Assembly: GCF_026914265.1 (NCBI RefSeq)
Contig: NC_069125.1
Location: 75,765,546 to 75,829,545, forward strand
Direction of reading: 5' to 3'
DNA: 64,000 nucleotides
From: Mya arenaria
Taxonomy: Eukaryota; Mollusca; Bivalvia; Myida; Myidae
Under the pieces are notes generated by a model. That model was not told the DNA's origin, did not search any database, and saw nothing but the letters and a program-made list of their open reading frames with translations. The position numbers and the translations under genes are program-made. This document shows positions 1 through 64,000 of this stretch, piece by piece. The first letter of the stretch is position 1. The number at the start of each line of letters is the position of its first letter.

Positions 1-345
1 TAAATCTGGCCGTAGAAAGTAGATTGAAACTGTAGATAATATATTTGTGTTACATGAAATAATATTTTATCAATAAGAAGAAGTTATTTGCTGCTTTCGT
101 TGACTTCCCATAAGCATTTGATTAATTTGTTAGAGAAAAAATGTGGTTTAAACTAATCAAGCTTGGCGTTTGAGAAAATATATAAGACATAGTGAAGTCA
201 ATGTATGAAAATGTAAGATCAAAGGTTAGGTATAAAAATCAGTTAAGTGATAATTTCTCATGTATTCTTGGAGTTAGACAGGGAGATTTTTTGTCTCCAT
301 TCTTATTTTGTATGCATTTAAATGATATAGAAGAAAAAATATGAT
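1..345 (+). mobile_element. LINE reverse transcriptase relic
   Basis: Conceptual translation across several frames shows the middle of a non-LTR retrotransposon reverse transcriptase. There is an AFD-like block near 115-135, a MYENVRSKVRYKNQLSDNF block near 205-255, a GVRQGDFLSPFLF block near 270-312 and a following LNDIEE near 320-335. The GVRQG..LSP..F...LNDIE order is typical of LINE RT palm and fingers. Frames are interrupted by stops and small shifts and the copy is cut at the window edge, so it is dead. The clade (Jockey, L1-Tx or other) cannot be fixed from this piece. Confidence 0.6.
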
Positions 346-719
346 AAATAGGTTTGAAGATGTCGAATTAGATATGTTAAAAATGTCCCCCTTATTGCCT
401 TCCGACGTAGCATTTATGACGCAATTTATCACGTGGTATACACACACTGTGTTATTGATCCTGTGAATACAAACTAAGACGGGGAAACTAATTTTTGACT
501 GTTCCTTACAACAGCTGCTCGCATGTTGTATGCATTATCATGTAGTGAGCCCGTAACAAGATTGTCAAGGAATGACCCTTTGGTCAAAAGTAGGGTCAAG
601 TTTTCTACTTCTATTCTGAAGCCGGAAATCCCAGACCTTTGCTATTTGGTGCTTACACTCATTAAGTGGCCATTGACCGAGATTGTACAAATGGCTTCAA
701 AATCATCATAGGGTTTAAT

Positions 720-1080
720 CTTCTTTCTTAACAACAAATGACCTTCTAAGTTACCAACGTGTTCCAAAGTAGCATCTATCTCTAAGAAACCGATGTCTTC
801 CTGAGCAACCAATGACTTCCTTCGCAACCACTTACTTTCTCAGCGGCTACTAACATCTATGGCCTCTATGGCAACGATTGACTTCCTCAGCAACCGCAAA
901 CTTCTTTAGCAACCAATAAGTTCCTTAGCAACCAATAACTTGTTTAGCAAACACTACTTCTTTAGCGGCAACTTTCTCCTGACAAACCAATGATTACATG
1001 AGCAGCACTCCTAACTGCCTTAGCAATTAAGGACTTCCTTTGCAACCATGATTTCCATACCAACTACCTTCATTCTGCAT
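720..1080. repeat. Degenerate short tandem repeat (GCAACCAATGACTTCCTTAG-like)
   Basis: The motif of a GCAACCA core followed by atgacttcctta recurs about a dozen times with heavy divergence and irregular spacing of roughly 18 to 30 bases. No open frame or transposon feature is visible. It looks like an old minisatellite. Confidence 0.5.
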
Positions 1081-2040
1081 AGCACCAAATGAAGTTTAGA
1101 AACTTCATTGTCAATGTCAACCATCCGAGGATTTCAGTTTAAGCACAAAATATATTTGCCCTATTTTTTCAACAAGCATCGACCATCAGTTTATATTATA
1201 TGCATGTGAACGAAATCCGTAAAACAAATGCATTGGTAATAAAATGTATAATTTATAATGCTAATTTTTTTGGACATGTACTTTGGGATTGTCAGACGTG
1301 TATACTTGGTTTAAGTCTGTATTTACGGCTTTAGGTAATTCAAAAGACCCCCCCCCCCCCATTTATATGAGAATTTTACCATTTTTTCATGCAATTCGCA
1401 CGAATTTTCGGCCTTCTGCCATTGGCATTTACCATTTTCCTGTTCAAACTGGCCCATTCAACAGCGCTCCCTAGTGGGGTACGCCTTTTCTGTTTTTTTC
1501 AATGCTTTACGCACAGTTGTCAACTTGCCCCAATGCGTAGCTCATTATTTTGGTGGAAATAAAAGTCAACAACCTCATCTGCTCTTTTTCTGAGCGAGAG
1601 TTAGCATATGCTCTCCATAATAAGTTACAATACGTGTTAATGTCAAGGTCGATCACCAGCCGGATCCCCGCATTATATGGAGTTATCGCCCATACCCTGT
1701 CCGCACTGGACTAAATTTGCCTTGTCCGGTTAATAATGTGTACATGCAAAAACCTATGACCACATAGCATTGTTTGTAGACATTAAATCTCAAACTAGTT
1801 CGGCAGATTGTTGTAGCTGGAGTTATGGTCATTTGGTTGCCTAGGAAACTTGGCCGCTCTCTTGTTTGAATTAAGCAAACCTCTTTAGGGCGAATTTAAG
1901 AACCAGCCAATTCGCCATCGGCTCTAGAATCGAACGATTCTTTTTGCTCTCTGTCCATTTTAATCGAACTTGTGAACCTGTGTATGGGTAAATATGACTT
2001 TTATCGAAGAAACTTTCTTTGAACACTAGTGTTTCATCAT
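1081..2040. other. No gene seen
   Basis: Non-coding-looking sequence with only short open frames. It contains a C homopolymer at about 1349-1361. No RNA gene or transposon end was recognised. Confidence 0.5.
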
Positions 2041-2046
2041 TTTATT
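2041..2046 (-). terminator. Candidate polyadenylation signal
   Basis: AATAAA on the minus strand, about 195 bases beyond the stop codon of the Gln-rich frame at 2242. The position is reasonable for a short 3' UTR, but one hexamer in AT-rich DNA is weak evidence. Confidence 0.3.
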
Positions 2047-2241
2047 GGAAATCATGTAGTCATGTTCATAGACCAACGTGAACATTCCACCTGGTCAAAT
2101 AGTGTAAAATACGCATCACAACCGTGTCTGAAACACCAGCCTCAAATGTTCAATAAATATCCCTGTCATTATTATGCAAGTCGTGCATCACAGCAGTAGA
2201 CATAGTCAACTGTACTATTTGCTTCGCGAATTATATCACCG

Positions 2242-4113
2242 TTAAGCCTCGCCCCACCACGGACCAGGCCCGCTAGCCCAAGGGTCCGTTGTTGAAGGGT
2301 TGTTACCGAAAATATATCCCCAGGGGTCAAGGAACGCAGCGAAAGGGTCATTATTCATGCCCATACTTTGTGTGGAGGCTGTATCGGAAGATCCCTGTTG
2401 CGACTGTCTTTCCTGTTGGTTCATTCTTGCGTGTTGCTCCGCTAGGGTCAGACCGAGGAAAAAACTGGCAGGGTTCTCTTCGTTTGCTAGCAAGTCTGTG
2501 ATTGCCCTTCTTTGCTCACTTTGAGTACTGTTCTCTGTACCTAGAATTCGCCCTGTAAGCCTATCCACAACTCTAGCACTGATTTTGTCCAGATAAGCGT
2601 CGTTCACCTGACTTCCAGGCACCTGTTGCTGACTTTGTTTTTGCGAATGTTGTTTATTGACTTTGGCATTTTGCTGCTGTTTTTGCCCTCTCTGGTTATT
2701 TTTATTATTCTGTGGCGGAGAAATTTGCCGAGTTTGCGTTTGAATCGTAATTGTCCGTGTTTTGTTCCTATGCTGCTGTTGCTGTGTCTGTTTCTGTTGT
2801 TGCTGCTGATATTGTATGCTGGTGCTTGCCTGGTTGATTGGTAGATCGGTCGGTTTGTTTTGCCTTACTTGTAGATTCTGGAGCTGTTCCTGCTGGTTAT
2901 GCCGATTCTGGAGCTGTTCCTGCTGGTTATGCCGATTCTGGAGCTGTTCCTGCTGGTTATGCCGATTCTGGAGCTGTTGCTGCTGGAGTAGCTGATTCTG
3001 AGGTTGTTGCTGCTGGTGTTGCTGATTCTGGGGTTGTTGCTGCTGGTTTTGCTGAGGCTGGCTGTTCGGCCATTGCTGGGTTTGGGGGTACTGCTGTGCA
3101 GGCGAGTTAAATACGTGAGGATTCGCTACCATGCGAGGAATCGGCCCACTGTTGAAATCTGCATTCATTATTGGAGGATTCGGTTGTAGGGCATATTGGA
3201 TTTTCCGTGATCCTGTGTTAGGAAATTGCTGTTTGCTTTGTCTAAGCTGGTGAACCGGTTGTTGGGGATGGTGTATGGCTAGTATATTTTGGTTAACCGG
3301 TTGTTCGGGCTGGTGAATGAATGGTATATGTTGGTTTACAGATTGTTGGTGCTGGCTTATGACTGGTACATGTTGATCACCCGGTTGTTGGGGCTGATAT
3401 ATGACTGGTATATGTTGATTAACCGGTTGCTGGGGCTGATGAATGACTGGTATATGTTGATTAATCGGTTGCTGGGGCTGATGAATGATTGGTGTATGTT
3501 GATTAACCGGCTGTTGGGGCTGGTTTATGGCAAGTATTGGCTGATTCACCAATTGTGGAGGCTGGTTTATGACTGATATTGGCTGGTTTACTGGTTGATT
3601 AATAAGAGTACTTTGCTGCTGTAAAGCGACTGAATGTGATGAAGGTAATGGTGAGTTATTTTGAGGTTGCTGAGGTATGAGGGGATTCATGTTGCTAGCG
3701 AGTTGTTGTGGACCAAAAAATGGTCCGTTGTGTCTGGCGACGTGGTGTTCATGTACAGTGGGAGGCGTGTTGGTGTGGTAAGGGATTGTATGTGTATGAG
3801 GTAAAATCGGTGCCGGAGTATGTGTGTGATTGGGTATGATGTCATGGGAATGAGCTTCGTGCATCTTGATTTTTCGTTCCAGCATTTGAACCCTCGCCAG
3901 GAGTACCGACACAGCGTCGTTAGGCGGTGGCGGAACCTTGTTAGGGAATTGCATGAGCGGAGGTTGCGTGCTGGCTGGAGTAGTAGTGGTGGAGGTGGTT
4001 GTAGTTGCTGCAGTGGTGGTCATTATGGTTGTGATTAAAGGTGAAGTCGACGGGGGCTTTGGTATGGACTTCTTCGTAACGAAGCGGAATCTATCGTCTA
4101 TTGGCCGAATATT
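2242..4113 (-). CDS. Long Thr/His/Gln/Asn/Pro-rich low-complexity coding exon (probably last exon)
   Basis: The frame from the first in-frame ATG (4023) gives 593 residues, but it stays open upstream to about 4165 and the extra residues look coding (RPIDDRFRFVTKKSIPKPP). A CAG acceptor at 4114-4116 would start the exon at 4113. Order of parts: Thr run; short heptad-like helix (VSVLLARVQMLERKIKMHE); His-rich stretch; about ten 14-residue units of the type QPQQPVNQHIPVIH; Gln-rich tract with HNQQEQLQNR units; basic Thr/Gln stretch; an ordered-looking segment (YLDKISARVVDRLTGRIL); and a Trp/Gly/Pro tail ending GPWWGEA. No membrane segment is visible. The acceptor is in phase 0, as is the donor of the last receptor exon at 5431 on the same strand, so this may be that gene's C-terminal exon. 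Otherwise it is the 3' exon of an unknown gene. The function is not recognised; composition resembles prion-like or extracellular-matrix proteins. Confidence 0.6.
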   Translation of the reverse strand, partial: NIRPIDDRFRFVTKKSIPKPPSTSPLITTIMTTTAATTTTSTTTTPASTQPPLMQFPNKVPPPPNDAVSVLLARVQMLERKIKMHEAHSHDIIPNHTHTPAPILPHTHTIPYHTNTPPTVHEHHVARHNGPFFGPQQLASNMNPLIPQQPQNNSPLPSSHSVALQQQSTLINQPVNQPISVINQPPQLVNQPILAINQPQQPVNQHTPIIHQPQQPINQHIPVIHQPQQPVNQHIPVIYQPQQPGDQHVPVISQHQQSVNQHIPFIHQPEQPVNQNILAIHHPQQPVHQLRQSKQQFPNTGSRKIQYALQPNPPIMNADFNSGPIPRMVANPHVFNSPAQQYPQTQQWPNSQPQQNQQQQPQNQQHQQQQPQNQLLQQQQLQNRHNQQEQLQNRHNQQEQLQNRHNQQEQLQNLQVRQNKPTDLPINQASTSIQYQQQQQKQTQQQQHRNKTRTITIQTQTRQISPPQNNKNNQRGQKQQQNAKVNKQHSQKQSQQQVPGSQVNDAYLDKISARVVDRLTGRILGTENSTQSEQRRAITDLLANEENPASFFLGLTLAEQHARMNQQERQSQQGSSDTASTQSMGMNNDPFAAFLDPWGYIFGNNPSTTDPWASGPGPWWGEA

Positions 4114-4139
4114 CTGAAGTTGGTTTGAAGTACTATATA

Positions 4140-5430
4140 AAAAGTTCGTTGCATAGAAATAAGAAATATCTTACAGTGTTAACTTTTAACAAGAAATCTC
4201 TTTTAAAAAAGCGGTATATAGACATAGCAAAAGAGACACTTCAAGCAGCAAAAGTTTACTTATCGATAGAACAGATGTGTAAACATTTTTTAATAATAAG
4301 TTTTGCATTACGATTGATTGTATTTAATTGTGATAACAAAATAACAATACTAAATCGATTTTAAACATTGATATTTCTGTATATGTTATTTTGCAGAAAA
4401 AGAAGTGCAGATGTGTTACTAAATACAACTTATAACGCTGGAATTGTGTTATATAAAAAGAAGGAAATGACAATTTGTTTATTAATTATTGCGTAAGAAA
4501 GCAGTATTATTTTGTGATTTATCGTAATTATCAATGAAAAACTATTATAAGCTAAATATTCATTACTATATTATTTACTTAAATTCTGGTAATATTTGTT
4601 GTAAGTATGGGTTTTTATCTTGCATGACATTCTTACAATATCTTGTCGCGCGCACGTTGAATAAAAAGGAAGATCGGTAATTTGAGTTTATTATTTAAAC
4701 AACGTTCGTTCAATCGAATATATTTTGTCTAAAATCACTAGTCATACTAGCATTTTCGAGAAAAAAATGATTATTTCTTAGAAATAGGGCTTCATAAAGC
4801 GAGCATTGGATCTATAAGTTCATTTATATGACATTTGTTTTTGTTTCATTTTAAATAGATGGCAAACTTGGAATTATCCAAAAAATCTGTTTAACATCTG
4901 AAGGTAAAACATCCATTATATCAAAAATGATAACGTCGACTACAAGAGTTGATTTGGTAATAAAGAATTGGAAGTTTTGATTGTCAGAGTTGTAAAATGA
5001 AAATGTATTAAATATTACTTGGTGAGTACGGAAAAATGACAATTCTTGGATTTCATTTAATGGAAATAATTGAAATTTGTTTTTCCAATAGACACCTTAT
5101 TAATTATCCCTCAGTCTTTGAGCTATCAAATATTTTGTAGCAAATAATAGACTCTGGGTAAAATGTTAATAATGGTTTTAGGACCAACGCATTTGGTGCC
5201 TCTCCGTTGAAAATATAAACCAACCGTAACTGTTTTTATTTTGCTCTATATTAAAAAGAAACTTTTTTATAAACAGCACTTCATTGGTCAAAAGTGATGG
5301 AATAGTCTTACATGTGTTAATGTACAAAGGATTACACGGATAATTGTTCTGCAATAGATGATGTAGATTTGGATTTTCTCGTGCGTTTTGAGTTTCTTTA
5401 TGTGAATTAATTTTTTCTTTGGAATCTTAC
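4140..5430 (-). other. Putative intron or spacer
   Basis: Very AT-rich with no coding-like patch, unlike the GC-richer receptor exons to its right. No transmembrane-type exon was found on the minus strand here. If the Gln-rich exon belongs to the receptor gene, this is its last intron. Confidence 0.4.
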
Positions 5431-8400
5431 CAAGACGGCGTACTCGGTGTTTCCGGCGAACTTAAGTCGCTGAACGGGCGCGAAGTTGCCGCCAGGCGCC
5501 ATTGTTAGCACAAACGTCTTCCCGTCCCGAGCATGCTGCGAGTTGATAGACACGTACCCTGTGGCGCCTGTACATGAGACAACAAGACTGTATATGTGGT
5601 ATTATGAAAACCTCGAACGTTGAAGGCAAAACAAACTAGTTCGTTATATAATTGTTAGATAACATTACACATAACATTTTTTTCTGCACACAAAATTCTT
5701 TCAACGATACCCAATTGATAGCGGGCCACTAGGCATAAACATTTCACATTAATGTATGTATTAGGTGCATTCCTAACGACAAAAAGGTTTTCTATATGTA
5801 CGAGCCGAGGTGCCATATACATACCGTCCGCCATGAAGGCCTGAGCCCTCTGAGCGAGGAGGAGGCCGTCCCTGGTGGGACTTCCGGCTGCCTGCAGCTT
5901 GTCCACAAGTACCGCCCACACTAACACCGAGTCATACAGGTACAGCGAACTCGCGTCAACCTGAACGTACACCAGCAGGCTAAAGCTTAGACGTAAACTT
6001 GTTAAACATGGCAGACACAAGTTAAACGAGGCTTTCCTATTTTACAAACATTTTTAACAACATTTTTTTTTTATTTTCAAACAAACTTCCAGAACAAATA
6101 ACGTTTGCATACACATGCATCTTGTAAACATATGCATTTGTTCACTCTTTTATTCTTCACTTTCTTGTTCTAAGACAATGGTTCGACTGTAACTTTGTAA
6201 TGCCAATAACAATATTTCGAGGTGAACCTTGCCGCCGACAGGGAGCTGCCACTCGGGTTTCTTGACGGTGGCGACAGTGGTCGCCATCCGTGCGAACTCC
6301 TCGTGCCGGTTCCGGGGCACGCGCGAGGCCGGCGTCGTGTCGTCTTCGTTCATTGGGTCCAAGACGATCTGCAATGATCAACAATTGAGATGAATATTTG
6401 ACAAAATGTCGACTTTCTACCCGTATCTAAAATAATTTTTGACTAAAGTGCATGAGGTCATAAAATAGTTATAAAATGTAGTTGAATTCGTCCCTCGATC
6501 ACTTGTGTAATGTAGCTTTGCTCACGTGTAAAATATAACATTACTTTCCTTTTCAAAATGTTGTATTTAAATGTATTTATACAAAAAGTGTTGCTCACGT
6601 GTATGAGGTAGTTATACGCCTCCCGGGCTATCTGGTCGTCTGCGTGTCCGTGCTGCCACTGACCCATGCCCAGCACACTGTTGATGATATGAGACTCCGG
6701 GTAAACCTACAAGATTTAAACAATCGCCATACTATAACCACTGACCCTTGCCCAGCACACTGTTGATGATATGAGACTCCGGGTAAACCTACAAGATTTA
6801 AACAATCGCCATACTATAACCACTGACCCTTGCCCAGCACACTGTTGATGATATGAGACTCCGGGTAAACCTACAAGATTTAAACAATCGCCATACTATA
6901 ACCACTGACCCTTGCCCAGCACACTGTTGATGATATGAGACTCTGGGTAAACCTACAAGATTTAAACATCGCCATACTATAAACGAAGCCGTATTACTGC
7001 CATACTGGTATTTTGTCATTCACTTGCTATTGAAACATAAGCCGGTAATAATAAAATAAAATGTAAACGTTCTTCATAACAGACAATAACTGTTTAATTG
7101 GTTGGGACTGATGGCACATATTTTAACAGTAAGAATAATAATCACAAAGCAACACCATTCATGACAGTATTTGTAGAAGCCAAGCTGTTGTCACCTGGTG
7201 GTCAAGCTGGACAAAGGCGTAGTGGCCGTTGGCTAGTCCCGCCGCGTGGGCCGCCACCATGTACTGCCGCACGTCCGCAGGAGAGCATGCGAACACGATC
7301 ACTGGTTGAAAGCAGAGTATTATTATGGAGGTGAGTTTAATCAGGATGAGGACGATTGAAATGTCTTATATAAATAATTACTTCTTTTGCATGGATTCGT
7401 TAAAAATATTTTGTTTAAAAGATAATAATGTTTGTAAGTGAGAATAATAACTGTTAAAAAAGCTAAAGGTTAAACTTACCCTTCGTATCGAGTTTGATTT
7501 GGCCGAAGAGAGAAACTAGGGAGTTGTGAGAGACGGTCGCGTTCATGCGATGTTTCGCGAACATGCGGATGCTGGTCTTGTCCATTGCGGCCCGCACCGC
7601 CGCCACGTACTCGGTCCACGGCTCCATAGACCCGTGAAGCAGCACGAACGACTGCCATCCCAGCTTCCGGAACACATGACTCAGACTCTCACCTAAAGAG
7701 ACGATATATTGAAAAATTAGTGAATCCAAAAATACAACAGTACGCTCAGTTTTAGTCAGAATAGATTAATTTGTATTCGAGATTAAGGAAATGTCCTTGA
7801 CAGACCAACTCATAAAGTAAGACGGTTGTTATTGCGCTGATATCGCTACCTAAAGGCCATGTTATTTAAAAATCACTAATGGCTTCCTATTAATTACTTT
7901 CAGATAATGAGAGAAAGAACCATTATAAAATTGCCCAATGAATCACTCGATCTCTTTGAAGAGCTTAAACGTACGCACCCATAATGGTGAGTGAAGGCTT
8001 CATACGGACGAGGGTGGGGTATGTGGTGATGTCATCAAATTGCGGATCGGTCACGTGCCAGGATAAGACAGGCAGGTTCCAGTAGGCTGCCAACTGCGAC
8101 ACTGTCCGAAGGCCTGTCAAAGGAGACCCGGAGTTATATGGTGTATACTCGATGTGTTCGGTTTGTTTTCGATTTCGAAAAAAGAAATTATCATATTAAT
8201 ATAAATAAGGATAATAATAATTTACAAAATTATTGATTAATACATTTATTTCGTGCCTCAGATAGTCTGCAATTGTACGCTATGTGTTAATCAACAACAA
8301 ACACATATTGATTTGGTTTGACTGGACTTGGTCATTAGAATGACGTACGTCGTTGGTCGGGCTAGTGGGCTTATGAGCGGCATACTTACTTTTGGTTAGG

Positions 8401-11400
8401 TTTGACATATAGTGACCAATCTTGTAGGAAGAGTTTACGGGGACCTATCATGGGATTATGTTTGGGGCAACTAGGGTCAAGGTCAATGTAACTGTCACTA
8501 AAAATCGTTTGGTACTGAGTAACTTTAGTTAGGGTTGACATATTGCGACCGAACTTAATTGGTATATAGGAAATAATCATAAATACCTTTCGTGGGATAT
8601 TGTTAAGGTCCTAAGGACCAAGTTCACTCTTGCTAAACATAGAAAAAACGGTTTATACTGAATTACTTGAGATAGGGTTGATATATTGCGCCCAAACTTG
8701 GTATACAGGAAACGTGAATGGAGACCTTTATGCGCATTTTCGGTTGAATTACTTCATATCTAGACCATTCACAGAATTACTAACGCACACTTTGATTATA
8801 AATTACGACACCAATAACATAAATGTCAGGAAATCGATTTTTATTTTCAATCATCAGTCTTAGTAATAACGATAAGAAAGGTACACACATGCACGCACGC
8901 ACGCACGCACACACACGCACGCACAAACGCACGAAAGCACGCACACACGTTCTTGTGCGTGGTGGATTCATGCTTGGTCAATATTGTGAGTAACATTCTC
9001 AAAATTCTTTAAACCGGAAGCAAGACGAATAAAAGGGTGTCACATGCCAATGCAAGCAACAACACTACGAGAAAACTTTAATAATGAAAACAACAATATA
9101 TGAGTCTGGTAGAGGACTAATAATGTGGTACTGGACTGTCAATATACTTTTTTTGGTATTTCGGTAATGAAATTAATGTGACCAGTTCTCTTGAATCAAA
9201 AGAGGGCGTGGTTATCTCACCCTCGGTGCAGGGGGGTCCAATTATGACGTCCGGGTTGTAGGTCTGCTGGGCTTGTAGGGCTGTGGACATGGTCTGCTGG
9301 GCACTGCAGTCCGTGCTGTAGTACTTCACACTGAAAATATAGCAGAATGTAATACTCCACACTGAATAATAGCATAGTAAATGATGTATAGCATCATGTA
9401 ATATTTCACACTGGAAGCATAGCATTTAGTACCACAAAGTGAAAAAAGTGGCAGTATGTAGCACTTCACACTAAACACATACTACCAGACTTAATTCATA
9501 CGTTAAATATCAGAGAGTAGTACTTCACACCGAAAATATAGCAGCAAGTAGTACGTCGCACTAAAACATAGCAAGATGTAGAATTTCAAAGTGAAAACCT
9601 AGGTACTTCAATATGAAAACATATGACGATGTGGTACACTGAAAACATATAGTAGCATGTATAACTTCACTGAACTCATAGGAGTAGCGTGTTGTATTCC
9701 ACATGCTTAACAAAGCAGCATAGTAGTACTTCGCACTGAAAACATAGCTGCATGTAGTACAACACTTGCAAAACATGATCAAAAACCTTCGACCGGTATA
9801 TTATAATGAAGGACAACCGACATCGAAGGTTAACTCTACATAGGGGCGCGAGAATATGATGTATACAAACCAACGATTTGAGTCAACAGAACAGGGCGAA
9901 TCATGGAACACCCAAAGCTTAAATGATGATGACGCTCACAAAGCCAAAGGTACGATTACAGTTAGAATATGCAAGTTCTGGATGAGTCTTGCGAAGATGA
10001 ACGTGAAACTTTTAAAATATTAGTAATGTATTAAGAAACATATTACCATGCAAGATGGTGTGTCCTTTTGGTATATTGTATTTAAATTCGTATGAGTAAG
10101 CGGCCTCATTTGGTATATTGGTTAGCGACCCCTTTTCGCCTGGAAATTGAGGTATTTCTTGAATAACCGGTGAAATACTGAATAGTTTTGAATGAAATTT
10201 TACAGTGAACAAGTTAAACTCCTGATCTAAAAACCATTGTGATAAGAATGATAATTTATGCTTATTTTAAGAACGAATTCACATGTCAAACATACTCGTT
10301 AAAATCCACTTAACTGACAGTGTACCAATGATTCGCCCATTTGAGAAGCTTTCTTTAGATTTATTTTTAAAACAATCTAAATATCTCCCCAATTTACAAC
10401 AAAATATTTCTTTTATTTTCTATAAATCTTAACGTATAACACTGAATTAACGATTGTTTTGGGGTGAATTATTTGCCATTTTGTTGACCGATAAAAATCT
10501 TTAATCCCCTGCTGGAAGAAATGTGACGCAATTCCAATACTGATGATAACTTGCAATTTCAATACTGATGATAACTTGCAATTTCTATACTGATAATAAC
10601 TTGCAATTTCCAATACTGATGATAACTTGCTGAAAAAATATATAATGGATTTGTTATTTTTACGTGAAGTATATGGAATTTTAATTGTTAAACACGGAAA
10701 TTACAGAGTGGGCGATTAATTGGTACAAACGAAAAAAGCGGTCCATAACCATACAGTATCTACCGATATATCTACGATATTCTTTCTGCCCCTAGATTAA
10801 TTAATCATGATTTATTAGCGGTGTCTTTCAGCTAATCGTGTGACCAGATTTCTTGCATAGTATATGTTGTAAATGACATTTATACCTATATACATATATA
10901 TAAAAAATCAAAGCGTCGGTTGTCAGTTAAAACGAAGTATGGCTATGAGATGACAGCCACATAATGTTTTTCAATTGTTTTGCGATTGTTTTACAGTTTC
11001 TTCCAATATTCCCATAGTAGGGCAAAAAGAGCAACACAAAACAAAACAGCATTACAGGCGTATTTTCTTACTAACTTGTCTTAGTCAAATGTAAACAGCA
11101 TGATGTTAATTGATTTAAGGAATGCTAACTATACATATATGATTTGACAAAATAATAAGTTAATATTTCACGTATCCTGGAAAGGTAGTCTAACCCAGAC
11201 AATAGATCTATACATGCACGCGAGAGTTCAGTGTAACACAATTAACAGTCATTGTCAGAAACGCTACATCACAGTATCAAGGAAGAAAGTCATAGCCATT
11301 GACATTACCGATAGTTTTATACACATCAATGTCAAAATTAGTATCTCTTCATGAGGCATTTGAGGATATGATGTTTCGTTTCTAGTAATTGATCGAGATA

Positions 11401-12123
11401 CAAGATATGGTGTTGTTGAAATACTGTTTAAAGGCTCATTAGCTATGGACTTTAAGCCATCAAACATTCTTATGTCTGCTGCATCTAGTTTGGAAAGAAG
11501 ATAAGGAAAGACGATTCTTCCTTAAATATACTGATTATATACCGAGACATGACATTCATCGAATTAAACCGAAATCGACAAAAAATCGACCAGATTATAT
11601 ATATACAAAGGCTGCTTAGTTGGCACAAACATGTAGTATGTCCAGCCTTGAGCAAAAAAATACATGGTTATTGTCCGTTTAGCTGTAGGGACAAGTTACT
11701 GCAACACATGATATCCTGCACATGTTGTAACCGACATATTGAAACCATAGCCACAGTCTGGTGTTCCTTAATACTAGCCTTAAAATGTTAATAATTTTAA
11801 ACCTGTCTTTAGTTTTCATTATCCCAATCGGTATACAAACAGTTAAAATTGAGTAAAAATGTAATTTGAAATGCATATCTTTCAATCCAGTCCAATACAT
11901 ACCTAATGGTGTGCCCACTCATGATGTTCGTGTTCGCGGCGACGGAGTTGAGTCCCAATTTGAGGGCGTTGACGCTGCTGTAGCTGGTCACATGTCGCCC
12001 CGTCCCATTACCGGGGGCCATCCACGCAACGCGGAACTCGCGCGCCCCGCACGTGCCAAGCACGGCAACGAGAACCATAGTGAAGATCACGATTTCCTTG
12101 GTGATAAATGACTTTGCTGCCAT
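5431..12123 (-). CDS. ANF-receptor / receptor guanylate cyclase-type ligand-binding ectodomain, nine exons
   Basis: Exons on the minus strand: 12123-11903, 9330-9221, 8113-7979, 7692-7480, 7301-7195, 6706-6599, 6368-6228, 5960-5825, 5567-5431. All have GT/AG borders and matching codon phases, giving 436 residues. The start has an N-terminal signal peptide (hydrophobic IVIFTMVLVAVLGTCGA) followed by REFRVAWMAP. Family landmarks of the PBP1-type fold follow in order: DVIIGPPCTE in exon 2 (the G-P-x-C motif), LPVLSWHVTDPQF in exon 3, VFRKLGWQSFVLLH in exon 4, VIVFACSPADVRQYM in exon 5, SLYLYDSVLVWAVLV in exon 8, and ATGYVSIN...DGKTFVL in exon 9. This matches the extracellular peptide-binding domain of natriuretic-peptide-type receptors. 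The membrane, kinase-homology and cyclase parts are not found in the window; the next plausible exon is the Gln-rich frame at 2242-4113. The exon 7 donor (GTTCAC) is weak. The ligand is unknown. Confidence 0.85.
6660..6990 (-). repeat. 82-bp tandem repeat copying the start of receptor exon 6
   Basis: The unit repeats four times at an exact 82-base period (cagcacactg at 6671, 6753, 6835, 6917). The leftmost copy belongs to the real exon 6 (6599-6706). The other three lie upstream of it in the intron, and each carries the polypyrimidine/AG acceptor and the first 15 or so codons (VYPESHIINSVLG) before running into a stop. Near-identity between copies suggests recent expansion. Each copy offers a decoy acceptor. 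Confidence 0.85.
8330..8720 (+). repeat. Dispersed repeat family, copy 1
   Basis: Contains two to three diverged units of the type gaccaaacttggtatatagg ... gtttatggagacctttcatggg ... gggtcaaggtcactgttact. The same units and the same head (a gacttgcgtcgttggtcgggc-like stretch) occur at about 38100-38735 and, reversed, at 51565-52185. No coding capacity is seen. It lies in the receptor intron between exons 2 and 3. Confidence 0.65.
8882..8950. repeat. ACGC/ACAC microsatellite
   Basis: Simple-sequence run of acgc and cacg units inside the receptor intron. The open frame across it is an artefact of the repeat. Confidence 0.9.
9310..9775 (-). repeat. Degenerate tandem repeat built on the acceptor of receptor exon 2
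   Basis: A unit of about 35 bases, read on the plus strand as gtagtacttcacactgaaaa followed by catagcagcatgta, recurs roughly ten times with decay. The first unit straddles the real exon 2 border at 9330/9331, so about 13 bases of each unit correspond to exon sequence (coding V-K-Y-Y) and the rest to the 3' end of intron 1 with its TTTTCAG acceptor. It is older than the 82-bp array judged by divergence. Confidence 0.65.
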
Positions 12124-13039
12124 ATCGTTAGCATAAAATTAAACGAAATGTAGTTTTCCTTTTACGAAAAGTTGATGTTTCCAGGCAGTAAAACCGTCCA
12201 GGCGTTATGTTTTCACTGTACTTTGGTCCTAATGTTTCCTGGAAGATGAGAGTACTAAGCACTATCGACAAGTTCGTAAATTAACTTGACATTCGCCGAT
12301 CTACTTCAATACTACAGTGGTCCGTGCATTTTCCTCAATTAATCTCATGTCTTTACGCTTGCGTGGCTAAATTAGCATTTAACAATTTCCGTCGATGAAT
12401 CTAATTTAAATATAATTTATATAACTCAAATATAACTATTGAACACTTCATGTCAAGAAATCCTCAAAGAAAGAATGCAGCAACAGTAAAACGTGTCTTG
12501 TTTTTTTTTTGCATAGTTCGTGTGATAGTAAAATGTCAGGTTTCCATACATTTAGATTAAAACTTACATTTCCAGCCAATCAAAACGTCTGTCGGCCTGC
12601 AATAAGTACAAAGCTTAATTGCTTTACAACATAACATACAAGACGTCGTGAATTGGTTCCCCGCCTGCCGAAAACACGATCGTAACAACATCAAAAATAT
12701 ATTGTGTACACTCTTTATGACTAAGAACGGCTCGCTAGCTGTGCGCGACCCGCCCTTCTTAGTCGTTAAGTATTTACACAATATGATCTAATTATTAGTT
12801 TGGTGAATATAACATTGATTAATAATAGCTGGAAAAACCGCAAACGCATGATTCCTTTTAGGTGACAGTACTATTGTAAGTGAACACATCAATACAGGAC
12901 AAATGTATGTATTTTATTAGTAATTAATAAGGTTGTCACAATAAAAACTACGCAATTATGTTAGATCACAGTATTTTGACATCGGTGTTCGTCTGTTTAC
13001 TAATATGACGTACATCCAGTTGCGGTCTTCATGTTGACA
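12124..13039. other. Upstream region of the receptor gene
   Basis: AT-rich non-coding sequence immediately 5' of the receptor start codon (minus strand). It should hold its promoter and 5' UTR, but no TATA-type element or transcription start can be assigned with confidence. The short open frame at 12557-12781 has no recognisable product. Confidence 0.4.
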
Positions 13040-14030
13040 ACTGAGCGGGAGAGATCCTGAAGACCGATATTCATGACTGCCCGTCACAATGATGTGGAGT
13101 GGGCGAGGTCCTGGTGGCCGATATTCATGACTGCACGTCACAATGATGTGGAGTGGGCGAGGTCCTGGTGGCCGATATTCATGACTGCCCGTCACAATGA
13201 TGTGGAGTGGGCGAGGTCCTGGTGGCCGATATTCATGACTGCCCGTCACAATGATGTGGAGTGGGCGAGATTCTGGTGGCCGATATTCATGACCGCCCGT
13301 CACAATGATATGGAGTGGGCGGGGTCCTGGTGGCCGATATTCATGACTGCCCGTCACAATGATGTGGAGTGGGCGAGATTCTGGTGGCCGATATCCATGA
13401 CCGCCGGTCACAGTGATATGGTGTGGGCGGGGTCCTAGTGGCCGATATTCATGACCGCCCGTCACAATGATATGGAGTGGGCGGGGTCCTGGTGGCCGAT
13501 ATCCATGACCGCCCGTCACAGTGATATGGTGTGGGCGGGGTCCTGGTGGCCGATATTCATGACCGCCCGTCACAATGATATGGAGTGGGCGGGGTCCTGG
13601 TGGCCGATATTCATGACCGCCAGTCACAATGATGTGGAGTGGGCGAGATCCTGTTAGCCGATATTCATGACTGCCCGTCAAAATGATGTGGAATGGGCGA
13701 GATCCTGGTGGCCGATATTCATGACTGCCCGTTACAATGATGAGGAGTGGGCGAGGTCCCGTTAGCCGATATTCATGTCTGCCCGTCACAATGATGTGGA
13801 GTGGGCGAGATCCTGGTGGCCGATATTCATGACTGCCCATCACAATGACGAGGAGTGGGCGAGGTCCCGTTAGCCGATATCCATTACTGCCCGTCACAAT
13901 GATGTGGAGTGGGCGAGATCCTGGTGACCGATATTCATGACTGCCGATTCATGACTGCCCATCACAATGATGTGGAGTGGGCGAGATCCTGGTGACCGAT
14001 ATTCATGACTGCCCGTCACAATGACGGAGA
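13040..14030. repeat. 54-bp minisatellite, about 18 copies
   Basis: The unit has the core gtggagtgggcgaggtcctg followed by gtggccgatattcatgactg. The period of 54 bases is divisible by three, so several frames stay open on both strands. The longest is a minus-strand frame at 12956-13897 made of an 18-residue unit (GSHEYRPPGPRPLHIIVT). Copies alternate between two or three variants, showing higher-order repeat structure. No signal peptide, flanking exon or non-repeat coding context supports expression, so I treat it as non-coding. Confidence 0.85.
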
Positions 14031-16129
14031 TCGAATCCAAGGCAACTAGGTTGAGAGGCAGAAACCTTTAACACAATATAACTAAAGAGACCGACACATA
14101 GAATACATAGAATTCCAGCCAGCAAGAAAATAATTATCATAGTCATCGTGCTTCGCAAAAAAAACATAATTTTTTTTATAAGCGATAAAGGGCATATTTT
14201 CATTGAATAAAGCAATGTGACTTTGCCTAAGACCGCCAGACAAAGAATGGAAAGCAGCCGCCAACAAAGAGCAATGTTAAATTTCAGCTGAATAAGGACA
14301 AAAACGTTTCTGCCATGTCCGTGCCCGGCTGATTTGAAGAGAACATTGCATATGGTAAACTGAAGTTGGCAAATGGATGATCTTTGCTGTAATCATTGGT
14401 TATTAATCAAAGTAGAAATACTAATGAGTAGAGTTTGAAAACCAGGCGTTATATAACTAACAACATGATTGCCATGTGACTGAAAACACCGCGAAAAAAC
14501 AGCAATCATTCTCACTAATTCTCATTTACATTTTTATCGTCTATTGAATCAGACTTCTTTTGTAAGTATCTCTACATTCAAAATGATCTGTTTTTTATTA
14601 TAAAATATAGTCAATTGTGTTACCATATGGGTATAAAAAATGAAGACGCTTTATTGTTGAATCAAATGTATTACTAAAATGGCTTCATTGAAATATAGTT
14701 AATATATAAAATATATACAGATAACGGCCATTCGGCAATAGCGAATATTATCGGATGAACGCAACTTCTTCGGATATTTTGAATCGCTAATCATCGTGTA
14801 TTATTTTAATATAAATTGAAACTTGTTTATCTTGTCATTGTATTTATTGTGTCAGAAGGCCTAAATTTAAGTGTTATTTTAGTATTTATTAAACGTAGTG
14901 TTGTTATTAGCGTCTCAAATTTACGTTCAAACTTAATTTAAAGTATCAACTATGAAGTGAATATTTTTCTCCGCGTGATATGTCTAATGATAAAGTGTTT
15001 CCGGTTACGGCCGGGTCATTCCATTACAAAATGGGCGAGAAAGCATAACGGTAAGGATCTTTTAATGAAATCACGTTTTTTTTGTAACAATTCTGGAAAG
15101 AAATCATTAACTATTAGTGAAAAAAATCAGTAAAGAATTGCGTAATCGATCTCAATATCGGGTATATGAACGTAGCTGGGCTGCTTAATGTACGCGTACT
15201 CAAGTCAAGTCAAGTCAAACAACGTTTATTCTCTCATACCATAAACTATGGCAAATGAGGTATATACAGTGAACATAAATGACATGGCGGCAGATACATG
15301 TTTAAATGAAGAATATGATACCCAACATGGGTATCGGAGAGTCATGAATTTGAACACACACAAACATACACACATTACATATATTTTTTAATTGAAGCAG
15401 CAATTTCTAACAAAAAGTCACTTGTGGAGTCAAGTACTATATTTTCTATTCCTATATGCATTCATTTGTGTCGTATCACATACACATAGACGTAACTCGT
15501 TGATTAAATCACGATACAAATAAGCTGTACATTTAGTATATGCTAAGGTGTACAATACAATTAAAAGAATAATACAACCATATGAAAATCATGAAAATCA
15601 GTATAGTTAAAAATGACTCAAAATTACCACCAACCACACTCACACACTTTTACCAGCCCAACTGCATTCATACCCCGATAATAACACCAATCACGTAATT
15701 CATTTCTTAAATAAATCCAAGCTTATTGTATTCATTTGTAAATATGAGCAATACAATAAATAAAATATGGTTCACAGCAAATACATCTATGCCCATACTG
15801 TTTTACAAAATATTTCACAACAGATTGACCTACTGAGGACATACTTGCGTATTTTTAACGTACATTAAATTTTAATATTTAAGGATACATTAATTACGTT
15901 TAGTCTGAAACACAATATGTACGTGTATCTTAGCCCAAACTCATTTATAAAGATCAAATAACCTTCGTCTTTGTGCGTTCGATGCGAAAATGAAACCTAA
16001 AGCAAAACATTTGTCTTTCCGTCACAATAAAATGAATTTGCTAATGCGAGTTTAGCCTTGTATACCCGAACTGAACAACTGTTCATATAAAAATTGGTAA
16101 AAAATCGCAACATTTTAAATTCATTCAAA
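14031..16129. other. Intergenic, no gene seen
   Basis: AT-rich sequence with short scattered frames only. A small tcaag repeat lies at about 15200-15220. No RNA gene or transposon end was recognised. Confidence 0.45.
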
Positions 16130-16672
16130 ATGTTAACCGGAATTAATTGCGTCTTGTTTACGTTGGTGACTAAGATCATCCTTGTGACTGGTGATGCGGA
16201 CACATCCTCTACCGATCTAGCCAGTCCTATCAGTAGCACCGAGCCGCCGAAAAACTCCCACAGGTCTACCTTCTATATATCTGTGTCGGAAACCAAGTGG
16301 TGCCAACTCTATCCTGAGGACGAGAAAGAATTTCAAGATATTCGAAACACCATGAAATCTGGCGCCGCAGTAATGAAGTTATATCTGAGTACAAGCGGGA
16401 TGGCTAGAAACAACAAGACCGCACTGTTTCCAATGTCTGCGCAGTCCAACAGTCGCCACATAGAAACGGCGAGTGTGTATAAGTATTTCTGGATGCAGGC
16501 GGTCGACCAGCCGTTTACTGGACTGCTCTTGTTACGGCCGGACTTTGACGTTCTCTCGTACAGCCTGCAGTTGGAGCTTCCCGGCCCCGTCACCTTCCAC
16601 GTGCTGGAGGACGCCCCCGGATGTCTGCACACAGTCTCAAGCGGCTATTTCATCGGAGAAATGTACATTTAA
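16130..16672 (+). CDS. Small secreted orphan protein (180 aa)
   Basis: Single open exon. I choose the second ATG (16130) because it places a hydrophobic signal segment (MLTGINCVLFTLVTKIILVT) at the N terminus; the frame also opens 12 codons earlier at 16094. The mature part has a Ser/Thr-rich linker, then an apparently folded region with WCQLYPEDEKEF, VYKYFWMQAVDQPFTGLLLL and a C-terminal GPVTFHVLEDAPGCLHTV, ending GEMYI. Only two cysteines lie in the mature chain, near residues 62 and 168, so one disulphide is possible. No family is recognised. It could be a lineage-specific secreted factor. Lack of introns and of a clear polyA signal leaves expression unproven. Confidence 0.55.
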   Translation: MLTGINCVLFTLVTKIILVTGDADTSSTDLASPISSTEPPKNSHRSTFYISVSETKWCQLYPEDEKEFQDIRNTMKSGAAVMKLYLSTSGMARNNKTALFPMSAQSNSRHIETASVYKYFWMQAVDQPFTGLLLLRPDFDVLSYSLQLELPGPVTFHVLEDAPGCLHTVSSGYFIGEMYI

Positions 16673-17477
16673 AATTCCAGTTTCATAAACAGTACTACAC
16701 AACATTTGGTACTTACTCGCGTGTATATATATATATATATATTTTTTTTTATTAGTTTCAACGTTCGTTTTTATTGAGTGTTATGCCATTATTAGCTACA
16801 AAACAATGTATTAATATTCTTATATTGTTTTTCATTCCGGGGTTTTATGTACTTTTAACGATATTTACATCGTACCATCTTTCTCATTGGCAACCGCTAA
16901 CAGTTAACCATTATCCGAGTACAAGCAGTTTGATTATTGTAAATTAACATGGTAAAAGTGTATAATGGAATCAGCTTTCAAAGTGATTCATTAAATGGCA
17001 CGTAACCCCAGTTTAAGTTGATCATTTGCCATTTTAAGTGATCACAGTTGATTAAAATGATATTTATTGGCAACGACGATGAGCACTTAATGCTTTTTGC
17101 GCCGCCTATGGAATTGTATATCAGATCATGACTTCTTAAGGAAACATTCAATTTTGTTAATCACACCACCGGGGTATTGCCAGTGCAATATCACATTAAA
17201 ATATAAAATCTGGTTAGTTATCCGCGTTGGCGTGATTTAGGTTGATATATATAATTATGTTCGAGAGATGATGAGGATGAAACACCAGCGTCTCAAATAC
17301 TTGCTGGGGAGTATCAAAGTAAAAGGTAATATTGTTGCTTAAGTTTGATGGATTTTTCTTTCTGAGATTATGTTTCTTTTTGTCTTACCTTAAAATTCAA
17401 AAGCATTGTTTCTATATTGACATTTATTGAACATTTCTTTTCTTATTTTTCTCTGTTTTAAGTATTCTTCATTTCAG
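16673..17477. other. Spacer, probably including a 5' UTR intron
   Basis: AT-rich sequence with an AT microsatellite near 16727-16742. The last 40 bases form a polypyrimidine tract ending in an AG just before the prepropeptide start, which fits an intron in its 5' UTR. Confidence 0.45.
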
Positions 17478-17483
17478 CCAACA

Positions 17484-17906
17484 ATGAACATCACCGGTTT
17501 CGTTTTTCTGGCAGTTGTGGCGGTGGCGGTTCACGCCTTTCCCGCGTGGTTTGAACCAGAGGAGCAAATGCTTCCCATGGACTATGACCCTGCTACCTAC
17601 TCAGACGATTTTCTCTCCAATGATGAGTATCTGCTCGAAAACACCGAGCCATTCGTGCCAGTAATGAAACGTTCGGATGGCGGCCTCATGTCCGTTTCAA
17701 AGAGGATCCACACGTGCGCGTTTATGCGGCGTCTCGGGTTACCCATCGGTCTGTGTCTACGCGGCTCGCGTTCGCGCGTCTCCAGCGTTCCTCGCCAGGT
17801 TCCGGAGCCCGCGGCGCCACGGCGTAAGACAAACCCTTACGCGTACTTGAAGGGACAATGGCCAATGCAGCATATGCTAGGGGGAAGTGTCGGCAAGAGG
17901 AAGTGA
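17484..17906 (+). CDS. Neuropeptide / peptide-hormone precursor (140 aa)
   Basis: The start ATG (17484) follows a good acceptor (tattcttcatttcag, exon from 17478), so the frame's earlier ATG at 17427 is intronic. Signal peptide MNITGFVFLAVVAVAVHA is followed by an acidic spacer. Dibasic sites come next: a KR after PVM, then a KR after SVS that releases a peptide beginning IHTCAFMRRLGLPIGLCLRG. Its two cysteines are 12 residues apart and could form one disulphide loop. A RRK site further on precedes a last peptide starting TNPYAYLKGQW and ending GGSV before G-K-R-K, a classic amidation and cleavage signal. The layout (signal, acidic spacer, cyclic peptide, amidated peptide) is diagnostic of a secretory-granule prohormone cut by PC2-type convertases. 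I cannot place it in a known family; elevenin, allatostatin-C and CCAP have different cysteine spacing. Confidence 0.8.
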   Translation: MNITGFVFLAVVAVAVHAFPAWFEPEEQMLPMDYDPATYSDDFLSNDEYLLENTEPFVPVMKRSDGGLMSVSKRIHTCAFMRRLGLPIGLCLRGSRSRVSSVPRQVPEPAAPRRKTNPYAYLKGQWPMQHMLGGSVGKRK

Positions 17907-19740
17907 TTATGTTTGTGCCGCTTTCATTTTTCGTCATAATCTGGTTAGATAGTGTTCTAAATGTATTCTGGAAAAAAACTGCAATCAAGTTACATTGACA
18001 ACTTTCAGAACTTCAAATGATAAAAGCGACAATAAGAAAATCAACTGGACGAATATATTACTATGGATATAATCTTGGTTCTATAAAGTATAAGTAATAC
18101 TTGAATAAGTTGGTTATGGACTTGTTTATTGTAATATCGGAATGCATGAGGTATATGCATAAAGTTCTTAAAATTAAACAGTTGGTATTGCCTTAAATTC
18201 CAGACGAGATCCCAACCACTGCCAAACATCCCTGCCACTTCTCCACCTTAACCTTCTTGCTAGTTCAAATCGCGCCTTCCGCCTCATCACGAGGGGAAGA
18301 CGCGTATCTTGTTAAGACGCCGGCCATCTCCGCCACACGACTAGCCACGGATGTATGCCGTTGCATTCAAGTGTCGTGTTTTAACGTGCAAATCGGGAAT
18401 ACTAATTGTAAATTGGGTCCCAGTGAGATGTATTGTTGCATAAATAATTAAGATTCCTATGAGTAAAGTCCTTTCGATTATTGCTTAATTGAAATAACGA
18501 CGTGATTGTCTTGCAGCGTTGTTAAATGTAAAGGACTATGACATTGTAAACCGAGATTGTTTTTGATGAGAAATGGCCGAGGTGCTCTGATTGGTTAAGT
18601 TGACGTTTAATTGGCGTCATTTCTCAAACGAAAGTCGCATTATCAATACGGTAATTACTAATTTAAATGATATTGTATATTTCCGTCCAATCCTTGTTCT
18701 GATAAAATTAAAAACTACTTATAAGAGTTCAATGAAACTAAGACAGAGGGTAATATACAGAAATACAGAGCGCAAGAATCCCGCCTTCAGTCATTGCTGA
18801 ATGACCACCTCTTTCACGTTAACCCTTTTGCGCGAATACGGAAACAGCTTCTTCCACGGTCATTGCAAGCCTTTCCCAGTTTCAAAATTTCTACTAGCTC
18901 GGCATGAACTCGGCACATTTTGCGGAGTCCCCATATCGTCTACGAGTACGATGCCCACAAGAGTCACCGATGTCAGTACGGACTCCGATTTTTCAACATT
19001 TCGACTAAGAAGCATCTCGTACGAAGCTCATAACCGGGGGCATATTTTTTTAACCTAGTAGAGGTCGCCTTCGTACGAAGCTACACTTGACAACAATACG
19101 TTGAGATTAATGATAAATGGCAAGACTGTTCAACGAAGTGTAATACTAGTAAACGGCATATAGTCGACGTTATCTTCGGTCCGCTTAGGGAGGAATATTG
19201 TCAGTGTGGCTTTATCTGCTTCATAACTGTTAGAGAACTCTCCACACGGATCTGACATATTGTAATAAAAAACACAGGAATTCTAGCTGACTCTGGCGGT
19301 ATCACTTCATTTCTGATAAGTTGTGCTACAAGCACAATTACACACTGCTGGTGCACATGCTCATATCTTATTTTCGGAAATCGCCCAGCTACAAACGATT
19401 TTATTAGTATTTGGTTTTTACATTTTTGTGTATGTCAATGATATATTCGAGGATTTTTGAATACATTTTATCTTCCTTAAATATACGTAGATCGAGTCTG
19501 AGGAATGCACCGAATATATTTCCATTAAGTATTTTTCAGTCAGTCTATATTTTACACCAATGCTTACTGATTAAACTAGTGTCAGTAGTAAAAGAAAAAC
19601 ATATACTTGGTGTTTGCATTTCCGTGTGGGCAAATGACAATCGAGGATTTTTTTTCAGTTGAACAACAAAGCTCATGTTTTTGTTTATATTATACACTAT
19701 GTATCACTATTAGTGAAAAAAAATGCTCGATTACAGATTG
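17907..19740. other. Intergenic, no gene seen
   Basis: Only short open frames without recognisable products. It should include the 3' UTR of the prepropeptide gene, but no canonical AATAAA stands out close to the stop. Confidence 0.4.
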
Positions 19741-19742
19741 CA

Positions 19743-20175
19743 ATTATAAAATGATTGTACTCGCGGCATGGTCGGACTGCAATTATATTGCACTCGCGGC
19801 ATGGTCGGACTGCAATTATATCGCACTCGCGGCATGGTCGGTCTGCAATTATATTGCACTCGCGGCATGGTCGGTCTGCAATTATATTGCACTCGCGGCA
19901 TGGTTGGTCTGCAATTATATTCCACTCGCGGCATGGTCGGACTGCAATTATATTGCACTCGCGGCATGGTCGGTCTGCAATTATATTGCACTCGCGGCAT
20001 GGTTGGTCTGCAATTATATTCCACTCGCGGCATGGTCGGACTGAGATAATATTGCACTCGCGGCATGGTCGGTCTGCAATTATATTCCACTCACGGCATG
20101 GTCGGTCTGCAATTATATTCCACTCGCGGCATGGTCGACCTGCAATTATATTCCACTCGCGGCATGGTCGGTTCT
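19743..20175. repeat. 33-bp minisatellite, 13 copies
   Basis: The unit is actcgcggcatggtcggact followed by gcaattatattgc, with sites alternating between a/t and gc/cc variants. As 33 is divisible by three, three plus-strand frames and one minus-strand frame remain open and give 11-residue repeats (for example HSRHGRSAIIL). The variants are arranged in repeating blocks, a sign of segmental expansion. I see no coding context. Confidence 0.9.
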
Positions 20176-20619
20176 AAATCCTATTAGGGCCATCGCGATC
20201 CCACAAGCTTCCTTTTTAATTCCCCAAGATAAAAACGCAACATTTATTGGTAACATTTTTCTTTTTTTTCTTTCAAATGTAAAGAACTTTATATAGGAAA
20301 ACTATTATGATTTCATTTGAAAGTTGATAAAGGAGATGCGAGAATGACACTTCTGTCCATATTTTTAATTAGTACATAAATTATGTCTGAAGAAAAAACC
20401 CGCAATATTTATTAAAATATTCAAGTTTATAATGTATGTGTTTAATTTTGCATTTATTCAAAAAAGAAAATCGAAATGAAACACATTGATCGATGTCTCT
20501 ATTCAAAACTAACACATATTAATAGTACACAGTCAACTACTGGATGAATAATGGATGTAATAATTGATATTCTTCGTTACGTCGAAGACCTCCTCACCAA
20601 AGCTGCACAGTTAAAACAA

Positions 20620-20940
20620 GATGAACCATTTTGATGAGCTAGACGCCGTGTGTGACTTCTACACATTTGATCTCGGCGAAAAAGATTTCAAAACTAGTGG
20701 CCATGCATTAGTGGCTCTATGTGGCATCTGAAGCTATTCAAGACGGTTCCAGCAAGGGAACTTTGCTCTGAACGGGTAACATATTAGTGAGAATCCTGTT
20801 AGCGATTCCTGCGACCAATCCTACAAGTAAAAGATCTTTCTCAGCATTGCAACGCATCGATACGTACCTCCGCACCAAAATGAAACTGGGTCAGTTTAAT
20901 CTGTGGATGATGTTACACACACATAAGGGCAGAACGTATG
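20620..20940 (+). mobile_element. hAT transposase C-terminal relic
   Basis: The frame starting at about 20820 reads PTSKRSFSALQRIDTYLRTK followed by MKLGQFNLWMMLHTHK. This is the conserved hAT dimerisation block (S.RSFS.L.RI.TYLR..M...R...L.LL..H). Upstream sequence from 20640 contains a frame-broken match to the preceding part. The N-terminal zinc finger, catalytic core and terminal repeats are absent, so it is a dead fragment. Confidence 0.65.
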
Positions 20941-20954
20941 CCCTGACATAGACA

Positions 20955-21090
20955 ACTTAGAAAAGGCACAGAGCCAGGAAGCCAGATTCATCACTGGCGA
21001 CCATTCAACCAAGTCCACCGGCTGCGGCTATCCAAATGTTCCAAGACCTGAAGCTGCCAACTCTGCAAGACCGAAGGTAGGTTGGTCGTT
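20955..21090 (+). mobile_element. LINE ORF2 C-terminal relic
   Basis: One frame reads LEKAQSQEARFITGDHSTKS and, after a one-base shift, MFQDLKLPTLQDRR. This is the Jockey/RTE-type tail in which a QR.AARF.TGDYS block is followed by ML..L.W..L..RR. It is truncated at both ends and directly abuts the hAT relic. Confidence 0.55.
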
Positions 21091-21898
21091 GATGTGGTAA
21101 AGAAAAAGTAGAGGAGCACTGTGCCTTGTTGTAAGCTAGACTCGACTATGGCTGCCTATGATTCATCGCCTTCAACAACAACCTCCATACTCCTGTTGGT
21201 GAGTAAAGCGCTTATCCATTGGTTTATGTTACGGTCCTTGCGCAAAGAATCCTCACGGCCACAATTTTGAAATTATCTCCATTATAAATTAAAAATTCTA
21301 CGAAAACAGTATTGCCTATTATTAAACACATATTTAACTATGTCATTATACCAAAAACATGTTCAGATATCATAAAACACTTCCATGTGTCGATTGTTTA
21401 TCAAGTATCCCGATATCTGTAAATATGGGACAAATCTGACTGGTTGTGTACGTGTATAAAAGGGTTTTCGTGACCCAGAATATATTGATGTGAAAATAAC
21501 GACTCTAATGACAAATTCAATACAGTTTAGAACACTGTCGGGTATAAACTGAACAATATTGTCATTATTATTCAACATCGATGCATAATATTACTATACA
21601 TTTTCGTCCGGTTTTAAATGGTAGATGGTTGTAGCGTTACAGGGATACAGTACATAAAAAATGTCAAAATAATAAAAAGTATCCCTGATAGCTAAGTATT
21701 GTAGCTATCGGGGTAGCTATCGGGGCGGTCTAATAGTACATACAGTTCGGAATCTTTTAACACTCGTCGACAATTCCCGTTTTCATATTACCGTTATGAC
21801 TGTTCACCATTCGCACTCACAAATTTCGTACTCAAATTATCAGAAATTGCACTGTGGCTAGCAGTGAGACAGAAAGTATTCAAAAGAGACACGTGATC

Positions 21899-24800
21899 AT
21901 GTCAGACATTGCAGATCGTGGGCGCGGCGGTGGAAGGCGTCGAAGGCCCCGTGGAGGACTGACAGGACCGATGAGAAAGGTATTCAGATACTTATTTTGA
22001 TCTTCGAGTTCAACCGAACCACAGTGGTTTGATTTTTTTGAAATAAATGTGTTGTGGCCATGCTGGAAGTCATCGTGTAGTGCTTGCGGGTTAGAACCAG
22101 TCACCCAGTTAGCTCAGTTGGTTGGTGCGCCGTGCTAGTGTTCCAGCGGTCGTGGGTTCGAGCCCCACACCAGGCGCACTGTTGCTTCCAAGTTTACTTT
22201 CTGGTGGCAGCAGTAAACGACTGGAGTGCCTCTGAGGGCCTAAAAGGTTAATTGGGGGAGAGGTGTAGTGTGTGTGGGCTAGAACCAGGCACCTGGTTAG
22301 CTCAGTTGGTTAGAGCACTGTGGTAGTGTTCCGTCATGGGCTCAAGCCCCACACGGGGCCCACTTTTCCTCCAAGGTTTACCTTAATTGTTAATAATTCC
22401 ATCCACAAAATAATCATTAATTATAAATAAAAACGTAACTGATATAGCTAGCCAATCCAAGTCATAGATATCATATTGTTTGAACACTGAATTGGTGTTA
22501 AAAACAATTAATATACTGGTATATACAAAATAAATCCAGACAATATTTATCTTCGTGATGGCACAACAATTATAAATATCTGATCATAGAATCCAGCATT
22601 TTGCTAATAAACATATACACCATACTCGCGAAAAATAGCACTGAAATGACTTCCACTTCTCCTTTCGACTTGTTGAACATAGCGTCACCCGATGGACCCA
22701 TGAATTCACAATCTTTTCCAGCACGAACTAAGTACCAGTGTAATGTACTTCCTTAATGCATGCCGATATTTGAATAATTGTTACCTAGCATTCCATAAAT
22801 AAAATCGTTGAAATCTGTTACTATATATATCGAAAAAATACTGATTTTGAGTCCCTCAACTCTTGACAGTCATAAGTTTTGATTTGTTTTTAAGAAAGAT
22901 ATCAAGTACCGTGCTAATTAAGTGCCTTCAGAAAACCAAATAGATTGTTGTGATGTATCATTTGTTCAGAAAAAGATACATTTCGTGAAATTTTCGAGCA
23001 TTGTTGTGAATACTCATGTGTTTCCATTCATGTACATGTGTGCATAATTCAGGTAGAAAAGAATATTCACGCACAATAAATGCATCAGTGTTATTTGAAT
23101 TTCATTGTTCTTATTTTAACACTAAAATTGATCTGCATGTTTTGCAATTTGAACCAGATTTTCCCATTTCTAAAAATAAACTATTTGTTTGCGACCTTTA
23201 CAATGCAGGAGATGGTCAAACAGGTGCCCAATCTATAAATTTAATGTACCTTCATGAAGTGTTGGCAGATATCGAGTCATGTGGTTTTTCGACGTATTCT
23301 GCCACTGGTTGACTACAAATACGTTTTGTACAAATCAAATGATTTTATAAATGTAAACAATGTCTCGGTAAAGACTCTTTGATTTTGGGTTTGGAAACAC
23401 CTCCTAAGATTCAAGTGCAGTACCTTTTTCCTCTAAAAACACACACTGTGTCAAATACCAGAGTAAGAAAATGTTCAAAATGTTCAAAATCGTTTTATTT
23501 TCTTGCAAAACTCATTCATTTACTGCACCACCACCCCCCAAAATTGTCTTACCCCCTCCACCCATTATTGAAATGTTGAATGTTTCGGATCAGTTTAATA
23601 TTTAAAAAAAAAAAGAAGTCAAAAGTTGCAAATGAGCACAATTATAAAAACTGAATTATGTAAACTACAGTCAGATCTGAGATTTGGACCATAGCTGATA
23701 TGTGGACCTGGTCCCTTATGTTCTCTTATGGTCTTAGAACCAAGGAATGGTCATTTTGTCTGGACCATAATATTGTCTTTCCATCTGGGCTGTATTTCAC
23801 CAATGTGGGTCTTATGGTTAGCCAATCTTAGTCACATGGTTGGCCAGCCTGTTGTATGGTCCGTAAATATGGGTTGTATGGTTCACCAATCTGTGTCCTG
23901 TGGTTGGCCAATCAGGGTTGTATGGTTTGTTAATCAGGGCTGTATGATTTGCTTATCTGGGTGGTATTGTTGGCCAATCTTGGTGTATGGTTAGCTAATC
24001 CGGGCAGTATGGTGGGCCAATCTGGGTTTTGTGTTTACATTGGATTGTGTAAAGAATTAGAAAATCTGTACAAACAATTCATATTCAATGATACTCATGC
24101 AGCAATAGGTTGTTTCATATATCTTAGAAGTCCAAGTGTTAGCTATATTTCCATTAAGTGATATCAACTTGATGCTTATACAGTTAGTAGGAATGGATAT
24201 TCATTTAGGTGTTTTAATGTCATAATGTGGCTATTTTAGGACAGAGACTATGATATGGATACAACACCAACCCGGCCAATCATTCTTGCAAAACATGAAG
24301 ATCGTGAAATGTCCAGTCAGGTGAGTTCTTAAAATTCTATATAAAATTTATCATTAGGGAATTACAACAATACCATTTCAGAAAAAATGCCCTTTATTCT
24401 AACCATACTCCTCTATTACTTAGAACCTGCCAGTATCTTAGTTATGTCCACCTCTTCTAGAGCAATTCTACAGCAATATTTCATCATTTAAATGATACCT
24501 TCAGAAATATCTTGTCAAAAGACATATTAGTATTTTCAAACATCTTTTTATGATTGTTTCTCAACCTACATTTCATCAAAATTATAGCTTTATGCCACAA
24601 GGGTGCATGCACAGGTTTTGGGGGCTGGCCAAGAGTAAAATACAAAGTTGTTTAATATCCTTTTAGAACTATGCCAGTTTTTTATGGTATTTTATTGTAA
24701 GTTTGTTTTCAATTTTGAAAATAACATTTTTTCTGTAATGAATCTCAGAACAATTATATAATAAAATGTTTTACTCTTTGATATCATAATTGTAAAAAAA

Positions 24801-27800
24801 CATACCAAAATGTAAAAAAAAATGAAGTCGGAGACCGAGTTCGAACCGGTGTCGCCAAAATTGCAGTCCAGTGTTATATCCACTGTGCTATGAAGGCTTA
24901 CTCTAAACAGGTGGAATATTTAAGCTATATACCTAACATGGTCAAATCACATGATAACATCGACTAGCCAATCACGCATAAGGAATGAATTCTACTAGGT
25001 AGACATACCTAGTAATATTTTTTAATGGAAAAATATGAAAAAACTGTGAAAATTAAATTAATTGTAAACTGTGTGGTACTTCAGTTAGTAAGTTCCAATG
25101 CATTGTACACATCGATACCAAGTGTATGTCAGTTTTTGACATTTTTTTTTTCACTGTTTCATTATACGGAGTACAGTCCCTTTAAAACTGACACGTTTTA
25201 GTTACTCTGGAAAAGAAAAAAAATCCTAAATTTACCTGGTTCTTTTTTGGTTAATTATTTCAATTTTCAAATGAGAAATTGTGTTTTTTTAGTGAAAGAC
25301 ATGAGAGAAAAACCGAAACATTGTTCTTGCCAATTTTTTATTAAATCAGATTACATTTAAGAAAGAAGTTGATGAAGCAAATTAATATGTGGCTGGATTT
25401 AGGATTTTTTCTCAATCAGGGGCAGGGTCTTGAATTTATCCAGGGTATTTGGATTAACCACAAATATTGTTGTTCCACCCAGGAAACACAGTGTGTGTTT
25501 GTGGGAGGGGGGAGGTGTATTTGGGGGAGGGCAAGGTGGGTGAAGGTGGTACGGTGCATTTGGGGAAGGTCAAGTTGGGGGAAGGGGGCAAAGTGCATTT
25601 GGGGGAGGTCAAGGTGGGGGAAGGAGGCAAGGTGTGTTTGGGTGAAGGCAAGATGAGTTGCTGATGGATACATTACCATTTATTTAAGTTGTTTAAGGTG
25701 CTGATGTAATTGTAATTGCTGGTTTTCCAGATGTCACGGGAGAGTCGGGGCTCCAGCTCCACTTCACCTGCATCAACGTCTCGCCACCCTGAGAAGCCAG
25801 TGACTGTTCTAAAGTCTCGTGAGGAGGGGCAGCGACCTATTACCTCTGGTGTCTCCCTTCCAAGTATTCCAGTGAGCACCCTGCAGGGGGAAACCCCGCC
25901 CCAGCCCACTTTCCTCCATAGAACCATAGAAGGTAAGTGGCTTTTTTGTCTAGATAATGTCCTAGTGTCATCCTTCAAAAATATGAATTTATGTGACAAT
26001 GATAACAGGGTGTTTAGGCTACTTGAAATGAACTTTACATTTGTTTATAAGACTTTGTATTAAAATTTGAGTCTGAATACACAATTAAAATAGCTGTTAC
26101 TGACTAAATCCAGAAACTCTGATGGAAATCATGAACAGCTGCTAGCTTTATGCTCACCTTGCTGTAAATACAGTTATATTTGTATTTTTCAGGAAGTAAT
26201 AAACTATCTGGACCACAGGAGATGTCTAGGTGCCTGAAGCTGATAGATGAGCATAACCAATGGTGCGAACAGGCAAGCGAGGTACGTTAGAAATTATTAC
26301 ATGTTTAATGTTTAGCAAGCAACTTCATTTATTGAAAACTGATATGGTTTTATAAGTTGAGGTATTGTCATGCAAGCATTTTTGTTGAAGGCAATCATCC
26401 GCATACAAAAATTTAAACCTTGGCTATAACTGAAAACACAAGTGTTGGTGTTCACTCTGTGGTGCTCCTGTTTTTGACTTGTTTCACTAGTTAGTGCTGA
26501 TAATCAAGTTGAAGTTTTTATATTGATACCAATTGTGTTTATACTGTTGTTAGACATTGCTGGAGCAGACAGACTTCCTTGTGGTTGGTGTAGTTGGGTT
26601 GCAGGGATCTGGCAAGTCCACTATTCTCTCCTTGCTGGCTGGCAACACAGACACTGATCCATCCAGGTAAGCCACTCTGACCTTACTTGGTAGTGTGGTT
26701 GGGCTGCAGGGAATCGGCAAGTCAACAGTTTTCTCCCTGCTGGCTGGCAACACCGACACTGATCCATTCAGGTAAGCCACTCTGACCTTACTTGGTAGTG
26801 TGGTTGGGCTGCAGGGATCCGGCAAGTCTACGGTTCTCTCCCTGCTGGCTGGCAACTCAGGCACTGATCCATTCAGGTAAGCCACTCTGACCTTTCTTGG
26901 TAGTGTGGTTGGGCTGCAGGGAATCAGCAAGTCTACGGTTGTCTCCCTGCTGGCTGGCAACACAGACACTGATCCATCCAGTTAAGCCACTCTGACCTTA
27001 CTTGGTAGTGTGGTTGGGCTGTAGGGAATCGGCAAGTCTACGGTTCTCCCCCTGCTGGCTGGCAACACAGACACTGATCCATCCAGGTAAGCCACTCTGA
27101 CCTTACTTGGTAGTGTGGTTGGGCTGCAGGGATCCGGCAAGTCTACGGTTCTCTCCCTGCTGGCTGGCAACTCACACACTGATCCATCCAGGTTAGCTAC
27201 TCTGACCTTACTTGGTAGTTTGGTTGGGTTGCAGGGATCTGGCAAGTCCACTATTTTCTCCTTGCTGGCTGGCAACACAGACACTGATCCATTCAGGTAA
27301 GCCAGTCTGACCTTACTTGGTAGTGTGGTTGGAATGCAGGGATCCGGCAAGTCTACAGTTCTCTCCCTGCTGGCTGGCAATTCAAGATGCTGATCCATCC
27401 AGTTAAGCCACTCTTACCGTACGAGATAGTGACAGAGGGCTGCAGGGATCTGGCAAGTCTACAGTTCTCTCCCTGCTGGCTGGCAACTCAGACGCTGATC
27501 CATCCAGGTAAGCCACTCTGACCTTACTTGGTAGTGTGGTAGGGCTGCAGGGATCCTGCAAGTCTACAGTTCTCTCCCTGCTGGCTAGAAACACAGACAC
27601 TGATCCATCCAGTTAAGCCACTCTGACCTTACTTGGTAGTGTGGTTGGGCTGCAGGGATCCGGCAAGTCTAAAGTTCTTTCCCTGCTGGTTGGCAACTCA
27701 CGCTGATCCATCCAGTTAAGCCACTCTGACCTTACTTGGTAGTGTGGTTGGGCTGCAGGGATCCGGCAAGTCTAAAGTTCTTTCCCTGCTGGTTGGCAAC

Positions 27801-30800
27801 TCACGCTGATCCATCCAGTTAAGCCACTCTTACCGTACTAGATAGTGACAGAGGGCTGCAGGGATCTGGCAAGTCTACGGTTGTCTCCCTGCTGGCTGGC
27901 AACACACACACTGATCCATCCAGTTAAGCCACTCTTACCTTACTTGGTTGTGTGGTTGGGTTGCAGGGATCCGGCAAGTCTACAGTTCACTCCCTGCTGG
28001 CTGGCAACTCAGGCACTGATCCATCCAGGTAAGCCACTCTGACTTTACTTGGTTGTGTGGTTAGGCTGCAGGGATCTGGCAAGTCTACAGTTCTCTCCCT
28101 GCTGGCTGGCAACACAGACACTGATCCATCCAGTTAAGCCACTCTGACCTTACTTGGTAGTGTGGTTAGGCTGCAGGGATCCGGCAAGTCTACAGTTCTC
28201 TCCCTGCTGGCTGGCAACACAGACACTGATCCATCCAGGTAAGCCACTCTGACCTTACTTGGTAGTGTGGTTGGGCTGCAGGGATCTGGCAAGTCTACGG
28301 TTCTCTCCCTGCTGGCTGGCAACTCAGACACTGATCCATCCAGGTAAGCCACTCTGACCTTACTTGGTTGTGATGGAGGGTTGTAGGGATCCAGCAAATC
28401 CACAGTTCTCTCCCTGCTGGCTGGCAACACAGACACTGATCCATCCAGGTAAGCCACTCGTGACTTTACTTGGTTGTGATGGAGGGTTGTAGGGATCCAG
28501 CAAATCCACAGTTCTCTCCTTGCTGGCTGGCAACACAGACACTGATCCATCCAGGTAAGCCACTCTGACCTTACTTGGTTGTGATGGAGGGTTGTAGGGA
28601 TCCAGCAAATCCACAGTTCTCTCCCTGCTTGCTGGAAACACAGACACTGATCCATCCAGGTAAGCCACTCTGACTTTACTTGGTAGTGATGGAGGGTTGT
28701 AGGGATCCAGCAAATCCACAGTTCTCTCCTTGCTGGCTGGCAACACAGACACTGATCCATCCAGGTTAGCCACTCTGACCTTACTTGGTAGTGTGGTTGG
28801 GTTGCAGGGATCCGGCAAGTCTACAGTTCTCTCTCTGCTGGCTGGCAACTCACACACTGATCCATCTAGTTAAGCCACTCTTACTGTATTAGGTAGTGAT
28901 GGGGGGTTGCAGGGATCTGGCAAATTCATAGTTCTCTCCCTGCAGGCTGGAAACACAGACACTGATCCACATAGATGCAAGGTGCAAGAAACTCTTTTCT
29001 AGAGAAAAGCCAGATACAGTTTTCTTTGTCAATTATTTATAAAAAATTATTTATATCACTGTTTCGTTTTATTACTAACCTACACCAATGGACACATTTT
29101 ATTTCAGAAACTACATATTTCCTGCTCAGACAAGGGAGGTAAGGGAGGAGTGTGGTCACATGACCAATGGCATTGACATCCATGTCACTTCACAGAGGGT
29201 CATTCTTCTTGATTCACAGGTAGAAGAACCAGTTATGAAACTAACGTGTATGCTTTTATTTGCAAGCTTACCTTATAGTCTTTAAAAGTATAAATACACA
29301 TTTTATGAAATTTCAAATATGTGTACATCCATTTAATTAAAATTATTCAATTTTTGTTTTTAAGTTTATGAATTAAAGTAGAATTTAAGCTTTACCTTTT
29401 CCTTTCAGCCATTACTAAGTGCTTCAGTGTTGGACCAATTAATTCACAATGAGAAGAAAATCCCACCAGAGTACAACTTTGCAGAGAATTATGCTGAAAT
29501 ACAGGTACAGTACACTCCACGCGGAACTACCACTTTCCATTTCCTCGGCGGATTTTGGTCATCGCGGACAAAACATCCAATTGATCATAATCCTCTTTCC
29601 TCTGTGTTTTTACTCGTTCACCCACCGAGGCTGATCAGTGGACCGTATAATTACAATCGCCGCGTTACTCGGAGGTAAAAACACCGCGAAACTCGGAGGA
29701 AAACCGATAAGAATCTCCCACTGTATCTAATTTTGTTTAATTTATTTGATATTTTTTGCTACACCCGTATTTATTTATAAAAATAATTTATTTCGCGTAC
29801 CTAATTTTCGGACATCCAAAGGACATCAATCATAACTTTCACACTTACCAAGTTTCACAGACGAAGATTATCTATCTATCTATCTACCTAACCGTATACA
29901 CCACTGTTGACAATTAGTGTTAATTAGTAAATTCTCATCCTAAACGATGTATTGCATGTAGCAAGAGGAAGTGTGAAATATTTATTGGAGGATTAAACAA
30001 CAAGGGCAATCAAGGGATTAAGAAAACAAAGACATGACATTTTTGTAAAACGATCGGCCAATAAACTTTAAAACTTGTACCACCTTATAGACTGTAAGAA
30101 GCAATTATGTACAGTTATACTTATTGAATCATCAATAAAAGTCAACACATTCAATGAGGTAACTAATTAATGTGATGAATTAAAGTTGGAAATGCAATAC
30201 TTAAGTTACATTCGAAAACACCACTCAGACACATTAATCCTGCATAACAATATACATGCTCTCAATGAGATCCTCGTGGGTAAAACTGTGAGTTATGTGA
30301 CGTCACACAGTGTGACTGTTTGATCTGAAGCCGATAGAATGTGTTATTCATTTCAATGCATGTATTCAATGGTGTTTAATGGGATTTTAATTAACTTGAT
30401 GAAGGATTTACACCTATATGCGTAATAAATAAGTTTAGAACCATTGATAACTACGGATATTTTAATAAGTGTTAATAAGTGGTAAAAATGCAAATTAAGA
30501 AATACTGACCGAAAAATATTCACACCTACAAAGTTCTCAACACCTTCGTTACTCCAATCTAATTAAGTTCTCAACACCTTAATATAGTAAGAGAAAGATG
30601 AAAATAACAAACACAAACGCACGCTATGGTATATCTTTTAATTACATAATGTGAAAAACAACAGTTGTTTGACGATGCTGATGAAAATTTACAATAATTG
30701 TTTTTAAAAAGAAACTTACTGTACTTTTAAAAATTAATTATCTAATTGTTTAATTCTGTTTTAACAGAAGCAATGTACTGTAGTAGCTATGCACAAAACG

Positions 30801-33800
30801 CGGAGTTCCGCGATTAGGTCAATAAATCGATACGATCACCGGCACTACCAGCAATAAAACCCTCCATAGAAAACGATTGACTCGGTGCAACTCGGCGAAA
30901 TTTAGCGAGGAAAAAGGTTGCGTACTCGGCGGAAATCCGCGATAAATTAAAAACACCTCCGAGTCACCGAGGAAAGTGGTAGTTCCGTGTGGAGTGTACT
31001 GTAGTTTTAGTTGAGCCCATCTGCAGTGAGCTCTACATAATTGTCACAATGTATTAATGTCCATTTGTCCATATATGTAAGTATATGTTTGGTTTGTTCC
31101 AGATGTAAAATTCACCCTGCATTTAGGAATTTAACTATTACTTGGCAAAAATGTTCAAAATGAGATGATGGCCATCTAACAATCCTTCAAATTGTTCCCC
31201 TGCCAAATATGCTATCAAAAATGAAACACTTTCAATGCCATAAACAAAACATGGCATTCTGCCAGAGGAAATTTTGACCTGATAAAAGGTGAAACTTAGT
31301 ATAACAACTTTTTTCAGATCTGTTCATCAGGAGGTTTAAATCAACAATAGCATGTTTGATGTGTTGGCCTTTTGCGGACAAAGCTCTTATTCTAGATAAC
31401 CTCTTGGGCATATAAAATAATAAGAAAATACTTTCTGGAAATACTATCTACTGATAATTCAAAATCCTTACAATTGCAATATTGGAAGAGTGCCCTGTCC
31501 AAAAAGATCTGGTTTATGACAGTATACATTATAGATTGAGTATTTTGTTGATGATTGTTTGCAGAGCATGCAGCATGTGTCATTCCTGTTGACGGTATGT
31601 AATGTTGTGTTGGTGGTGCAGGACTGGTTCACAGACATGGCCCTACTCCGCTTCCTCCTCACCGCCGAGATGCTCAAACCCTCCACCCCAACCCATGACA
31701 CCAGCTCTACCTCCGACGACCAGCCAGACTTCTATCCACATGTCGGTAAGGCTATTTTGCATCTATTGACCAACTTTGTTCCTAATATTGTTTATAGCTT
31801 TAGTACAACATATAAATCTTATGTTTTTTATATTTTCTTTTATCAAAATACATTCTAGGTGGAGCATTCCTTAGAGTGGTTTAAAATTTTGATAAGATAA
31901 TAAAGATCAGCATTTTGTCATTTGTTGAATTCCTAAAGAATAGCTAAATCTGAAGTTGAGACTTTTAAGTAGTGAAATGTGAAGTGTATTCCAGTGTTTG
32001 TCCAGAACAAGGCTCGGCGGGAGGACTTCAGTGTGGAAAACTTCACAGCCATGCAAAAAACACTTGCCAATATATTCGCTGACTCCAAACTCAAGATAAA
32101 AGGTAGGTTGTAACATTACAAGGTAGATTTACTAGCTTTTCCAATTAATGTCACTATTTGCTAAGTTCCTTTGACACCATCCATATCAATTTGCATATTT
32201 TTCAATGTTCATTGTTAAGCAATTATAGGTAAGAGTATTTATATGTGTCACCATTATTCATGTCTAAGGGTCACAATTATCTCATTTTTCATCTCCAACA
32301 TTCTCAAATCAAAATGAATTACACACTGTTGCATACTTCAATTAAATCACACAGTTGCGTACTTCAATTAAAACACACTGTTGCATACTTCAATCAAAAC
32401 ACATCTGTTGCATACTTCAATTAAAACACATCTGTTGCATACTTCAATTAAAACACACTGTTGCATACTTCAATCAAAACACATCTGTTGCATACTTCAA
32501 TTAAATCACACTGTTGCATATTTCAATCAAAACACACTGTTGCATACATCAAATTAAATCACACTGTAACATACTTCAATTAAAACACACTGTTGCATAA
32601 TTCAATCAAAACACATCTATTGCATACTTCAATTAAATCACACTGTTGCTTACTTCAATTAAAACACGCTGTTGCATACTTCAATCAAAACACATCTGTT
32701 GCATACTTCAATCAAAACACATCTGTTGCATACTTCAATTAAAACACACTGTTGCTTACTTCAATTCAAACACATCTGTTGCATACTTCAATTAAAACAC
32801 ACTGTTGCCTACTTCAATTAAATCACACTGTTGCATACTTCAATTAAATCACACTGTTGCATACTTCAATCAAAACACATCTGTTGCATACTTCAATTAA
32901 AACACACTGTTGCATACTTCAATTAAATCACACTGTTGCATACTTCAATTAAAACACACTGTTGCATACTTCAATCAAAACAAATTTGTTGCATACTTCA
33001 ATTAAAACAAACTGTTGCATACCTTCAATTAAAACCCACTGTTGCATACTTCACTTAAAACACATCTGTTGCATACTTCAATTAAAACCCACTGTTGCTT
33101 ACTTCAATTCAAACACATCTGTTGCATACTTCAATTAAAACCCACTTTTGCTTACTTCAATTCAAACACATCTGTTGCATACTTCAATTTAAACACATCT
33201 GTTGCATACTTCAATTAAAACACACTGTTGCCTACTTCAATTAAATCACACTGTTGCATACTTCAATTAAATCACACTGTTGCATACTTCAATTAAATCA
33301 CATCTGTTGCATACTTCAATTAAAACACACTGTTGCATACTTCAATTAAATCACACTGTTGCATACTTCAATTAAAACACACTGTTGCATACTTCAATCA
33401 AAACAAATTTGTTGCATACTTCAATTAAAACAAACTGTTGCATACCTTCAATTAAAACCCACTGTTGCATACTTCACTTAAAACACATCTGTTGCATACT
33501 TCAATTAAAACCCACTGTTGCTTACTTCAATTCAAACACATCTGTTGCATACTTCAATTAAAACCCACTTTTGCTTACTTCAATTCAAACACATCTGTTG
33601 CATACTTCAATTTAAACAAACTGTTGCATATTTCAATTAAAACCCACTGTTGCTTAATACTTCAATTCAAACACATCTGTTGCATACTTCAATTAAAACC
33701 CACTTTTGCTTACTTCAATTCAAACACATCTGTTGCATACTTCAATTTAAACAAACTGTTGCATATTTCAATTAAAACCCACTGTTGCTTAATACTTCAA

Positions 33801-36714
33801 TTCAAACACATCTGTTGCATACTTCAATTAAAACCCACTGTTGCTTACTTCAGTTAAAACACATCTGTTGCATACTTCAATTAAACGAACTGTTGCATAC
33901 TTCAATTCAAACACATGTTGCATACTTCAATTAAAACAAACTGTTGCATACTTCAATTAAAACACACTGTTGCATACTTCATAAATCTGGATAACAACAT
34001 GGTTTTAAAGAAATAATCTCAATTTTCATTATTTTTTTCATAAATATAAATACGACAGTGTATGAAATAAAAAACACTAATCTACATTAATTAAATTGTG
34101 AACGTTATCTAAGTGTTTCAAAAGGTAAAGTTATATCACAAAAACTTATAATTCCTCATGTAAATAACATGTACATGTACTATTGTTGATCTACTTAGGT
34201 TAAACCACATGTATTGATTTTCACTGGTATAAAACAAAAAAACTGTACATCTGAAAATTGTTTTGTCAGATGGTCAGAAGAGGAAAATATTTTTTTGACT
34301 GTCTGAAAAATTAAGATAAAAACAAACAAGCAAACCAATTTTTTGAAAGCATTTGAAAGCAGAGCGGGCAAAAGCAAAAAAAAAGAATTGAATGTTGACA
34401 ACATTATTAACCCTTGCGTTGACTCTATAAATATATCATTTTACATACCTGTTAAAGTTTTTCAGAAATTGTCACAGACATAAAATAACTCATTTTTGTT
34501 GCTTTCTAAAAAATGGCTTCACAATAAAGAGTTGTCTGGCATTTATTGGATTTTTGGGTAAAAAATAGGAGCATTTGCTTAAATATTCATTTATCTGTCG
34601 CTGTTCTTAAAAAAGGTGCGGTATATCCCTAGAAGGTAACATCAATCTGGTGCTGCTTGAATGATGTTGTGTATATATTGTTTAGGTGATGTGGGGATTC
34701 TGACTGGGAGGCAGTCATTTGGGCTGAACCCATCGCACTTGAAGACCAACCAGAACCTGTTCCTGCTTCCTCAAATGGACAAACAGAAGGACAACAGCCA
34801 AGGTGAGGGCTGGACTTTGGAATATCAAATGTAGCTTATTCTGGAACCAGGCAGTTTCTTGATCATGCATTATAGGATTTTCAAAGACCTGCCATGAAGG
34901 TTCACTATGATAAGGTGGCGTGTTGCTCACAAGAAGCAGGTCTGTACCTCAAAGATCAAGGTCACGCTAGATTGATAACTGATAACTGTAGGAGTGTACC
35001 TTGTCCTGGCCGCCTATAAACGAATCATTATAAGATTTCCTGGAAACTTAACATGAATGTTCATTAAGATAAGGCAGTGTGTCACGTTTAAGTCCCAGGA
35101 CTGTACCACAAAGGTTACGATTATGCTTAAGAGGCTAAATGTCAAAAATTCAAAATGAATACTGTTGATAGGACTCTGGTCAGGACGGAATTTTGTTGGG
35201 CCGTTTTTTTTTTTATCATGCATTATACGATTTTCAAGAAACTTGCCAGGAATTTTTACTATGATATGGTGGTGTGTCTCGTGCAAGACCCAGATTTGTA
35301 CCCCAACGGTCAAGGTCAAGCTTAGAGGTCAAAGGTTAAAATGAGTATTGTTGATTCTACCTATGTTGGTTCTGTACTCTGCCATGCATTATAGCATTTT
35401 CAAAAAAAGCTGAAATGAATGTTCTTCATAATGAAAAGGCATGTCAGGCACTAGTCCAAAAGTCAAGGGCGTGCATTTTAAAATGTGTTTTATTATGACT
35501 GTATGTTGTTTGGTCTGCATTTGAACCATGTATCATAGGAATCTCAAGTAGCTGGGCACATTTTTTCTCCATGATAAGGCAGTGTGTTGGGCCTCAGGCC
35601 TGTATCATGAAGGTCAAGGTCACCCTTACAGGTCAAATGGAGTTGTGTTCATAGGCCAGTAATTTGTCCAGACCACATATCATTTATGCATTATTAGATT
35701 GTCAAGTTACTAAGCACACATGGTCAGAATTATGAGGTTGTGTGTCACATGCAAGACCAAGGTGTTCCTGAAAAGTCAAGGTCACAAAAATGAGGGTTGA
35801 TATTTTAATTTTATTTTGGTTGAAAATAGAGGTGCACCTCTATATTTAGATTGACTCCTTTGAATTTGATAGAGATGCACATCTAAGTTACAAAAAAAAA
35901 GGTGCACTTGTATTTTCTTCATTGGTATGTCATATAAACATCATAACTAGTATCTGCTATCAATTTAATGTGATTCTGTGTTGCAAATGTTCAGAAGAGT
36001 AATATGTGTCAAAATCTCACTTGAATGGCTCAACATTCTAACTGTTGGCATCTAGTTTTCAAATGTATTGCAGCTTATATAGGAAAGCCCTGTATATTCA
36101 TCAAGTATTTTGTTCTTTGTTCTAGATACATTGATGAGCCAGCTGCCTGAGTACAGAGGCTACCCAAGTTTTCAGACCCTGATTAACTCGCTGCGTGGCC
36201 AGATCCTCTCCATGCCACGCGACCTACATACACATACAACACTGTCAGAGAAAAACTGGTATGCAACTCTGTGTTAAGCCTAAGATGCAAAAATGTTTAG
36301 TGTTTGAAAGGAGAAAGTTGTCGCTGTTTTCGTTCTCTTGTAAAAACATTAACATAGGCTTCAAATGAATTGCCATTCAAGATTTTCTTAAGAAAATTGG
36401 TACATACGTTGCCAGATACATAACAAGCATGTACGAGCAGTTCTAAAAAATAGTTGTGTAATGCCCATTATTTGTCAACAAACAATAGACAAGAGTTGCC
36501 ATTCACTCTGCAGCACTGTTAGTTTTATTGTTATCATAGAAATAGTGTTTGTCATTTAAAATGTGAGAAAAGGTGAAGGATTCATAACTGAAGCAAGACT
36601 AAATGATCATTAAAGGAACTGTTAATATTTGTCAGGTTCCACTATGCTGCCAGAATTTGGGACTCCATCAAGAAATCCCAGCTGATAGCCGAGTACAACA
36701 GATTGTTGTTCTGA
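21899..36714 (+). CDS. SMG9: SMG9, nonsense-mediated mRNA decay factor (463 aa, 12 exons)
   Basis: Exons: 21899-21979, 24240-24320, 25731-25932, 26193-26281, 26554-26666, 29108-29219, 29409-29504, 31565-31745, 31995-32102, 34686-34802, 36126-36258, 36636-36714. All borders are GT/AG and in phase. SMG9 binds SMG8 and restrains and positions the SMG1 kinase that phosphorylates UPF1. The N-terminal third is Arg/Gly- and Ser/Pro-rich and disordered, with the VLKSREEGQRP motif matching the human VLMKPREEG. The G-domain-like part starts with LVVGVVGLQGSGKSTILSLL (P-loop) in exon 5, then GIDIHVTSQRVILLDSQ, ILDQLI-type and PPEYNFAENYAE segments, LLTVCNVVLVVQDWFTDMAL, VFVQNKARREDFS, LPEYRGYPSFQTLINSLRGQ, and the C-terminal FHYAARIWDSIKKSQLIAEY. 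Human SMG9 is somewhat longer, mainly in the disordered N terminus. The start ATG opens MSDIADRGRGGG. The gene looks intact. Confidence 0.95.
22075..22370 (+). mobile_element. Tandem pair of tRNA-derived SINE heads
   Basis: Two copies 188 bases apart share an upstream ttagaaccagtcacc-like lead, an A box (tagctcagttggt, at 22110 and 22298) and a B box (gttcgagcccc / gctcaagcccc). The T arm of copy 1 is a perfect stem (GTGGG TTCGAGC CCCAC). The anticodon arm does not fold into the standard 5+7+5 form and the acceptor ends do not pair, so these are tRNA-derived elements in SMG9 intron 1, not tRNA genes. Confidence 0.6.
23790..24030. repeat. Diverged tandem repeat of about 27-30 bp in SMG9 intron 1
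   Basis: Repeated motifs of the type tatggttggccaatctgggt, about eight copies with substitutions. They are non-coding and lie 200 bases before SMG9 exon 2. Confidence 0.65.
24825..24902 (-). mobile_element. tRNA-derived SINE head in SMG9 intron 2
   Basis: On the minus strand the sequence reads a tagcacagtggatataacac A-box region followed by ccggttcgaactcgg, a T-arm/B-box that forms a five-pair stem with one G-T wobble. Acceptor ends do not pair, so it is not a functional tRNA. This is a second, unrelated SINE head compared with the pair at 22075. The body and tail could not be delimited. Confidence 0.5.
25490..25662. repeat. G-rich tandem repeat in SMG9 intron 2
   Basis: About five units of roughly 36 bases containing gcatttgggggaggtcaagg and a gtgggggaaggaggcaa segment. 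The strand bias (G on the plus strand) and runs of four to five G make quadruplex formation conceivable. It ends about 70 bases before exon 3. Confidence 0.75.
26589..28975 (+). repeat. 105-bp tandem array, about 23 copies, derived from the SMG9 P-loop exon
   Basis: The first unit is the coding exon 5 itself (gcaggg of the GLQGSGKST segment at 26601). Copies follow at 26706, 26811, 26916, 27021, 27126, 27231, 27336, 27442 and so on to 28909. Each unit carries about 75 bases of exon sequence ending ACTGATCCATCCAG, a splice donor (GTAAGC in many, GTTAAGC in others) and about 30 bases of intron (ctctgaccttacttggtagt). Copies lack the exon's upstream part and its real acceptor. Because the period is divisible by three, minus-strand frames of up to 208 residues stay open; these are shadows. 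Later copies (28383-28909) form a diverged subfamily with gatggagggttgtagggatc, indicating at least two rounds of expansion. Confidence 0.95.
29508..31001. mobile_element. Non-autonomous terminal-inverted-repeat DNA transposon in SMG9 intron 7
   Basis: The left end begins CAGTACACTCCACGCGGAAC and the right end is its reverse complement with one change across more than 30 bases. A TA dinucleotide flanks both ends (29506-29507 and 31002-31003), consistent with a TA target duplication of the Tc1/mariner-pogo kind. Subterminal regions share Cgg/cgcggat-like motifs (ctcggcgga near the left, ctcggcggaaatccgcg near the right). There is no transposase frame in its 1494 bases, so it was mobilised in trans. 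The near-identical ends suggest it is relatively young. Confidence 0.85.
32318..33985. repeat. 26-bp satellite, about 65 copies, in SMG9 intron 9
   Basis: The unit is actgttgcatacttcaatta followed by aaacac, alternating 25- and 26/27-base variants (cactgttg and catctgttg). Blocks are themselves duplicated; for example the stretch from about 32870 to 33200 is nearly repeated at 33300-33620. It is not a CRISPR array: there are no unique spacers and the host is a eukaryote. Confidence 0.95.
34840..35800. repeat. Diverged repeat of about 170 bp, some six units, in SMG9 intron 10
   Basis: Each unit contains catgcattataggattttca, an actatgataaggtgg(t)gtgt segment, a gcaggtctgtacctcaaaga-type segment and usually tcaaggtca. 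Divergence is substantial. The weak frames on the minus strand are not coding. Confidence 0.6.
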
Positions 36715-37491
36715 CACACCAGACCAACCCCCTAGCTTCTTACTTGAAGGGAATGAGATCAGTAAGCTGTCACCATGACACCCAATGATTCAGTGTCTAC
36801 CAAATGGAAAGCTCAGTAAAGAGAAGTTATCAATATTCACATCAAGGCATACATGTCATGGCCTACATTTTGTGAATTTATGAAACAAACAAACCATTGT
36901 TATGCTAGTATTGAAAAATTCTCATGACCTTTGTTAAAAAACACAATAGACTGTGCTTGCATTTCAAACACCATTATTTTTGCGAGTGTCCTGCAGAAAA
37001 TACCCAGTCATTATGTCAGTCCTTCATAAAAAAATTAATGTTTTTTTTTTCTTTTTTTTATTATATATATTAACTTCCAACCTCATACAAATGATCACAG
37101 TAACAACATGTTCTTTAATATTGGTAACATAACTCTAAATAAAAAGTGTCAGATTTACAGCCTGTTTGTAAACATTAACATTCAAATTCAAGAAGTGAAT
37201 TAGCATTTTATCACAACTGAAGAAGGTTTGGAAGGAATTAAATAAGACTTGAAGCATCATATATGACATTGTGAACTGTACATCTGTACCTCCCTTGATA
37301 AAAACTAATTGAGCATCATAATATGATGGAAAAACTTGATGAAAGTGGAAAGAGATAAAAAGCAATTGGTTCTCATTTTAAGAACAATAGCTCTGTTACT
37401 CATTATTCCTAAATTGTATCCCATGGCATAATGTGTTTCAGCAAAAGAATTTACTATTTATCAGAACTTGATTGGCAGTGTTTTTGCTTGC

Positions 37492-37612
37492 AATAAATGG
37501 CAATGAGAAGTTGTACACAGTTCTAAGAACTCTGACACATGTTTTTAAACATATTGTATTGTTATGATAATCTACCCCGAGTTAAAAAGATGCTTTGTAC
37601 ATACAAAATAAA
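37492..37612 (+). terminator. Candidate SMG9 polyadenylation signals
   Basis: AATAAA occurs at 37492-37497 and 37607-37612, about 780 and 890 bases past the SMG9 stop. Either could end a long 3' UTR. No transcript evidence exists in the sequence itself. Confidence 0.3.
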
Positions 37613-38099
37613 AACAGTGCATAGAAAATGTAAGTGATATGTGTGGGAGCAACAGTTTTATTTATGGTCCGTACTGGCATAATCATCCCAGTTGACTTTT
37701 TCAATACCCTAGAGTTGTTCCCTCAGTCAAAGATTCATTCAGGACCTTTATCACATCTTGTGATGGCTCTTGTTTTTAAGGCACACAATATTGTGACAGG
37801 TTTTTAAAATACCTTGAGTGTAATAAGCGAAATGATTCATAATTATCATAAATGAGAGAGAGAGTTCAAGTTTTAGGGCATGTTGGGATTTTAATAAAAA
37901 AAACTTCTATACCCTTCATTCAATGCCCTTAATACTTCGCAGAATTATTGACGACCATCTTACAACAAGGAACATAACTCCATTTTAACCTTTAATACAA
38001 ATTATGGCCCTTGAATGATTTTTTTTTAATTTTTCTTTTAATATCTTTCGAAAGGCACATTTTTATATTCTTAACCACATTTTCGTAAAGGGAAAACAA

Positions 38100-38735
38100 G
38101 TTATTTGAATGACTTGCGTCATTGTTCGGGCGGGCTGGTGGGAGGGCAGCGTCAAAGTCACCTTATGTATCGAATAATTTAAGCTAGGTTTGACATAAAT
38201 AGACCAAACTTGGTATATACGAAGAGTTTATGGAGACTTTTTATGGGAATGCGATTGAGGCCCCTAGGATAAAGGTCAAGGTTACTATTAATAGAAAAAG
38301 GGTTGGTATTAAATAACTTAAGTAAGGGTCTACATATTGTGACCAAACTTGGTATATAGGAAGAGTTTATAGAGACCTTTCCTGAGATTGTGTTTTGGGT
38401 CCCTAGAGTTATGGTCTAGGTCAAGGTCACTGTTGCTAAAGATAGAAATATGGTTAGTACTGAATAACTCTAGTAAGGGTTGACATAGTGTGACCAAACT
38501 TGGTATATAGGACAAGTTTATGCAGAGCTTTCATGGATTGCCTTTCGGCCCCCTAGGGTCAAAGTCACTGTTACTAAAAATAGATTACTGTTTCAGTTAT
38601 GGTTGACATACTGTGACCAAACTTGATATGTAGGAAGAGTTTATGGAGGACTTCCATGGGATTGTGTTTGGGGCCCATGGAATCAAGGTCACTGTTACTA
38701 AAAATAAAAGAAAGCAGTTGGAACTGAATCTCTTC
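38100..38735 (+). repeat. Dispersed repeat family, copy 2
   Basis: Four tandem units of about 130-150 bases with gaccaaacttggtatatagg, agtttatggagacctttc, and gtcaaggtcactgttactaa. It is the same family and orientation as at 8330-8720 and inverted relative to 51565-52185. No coding capacity and no clear ends. Confidence 0.7.
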
Positions 38736-38835
38736 TGCCAATTATTAAAAACCTGGTTTTGTCACATCGTGATTCTTGTTCACTTTTTAATTTGATTGTT
38801 TTATTGCTTTTGACAGGCACATATTACATCATTAT

Positions 38836-40204
38836 TTATATGACGATATAGTCATTAACTGACCCCCCTTCTGGGTAAGAGAGATGGTGTATCATTCTGA
38901 ACTCTCCTTGTTGACGTTTTGGGACTAAGCCTTGTGGGGAGACGATCAGGTTTTCAAATGGGGGTGTTGAAAATGGGCCTGCGACCCGGCCTTCTTTGAC
39001 CTCTTTTTCTATTTTTGATTGCAAAATTTCCGGGTTGGCCACTGCAGACTGTAGATTTTTTGCATCGCGACCAACTCTAGGGCCAAAATATTGTAAGAGA
39101 AATCCTTCTTTGAATCCTTCAATTAAAAATTTTGTTGCTTGGGGATCGTAACTTTCAGAGAATTTGATCGGAGTATCAATATTTACAGGTGATGTTGCCA
39201 AACTTGTGTTGACTGAGGATTTTTTACAGAAACTAGTATTTGGTGTTAAACTCATGGCCCCTGCCTCTTGGCATCCTTGTAAAAGGTTGCCTACGAAAAT
39301 TATGGGTTGGGGGAGACGCTTGTTGTCCTATGTTTTGTTTTAAGGGGCAGGCTATCTGTGGATGGCGTGCGCCACAGGAGGAGCATGCATGTGAAAACTT
39401 GCAGTTGGGCCACCTGCAGGAGTTGCTGTTGTAGGCATTGCAAGTGTACCTAAGTTTGCCCTGACCCTGTGGGATTACTTGTGCATTGTTGCGCACAAGG
39501 ATGCAACGCCACCAGAGATCATTGTTAATGTCCGCCCATGACGTAGGGCTTTGTGCCTGTCTGAGCCTAAATTGTTCATCATAGGTGAGCCAAGTGTCCT
39601 CACCCTGGTGAGCTGCACATTCTCGGATGCTGTACATATAATGTAACAACTGGAGGTTTTGGGCTGGAAATTTAGAGCAGTAAATTGATGAAAAAAATAT
39701 AAATGCATCTGTCCATTTCTCTATTGATGTAATTCGGTCTTTGCACTGTTTTGGCTTAGATTCAATTGTTCCGTCTGGGTTCAATTTAAGTACACTGCCA
39801 CTGCAAATTTCTGTGAGCTCTATAGCTCCTTTCAGGAGCAGGGCTAAGTTCACATATTCTCCCCTGTAAATTTGCTGTTTTATTGACACAGGAATGTGAG
39901 CAGCGAGCTCTTCATCAGCTAATCTAAGTTGAGGAATACTAACCTCACAATTTGGGTTTGGGAGATTATCTGGAGGAGCAGAGACAGTTGCCTCTTGGGG
40001 GGAGCCACACCCTGGCAGGCTAACATTGTTTGCAATTGGCAAGATGTTTGACATATTGATAATTTCCTCAAAATCTATGATATTGCTATTTCCCTTACCA
40101 GCATCTGCCACAAGATCTGGTTCCTCCAAATCCTGAACTGGAGTGTGTTGCTTTCTTTTTCTTGTACCTGGGCCTCTGGCCAATGTCCCCTGTCTTTTTG
40201 GCAT
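38836..40204 (-). mobile_element. DIRS-type (tyrosine-recombinase) retroelement fossil: gag-like frame and start of RT
   Basis: The gag-like part (39233-40204) has a conserved IKQQIYRGEYVNLALLL helix, a WADINNDLWWRCILV block and a Cys/His cluster (C..YN...C....C.FSHAC..CG). The downstream part (38836-39255) has the N-terminal RT signature of this order (GRVAGPFSTPPFENL, EFRMIHHLSYPEGGSVNDYI). The remaining RT, RNase H and recombinase are missing here, so the copy is incomplete. Its age looks moderate, as long frames persist. Confidence 0.75.
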
Positions 40205-40614
40205 TGTATTTCAACAACTTTCACTTGATTAAACCAGATTATAATTTCTCCAAAAAAATGTGTCTTTCTTCTTCAGTATCTTGTGCATAGAGGAAGCATG
40301 CGATTTATTTGGACTGTGTCCCTGTCCTCACTATTTATATAATTGCCAAGGAGGGACACAGCCCCAAAGGGCATTTCCTGGGAAATTAAGCTAAAAATAT
40401 AACAAAAAGAGATTACTGTGAAAGGGGAACTAATCCCTTTAAACTAAACTTTTGTTTACCATGAGTACTTTCCCATTTCCTCAAAGGCAAAAATAACTTG
40501 GATTTATTTTTTGTAATGAAATAAATATTATTATTGTATTCACTTTTAAGTCAAAGTGGCATAGTCAAGCGCGCTGTCTTATGACAGCTCTTGTCTTTGA
40601 TGTTTTGCATTGGC

Positions 40615-41106
40615 TTAATAGTTGGTACTATGGCATGGCATAATGTTTGTTGTTTTTTTTGCATTTGTGTCTATCTTTAAAGAGCTCCATAAAGTCATAT
40701 ATATGTAAGGCACTTGCAAATTGTCCACATTTCCCTGAAGTTTATGCTTCTGCTTCATAAGCAGTACTTTGTTGGTTTGTGGTTTCCCCTGCAGAACTGA
40801 ATTGGTCAATTTTGCTAAATCTTCTGGAGTTGCATCCCCAATCTCCTGATCCTCCTCCAAATAATCCGAAATCTCAACCCAGTCTGATTCAAGCCCTGCC
40901 TTTTATTGGCAGCTGTCCAGAGAGGTATCTATTTCTTCCGACACATGCGGACTACTTTTACCCTTATAACTGTCTGCCATTGAGATATCTAACCGAGCTT
41001 TTTTAACACTCAACGTATCAGAGTTTGTGTCATAGGTGTTGTTTAATAATGCCATGTCCCGCTTGTGTTTGTTCACGGTATAGCATGTTTCGATTTTATT
41101 GTACAT
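40615..41106 (-). mobile_element. DIRS-type gag-like fossil fragment (tentative)
   Basis: Two minus-strand frames with an acidic N-terminal part and a later LQGNVDNLQVPYIYMTLWSS segment resemble the amino-terminal region of DIRS-type gag proteins. It lies just upstream of the better-supported gag frame at 39233-40204 but its relation to it is unclear. Broken. Confidence 0.35.
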
Positions 41107-41299
41107 CTTTATATGTCCTTATGGCGTTTAAACAGTCAACTCTTAGACATATTTTTACAGTGATCAAATGCGGCCCAGCATTAACAATTTTACATAAAAA
41201 TGGTTTCTCCATCAACTGTTTGTCATGTCCTGATCTAGCAATCTATATCCTAAACAAATAATCAGCACCTACTTTGTCCCTACCTGGTATTGCTCTGAT

Positions 41300-42522
41300 T
41301 CACATCCTGTAAGGTTGAAATGTCAATGCCCAACGCATTAGCCTGGAATTGGCCACCTTTGCCCGGTTCAGACAGGTCAATGGCTGATGGTCGGTCTCTA
41401 AAATAAACTCAGTGCCAAACAAATATAGATGGAACTTAGACACACTCCATACTACCGCCAAACACTGTTTCTCAATAACTGCATAGTTCCACGCTCTTTC
41501 TAACAACTTCCTACTTGCATACGTGACCGGCATATTCTCACCATCAATCTCCTGCAGCAGCACTGCCCCCAAACCCAAATCCGTGTGCAACACAGACAGC
41601 TTGTCAATGTCAGGTAACGGTAGTATTGGCAGCCCTACTAGCCTCTGCTTCTGCTAGCTTGCACAGTCATGTCCTTAACAGCCTCTGTCATGGGCACTTG
41701 CCAATATCCCTTGGACAAATCTATTTTGTATTTGGACAACTTCGAAAACATATGCTCTTTGTTCAGCATTTGCTCAAAATCGAACACTGTTATTCTGTTG
41801 AGTCTTCTAAAGTCTATACAAAACCGGGTGGAACCATCCTTCTTCGAGATAAGCACTACAGGACTTGAATATGGTGCATTTGATGGCTCTATGACATCAA
41901 GGTCTAACATTTTTATCTCTTTATCAACTATCTTCTGGTCATGGATATTTGGGTATCTTTGCCTATCCCTATAGGACACTCCCTCCTCACATCAATATTG
42001 ACCTCTCCTGCCTCCTGATCATCTTCTATCTGATCCTCCACAATAGCAACCTACACTACAGACAATATACCCTTAGCGTCCTTATCTTCAACATAACTAA
42101 GGGGTATAGTAAGGTGTCGAATCGATAAAAGCCTACCCAACTCTCTCATCAAGTAAACTGGCTTTCCAAGTCTGTTAGCATCCTTCCAGTATCCCAAGTC
42201 GACTAAATATCAACCAATGCCTCAATCACACGCTCCGTCTCAATACTCAGCAAGGCAACAGCTTCCGGGTAACTTGTGGCAGAATGTACCTGTTCTTTTT
42301 GTCTGTATCTGGGTGGATGGGTCCAACTATGTCCACGGCAACCCGTTTGAAAGTTGTATCAATCCGTGGCATCTCTCCTAGTGGCACCTTCGCAACTCTC
42401 CCTTTAGGAATGGTACGCTGATACATTACAAGACCGATAATATATAGTAGTATCTGCCATAATGCCTGGCCAATAAAATCAATAAGTGACACGATCAGGT
42501 GTCTTCTCCTGTGCGTTTCCAC
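41300..42522 (-). mobile_element. Ty3/gypsy-type LTR retrotransposon fossil (integrase, RT and RNase H pieces)
   Basis: Recognisable parts are an RT stretch (41638-41979; LDVIEPSNAPYSSPVVLISK and FCIDFRRLN), an RNase H stretch (41300-41593; ASRKLLERAWNYAVIEKQCL and FILETDHQPLTCL) and an integrase stretch (42247-42522; VAVDIVGPIHPDTDKKNRY). The integrase piece lies upstream of RT in reading direction, the reverse of the family's order, so the region is rearranged or two fossils are juxtaposed. Broken in several places. No LTRs identified. Confidence 0.75.
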
Positions 42523-43579
42523 AAAACATCCCAGTCAAAAAGTAAAACATTTTTCAAAAAAGCTCCTGGCTTTTGAGCATCAGTGATGGCTTAAATTGTC
42601 TCAAAATGGACACCCACACAGGCTATATTGTGCTGATATATGGAATTTCAACAACCAACAATTGTACCAACTTTCAAGTTTGAATTAAATTTCACAGACT
42701 TCTCTAATGTGTAGTGTAATAACATCTCACAGAAAAGGCAATCCAAGTAGTGATTGTTAAGTTAATTGAAATTTTCATTATGTTATTGCTTCCATTCTAA
42801 GAAGACAATAGGGCATACATGAGTACATAATGTAAGAAAACAACAAAAAATATTCATTCTCAGTTTATTTTTTCAAAGGTAACAAAAGAAATTGGGAAAA
42901 CAGTTTAATGTGACAATGGCTAGATTTTCATTTCAACCTCAGAACACTACAATAGTTTAGAAAGCACTGGACTAGTTGTATTGACTAGAATAGTTTAATT
43001 CTGTTTATTAAAGAACATAGCTTAGAACTGAACCTGATTACATACTAGTATATTCAAAGCACTAAAAGGGTAATCAATGCAAGCAAGTACATTGCTCATG
43101 GTCATGAAATATATATATATATATATGCCATGATATATACAAACAGTATAAATAATTGGGTTAATACTGTTGAGTAAACAAGAGAATATAATTATGTATG
43201 GAGTTACTTTTACTTATGGACACAAAATTTAAATGGTAAGACATATATTCAAACAAACAAGTGAAGATCACTGGAATTATACTGTTTCAAGAGTAAACAA
43301 GGTAATATATGTATGCATCTAGATGCCATCTGCATTAAACATAGACACAAAAGTTAAATGGTATAACATATATACAAACATTAAAGTATAGATCACATTC
43401 ACAGGGTTAATACTGTTTGGTGAACAATGTATTTCATGTATGCAGCTACAATTACTCATAGACACAAAAGTTAAAGGTAAAACATAAACAGACATAAAAC
43501 AATGGATTTCTGGCACTTGGGCTCATACTCTTTGATAATAACAACACAATGAACATTTGTCATATAACGTGATGATGAA
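42523..43579. other. No gene seen
   Basis: AT-rich sequence with a short (at)n run near 43110-43126 and a loosely repeated segment at 43190-43500 (agacacaaaagttaaatggt and neighbours, about three units of roughly 110-120 bases). Confidence 0.45.
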
Positions 43580-44821
43580 TCATTTCTTTCTTTTAGCGGC
43601 CAATTCCTCTAACATTTCCTTTCTGTGTTTGTTTACCAGTCTGTCCCCATGCGGTCTTATTTGTTTCTCAGCAGCTGCAGACTGTTCAGTCTTATCCTGA
43701 GACTTGCTTTGCAAGTTTGTCTGAAGAGACAGCCTCTTTATTGTTTCCTGCTTTGCTTCTCTATCAACTTCCTGTTCTTACTTATAGTGTGAAGCTGACT
43801 TTCGAAGATTTCTGCAAAGCACTTTATCTACATGGTCCCTTACAACATCATCTCTGGAGAAGTGTCGAACAGCCCCATCACTTGACAGCGCATACTTGGT
43901 TGTTTGGATTGCATTGTATGTGGCAATTTTCTTGCATTCAGTATGTCCCCCATAACATTAAAGCTGCTTTCCACCTGGGGACCATGAAAGCATCCAAGGA
44001 GTGCAAAGGCCATTTTGCACAACAAAGGGTATTTCCCAGACTTGTTGACCTCAGCCAACCATCTATCAACTCTTGTCCATCATAAGTGGGCAGGAAACTG
44101 TCTACCTGATAGTCCTTAACTTCAACATGATATGGTTCTTCTTTCATGTCATCCGTTCTAACATTTTTCACATGGTCTGGTAGTCACCCAAGCAGACGTG
44201 CATTGTAAGAGTCACCTCTGGCTGCAGAATCAATACCAGCAGCAGCTCTCAGCAGCGTAGTGGCAACTTCTTTAACATATATCTACCACATTGTATGAAG
44301 GCTGTTGTAGCCCTATTTTGAAAGTCTTTCACATTTTCATCCTTACGAGATAAAGAGCGAACAATCTTTCGGTTCTTTTCCCCAACAAATGTGTCACTCA
44401 TCTTGAGGAACATCTCACTGCCATCACTTAGATCCAGTTTGGAGAGAGCTTTCCCCGACTTGTTACGCACCACCTCTGGCTGGATAAACCAGGCCAAGAA
44501 TTTTGATGTGAGCTCTTCTTGCTTCTCTTGAAGTTTGTGGACGAGGGGCTCCTTGGTTTCAAACAAAACTACATAGCTTTTCAGCATTGGAAGAACAGAG
44601 ACATAAAAATTTAATATGAGCTCTGTCCTGGTGTGCCGCTTGAACAGCCTCTCAATGATGCGCTTCTTCCTGTTCTGGCCATCAGTGGTCATCTTTTTCT
44701 TAAACAGCACAAGCTGAATTTCTGCTATTCTCTTGGATGACTTCTCACTGACATTTTTGCCTGAACATATTTGTGAAGAGAATTGAATGAAGGGTATTAG
44801 ACTTATAAGAGAAAATTCCAA
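43580..44821 (-). pseudogene. Decayed hAT-like transposase, C-terminal half
   Basis: Reading right to left: NFYVSVLPMLKSYVVLFETK (near 44600), AAAGIDSAARGDSYNARLLG (near 44200), EVKDYQVDSFLPTYDGQE (near 44100), YPLLCKMAFALLGCFHGPQV and ESSFNVMGDI (near 44000), YNAIQTTKYALSSDGAVRHF (near 43880), then a basic tail ending ELAAKRKK at a stop (43580-43582). The FHGP-VESSFN-MGDI block corresponds to the hAT C-terminal core. The reading frame shifts near 44240, 44070 and 43940 and an in-frame stop lies near 44180, so the copy is dead. N-terminal half and terminal repeats were not found. It may be a plain hAT transposon or a once-domesticated derivative. Confidence 0.6.
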
Positions 44822-45064
44822 CTTGTCCTAAAAAAATAACAATATCATCTAATTCAAAAGACAGAGGGCCATAATATGCCTTAAATGCATGATAGAGTTA
44901 GTTACTTGCTTATTTCAGTTTGTATGATGGTTGGAAAGCATTGTATACACAGTTTCAATGCAATACATTGGGTAGTTTAAGAGATATGATAGAATTGGTA
45001 GTTGTCACAAAATAACCAGGTGAGAAGTACAGTATAGCTCTCCATATTCTTCAAACAGTTTACT

Positions 45065-47393
45065 TTACTTATTCTTCATATAATGATTAACAAGGGTTTT
45101 TAAAATGTCATTTTGTTCCTGTGCAATTTTTATCAGAGAGTTGTTGGCTGCTTCCAACAGGTCCATTCTTTCATTCTGTTCAGCCCTAAAGGCCTGAAAC
45201 CATTCTGGTGGCTCCTGTTGAACATGTTGGCGTTTTCACGTCTGAGGTGTTTGGTCACTGGTTCATTGTCTTCTTCATTTTGCGGCCTTATTGGTGTAGC
45301 TGTAAAGAGCTGCCTATTTGGGGGCACTGTTCTGAATGAAACATGTTTATATAAAGTTTTAATACACTTCTTTCAATCTATTAAATGAAAAAAAATTCAT
45401 TAAAGCAATAATAATTCAAGGAGGATGTTACTTAAAATCCTATTACATTATTTGATCATATAAAACGTGTTCAGGGTAAATGTATCAATACATTCAAAGA
45501 AGATGTATGCTGACTGTTATAAACTATTATCAAATTAACATATAACTGAAATAATTAAAGACATTTCATAAGAACAACGTACTTAGTACTTTGCATTCAG
45601 GTAAGGTAAAAGATATACCATTATAAAAGTTCCATATCACGAGATTAGTCATATGTTTACCTTTGTTTTCAAGTAATTAAGAAACTAAATGAATGCTAAA
45701 AAATTAACATGTGTATCAAAGGCATTTATAAAGTACAGTTTGAAAACATTATACACCTTGAGCAGTCAATGCTGATGCCACAACTTTGACGGGCCTAACA
45801 GCAGGGTCTCCAGCCATCACCTCTTCCATGGCCTCAAAGAACGGCCAACTTCGTCTCCCCCACCCACTCTTTGCATTACTGTCAGTAATCACCTTATGTC
45901 TGAAATGAATCAAAATTAAGAATAGAAATAAAGAATTAAAAGGAATATACATATCAATTCTTTGGTGTTATTATTATACATGAGCATATGCATTACTGCC
46001 ATATTATATTTATGTCAGTATCAATCAATTCATTATCATGAAGTCAATCACAGTACAGGAAAACACACAGTTAAAAAGAATGATATGTTTATTGTACACA
46101 AAATGTGCAATGTTTACAGCATACACACTAATCTAATTGAATAGTTGAAGTTGTGTTATAAATGAACAGAACTGCATGTTTCATTATTGTATCTAGCATT
46201 TGTCTATAAAAAAAATAAAAAGTACCCATCGGACAATTAGTATTTGATGTGAAGTTGAAGGTTTTTCTCAAGCATAATAATACATGAATAAATGCAAAAA
46301 AAAAAAAAAATTATATACAAAAAAATGTAGAAATTGTTACCTATACTTCAGGGAACAAAATTTCTCGTTGCACTGGACGCCATCAATAGTGTGCCCCCTG
46401 TCTTTCATTTTTTGTGATATGCTATGCCAGATATCCTTTTGTTGAAAGCAGGAAGACGCAAATTTATCCTTGTTTTCACCGAATACAGCAATGAGTAACA
46501 GCACTGCTTCATGTGTCCAAGTAAGACCTAAAATATGAAATTGTCATGCAAAGTAAAGTATCACTTTAAAATGTACTCCATTTCAATTTACTTGTTGCAA
46601 GACAACAGAAACTTTTATAATTATATACAAGTTGCGTTTTTACTCTAGAATCTAAGCAAAAACAGATTTTTTAAATTGTAATATATGACAATTCTATGAA
46701 TTCTAAAGAAAAACACTTAATATATGGGCAAGGAAAAGTAATACTTCCAGTGCACTTCATGCTGTTGAGCGGCTGACCATGGCTTCCCAGTTCATCAACC
46801 ATTTATGTTTCTGAGTATTATCATACTTTACAATGTAATGCATTTCAACATAAAAAAAGTGGAAACAACAGCATTATGATATATGCAAAAAGAATTCCAA
46901 GATCTGGAATTGAAAGCTAACAACGTTTGTCACATGTTTAATTTGTCAAACAGTTTGTTTTCATTTATAAGTGTCTTTCAATGCAGATGCCAAAGGGTGG
47001 TTGAACTATTTTCAGCACACATTTAGGTGGTTAAACCAAAATAAAATTACCATGAAGGCTCTTGTACAGCAAAGGAATTGTTAGGAATTGTTAGGAAATT
47101 AAAATACCACATTTAAATAATGTTAAAGCAGAAACCATGTGTTTTTAAAACTTAAACGTCCTAAAAAGTATCAAAATCTCGCTTCCCACATTTGTAAACA
47201 ACAGACTGGCCGAAGGTTTTCCTTCCAATAACTTTTTTATTCCGTAACCTAAACGCATGAAATAAAAAGCGGAGTGAGGCATAGTAATTGTAGAGCCGAA
47301 TGCGCGTCATGATATTTTTGAAATATATACTTTATACCACTTACCAGATGAAAACAGGTTCCAAAATCCTATTTCGTCATGGTTTGCCGCCAT
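45065..47393 (-). CDS. Trihelix (Myb/SANT-like) DNA-binding protein gene, four exons
   Basis: Exons: 47393-47345 (starts ATGGCGGCAAACC), 46527-46341, 45899-45757, 45326-45065. Borders are GT/AG and phases agree (1, 2, 1). The protein opens MAANHDEIGFWNLFSSG and enters a trihelix domain: LTWTHEAVLLLIAVFGENKD, then KDIWHSISQKMKDRGHTIDG, QCNEKFCSLKYR, and a GRRSWPFFEAMEEVMAGDPA segment. The last exon should end with a coiled-coil tail (PPEWFQAFRAEQNERMDLLE to HYMKNK, stop 45065-45067), the usual C-terminus of this family. That tail sits one frame off from the preceding part, at about 45220; as read, the protein stops at 45133. So there is either a single-base deletion or an inactive copy. Proteins of this kind act in the nucleus, and many derive from or accompany transposons. 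Confidence 0.65.
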
Positions 47394-47456
47394 CTTGCAT
47401 ATCAAGCTCCAAAACCTCACTTAAACCCTTGCAGATTCGGAATACGTGTACCCCCC

Positions 47457-47765
47457 TGATTGATAGATTAACCGAGACTTTTAGGGGAAGTTGAAGGTTG
47501 ATCGGAATTTCATCACTGCAAACCCCTAAGAGCTCAACACGAGAGGCAACGCAGCTACCACAGCTAGGAATATCAGGCTTTAGAGAAGCAAAGATTTCGC
47601 TTGCGAAATATTTGCTAAATGTTAATTTGTAGAAAATCAAAGTCAAGAAAAGGGCAGAGTGGGTTGGGCGGGTTGAGCTCTTAAGGGGTTTGCAGTGATG
47701 AAATTCCGATCAACCTTCAACTTCCCCTCTACGAAGGTAAGTCTCGGTTAATCTATCAATTTCAT
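47457..47765. repeat. Inverted repeat at the tail of a DIRS-type element
   Basis: About 80 bases at 47457-47535 (tgatagattaaccgagactt ... gaaggttgatcggaatttca ... gcaaacccctaagagctc) recur as the reverse complement at 47680-47765 with very few differences. A short direct copy of ttcatc.actgca..acccct follows at 47762-47803. Complex terminal and internal complementary repeats are characteristic of tyrosine-recombinase retroelements, and this lies just beyond the recombinase frame. The arms begin 60-70 bases upstream of the trihelix gene's start codon. Confidence 0.7.
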
Positions 47766-47879
47766 CCACTGCATGACCCCTTAATGAGCCCCACACGAGA
47801 TTTTAGATTATTTTCTGCAAATCAACTCCGTTATTGAAGAAACAATAAAATACATTAACTGTTTCTATGTGCATTTATT

Positions 47880-49110
47880 TACATAACGCAGTCGATTACT
47901 CATCATCTAAAACTGCATGTTGGAAATCAGCTGTATTAGAATGGTCCATGTCTTTAAGGTAAAACTTTTGAAATGTTCTGGCATTTGACCAGCCTGCCCT
48001 TTCCAGAATTTGTGGGAGTGCTACACCTTCTTTATGTGCTTTGGATGTGGATGCAGATCTTGTGCTATGTGGCTTAAATTTGGGGTCAATCCCAGAAGTT
48101 ACTAGAACTTTTTTCACCCATTTGCTAATTGTTGCTGGAGAAGCTGTTTTGTATGGGCTTATTGTGGTTATTATTAAATAATCACCTGTTCTCAAAGCTT
48201 CAGTATTTTCAAGATATTCAAGTATGGTTTCTACAATGCAAATGTTTCTTTTTCCTGTGTATCTATGCAAAACAATTGGCTTTAAATGTTTCCCAGGCCT
48301 AGACTGTTTTAGTAGTTGGCTTGGGGAGACTGTAATAGTTTGTTTATCTGAGCTGATATCAATGTCTTGTATTTTAATGGAGTAAAGGGTTTGACACCTC
48401 TGCCCAGTCACAAGCAAGAACAACATACTGTACACAGTTTTTGTGATAATTGTGGAAGAGTTTCAGTTTTAAGATTATGTAAATATTTTAACACTACATT
48501 GACATCCCAAGTACTTTGATATTTTGGAAAAGCAGGTCTGGTATTAAAACACCCTTTCATAAATCTTGTCAAAAGGTCATTGTCATGAATATCTATATTA
48601 CTGCAAAAACGAACGAACAAATACACTGATTGCACTTCTTGCTGTGTTAAGTGCACTATAGCTCAAGCCATTATTGAATAGTGATGACAAAAAATCCAAC
48701 ACATGCTTTATATTGGGTCTAGTGGGATTTGTATCCTGTCCACAGTAATGAATCCATCTTCTTATATATCCATCATATTGTTTTTTCGTGTAGTCTCGCC
48801 ATGAGTTGATGATGATATCACGAGCTTGTTTTGAAATGCCTTTGTTTTTAAGGGATTTCCGGATAACCGAAAAACTCCTAATCTCATTTTTGGAAGTGAA
48901 TGAATTTTTTGAGGATTGTGAAGTAGAGTCAGAATTGTTCGTTAAAAGAAGCAGATGACATTGGCCGCTGATGAGTTGGGTGAGACTTGGCCACCACGGT
49001 TGAGTCAGCCATATAGGACAAACCAGGACGCAGTCTGCTTTGTCTTCTACTATCTTCTGTAAGACTCGTGGTAACATGAGGAGGAAACATGTAATACACA
49101 GAATTGTTCC
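47880..49110 (-). mobile_element. DIRS-type retroelement fossil: end of RNase H region and tyrosine recombinase
   Basis: The recombinase part (47896-48435 with 48598-48900) shows an N-terminal SAM-like segment (SWRDYTKKQYDGYIRRWIHY) and the catalytic half with an Arg in TGQRCQTLYSI, the HSTRSASTSKAHKEG box (H-x-x-R) and the terminal FQKFYLK tyrosine. Upstream lies the pol tail typical of the order (VLVCPIWLTQPWWPSL). The copy is broken in a few places. At about 49110 it meets Helitron sequence abruptly. The RT/RNase H piece at 52413-54019 stops at the equivalent point, so both may be halves of one interrupted element. Confidence 0.75.
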
Positions 49111-50300
49111 ATTCTAAAACATCTTCATCAGTTAGCTCTATGCCTTGTTGTTTAGCTATCACTTGTGTCTGGCCATTAAAGGTCTGCTGCTGATAATGTA
49201 ATAAACCAGGTACAAGGTCCTAACTGCCTGATCATTCCAAGTAGATTGTAGAAGAGCTTATTGAAATATGCAGGGGAATCTTTTGGAGGAAATGTATGCC
49301 AAGATAATTTCTTACAATGTCAGCCAGATTATCTTTCAGTTCTCCAGCAGTAACATTTTGTTGCTTCCCTTTACGCAGACTGATACTTATGCTGTCACTA
49401 ACTTCTTTTGCCTCTGTTCTGTACTGAGCATAAAAAATGTAGTTTTGGCAAAACGTCTATCACAGTTGAGTATTCTTGTCTGGAAATATTTTTTCAATGA
49501 TAATTTCCTTGGTCTATCAGAGGAAAAGCTGAGGGAAGCTTAACTCTTCTGCGTGTTTATCAGAAATGAAGCTTTTTGGTTTCTTTCCTTCCCCTGTAGC
49601 AATGTTCAGAATTTGTTTTTGTTATGCAATAATATCTTTCGGTTGAATACATGAGTCAAATGGTAAGCCACTTAATCTTGTCCGTTCATCTTCAACCTGA
49701 TTCTCAAGGTCTTCTTGCATGTTTTTTTCATCAGCAGCTATATTTTCTCTGTCATTGTCTTTGTCACCAGGCTGGACCATGTCCTCAGTAACTGGTTCTG
49801 TCACTAGGGAGTCCCAAAGGTCTTGTTCACAGTTATCCTGTATCCAAGTTTTATTCAGCATGACATCTTCATACAGTGGATTTTGAAGGACATATTTCAA
49901 AATATGAAGAGCATTCCTTATTTTGTCTGGCCATATTGTCTGATTAAATACATGACCTCTGCACATTAATTTTCACTTTACCCTTACAGTAATGAAAGTC
50001 TCTGAATATGGAACTCTAGGTAGAATTGAGACTAATTGTTCAGGTTCAATTGGTACCGCGTGGTAGAGCTAATATTTTCATGAAAGGAATTCTCCTGGAT
50101 ATGAAAACAGTTTTAAGAGAATTCAATTCTTCAATCTGTTGTGGAATTTCATCTACTTCAAGACCGTTAACAACAGTTAGACTAGGTAGGGTTTATGCCT
50201 TAAAAGTGTTTTGGCATGACATACAAATATATTCAGTACCGTTGTTTGAAATTTTAGCAGTTCTACAGTTTAGTTGTGTTATATAATCACTTTTCTTTTT
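49110..50300 (-). mobile_element. Helitron Rep/helicase protein fragment
   Basis: From right to left: a DUF6570-like part (NGLEVDEIPQQIEELNSLKT, PFMKILALPRG near 50060-50200), then RNALHILKYVLQNPLYEDVM (49860-49940), an acidic linker, KLSLKKYFQTRILNCDRRFA (49440-49500), KLFYNLLGMIRQLG and TWFITLSAADL (49170-49270), and VIAKQQGIELTDEDV (49120-49162). This order matches Helitron transposons (Helitron_like_N domain). Several frameshifts and stops interrupt it, and it ends at about 49110 before the Rep catalytic motifs and the helicase, which are absent. Neither the TC 5' end nor the CTRR hairpin 3' end was found. Confidence 0.65.
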
Positions 50301-50469
50301 GCCTCTGGGCTTCATGCTCCCGTTCATTCCTGTGTTATTTTACTTCAGAGTCTTCATGTTTTCTTTTCAAAAATTTGTCCTTTCCAAGACAAAACATAAA
50401 AAAGTTGTAAAAATGGTAAATGTGTGAGAGTGCAGCTTTAACAATTTATACTGCATTCAAAAAGAGATC

Positions 50470-51251
50470 TTATGAAAAATTGTAACTTTCATTTCCTAAT
50501 CCTGGAAAAGTAATGTTGAAATCCAAGTTAGCATTTCGCATGGCATTCTCCAGAACAGATTTTTTCAATTGGAAAAGTTCACATTGTTGAGCTATTTTTA
50601 AATCTAAAAGTTCAATCTCCTTTTTTACTGAGCAAACTTCAAGGTCATGAAGCTCCTCGGTCAGCTCAATCCTATCCATGCACTTCCTACGACCTATGAA
50701 GAAATTGCATATTTTTGTTTTTAAGTATATTTTTGTTTTTAAGTTGATACATTTATAATGTACACCACAAAAATGCAAATATTCCATAGCCTGAATTATA
50801 ATGAAAGCAAATTTACTCTAAAAACATGCTGTTGATGATTTGAAAATAAAATAAGGCATTAAGACTACCAATTTTGAAAACAAATATATCTTTCAAATGC
50901 AAAAGGCAGTTAACAAAAGGCAGTTAACAACTGAAATTAATATGTTTTCTTCTTTAACCAAATTTCATCTGCACCCATTATGCCATTCATTCTTTCTTGT
51001 AAGTGTTAAATATTTATGATTTGACTGATATATATCTTATGTTCCTGATTTTGTGTTAAATATGAATATACCATTGAAAATGTACTCATAGAAACATTTC
51101 AAAACAATGAGTTATACAAATGGTTTACGTTTCTTTGTATTTGTCTGCATCACTCTGGGTTCATCTGGGTGTTCATGGGACACACTTGGATGTTCAATGG
51201 CCTGAACTGACACTGTTTCTTGATGCGGGCTGATGTGCTTACTCTCTGTCA
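50470..51251 (-). CDS. Two 3'-terminal exons of an unidentified coiled-coil protein
   Basis: Exon 51251-51129 (TESKHISPHQETVSVQAIEH..., acceptor TTTCAG, donor GTAAAC) joins in phase to exon 50693-50470 (RRKCMDRIELTEELHDLEVC, then a heptad-rich helix EIELLDLKIAQQCELFQLKK, stop at 50470). The short basic stretch TKKRRRK at the junction could be a nuclear localisation signal. Such tails are common in trihelix-type proteins. A possible further upstream exon at about 52300-52365 has an acceptor but no usable donor. No start was found, so this is a partial gene or gene relic wedged between Helitron and DIRS sequence. Confidence 0.4.
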
Positions 51252-51564
51252 CTGAAATGTTCATGCAAAGTTACAGTGATGTATAAGAAAATGTGTAAAA
51301 CTTACTTGCATATTAGATTATGGAAAGTAATTGGACAGAACATATAGTACCGAGCAGTACCACTTGTGAAGACAATTTTGACCACTTTCTTACTTTAGAA
51401 AACATTCTAACCTCCCTTTAGGATGTTATACTACATCTCAACTGGAGGCAATGGTTACATACTATAAAGAAAAACATGGTACTGTGTACAAAAACTAAAC
51501 ATTACTTCAATTGATATCATTCTACATGTAGAAATTGAAGATGAGAGAAGAAGGTAACTAACAA

Positions 51565-52185
51565 GAGTTGTCTTAAGACAGCGAGCTCGACTACGCCACT
51601 TCGACTTAGAAACGAATACAATAACAATCTATTTTTTTTTGTAACAGTGACCTTGATCCTAAGGGCCCCAAACACAATCCTATGGAAGTCATCCATAAAC
51701 TCTTCCTACATTTCAAGTTCAGTCACAGTATGTCAACAATTACTGAATACAGTTATCTATTTTTAGAAACAGTGACCTTGACCCTGTGGGGATAAAAGGC
51801 AATCCATGAACGCTCTGAATAAACTTGTCCTATAAACCAAATTTGGTCACACTATGTCAACCCTTACTTGAGTTATTTGGTACTAACCATATTTCTATTT
51901 TTAGCAACAATGACCTTGACCTTGACCATTACTTTCAGGACCCAAAACACAATCTAAGGAAAGGTCTCTTTAAACTCTTCCTATATACCAAGTTTGGTCA
52001 CAATATGTAGACCCTTACTTAAGTTATTCAATACCAACCCTTTTTCTATTAATAATATTAAGTCAATTGAAGGAAGGATATTAGACTTATAAGTGAAAAT
52101 CCCTTAATCCCAAAATTTACCCTAAAACTTTAAACAGACGCCGATGCCGACGACGACGCTGGGGCGAGTAGTATAGCCCTCCTTA
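51565..52185 (-). repeat. Dispersed repeat family, copy 3 (inverted)
   Basis: Reverse complement of the units seen at 38100-38735 (tataccaagtttggtcacaa, ataaactcttcctatatacc, agtgaccttgaccct). The distal end contains a gacgccgatgccgacgacga stretch. The orientation is opposite to the copies at 8330 and 38100. Confidence 0.7.
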
Positions 52186-52412
52186 TTCTTTAACATTGAT
52201 TATAAGTAAGTAGCCCTCAAGAACAATCCTGACTATCATTTATCAAGATAAACTGAACTTTAAAATAAAAGGCCTCATAAAAGTAGATTATAAGACTCTT
52301 GCTTGGTGCTTGTTGCACAACCAAATCTGCAACACTGGCAGCATCTTCCACAGGCTCTATCACTGAAAATAAGATTTGTTTCCCTATTAATGGTTCTTAT
52401 AGCTACAAAACA

Positions 52413-54933
52413 TCATGCAATACAGTGTAAACTAGATTGTGCCATGTTATTCAATTGTGCGAAGGCATTTATTCCTGCTGTCAATGGATCGTAATACATT
52501 GAATTGTAACGGGGTAACTGCGTTGATGTTATCGACGCAAAACGATCTATACTGTGAGGTGCCCAAACACGATCTAACATTCTGAATAACGCCGGATGAA
52601 GCTTCCACTCGTATGTTGATTTGATTCTGGAGAGGTAGTCTGCTTTCCAATTTTTGCGACCCGAAATATAACGTGTGGAAAGATGAATGTTGCACTCTAT
52701 TGCTTCTAAATGGATCGTTCTGGCTATTTTGTCTAACGATGTGACTGAACCTCCCATGCCGTTGAGAAAAGCCACAGTTGTAATGTTGTCGGACAAAACT
52801 TGTATGTGTTTCCCGTGAATCTTTTTCTTGAAAGATAATATTGCCATCTAAACCGGAAATTGGAACTTGACTGACTGACCCTGCCGTTCCAGAATCCTTG
52901 TGCTTGCAGATCTTGTATCCAAGCTCCCCATCCTGTTTTAGACGCGTCGGTCACTAATTGTGCTTCAATGTTCCTATCAACAACCACATGCATAGTCCAA
53001 TGCGAAACTGAATCAAACCACCATTGTAAATCATTAATGGAGTATTTATAAATAGTCAAAACTTCGTTCCAATGTTTGCGTAACGAAATAAGTCTGTATA
53101 AGTTGCGAAGTAATAATTTTGCTGGCAATATACATTTACACATAGATACACACTGTCCGGCAATTCGTGCTAATCCACGGGCCAAAGCCTGACCTTTTAT
53201 CAGAACTGTCTTAATGCTTTTTTTTAACTTTCTAATCCTATCTTTGGAAATTTTTATCACTGTCTTAACACCTGAATTGTCTATAATATAACCTAAATAC
53301 TTCTTCACCAAATCAGGTTCTAAAAAGGATTTTTCAAAATTCAAAATCCAACCTAATTCATGTAATGTTTGCAAAAATAAACATTTATGTGTGTCAATAT
53401 CAGCTAGACTTGCGAATAATATAAAATCATCTACATACACCACAATTCGTAGCCCTTTGGAGCTTAAAAACGCTATCACTGGTCTCGACACTTTATTGAA
53501 AAATTATGGACTACACGAATGTCCGAATGGAAACACATTCCATCTGTAGAACATACACTGAAAACTAAAGGCAAGGTAACATTGGTGATCTTTGTGCACC
53601 GGTATGTGAAAAAAACCATTCTTAAGATCAGCAGTTATAATATAATCTTTTGGTTTGACTAAAGAAATGACAGTGTTAATATCTTCATTTATAAAACTTG
53701 GCGCTGTACATTTTTCATTAATAATATGCAAGTCAGTTACCAAACAAAGTTTACCATTTTTCTTGGGAACACAAGTAATTGGCGAGATGTACAATGGCTT
53801 TTCATCACAAATGTCAATATGTCCCAAAAGTAATAAGTTTTTAATTTCAGAAGATAGAAATTCTTCTTCTTTAGAAGTAAAACATTTATCAGAACATTCA
53901 AAAGGCTCAATTTTTTCACAGAAAGGAAACTTGACACCGTTAGAAATCCAGTCTATAATGTTCGATGGAGCACCAATATCAGTCCATTTATGCAAATTTT
54001 CAAATAAAGTTTGTTTCATGATTACTTATCTTCACGGTCATTATGCTCCGAAAAGGGCTTGTGGCCTGGTGTTCTGAAACGTGATCCTTGTAATCCCGAA
54101 AAAATGTCATCATCTCGGCGCCCATAAGCACGCCCTCTACCTCTAAAACCGCGTCTTCTTCCATGCGATTCTTTACTGTCGTACCGGTTAGAAATACTAG
54201 ATAGTTCTGCAGCTATTCTCAGATTGTTCAAACTAGACTGATCTAAACCGGAAGTATGAGTCTGCAACGACCGAAATAACTGGGCTGTGCTATCACCGAA
54301 ATTACCACGTGTTAACAAACATGCATACTCAGTTTGCAGATATTTAACATTAGCAGTCAAAGTGGTAATGATAGGATTAATATCCAACGGTTCATCAGCT
54401 TTAGACTGACTCAAAGGTTTAAGAACTGTTTCTGTATAACGAGCACAATTCGAAATAATATTCAAAGATTTTTGATCTTCCCTTTTAACACCTGTACGGG
54501 AATCATGTACCTTCAAGTTAGTTGGAAGAACAATCTTACTGACGGAGTCCCTGATGCATTTATACTCCTCCTGAATCTTACTATATTCAGGCCCTTCAGC
54601 GGTGTCTACTGGGTAGTCAGGACGGAAGGGATTATCAGTGGCCCGGTATGGCTTAGTAAAACTGGCCTGGTTTGGCGAAACGAATGTTTCTGGACGACAA
54701 GACTCATCCGGAAATGGTGGCTGCAGAAAACCAATATGGCCACCATAAGAACTACTTTCACCACGTGAGGCAGAATTGTCTTGTGATTTTCCTTTAAGGC
54801 GAGTAAGCCTAGCTTCTAGCGCAGTTACCATACGGTCATTATGTGACCCTTCAGCACTGTAATTAATAGTGGAATTGTGTAGATTCTCTTGAAATTCCTC
54901 TTTATCTTCGGGCATGCCTGGGCTCGAACGCAT
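52413..54933 (-). mobile_element. DIRS-type retroelement fossil: gag-like, RT and RNase H
   Basis: The gag-like frame (54022-54933) has a disordered N terminus, central helices and an Arg/Gly-rich tail (RRRGFRGRGRAYGRR). The RT part (53300-54019) has KNGKLCLVTDLHIINEKC, YIITADLKNGFFHIPVH and the VVYVDDFILFASL active-site block. RNase H follows (QLVTDASKTGWGAWI near 52950; VLSDNITTVAFLNGMGG near 52780; YISGRKNWKADYLSR near 52650). Long frames remain, with a few breaks, so it is among the younger fossils here. A recombinase is not attached; see 47880-49110. Confidence 0.8.
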
Positions 54934-55130
54934 GAAGTTTCACAGCAGAACAAGACGAAGATTACTACGTCACGCGTAGTAATATTTCACAAAATAGTTC
55001 GTTTAACTGAACTCAAACCCAGCCGACAGTCACTCAGGCGCTTGCATTGTACAGGTATCTGATTTTGACTACATCGGCAATATGCGTCTAGAAATTCTGA
55101 GCAAAATATCCAGTGTATGGTTCCAGGTGG
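54934..55130. other. Short spacer with a perfect small hairpin
   Basis: A nine-base palindromic stem with a five-base loop (attactacg tcacg cgtagtaat) lies near 54960-54982, just upstream of the DIRS gag-like frame. It may belong to the element's leader. Confidence 0.35.
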
Positions 55131-55252
55131 TTATCACACTTTGATTTCAAGAGATTGAGAGCTGCAACAATGATGTCGTCAGGAATTTCAGTGTTTCTGT
55201 TTCCAACCAAAGATGCCAACACGACGGGAGAAGATGAATCTATCTCACGAAC
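55131..55252 (-). other. Possible coding exon, unidentified
   Basis: After a good acceptor (TTTTTTCAG) the minus strand reads VREIDSSSPVVLASLVGNRN, then IPDDIIVAALNLLKSK, with coding-like composition. No donor is evident and the frame closes at a TAG shortly after. No family recognised. Confidence 0.25.
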
Positions 55253-56140
55253 CTGAAAAAAGTAAAAAATGTTACTGCTGAAAGGGTTGGTAGTAAGATG
55301 ACTTGTTTAGTTTCCCATGCCACTGTCAATTGTACTGTTATGTATAATGCTTTTAAACTGAGGTAATCCAAATGCAGATGCATAAACGAGGCAAATAGTT
55401 TTGTACTCATATTACAAGAGATCATATTGGTTTTGAATTTTTTGCGTTAAACTGAAAACAAACACATTTTTATTCTAGGCGAAAAGAAATTTGGGAGACA
55501 AAGGGCGGACAAGGAACTTATATGCACTCTATATGTACAAGAAAGGAAATGGTTGTACCACAATGAAACATTGTTGAACCAGAAAGAGAGAACAATAGTT
55601 GCAGCTCCACATTCAGTACTAAATATTTCTAAAAAGTTTCATTAATTGAGCTCATGGGTTGAGGAAGAATAGCACAGGCAATAGTTTAAAATTAATCTAT
55701 TTAAAAGAGGCATGTCTGCAAGACAATAATCAGAGAAGAATGAGCCAGTAATATACTAGGCTAGGTACCAATCAATGCTATGATGTTGAACATAAAAAAC
55801 TCCATCAGGGGGTATTTAGATGAAGTCAAGAAAAAGTAAGGTGAATGAAAAAGATGGCAAAACCAATATGTCTCCCATTGGAGGGAGCAGTCAAAGTGGA
55901 GTTCAGCACTTAAAGGCAATGTCAATATCCAAAAGAACAGGACTTAACCCCATTGTTAAAGATAGTTTGGCAAATGTGTGCAGTTCATACAATTTGTACA
56001 AAAGCACTGAAATAATTGCTTAAGTGCAATTAAAGTCTTGCCACACTTGTTTGGTCATATTTCCAAATGCTTCTATTTTGAGACAATGAGGAATGCCACA
56101 GGAAGCCATAAATTAATTAAGCTTATCAAATTTGAATTAC

Positions 56141-56305
56141 CAATGTGGAAGTGCGCGTGTTGGCAATGTTTACAGATGCTGAGGGCTGACCATTGGTGGC
56201 AGAGTGGTTGTTGGCAGCACTTTTAGCTGTGGAGGCTTGGCTACAAGCAATGGCACGGGCGGCTTGTTTCCTCTTTCTTTCTCTCTCACGCTGTGCTCTG
56301 TTCAT
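56141..56305 (-). other. Possible first coding exon of an unidentified gene
   Basis: ATG at 56305 opens MNRAQRERERKRKQAARAIA, a basic helix, followed by an Ala/Ser/Asn-rich stretch, and closes 55 codons later at a GTAATT donor in phase 0. An acceptor (GTTTTAG) lies 22 bases upstream of the ATG. The next exon is uncertain; that at 55131-55252 is in compatible phase. It may belong with the exons at 50470-51251, which would place the DIRS copy in an intron. Confidence 0.3.
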
Positions 56306-57190
56306 TGTGCTGAGTTACACCAACCTAAAACGTTTTTTATTTCTTTAATATAACATGAACAAAACCAGAGACTGGCCAAGAATAATGTGCCAGTCTCATA
56401 AAAGGCTAGAACATTTAGGTTCTGCACGATTATTTAGTTTGTGTATTTATCTTTCTTTATGAATTAATATTTGTAAAGAGGTGTGAAATAGCCAAAGTTT
56501 ACGAAAACAGGGTTTTGTTTTAGTGTGTTGTACTTAGCATCAGGAAGAGGCAGTAGAATAATAGACAATTTCAAGTGGCATTATACATTTCATAGTAAAA
56601 CAGGAATTTGTAAGGAAAACTATTGCCAAAACAATGCTTGGTGGTGCACTGACATGATTGGGAAGATGATTCGGCATGAGAACATTGTTCAACCTTTGAT
56701 TTTAAACATTATGCATAAAGGTAAGCAATGTGGAAAAGTACTGAAAACCAGTTTCAGTTTAAGCATTCAGCAAAAATGAGATTCAATATATATTCTTTTA
56801 CATTCATTATGAGTGAGTAAAAATTATCACAAAAATTGTAGCAAAATAAATGAATTACATTTATTTTTCAAGCATTAGCATGGAGATTTTAGTTTCTGAA
56901 AATCTGGTTAGCAATAGCTGTCCATAAGACAGCAAGCTCAACTATTCATGGTATGAAACAGGTATCATAATAAGCAATAAGTTTGATAAGGTACCACATC
57001 TTTATTTATTGACTTTTAATTAGTTCAGGTGATATCTAAAGATACATGTAACTCAGAAAAAAACTGATGTATTAACTATCAATGGAAGTTTATAATGAAA
57101 GGGAAAATTGTTTAAGATGATGAGTAGAATGACTACAAATATGACAAATACACAAAAGCAACATACAATACTACCAATATCATAAAACAG
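56306..57190. other. No gene seen
   Basis: AT-rich non-coding sequence; the plus-strand frame at 56525-56779 has no recognisable features. Confidence 0.4.
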
Positions 57191-57195
57191 GTACA

Positions 57196-57635
57196 TGGTT
57201 ATGAATTAAAGTTGTACATGTATAAAACTAGCATCAAAGAAGGTAACAATGGTAATGAATTAAAGTTGTACATGTATAAAACTAGCATCAATGAAGGTAA
57301 CAATGGTAATGAATTACAGTTGTACATGTATAAAACTAGCATCAATGAAGGTAACAATGGTAATGAATTAAAGTTGTACATGTATAAAACTAGCATCAAT
57401 GAAGGTAACAATGGTAATGAATTACAGTTGTACATGTATAAAACTAGCATCAATGAAGGTAACAATGGTAATGAATTAAAAGTTGTACATGTATAAACTA
57501 GCATCAATGAAGGTAACAATGGCAATGAATTAAAGTTGTACATGTATAAACTAGCATCAATGAAGGTAACAATGGTAATGAATTACAGTTGTACATGTAT
57601 AAAACTAGCATCAATGAAGGTAACAATGGTAAGGA
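57196..57635. repeat. 54-bp minisatellite, eight copies
   Basis: The unit contains aaagttgtacatgtataaaa and ctagcatcaatgaaggtaac. The period is divisible by three, giving open frames on both strands (for example LYMYKTSINEGNNGNELK). Two copies carry a one-base length change that shifts the frame, arguing against coding. Confidence 0.9.
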
Positions 57636-57984
57636 AGAAAACAAGGTATGATATTCACAAATAAGGTAGCTTTCTTACAAGCCCATAGACCTTAAAAGAT
57701 AAAGTTTGAGTAATGCTTTCTCTTCATGAATATGTAAAATGAACGACTTTATCTGCACTTTTGACAGAATATCAAAATTGTTTCAGTTTGAATATGTGTT
57801 CTTTATTTGAAATGAAATTGGAAGTACACTGATTTTTTGTGCAAATTTTAATGACCAAAACAGTATGTTTGTAATTTGTTTTAGAAACATTTTTAAAATG
57901 TTCTTTCTCTTCATTTTGACATTTTTGTAGGTTGGAAACCTTAAAGCTATAATGCAGTTTGCAGTAGTTGGGAAATGTACCTTA

Positions 57985-58710
57985 CATACTCATACATACC
58001 ATATCCCCCGGCGGTGGAAAAAATCCCCCAGAATTTCGATTCATCCCCCGGTCTCCCGGCGGGAGATAAAAATCCCCCGGAATTTATAAGAAAAAAAATA
58101 TTTATTTTTTTTTAGAAATTTTGCATCAGGCAATAATGACAAAGTAAGTGAAACCACAGTATGTGAGTGAAACTGAATGCAAAGAAACAACTCCACGAGG
58201 GTGAAATGCCTAAAGTAAACTTACAACAAGTGATCAATTAATTTGTAGTAATTATCAAAAGCAAAGAAATATTACTATTTTGGAAGGAAGAAATTAATTA
58301 TTTATTCTATTCTCTTATTGTCTGAAAGTCATCAAGCTGATAGAATTAAGCACATTTTTTAAAAGACTTTGGAGGAAGGTAAATTTAATTTAATTGTCTC
58401 GAAAACATATTTTTCCAATAACATATTTTGTTCTGCAAGTGCATTACAGTATGACATGACAGTGTATCATAAGAATGTGATAAATCATGACATAAAATAA
58501 TTCTGTATAATGAAAAAAGTTAAGAGGTTTTCAAAGCAAACTATATGTGAATACATTTTTTCGTACTTGCGTCTAAAAATACTTTAAAATTTTGCCAACT
58601 TAGACCTGCTAAAAAAATCCCCCTGAATACAACCAAAATCCCCCTGAATTTTCAGCCTTTTGAACAAATCCCCCTGAATGGTCTCCAGAAAATATGGCAT
58701 GTATGTATAC
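57985..58710. mobile_element. Possible MITE with imperfect inverted ends
   Basis: The left end (catacataccatatcccccgg) and right end (atatggcatgtatgtata) are imperfect reverse complements over about 17-20 bases. The interior near both ends repeats an aatcccccggaa / aatccccctgaa motif. No coding capacity; the target duplication is unclear. Confidence 0.4.
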
Positions 58711-58827
58711 TTTTTCCACTGTGCATGCAGAGAATTAAAAAAAAGTATTGACTTTAATGTCACATACAATTACAGACTTCAACTACTTGCTGAATACAAT
58801 AAAATATACAACGAATAGAATGGGTCT

Positions 58828-59124
58828 TCAACTACTTGCTGAATGCAATATGAAATACAATGAAGAGAATGGGTATTCAACCGTCAGAAGCGAAGCTATG
58901 TCGATATATTTATGTGCCCAGATAGCTTTTTGGACCAACTTCTTTATTTGCGATAGGATTGGGGAGCTAATAGGCTTAGAATATTGAATTGGTGTGCCAT
59001 TACCTGTTATTAACTCCGAGTGTTGGTGAGAAGGGTAGTCTGTGTCTTCCACAGACTCATCTGAGTCTGAAGTGTCGCTTCTAGGAATATGAACAGTCTT
59101 AACACCTCCAGGAGGGATAGACAT
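58828..59124 (-). mobile_element. DIRS-type gag-like fossil fragment
   Basis: The frame contains an acidic Ser-rich start, then QIKKLVQKAIWAHKYIDIAS, which matches the helix seen in the gag-like frame at 39233-40204 (IKQQIYRGEYVNLALLL). Nothing else of the element is adjacent. Confidence 0.45.
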
Positions 59125-59400
59125 TGTGTGGATGGTTGATCTTCTCAGACGTGAATGTAGGACTCCCAGAGATTCCTAAACTAGAACCAACTTCTGTCCC
59201 TACACGCCTGTCACACAATGATGCAGTTAGTAAGGCCAAGATGAAGGTGTATGCAGACAAGAGAAGACACACCACCCAATCTAATCTGTCTCAAGGTGAC
59301 TTTGTCTTAGTCAGTCAGCGGGATTTGTCTTGCCAGGACGATACTCCAAGACAAACTGGTACGGCATCAGGCGTAGACGCCATCGTTCCATACGAGCAGA
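59124..59400 (+). mobile_element. Ty3/gypsy integrase C-terminal fossil piece, plus strand
   Basis: Contains AKMKVYADKRRHTTQSNLSQ followed by GDFVLVSQ, the typical region after the integrase core (KMK.YAD.RR.....L..GD.VL). It lies in opposite orientation to the adjoining gypsy fossil on its right, so either an inversion or a second element is involved. Confidence 0.65.
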
Positions 59401-59409
59401 AGCTGGTTT

Positions 59410-61860
59410 CTAAGAGTGAACAATACCAAGAAGAGGTTTGTGATCGGTGATCACCTTGAACTCAGATGCAAATAGGTACAAATGGAAGTGCTTGACACCA
59501 TATACCACAGCTAGCATTTCACGATCAGTTTGTGAGTACCGTTGTTCAACATCAGTTAAGGCAGGGCTTGCATAGCAGACAACTCTGCCTTCTTGAGTAA
59601 GTATGGCAGATACACCTACAGGGGATGCGTCAACAAGAACTTCAGTACATTTGTTTGGATCAAAATATACCATCACCTGTGCACTTGAGAGTGCAGATTT
59701 GAGACTCTCAAAAGATGTTTGTTCGTGATCGGACCATGACCACTGCACATCTTGCCTTGTAAGTCGCCTCAAAGGATCAGTTTTAAGTTGCATAGTGCGG
59801 TATGAACCGAGCAACATACTGGGCCATACCGAGGAACGACCTGACCTCACCTCACCTGGACTCTGTGGGGCTGCCTGACCAACAATGTCTTTGTTTTTTG
59901 CTGGATCTGCTGAAATTCCCACATTGCTGAAAACATGCCCAAAGAAAGTGATCTTGTTGACAGAGAAAATACATTTTTCTTTGTTCAGCTTTGCACCACT
60001 GCTTCTAAGCCTGTCTAACGTTAACTTCAAAGCTCGATCATGCTCTGCCTGTGACTTTCCATGAATGATAATATCATCAGACAAGTTCTTCGCACCTGGA
60101 ATGTCAGACAACAAGTCAGCAATTTTTTTCTGAAAGATCTCTGATGCTGCATTCACCCCAAATAACAACCGCTTATAACGCCTCAAACCGACATGCGTTG
60201 AGAATGTGGTGATGTATTGACTGTCTTCGTCGAGCTCCAGCTGGTGATAGGCGTTTGAAAGGTCAAGTTTGCTGAAAACAACAGAAGAGTTAAGATCAGC
60301 CATCAGGTCTTCGACCGTTGGCATAGGGTGTTTCTCTCGTGAGATGGTCTTGTTGGCCTCCCTCATGTTGATGCAGACGCGGACACCCTTAGACTTTTTG
60401 GGGAAAATAACAACTGGGCTGACCCAAGGGGTCAGTCCTGAAACCGGTTCAATTACGTCGAGGTCCTCAAGACGCTTGAGCTCTGCCTCAACATCCTTAC
60501 GTGCATGAAAGGGAATACGTCTATGACGCTGCGAAACTGGAGGCATCTCCTTGTCAATGTGGAGCTTCACCTTCGTTCCCTCGATCTTGCCCATCTTGCC
60601 ATCGAAAAGGGGAGGGTACTGCTCTGGAACAGAACAAGCGGATGATGTCCAGCGATTGGGCAGTTTTTGCCCCCAGCAGACAGCTGGAATGCCTACAGTC
60701 ATTCGTTTTAACAACATAAATCTCTGATTTTATGGATTTGTTCTTAAATGTCATCTCTGCAACAAAAAACCTACGACAATTAATGGCGTTGACGACCCAT
60801 ATGCAAATATTAAGGGTACAGGTTGTCTCAGTGCTTGTTTGGGTCTTAATTTTTGAAACACATCTTCATTCACAATATTAACACTCGAGCCTGTATCGAC
60901 AAGGAATTCAATTTTTGATTCGAAAACCTTAACATGTACTGATGGCACTTTATCTTTGCTACTTAAGTTAAAGACATATTCATCAGAACTACCGTCACTT
61001 AGATGTTCTGGTTTTGGTGTTGTCTCCGTAAAGTTTACAGTCTTATGGTTTGAAGACCTGCACACTTTAGCAAAGTGGTTTACTTTGTTGCATTTTCTGC
61101 AAACTTGTCCGACAGCAGGGCAACGTTGATGGTTCTTATTGTTACCGCAGTTCCCACACTGATTGGTATCAGGTCGGACACCTCTGTGCCCACGGGAATG
61201 TTGACTCTGACTGCGACCTCGAGTATGTTCGGAGTATGTATTGGAGCGACCACGACCCCGATGTCCACGGCCACGCTGGTGTATCGCGTTCACCTGCTTA
61301 CTACTTGGCCCGGACTTCATCTCGCTCGCTCGGTTTTCCGATAGTTCCAAAGCACGCGCCTCCTCGATTAACTTATCTAGTTTATAGTTGTCCCGTAACG
61401 CCCGTCTCCTTATGCGCGATGATGTGCATCCCTGTATGATTTGGGACAGAATTTCATTGTCTTTGTCATGGAATTCACATGTGCTAGAGAGTGTTCGTAA
61501 GCGGGTGAAGAATGAGTCAATCAACTCGCCAGCTTCCTGTTTTGCCTGGCAAAATATTCGTCTGGCACTGTTCTACTACCTTCACTATTTGGGACCTCCT
61601 TGGTGGCCCCAATTCCCTTGTCGTCGTCCGAAAACGAGTCGAAGATGTCGTACGTTTCTTCACCACAATAGTGTAGCAGCAGTGCCTTATTCCGTTTGTC
61701 ATCGGTGATGTCAAGGGCGCACAGCAAGTTTTCTAACTTTTGGATCCATTTCTGCCATCTTATTCCTGCCTTATTTTGGCTTTCCCCGGCCACATTTGAA
61801 CAACAAATGGTGGAAACGTTGGCAATTGCGTGGCCATCCTCGTCGCCAATTTAATGTTCT
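59410..61860 (-). mobile_element. Ty3/gypsy LTR retrotransposon fossil: gag, zinc knuckles, protease, RT, RNase H
   Basis: A TTGGCGACGAGGATGGCC leader near 61838-61856, of the kind found beside the primer site in this group, precedes gag (61300-61830). CCHC-type knuckles (CGNCGNNKNHQRCP, CRKCNKVNHFAKVC) lie near 61070-61160 and a protease motif FLVDTGSSVNIV near 60880. RT/RNase H occupy 59410-60717 with VCINMREANK, FSKLDLSNAYHQLEL, a Y/F-x-D-D-type LSDDIIIHGKS block, VLVDASPVGVSAIL and FKVITDHKPL. Integrase is not attached in this orientation. A few breaks only, so fairly young. LTRs were not delimited. Confidence 0.85.
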
Positions 61861-62015
61861 GATTATTAAGCAAATAAGACAATTACTCAGCTCATGAGTT
61901 GATCATGTTTATTTCTTGAAACCGGAACTAGCATGGCATAATATTATAGCCTCGTGAAAATCAGTAAGCAAACATATAATTAAGCAAGGCATCGATTGCG
62001 TCCCTTGGATAAACA

Positions 62016-62297
62016 CTACAGTGAACTGCTAGGGTTCGGAGGGGCTGGGATGACTATCTCAGCTTCACTTTCGGAATCTTCATGAGATAATGATATGAAG
62101 TGATGATTGTTCATCGATGTAGAAGATACAGACGGATTTGCCTGAACCGGGGCTTCCGCCTCCACCTCACAATCCGAATTGTCATGTGACAGCAAAAGCC
62201 TAGTATGTTTTGACAAATTTGGAGAGGTATCCAGAAAAGCTGTGGCGCTGGCCATTATCTTACTTCTAGGCCGTCCAGTCGGCCTCTCAGTTGCCAC
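62016..62297 (-). other. Open frame of 93 codons, unidentified
   Basis: The minus-strand frame has acidic Ser/Glu repeats (LLSHDNSDCEVEAEAPV and SLSHEDSESEAEIVIPAP), two related copies of one motif. It could be an exon or an accessory part of the neighbouring gypsy fossil. No family recognised. Confidence 0.25.
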
Positions 62298-62479
62298 CTT
62301 CTTATTTCAACCTGCTGTCAGGGCATGACAAGAGTTGTCTTGACTTGTTCCATGTAGTGGAAATGGTGCTTCTTTGTTAGTGTCTGTGTCGGGGCAGAAA
62401 GGACAACTAGATACTGTGGCAGCCTTAAGTTTTTGACGCCGCATCTGAAAAATATCAAAACCTATAGAAAAGAAAATGT

Positions 62480-62880
62480 GGTTGCATTATGCACCGCACA
62501 AAGCAAAAGAAAAAATGTCATGCTGCACCAAACAAGGTTGACCCGCGCCACAACGTGGTCGTAATGTGCACCGCACAAAGTCAAAAGATGTGCACAATGC
62601 ACTAAATAAAAAGTTGACCCACGCTAAAAAAATTAAAAAGTTGACCCGCGCCACACCATTGTCACAATGTGCACCGCACAAGGTCAAACATGTGCACAGC
62701 ACTAAATAAGGTTGACCTTTGCCACACTGTGGTCGCATTGTGCACCGCATAAGGTCTAAAATGTGAAGACTGCAAAAAATAACAATGACCACACCGTGGT
62801 CACATTCCAAAGCCACCTGTAGACACCTTGTGCACCACACAGACAAGAACATGTGCATACCCCACTGAAAACAGTGAAAT
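62480..62880. repeat. Diverged tandem repeat of about 60 bp, six units
   Basis: Units contain gtgcaccgcacaaagtcaaa, a gttgacccgcgccacac segment and gtggtcacaatgtgcacc. The repeated cac/gtg content gives cysteine-rich frames on the minus strand that are artefacts. Confidence 0.7.
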
Positions 62881-63104
62881 CATGCCGCACTGTGGTAACA
62901 AACAATATTATACAATTGATAAAACTGTAAAGATGATTTTCAACTAATCAAACTGAAATATCAAGCATAAAGCTTATCGTAATGGAATATCATTGACGAA
63001 GTTGAATTTTCTTCATAAATTAAAGAAATGCAAAGCTATTCCAAACTTTTGCGTAAAGTACCAAGCTAGTTATTGAAACATAAAAACGTACTTTGCGTAT
63101 CACT

Positions 63105-63625
63105 TGACTGTGGTACGGAAGGCTGCAACTATGGCTGCCCGAAGATTTGACAAAAGTTTGAACTGCCCGTCTCTGGAAAGGTGGCAACCATCCGAACTGA
63201 AGTGTTTTGCCTTCGCCTCTGCCGACTAAAATCCCTTGAATCGCCATAGATATGCACGACCAGGAAAATGGGAATGCAGATTGATGTGAAGTTGTATGTT
63301 CAAAGCATCCACTTGATCATTGAACCACTCAATGTCAACTGGGTAACAGATTTGCACAGATGCTGGACAGCGATGTAACACTTGGCATACTATGACCTGT
63401 GTAATGTTCAAAATATGAAGTTCACTGTCAACTATATCACAAATTTGATTTGTAATGCCTTGCACGGTTAATTTAGAGTTATATACGTCATTAGTGCCAA
63501 TCAGTAATATGAGAGCATCCGGAGAAAAGTCGGCCACTGTTCCACTTTAAGTTTTGAGAACCGCTGCTGAGGCACCAGGAAAGCCAGAGTACTGTATCAT
63601 GGGCCGTCCGTGTAAACCTAATTGA
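63105..63625 (-). pseudogene. SGNH/GDSL-type hydrolase domain relic
   Basis: A single minus-strand frame reads GRPMIQYSGFPGAS (63600), FSPDALILLIGTNDVYN (63520; the G-x-N-D block III), ILNITQVIVCQVLHRCP (63410), YLWRFKGF (63230) and FSSDGCHLSRDGQFKLLSNL (63180; the D-x-x-H block V), ending at TGA-type stop after RAAIVAAFRTTVK near 63110. Asn and Asp-x-x-His catalytic residues are therefore present; the block I Ser is not seen. A TAA near 63548 and a TAG at 63226-63228 interrupt the frame, so it is inactive as read. SGNH domains occur both in host esterases and in some non-LTR retrotransposons; the transposon-rich setting favours the latter. Confidence 0.6.
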
Positions 63626-63629
63626 AAAT

Positions 63630-64000
63630 TAAGCGAATCCTCCTCTCAAATGAAAATTCGAAATCGAGATACAAAAGAATGTCCAAAAAATTGCACTTTC
63701 ATAGGCGCGGTCATTTTAAATCGCTTATGTCCTTACGACACACATGTAGGTCAAAGACGCTTACATCCACAGACTGAGTAATCCGTTTTCTAAATAGCGC
63801 AAACCGTACAATGTTTCACAAAAGTTAAAAGGCATCGGAAGGTTGCCACCACTATATTTTTAATCCAGAAATAGGACGAGCAATTCCTATTAATAATGCG
63901 TAAAGTATATACCTTCGCACACAATATATCGGTAAAATTATGCAAAATATTTTGCTCAAAGTATGCAAACACGTATCTCTAAGGATTTTTCTAGAATGGC
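63630..64000. other. No gene seen
   Basis: Only short frames without recognisable features up to the window edge. Confidence 0.4.

Follow-up and report, generated by a model that had tools for sequence, protein, structure and literature searches.

A 23-unit intronic array that begins with part of the SMG9 P-loop exon, probably a neutral minisatellite

Intron 5 of SMG9 is 2441 bp long, and about 94% of it is occupied by a 105-bp tandem array (26589-28969, 23 units) whose first unit is cut from a functional exon. Is such an array a cluster of alternative exons, a device acting on splicing, or a minisatellite that leaves with the intron? We addressed this question in the window, that is, the whole stretch of 64000 bases of DNA that was analysed.

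The locus was modelled by hand (Table 1), giving 12 exons with no internal stop and GT-AG borders at all 11 introns. The spliced model, in a version without the 57 nt at the start of exon 8, matched the human SMG9 chains in PDB in two long stretches (E=1.5e-101), and this match together with the intact 12-exon model indicates full-length homology to SMG9. Pfam (E up to 0.001) returned a single match, ABC_tran, which remained under the cut-off (20.7 vs 25 bits). Searches of viral_contigs and genome_contigs yielded no relative, which is normal for an animal gene. Exon 5, whose own acceptor AG is at 26552-26553, carries the donor with the best leave-one-out score (12.1) among the 11 donors of the gene.

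Table 1. Position of SMG9 exons, array units and derived features in the window
Feature	Position	Strand	Description
SMG9 gene	21899..36714	+	12 coding exons, ATG to TGA, 463 aa; hand-built model
SMG9 exon 4	26193..26281	+	following exon begins in phase 0
SMG9 exon 5 (P-loop exon)	26554..26666	+	phase 0 at its start, last codon broken after two bases; donor CAG/GTAAGC
Array unit 1	26589..26693	+	78 nt at the 3' end of exon 5 plus 27 nt at the 5' end of intron 5 (GTAAGCCACTCTGACCTTACTTGGTAG)
22 further 105-bp copies	26694..28969	+	3' end of the last copy passes into unrelated sequence
Example of a potential 78-nt pseudo-exon (copy 2)	26694..26771	+	between GGTAG and CAG/GTAAGC; same phase as the 3' end of exon 5
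Copy 7	27219..27323	+	has six of the seven states in which exon 5 departs from the array consensus; two of the six occur in no other copy
Copies 11 and 12	27640..27845	+	two 103-bp units that lack the same 2 nt and differ from each other at 4 positions
Sub-family of copies 18-21	28371..28791	+	2-5 mutual differences; TGTAG (in-frame stop); GSSKS replaces GSGKS
SMG9 exon 6	29108..29219	+	normal acceptor for exon 5

By using TRF, we delimited the array at 26588-28969, with a period of 105, 22.7 copies, 89% matches and a score of 3490. Anchoring on the motif TGYAGGGA, with one off-register match at 28630 excluded, gave 23 units spaced by 103-106 bp. The exonic 78 nt of unit 1 encode the Walker A sequence GLQGSGKS. 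These two counts and the coincidence of unit 1 with the exon 5/intron 5 junction bear out the sequence-only reading, according to which the P-loop exon of SMG9 starts a 23-copy array; its anatomy, an exon-seeded multiplication of both a donor and a P-loop sequence inside one intron, was correctly described. The acceptor of exon 5 itself is absent from the duplicated unit; other acceptor-like AGs are present in it. With many tandem units of a size within the usual range (roughly 10-100+ bp), the array is a minisatellite. A derivation of the intronic 27-mer from the 5' part of exon 5 was rejected, the similarity not being significant (shuffle P=0.21), and the 27-mer was not similar to the sequence following the array, to intron 4 or to intron 6 (P=0.44, 0.28 and 0.34, respectively). 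Long antisense ORFs also run across the array; we take them as a by-product, because the period of 105 nt is divisible by 3.

A P-loop in each copy and an intact GTAAGC in many had been claimed. Intactness was overstated. The donor hexamer of exon 5 recurs in 11 of the 22 extra copies; the others read GTTAGC (2), TTAAGC (8) and ATGCAA (1), so that a GT persists in 13/22 and is lost in 9/22. The Walker A pattern G-x4-GK[ST] is readable in 12/22 extra copies, and copy 5 has a stop inside the motif. Among copies 2-22, donor position +1 is mutated in 8/21, a level matched or surpassed by just 2 other columns of the 105. Most copies lie in one phase because the unit measures 35 codons, and a frame-shifting indel was found in 3/21 of copies 2-22. 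With 9/22 copies lacking a GT, 3/21 bearing such an indel and the acceptor of exon 5 unduplicated, the array is not a cluster of tandem or mutually exclusive exons, in which each copy has its own acceptor, its own donor and an intact frame.

Divergence from the consensus in copies 2-22 was 7.6% for the exonic part vs 6.4% for the intronic part and, by codon position in the copies, 9.7%, 4.6% and 8.4% for positions 1, 2 and 3, respectively. With substitutions only, the exon part was stop-free in 16/21 copies vs 19.4 on average under neutrality (95% range 17-21), a shortfall not to be leaned on because the copies are related and 4/5 stop-bearing ones form one sub-family; read as they are, indels included, 13/21 were stop-free. 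Among the unique changes of copies 2-22, 20/44 were synonymous where 14.2 were expected (P=0.026), a mild excess that weakened to 15/38 (expected 11.2, P=0.097) without the states shared with exon 5. As for exon 5, six of its seven differences from the array consensus are synonymous (P=0.006 with p_syn 0.325), and the exon itself looks constrained. The copies display no clear coding or donor constraint. Selection of the copies for coding is not supported, their exonic and intronic parts diverging alike, stop-free copies not being in excess and donor +1 being variable; the quieter codon position 2 and the mild synonymous excess remain as two weak contrary signs.

The units differ pairwise at 2-24 positions, with a sub-family structure, and similarity is higher between neighbours (units 1-22, Spearman 0.24, permutation P=0.0015), in line with local duplication. 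Copies 11 and 12 are a recent duplication inside the array. Moreover, exon and array have exchanged sequence, because copy 7 shares nearly all exon-5-specific states (Table 1).

Taking these observations together, we consider that the array is probably (roughly two chances in three) a neutral exon-seeded intronic minisatellite that is spliced out with the intron. Judging from the anatomy, a tandem duplication would have captured the 3'-terminal 78 nt of exon 5 together with the first 27 nt of intron 5. Later duplications of one or several units and sequence exchange, exon 5 included, would then have spread and diversified the array, presumably by unequal crossing-over, slippage or gene conversion; the sub-families and copy 7 are observed. 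Exon definition would most likely prefer the first donor of exon 5 and join it to exon 6, because the copies have a donor but not exon 5's own acceptor, and the array would be removed together with intron 5. Some cryptic use of a copy may occur, in which case the frame would decide between an mRNA with a premature termination codon (PTC) and an in-frame P-loop variant. The richness of the window in tandem repeats counts toward this neutral reading: 21 loci, obtained from 30 TRF rows after manual merging, occupy 7712 bases, 10 of them with at least 4 copies and a period of at least 20, and intron 9 of SMG9 holds a 26-bp, 63-copy array. In a search for other minisatellites copied from elsewhere in the window, which is blind to exons lying inside an array, 0/10 arrays matched beyond themselves and 20 bp of flank (E 1e-4).

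We scored acceptor-like sites with a matrix built from the 11 acceptors of SMG9, a small matrix for which true sites received leave-one-out scores; the acceptor-like sites of the copies lay within the range of the true ones and were not discounted by it. First, the common TGCAG of the copies scored 5.4, exceeding 8/11 true acceptors, and scores reached 10.5-11.7 in copies 7, 14 and 22; the common GGTAG scored 2.4, exceeding 5/11. Second, the pyrimidine share 5' of the copies' TGYAG was 0.29-0.47 vs 0.41-0.88 for the 11 true acceptors, which is a poor tract; before the place of GGTAG it was normal (0.53-0.71 over the 22 copies), with the AG present in 17/22. Third, we followed the frame through the 13 copies with a GT donor. 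Joining exon 5 to a copy TGYAG, then the copy donor to exon 6, led to a stop at codon 221 in 13/13, and extending exon 5 to a copy donor led to a stop at codon 190 in 13/13, upstream of later exon junctions. The frame was kept in 13/13 from exon 4 to a copy TGYAG, and in 7/13 from exon 5 to a copy GGTAG, where the cassette is 78 nt long and phase-symmetric. Exon 5 also has an internal TGCAG, and splicing from exon 4 to 26605 is already in frame. Use of TGCAG had been predicted to be out of phase with premature stops, which is true from exon 5 but not from exon 4; of the three cassette routes followed, the prediction applies to that from exon 5 through TGYAG only, the GGTAG route being in frame in 7/13. 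Recursive splicing at each AG/GT was discarded, the exon-end AGs being poor as acceptors (-13.3 to -0.1, 23 units), and so was RNA structure in the array, since the fold of copies 2 and 3 as one two-unit segment is not better than that of shuffled sequences (z=-0.11).

Donor-bearing copies might act as splicing decoys. They would draw U1 and partial spliceosomes without being spliced in, so that intron 5 leaves more slowly and SMG9 output is reduced or regulated, in the manner of the decoy exon in OGT intron 4. The exact donor hexamers and the several acceptor-like AGs are consistent with such a role, but donor position +1 belongs to the columns that vary most and intron 5 is short, whereas PMC12017769 reports that decoy-bearing retained introns tend to be longer. 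We regard such decoys as unlikely.

Rather unlikely too is a low-level inclusion of single copies as in-frame pseudo-exons yielding SMG9 variants. Exon 5 followed by a GGTAG copy would provide a second 26-residue P-loop segment, and exon 4 joined to a TGYAG copy would replace exon 5 from the P-loop on, with the loss of 17 residues, among them the strand that precedes the P-loop. The in-frame routes, the shared phase of most copies of a 35-codon unit, the quieter codon position 2 and the mildly excessive synonymous changes all point in this direction. However, the exonic part is no better conserved than the intronic part, stop-free copies are not in excess, and a unit length divisible by 3 has a 1-in-3 chance. 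Moreover, the copies reached from exon 4 give no new kind of product, because exon 5's own TGCAG (26605) is already in frame, and the spacer intron of copy 2, at 27 nt, would be shorter than animal splicing allows.

Both ideas can be combined: a series of pseudo-exons in phase, with donors matching that of the exon, would work as decoys holding back intron 5, with repeat number setting SMG9/NMD dosage and an occasional second or altered in-frame P-loop entering the SMG1-8-9 complex. This is distinctly improbable in our view; if repeat number did set dosage, variation in repeat length would adjust an RNA-decay pathway in a heritable way.

It had also been suggested that SMG9, as a factor of NMD, may regulate itself, copy donors producing PTC-containing mRNAs whose clearance by NMD would tune SMG9. 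The stop reached in 13/13 copies by extension of exon 5, before later exon junctions, agrees with this, but the copies and their donors show no clear constraint, PTC products of cryptic sites are expected of any intron, and no feature that we found makes the choice of splice site depend on how active NMD is. Degradation of a PTC transcript by NMD does not on its own amount to feedback, since we saw no link between splice choice and the level of SMG9. Autoregulation thus received no support and is very unlikely. Finally, tandem arrays are error-prone in assembly, but a false expansion or collapse is just as improbable, since read-level stutter would not produce the differences between units and their sub-families, even if the copy number, taken from one assembly, may still be wrong.

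With a functional exon as unit 1 of 23, essential coding sequence becomes open to exchange with the units of a minisatellite, and such exchange has left its mark in copy 7. The locus provides a natural experiment on how the right donor is selected by exon definition among eleven further donors of the same hexamer, and on whether intronic repeat number can tune a gene. If the spliceosome ignores the array, which is the expected outcome, this would cleanly demonstrate that donors without a good acceptor are skipped.

Exon-derived intronic arrays were not described in the titles and abstract openings among the matches listed, where most subscription journals are uncovered, which is weak evidence of novelty. 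Like minisatellites and intronic VNTRs, the SMG9 array is intronic and made of head-to-tail 105-bp units with sub-families and more similar neighbours; unlike them, its first unit is functional coding sequence and its unit spans an exon-intron junction. As in tandem exon duplication and mutually exclusive exons (PMC9013439), duplicated exon sequence adjoins its parent exon within the gene. In contrast to the cases presented there, the copies here comprise no more than the 3' part of the exon and lack its own acceptor; they are 22 in addition to the parent, 9 of them have no GT donor, and their coding sequence is under no clear constraint. A known case of intron creation by duplication across an exon-intron boundary likewise copied splice signals; a new intron arose there, whereas the SMG9 copies lie inside an intron taken as older than the array. 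Lastly, decoy exons in retained introns, such as that of OGT intron 4, are also exon-like intronic sequences with 5' and 3' splice-like sites, which in the SMG9 copies are candidates, and the function of the OGT decoy was demonstrated by deletion and blocking (PMC12017769). Compared with the decoy described there, the putative decoy-like unit of SMG9 comprises many arrayed copies of the exon that precedes the intron.

The 105-bp tandem array in intron 5 of SMG9 is, in the reading we favour, a neutral minisatellite seeded by an exon and removed together with its intron. The complete gene, as modelled here, has 12 coding exons and 463 residues, with no internal stops and GT-AG boundaries in 11/11 introns. 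A previous version of this model, in which exon 8 was 57 nt shorter at its 5' end, matched PDB chains of human SMG9 (E=1.5e-101), and the single Pfam match on SMG9 was to a P-loop model, under its cut-off. The reading phase is 0 at the start of exon 5, whose last codon is split after its second base. Intron 5 measures 2441 bp, of which the array makes up ~94%. TRF gave a period of 105 and 22.7 copies, and motif anchoring gave 23 units at a spacing of 103-106, a count that leaves out one off-register hit.

Pairwise identity among copies 2-22 averages 88%. The donor hexamers of the 22 extra copies are GTAAGC (11), TTAAGC (8), GTTAGC (2) and ATGCAA (1). The sequence-only reading was thus fair in seeing an intact GTAAGC donor in many copies; that each carries the P-loop coding sequence was an overstatement, as the Walker A motif is readable in 12/22 (a regular expression gave 14 names, from which exon 5 itself and copy 5, with a stop within the motif, were excluded). 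The array also holds four long antisense ORFs, which we took to follow from a period divisible by 3.

Features of the SMG9 region and other elements in the window
Feature	Coordinates	Strand	Remarks
Q/N/P-rich ORF	2242-4023	-	593 aa
ORF with secretory-signal-like start	17427-17906	+	dibasic KR sites (by eye)
SMG9 gene	21899-36714	+	
Antisense ORFs in array	26550-28857	-	138-208 aa
Array (TRF)	26588-28969		
Array unit 1	26589-26693	+	78 nt exon 5 + 27 nt intron 5
Terminal inverted repeat arms	29493-29538 and 30971-31016		tool-extended; 87% complementary
Inverted-repeat element	29508-31001		SMG9 intron 7; TA on either side
26-bp minisatellite	32321-33981		SMG9 intron 9; ~63 copies; further TRF periods 53, 423; no exon overlap
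Tyrosine-recombinase ORF	in 47896-54933	-	Pfam Phage_integrase 6.2e-12
Neighbouring ORFs	52413-53491, 53504-54019		reverse transcriptase/RNase H-like by eye
Reverse transcriptase/RNase H ORF	59410-61524	-	RVT_1 1.2e-21

Across units 1-22, neighbours are more similar to each other (Spearman 0.24, permutation P=0.0015). Copies 18-21 group together as a sub-family with 2-5 differences, and copies 11 and 12 differ at 4 sites. The unit of exon 5 is nearest to copy 7 (5 differences; next nearest 8). Exon 5 departs from the array consensus at 7 sites, 6 of them synonymous; 6/7 departures recur in copy 7, two in no other copy. Two histories would fit: a recent copying of exon 5 into copy 7, or the overwriting of exon 5 by a copy-7-like unit.

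On all selection measures together, the copies appear to be largely free of constraint. Divergence from consensus in copies 2-22 is 7.6% for the exonic 78 nt and 6.4% for the intronic 27 nt; codon positions 1/2/3 diverge by 9.7/4.6/8.4%, which leans towards constraint at position 2. Among 44 unique changes, 23 are non-synonymous, 20 synonymous (14.2 expected, P=0.026) and 1 a stop; with states common to exon 5 removed, 15/38 are synonymous (11.2 expected, P=0.097). Exchange with exon 5, itself constrained to judge by its 6/7 synonymous departures from consensus, may account for such mild signs. Stop-free copies number 16/21 when substitutions only are considered (neutral mean 19.4, 95% range 17-21) and 13/21 with indels read as they stand. 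Since the copies are related and 4/5 stop-bearers belong to one sub-family, we read this as no excess of stop-free copies rather than a true shortage. Donor position +1 is altered in 8/21 copies, a level reached by just 2 further columns of 105.

For each of the 13 copies that retain a GT donor, we computed the predicted outcome of four splice routes. First, an exon 5 lengthened as far as a copy donor would run into a stop at codon 190 (13/13). Second, joining exon 5 to a copy TGYAG (62 nt), the route meant when use of the copies was called out of phase, gives a stop at codon 221 (13/13). Third, joining exon 4 to a copy TGYAG would reach the normal end in frame (13/13) with 17 residues lost. 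Fourth, joining exon 5 to GGTAG would yield a 78-nt cassette with ends of equal phase, in frame in 7 copies, stopped in 2 (5 and 21) and lacking the AG in 4 (14, 18, 19 and 20). The out-of-phase claim therefore holds for the second route and is wrong as a general statement. Joining exon 4 to 26605, internal to exon 5, is also predicted to be in frame, so the array is not needed for that product class.

Using a matrix from just 11 true SMG9 acceptors, the common copy TGCAG scores 5.4, above 8/11 leave-one-out true scores, copies 7, 14 and 22 reach 10.5-11.7, and the common GGTAG scores 2.4, above 5/11; among 3276 plus-strand AGs, 3.9% reach 5.4 or more and 8.7% reach 2.4 or more. An AG is present at the GGTAG place in 17/22 copies; the pyrimidine share upstream of this place is normal (0.53-0.71). 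Upstream of TGYAG this share is 0.29-0.47, versus 0.41-0.88 at true acceptors, which may count against acceptor use. The donor of exon 5 scores highest among SMG9's 11 donors, and its hexamer is present in 11 copies. The serious functional rival is that the array could act as a splicing decoy, by analogy with OGT intron 4, where rarely used 5' splice sites are required for intron detention (PMC12017769). The proposed autoregulation through nonsense-mediated decay is unsupported, with no sensor.

The window contains 21 tandem-repeat loci (30 TRF rows, hand-merged) covering 7712/64000 bases, 10 with a period of at least 20 and at least 4 copies. In such a repeat-rich window, an exon-seeded array requires no special cause. 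The appearance of the interspersed repeats suggests that the DNA may come from a bivalve mollusc. The Q/N/P-rich ORF overlaps two minisatellites (periods 30 and 42 bp). A Pfam search gave no match for it, nor for the 17427-17906 ORF, possibly a neuropeptide precursor judging from its sequence. The inverted-repeat element, presumably a TA-targeting DNA transposon, starts at exon 7 donor +4, its end (CAGTACACTCC) forming donor positions +4 to +6. We take the tyrosine-recombinase ORF and its neighbours to suggest a DIRS/Ngaro-type retroelement. The 59410-61524 ORF, with a zinc-knuckle-like ORF (by eye) upstream, is Gypsy-like by appearance.

In contrast to an exon cluster, the array has neither intact frames nor its own donor in every copy, and its copies are without clear constraint. 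It has similarities with the duplication of exons in tandem (PMC9013439) and with splice sites that arise by duplication (PMC4974935). In C. elegans, intronic minisatellites are statistically linked to multiple alternative splicing (PMC4039745).
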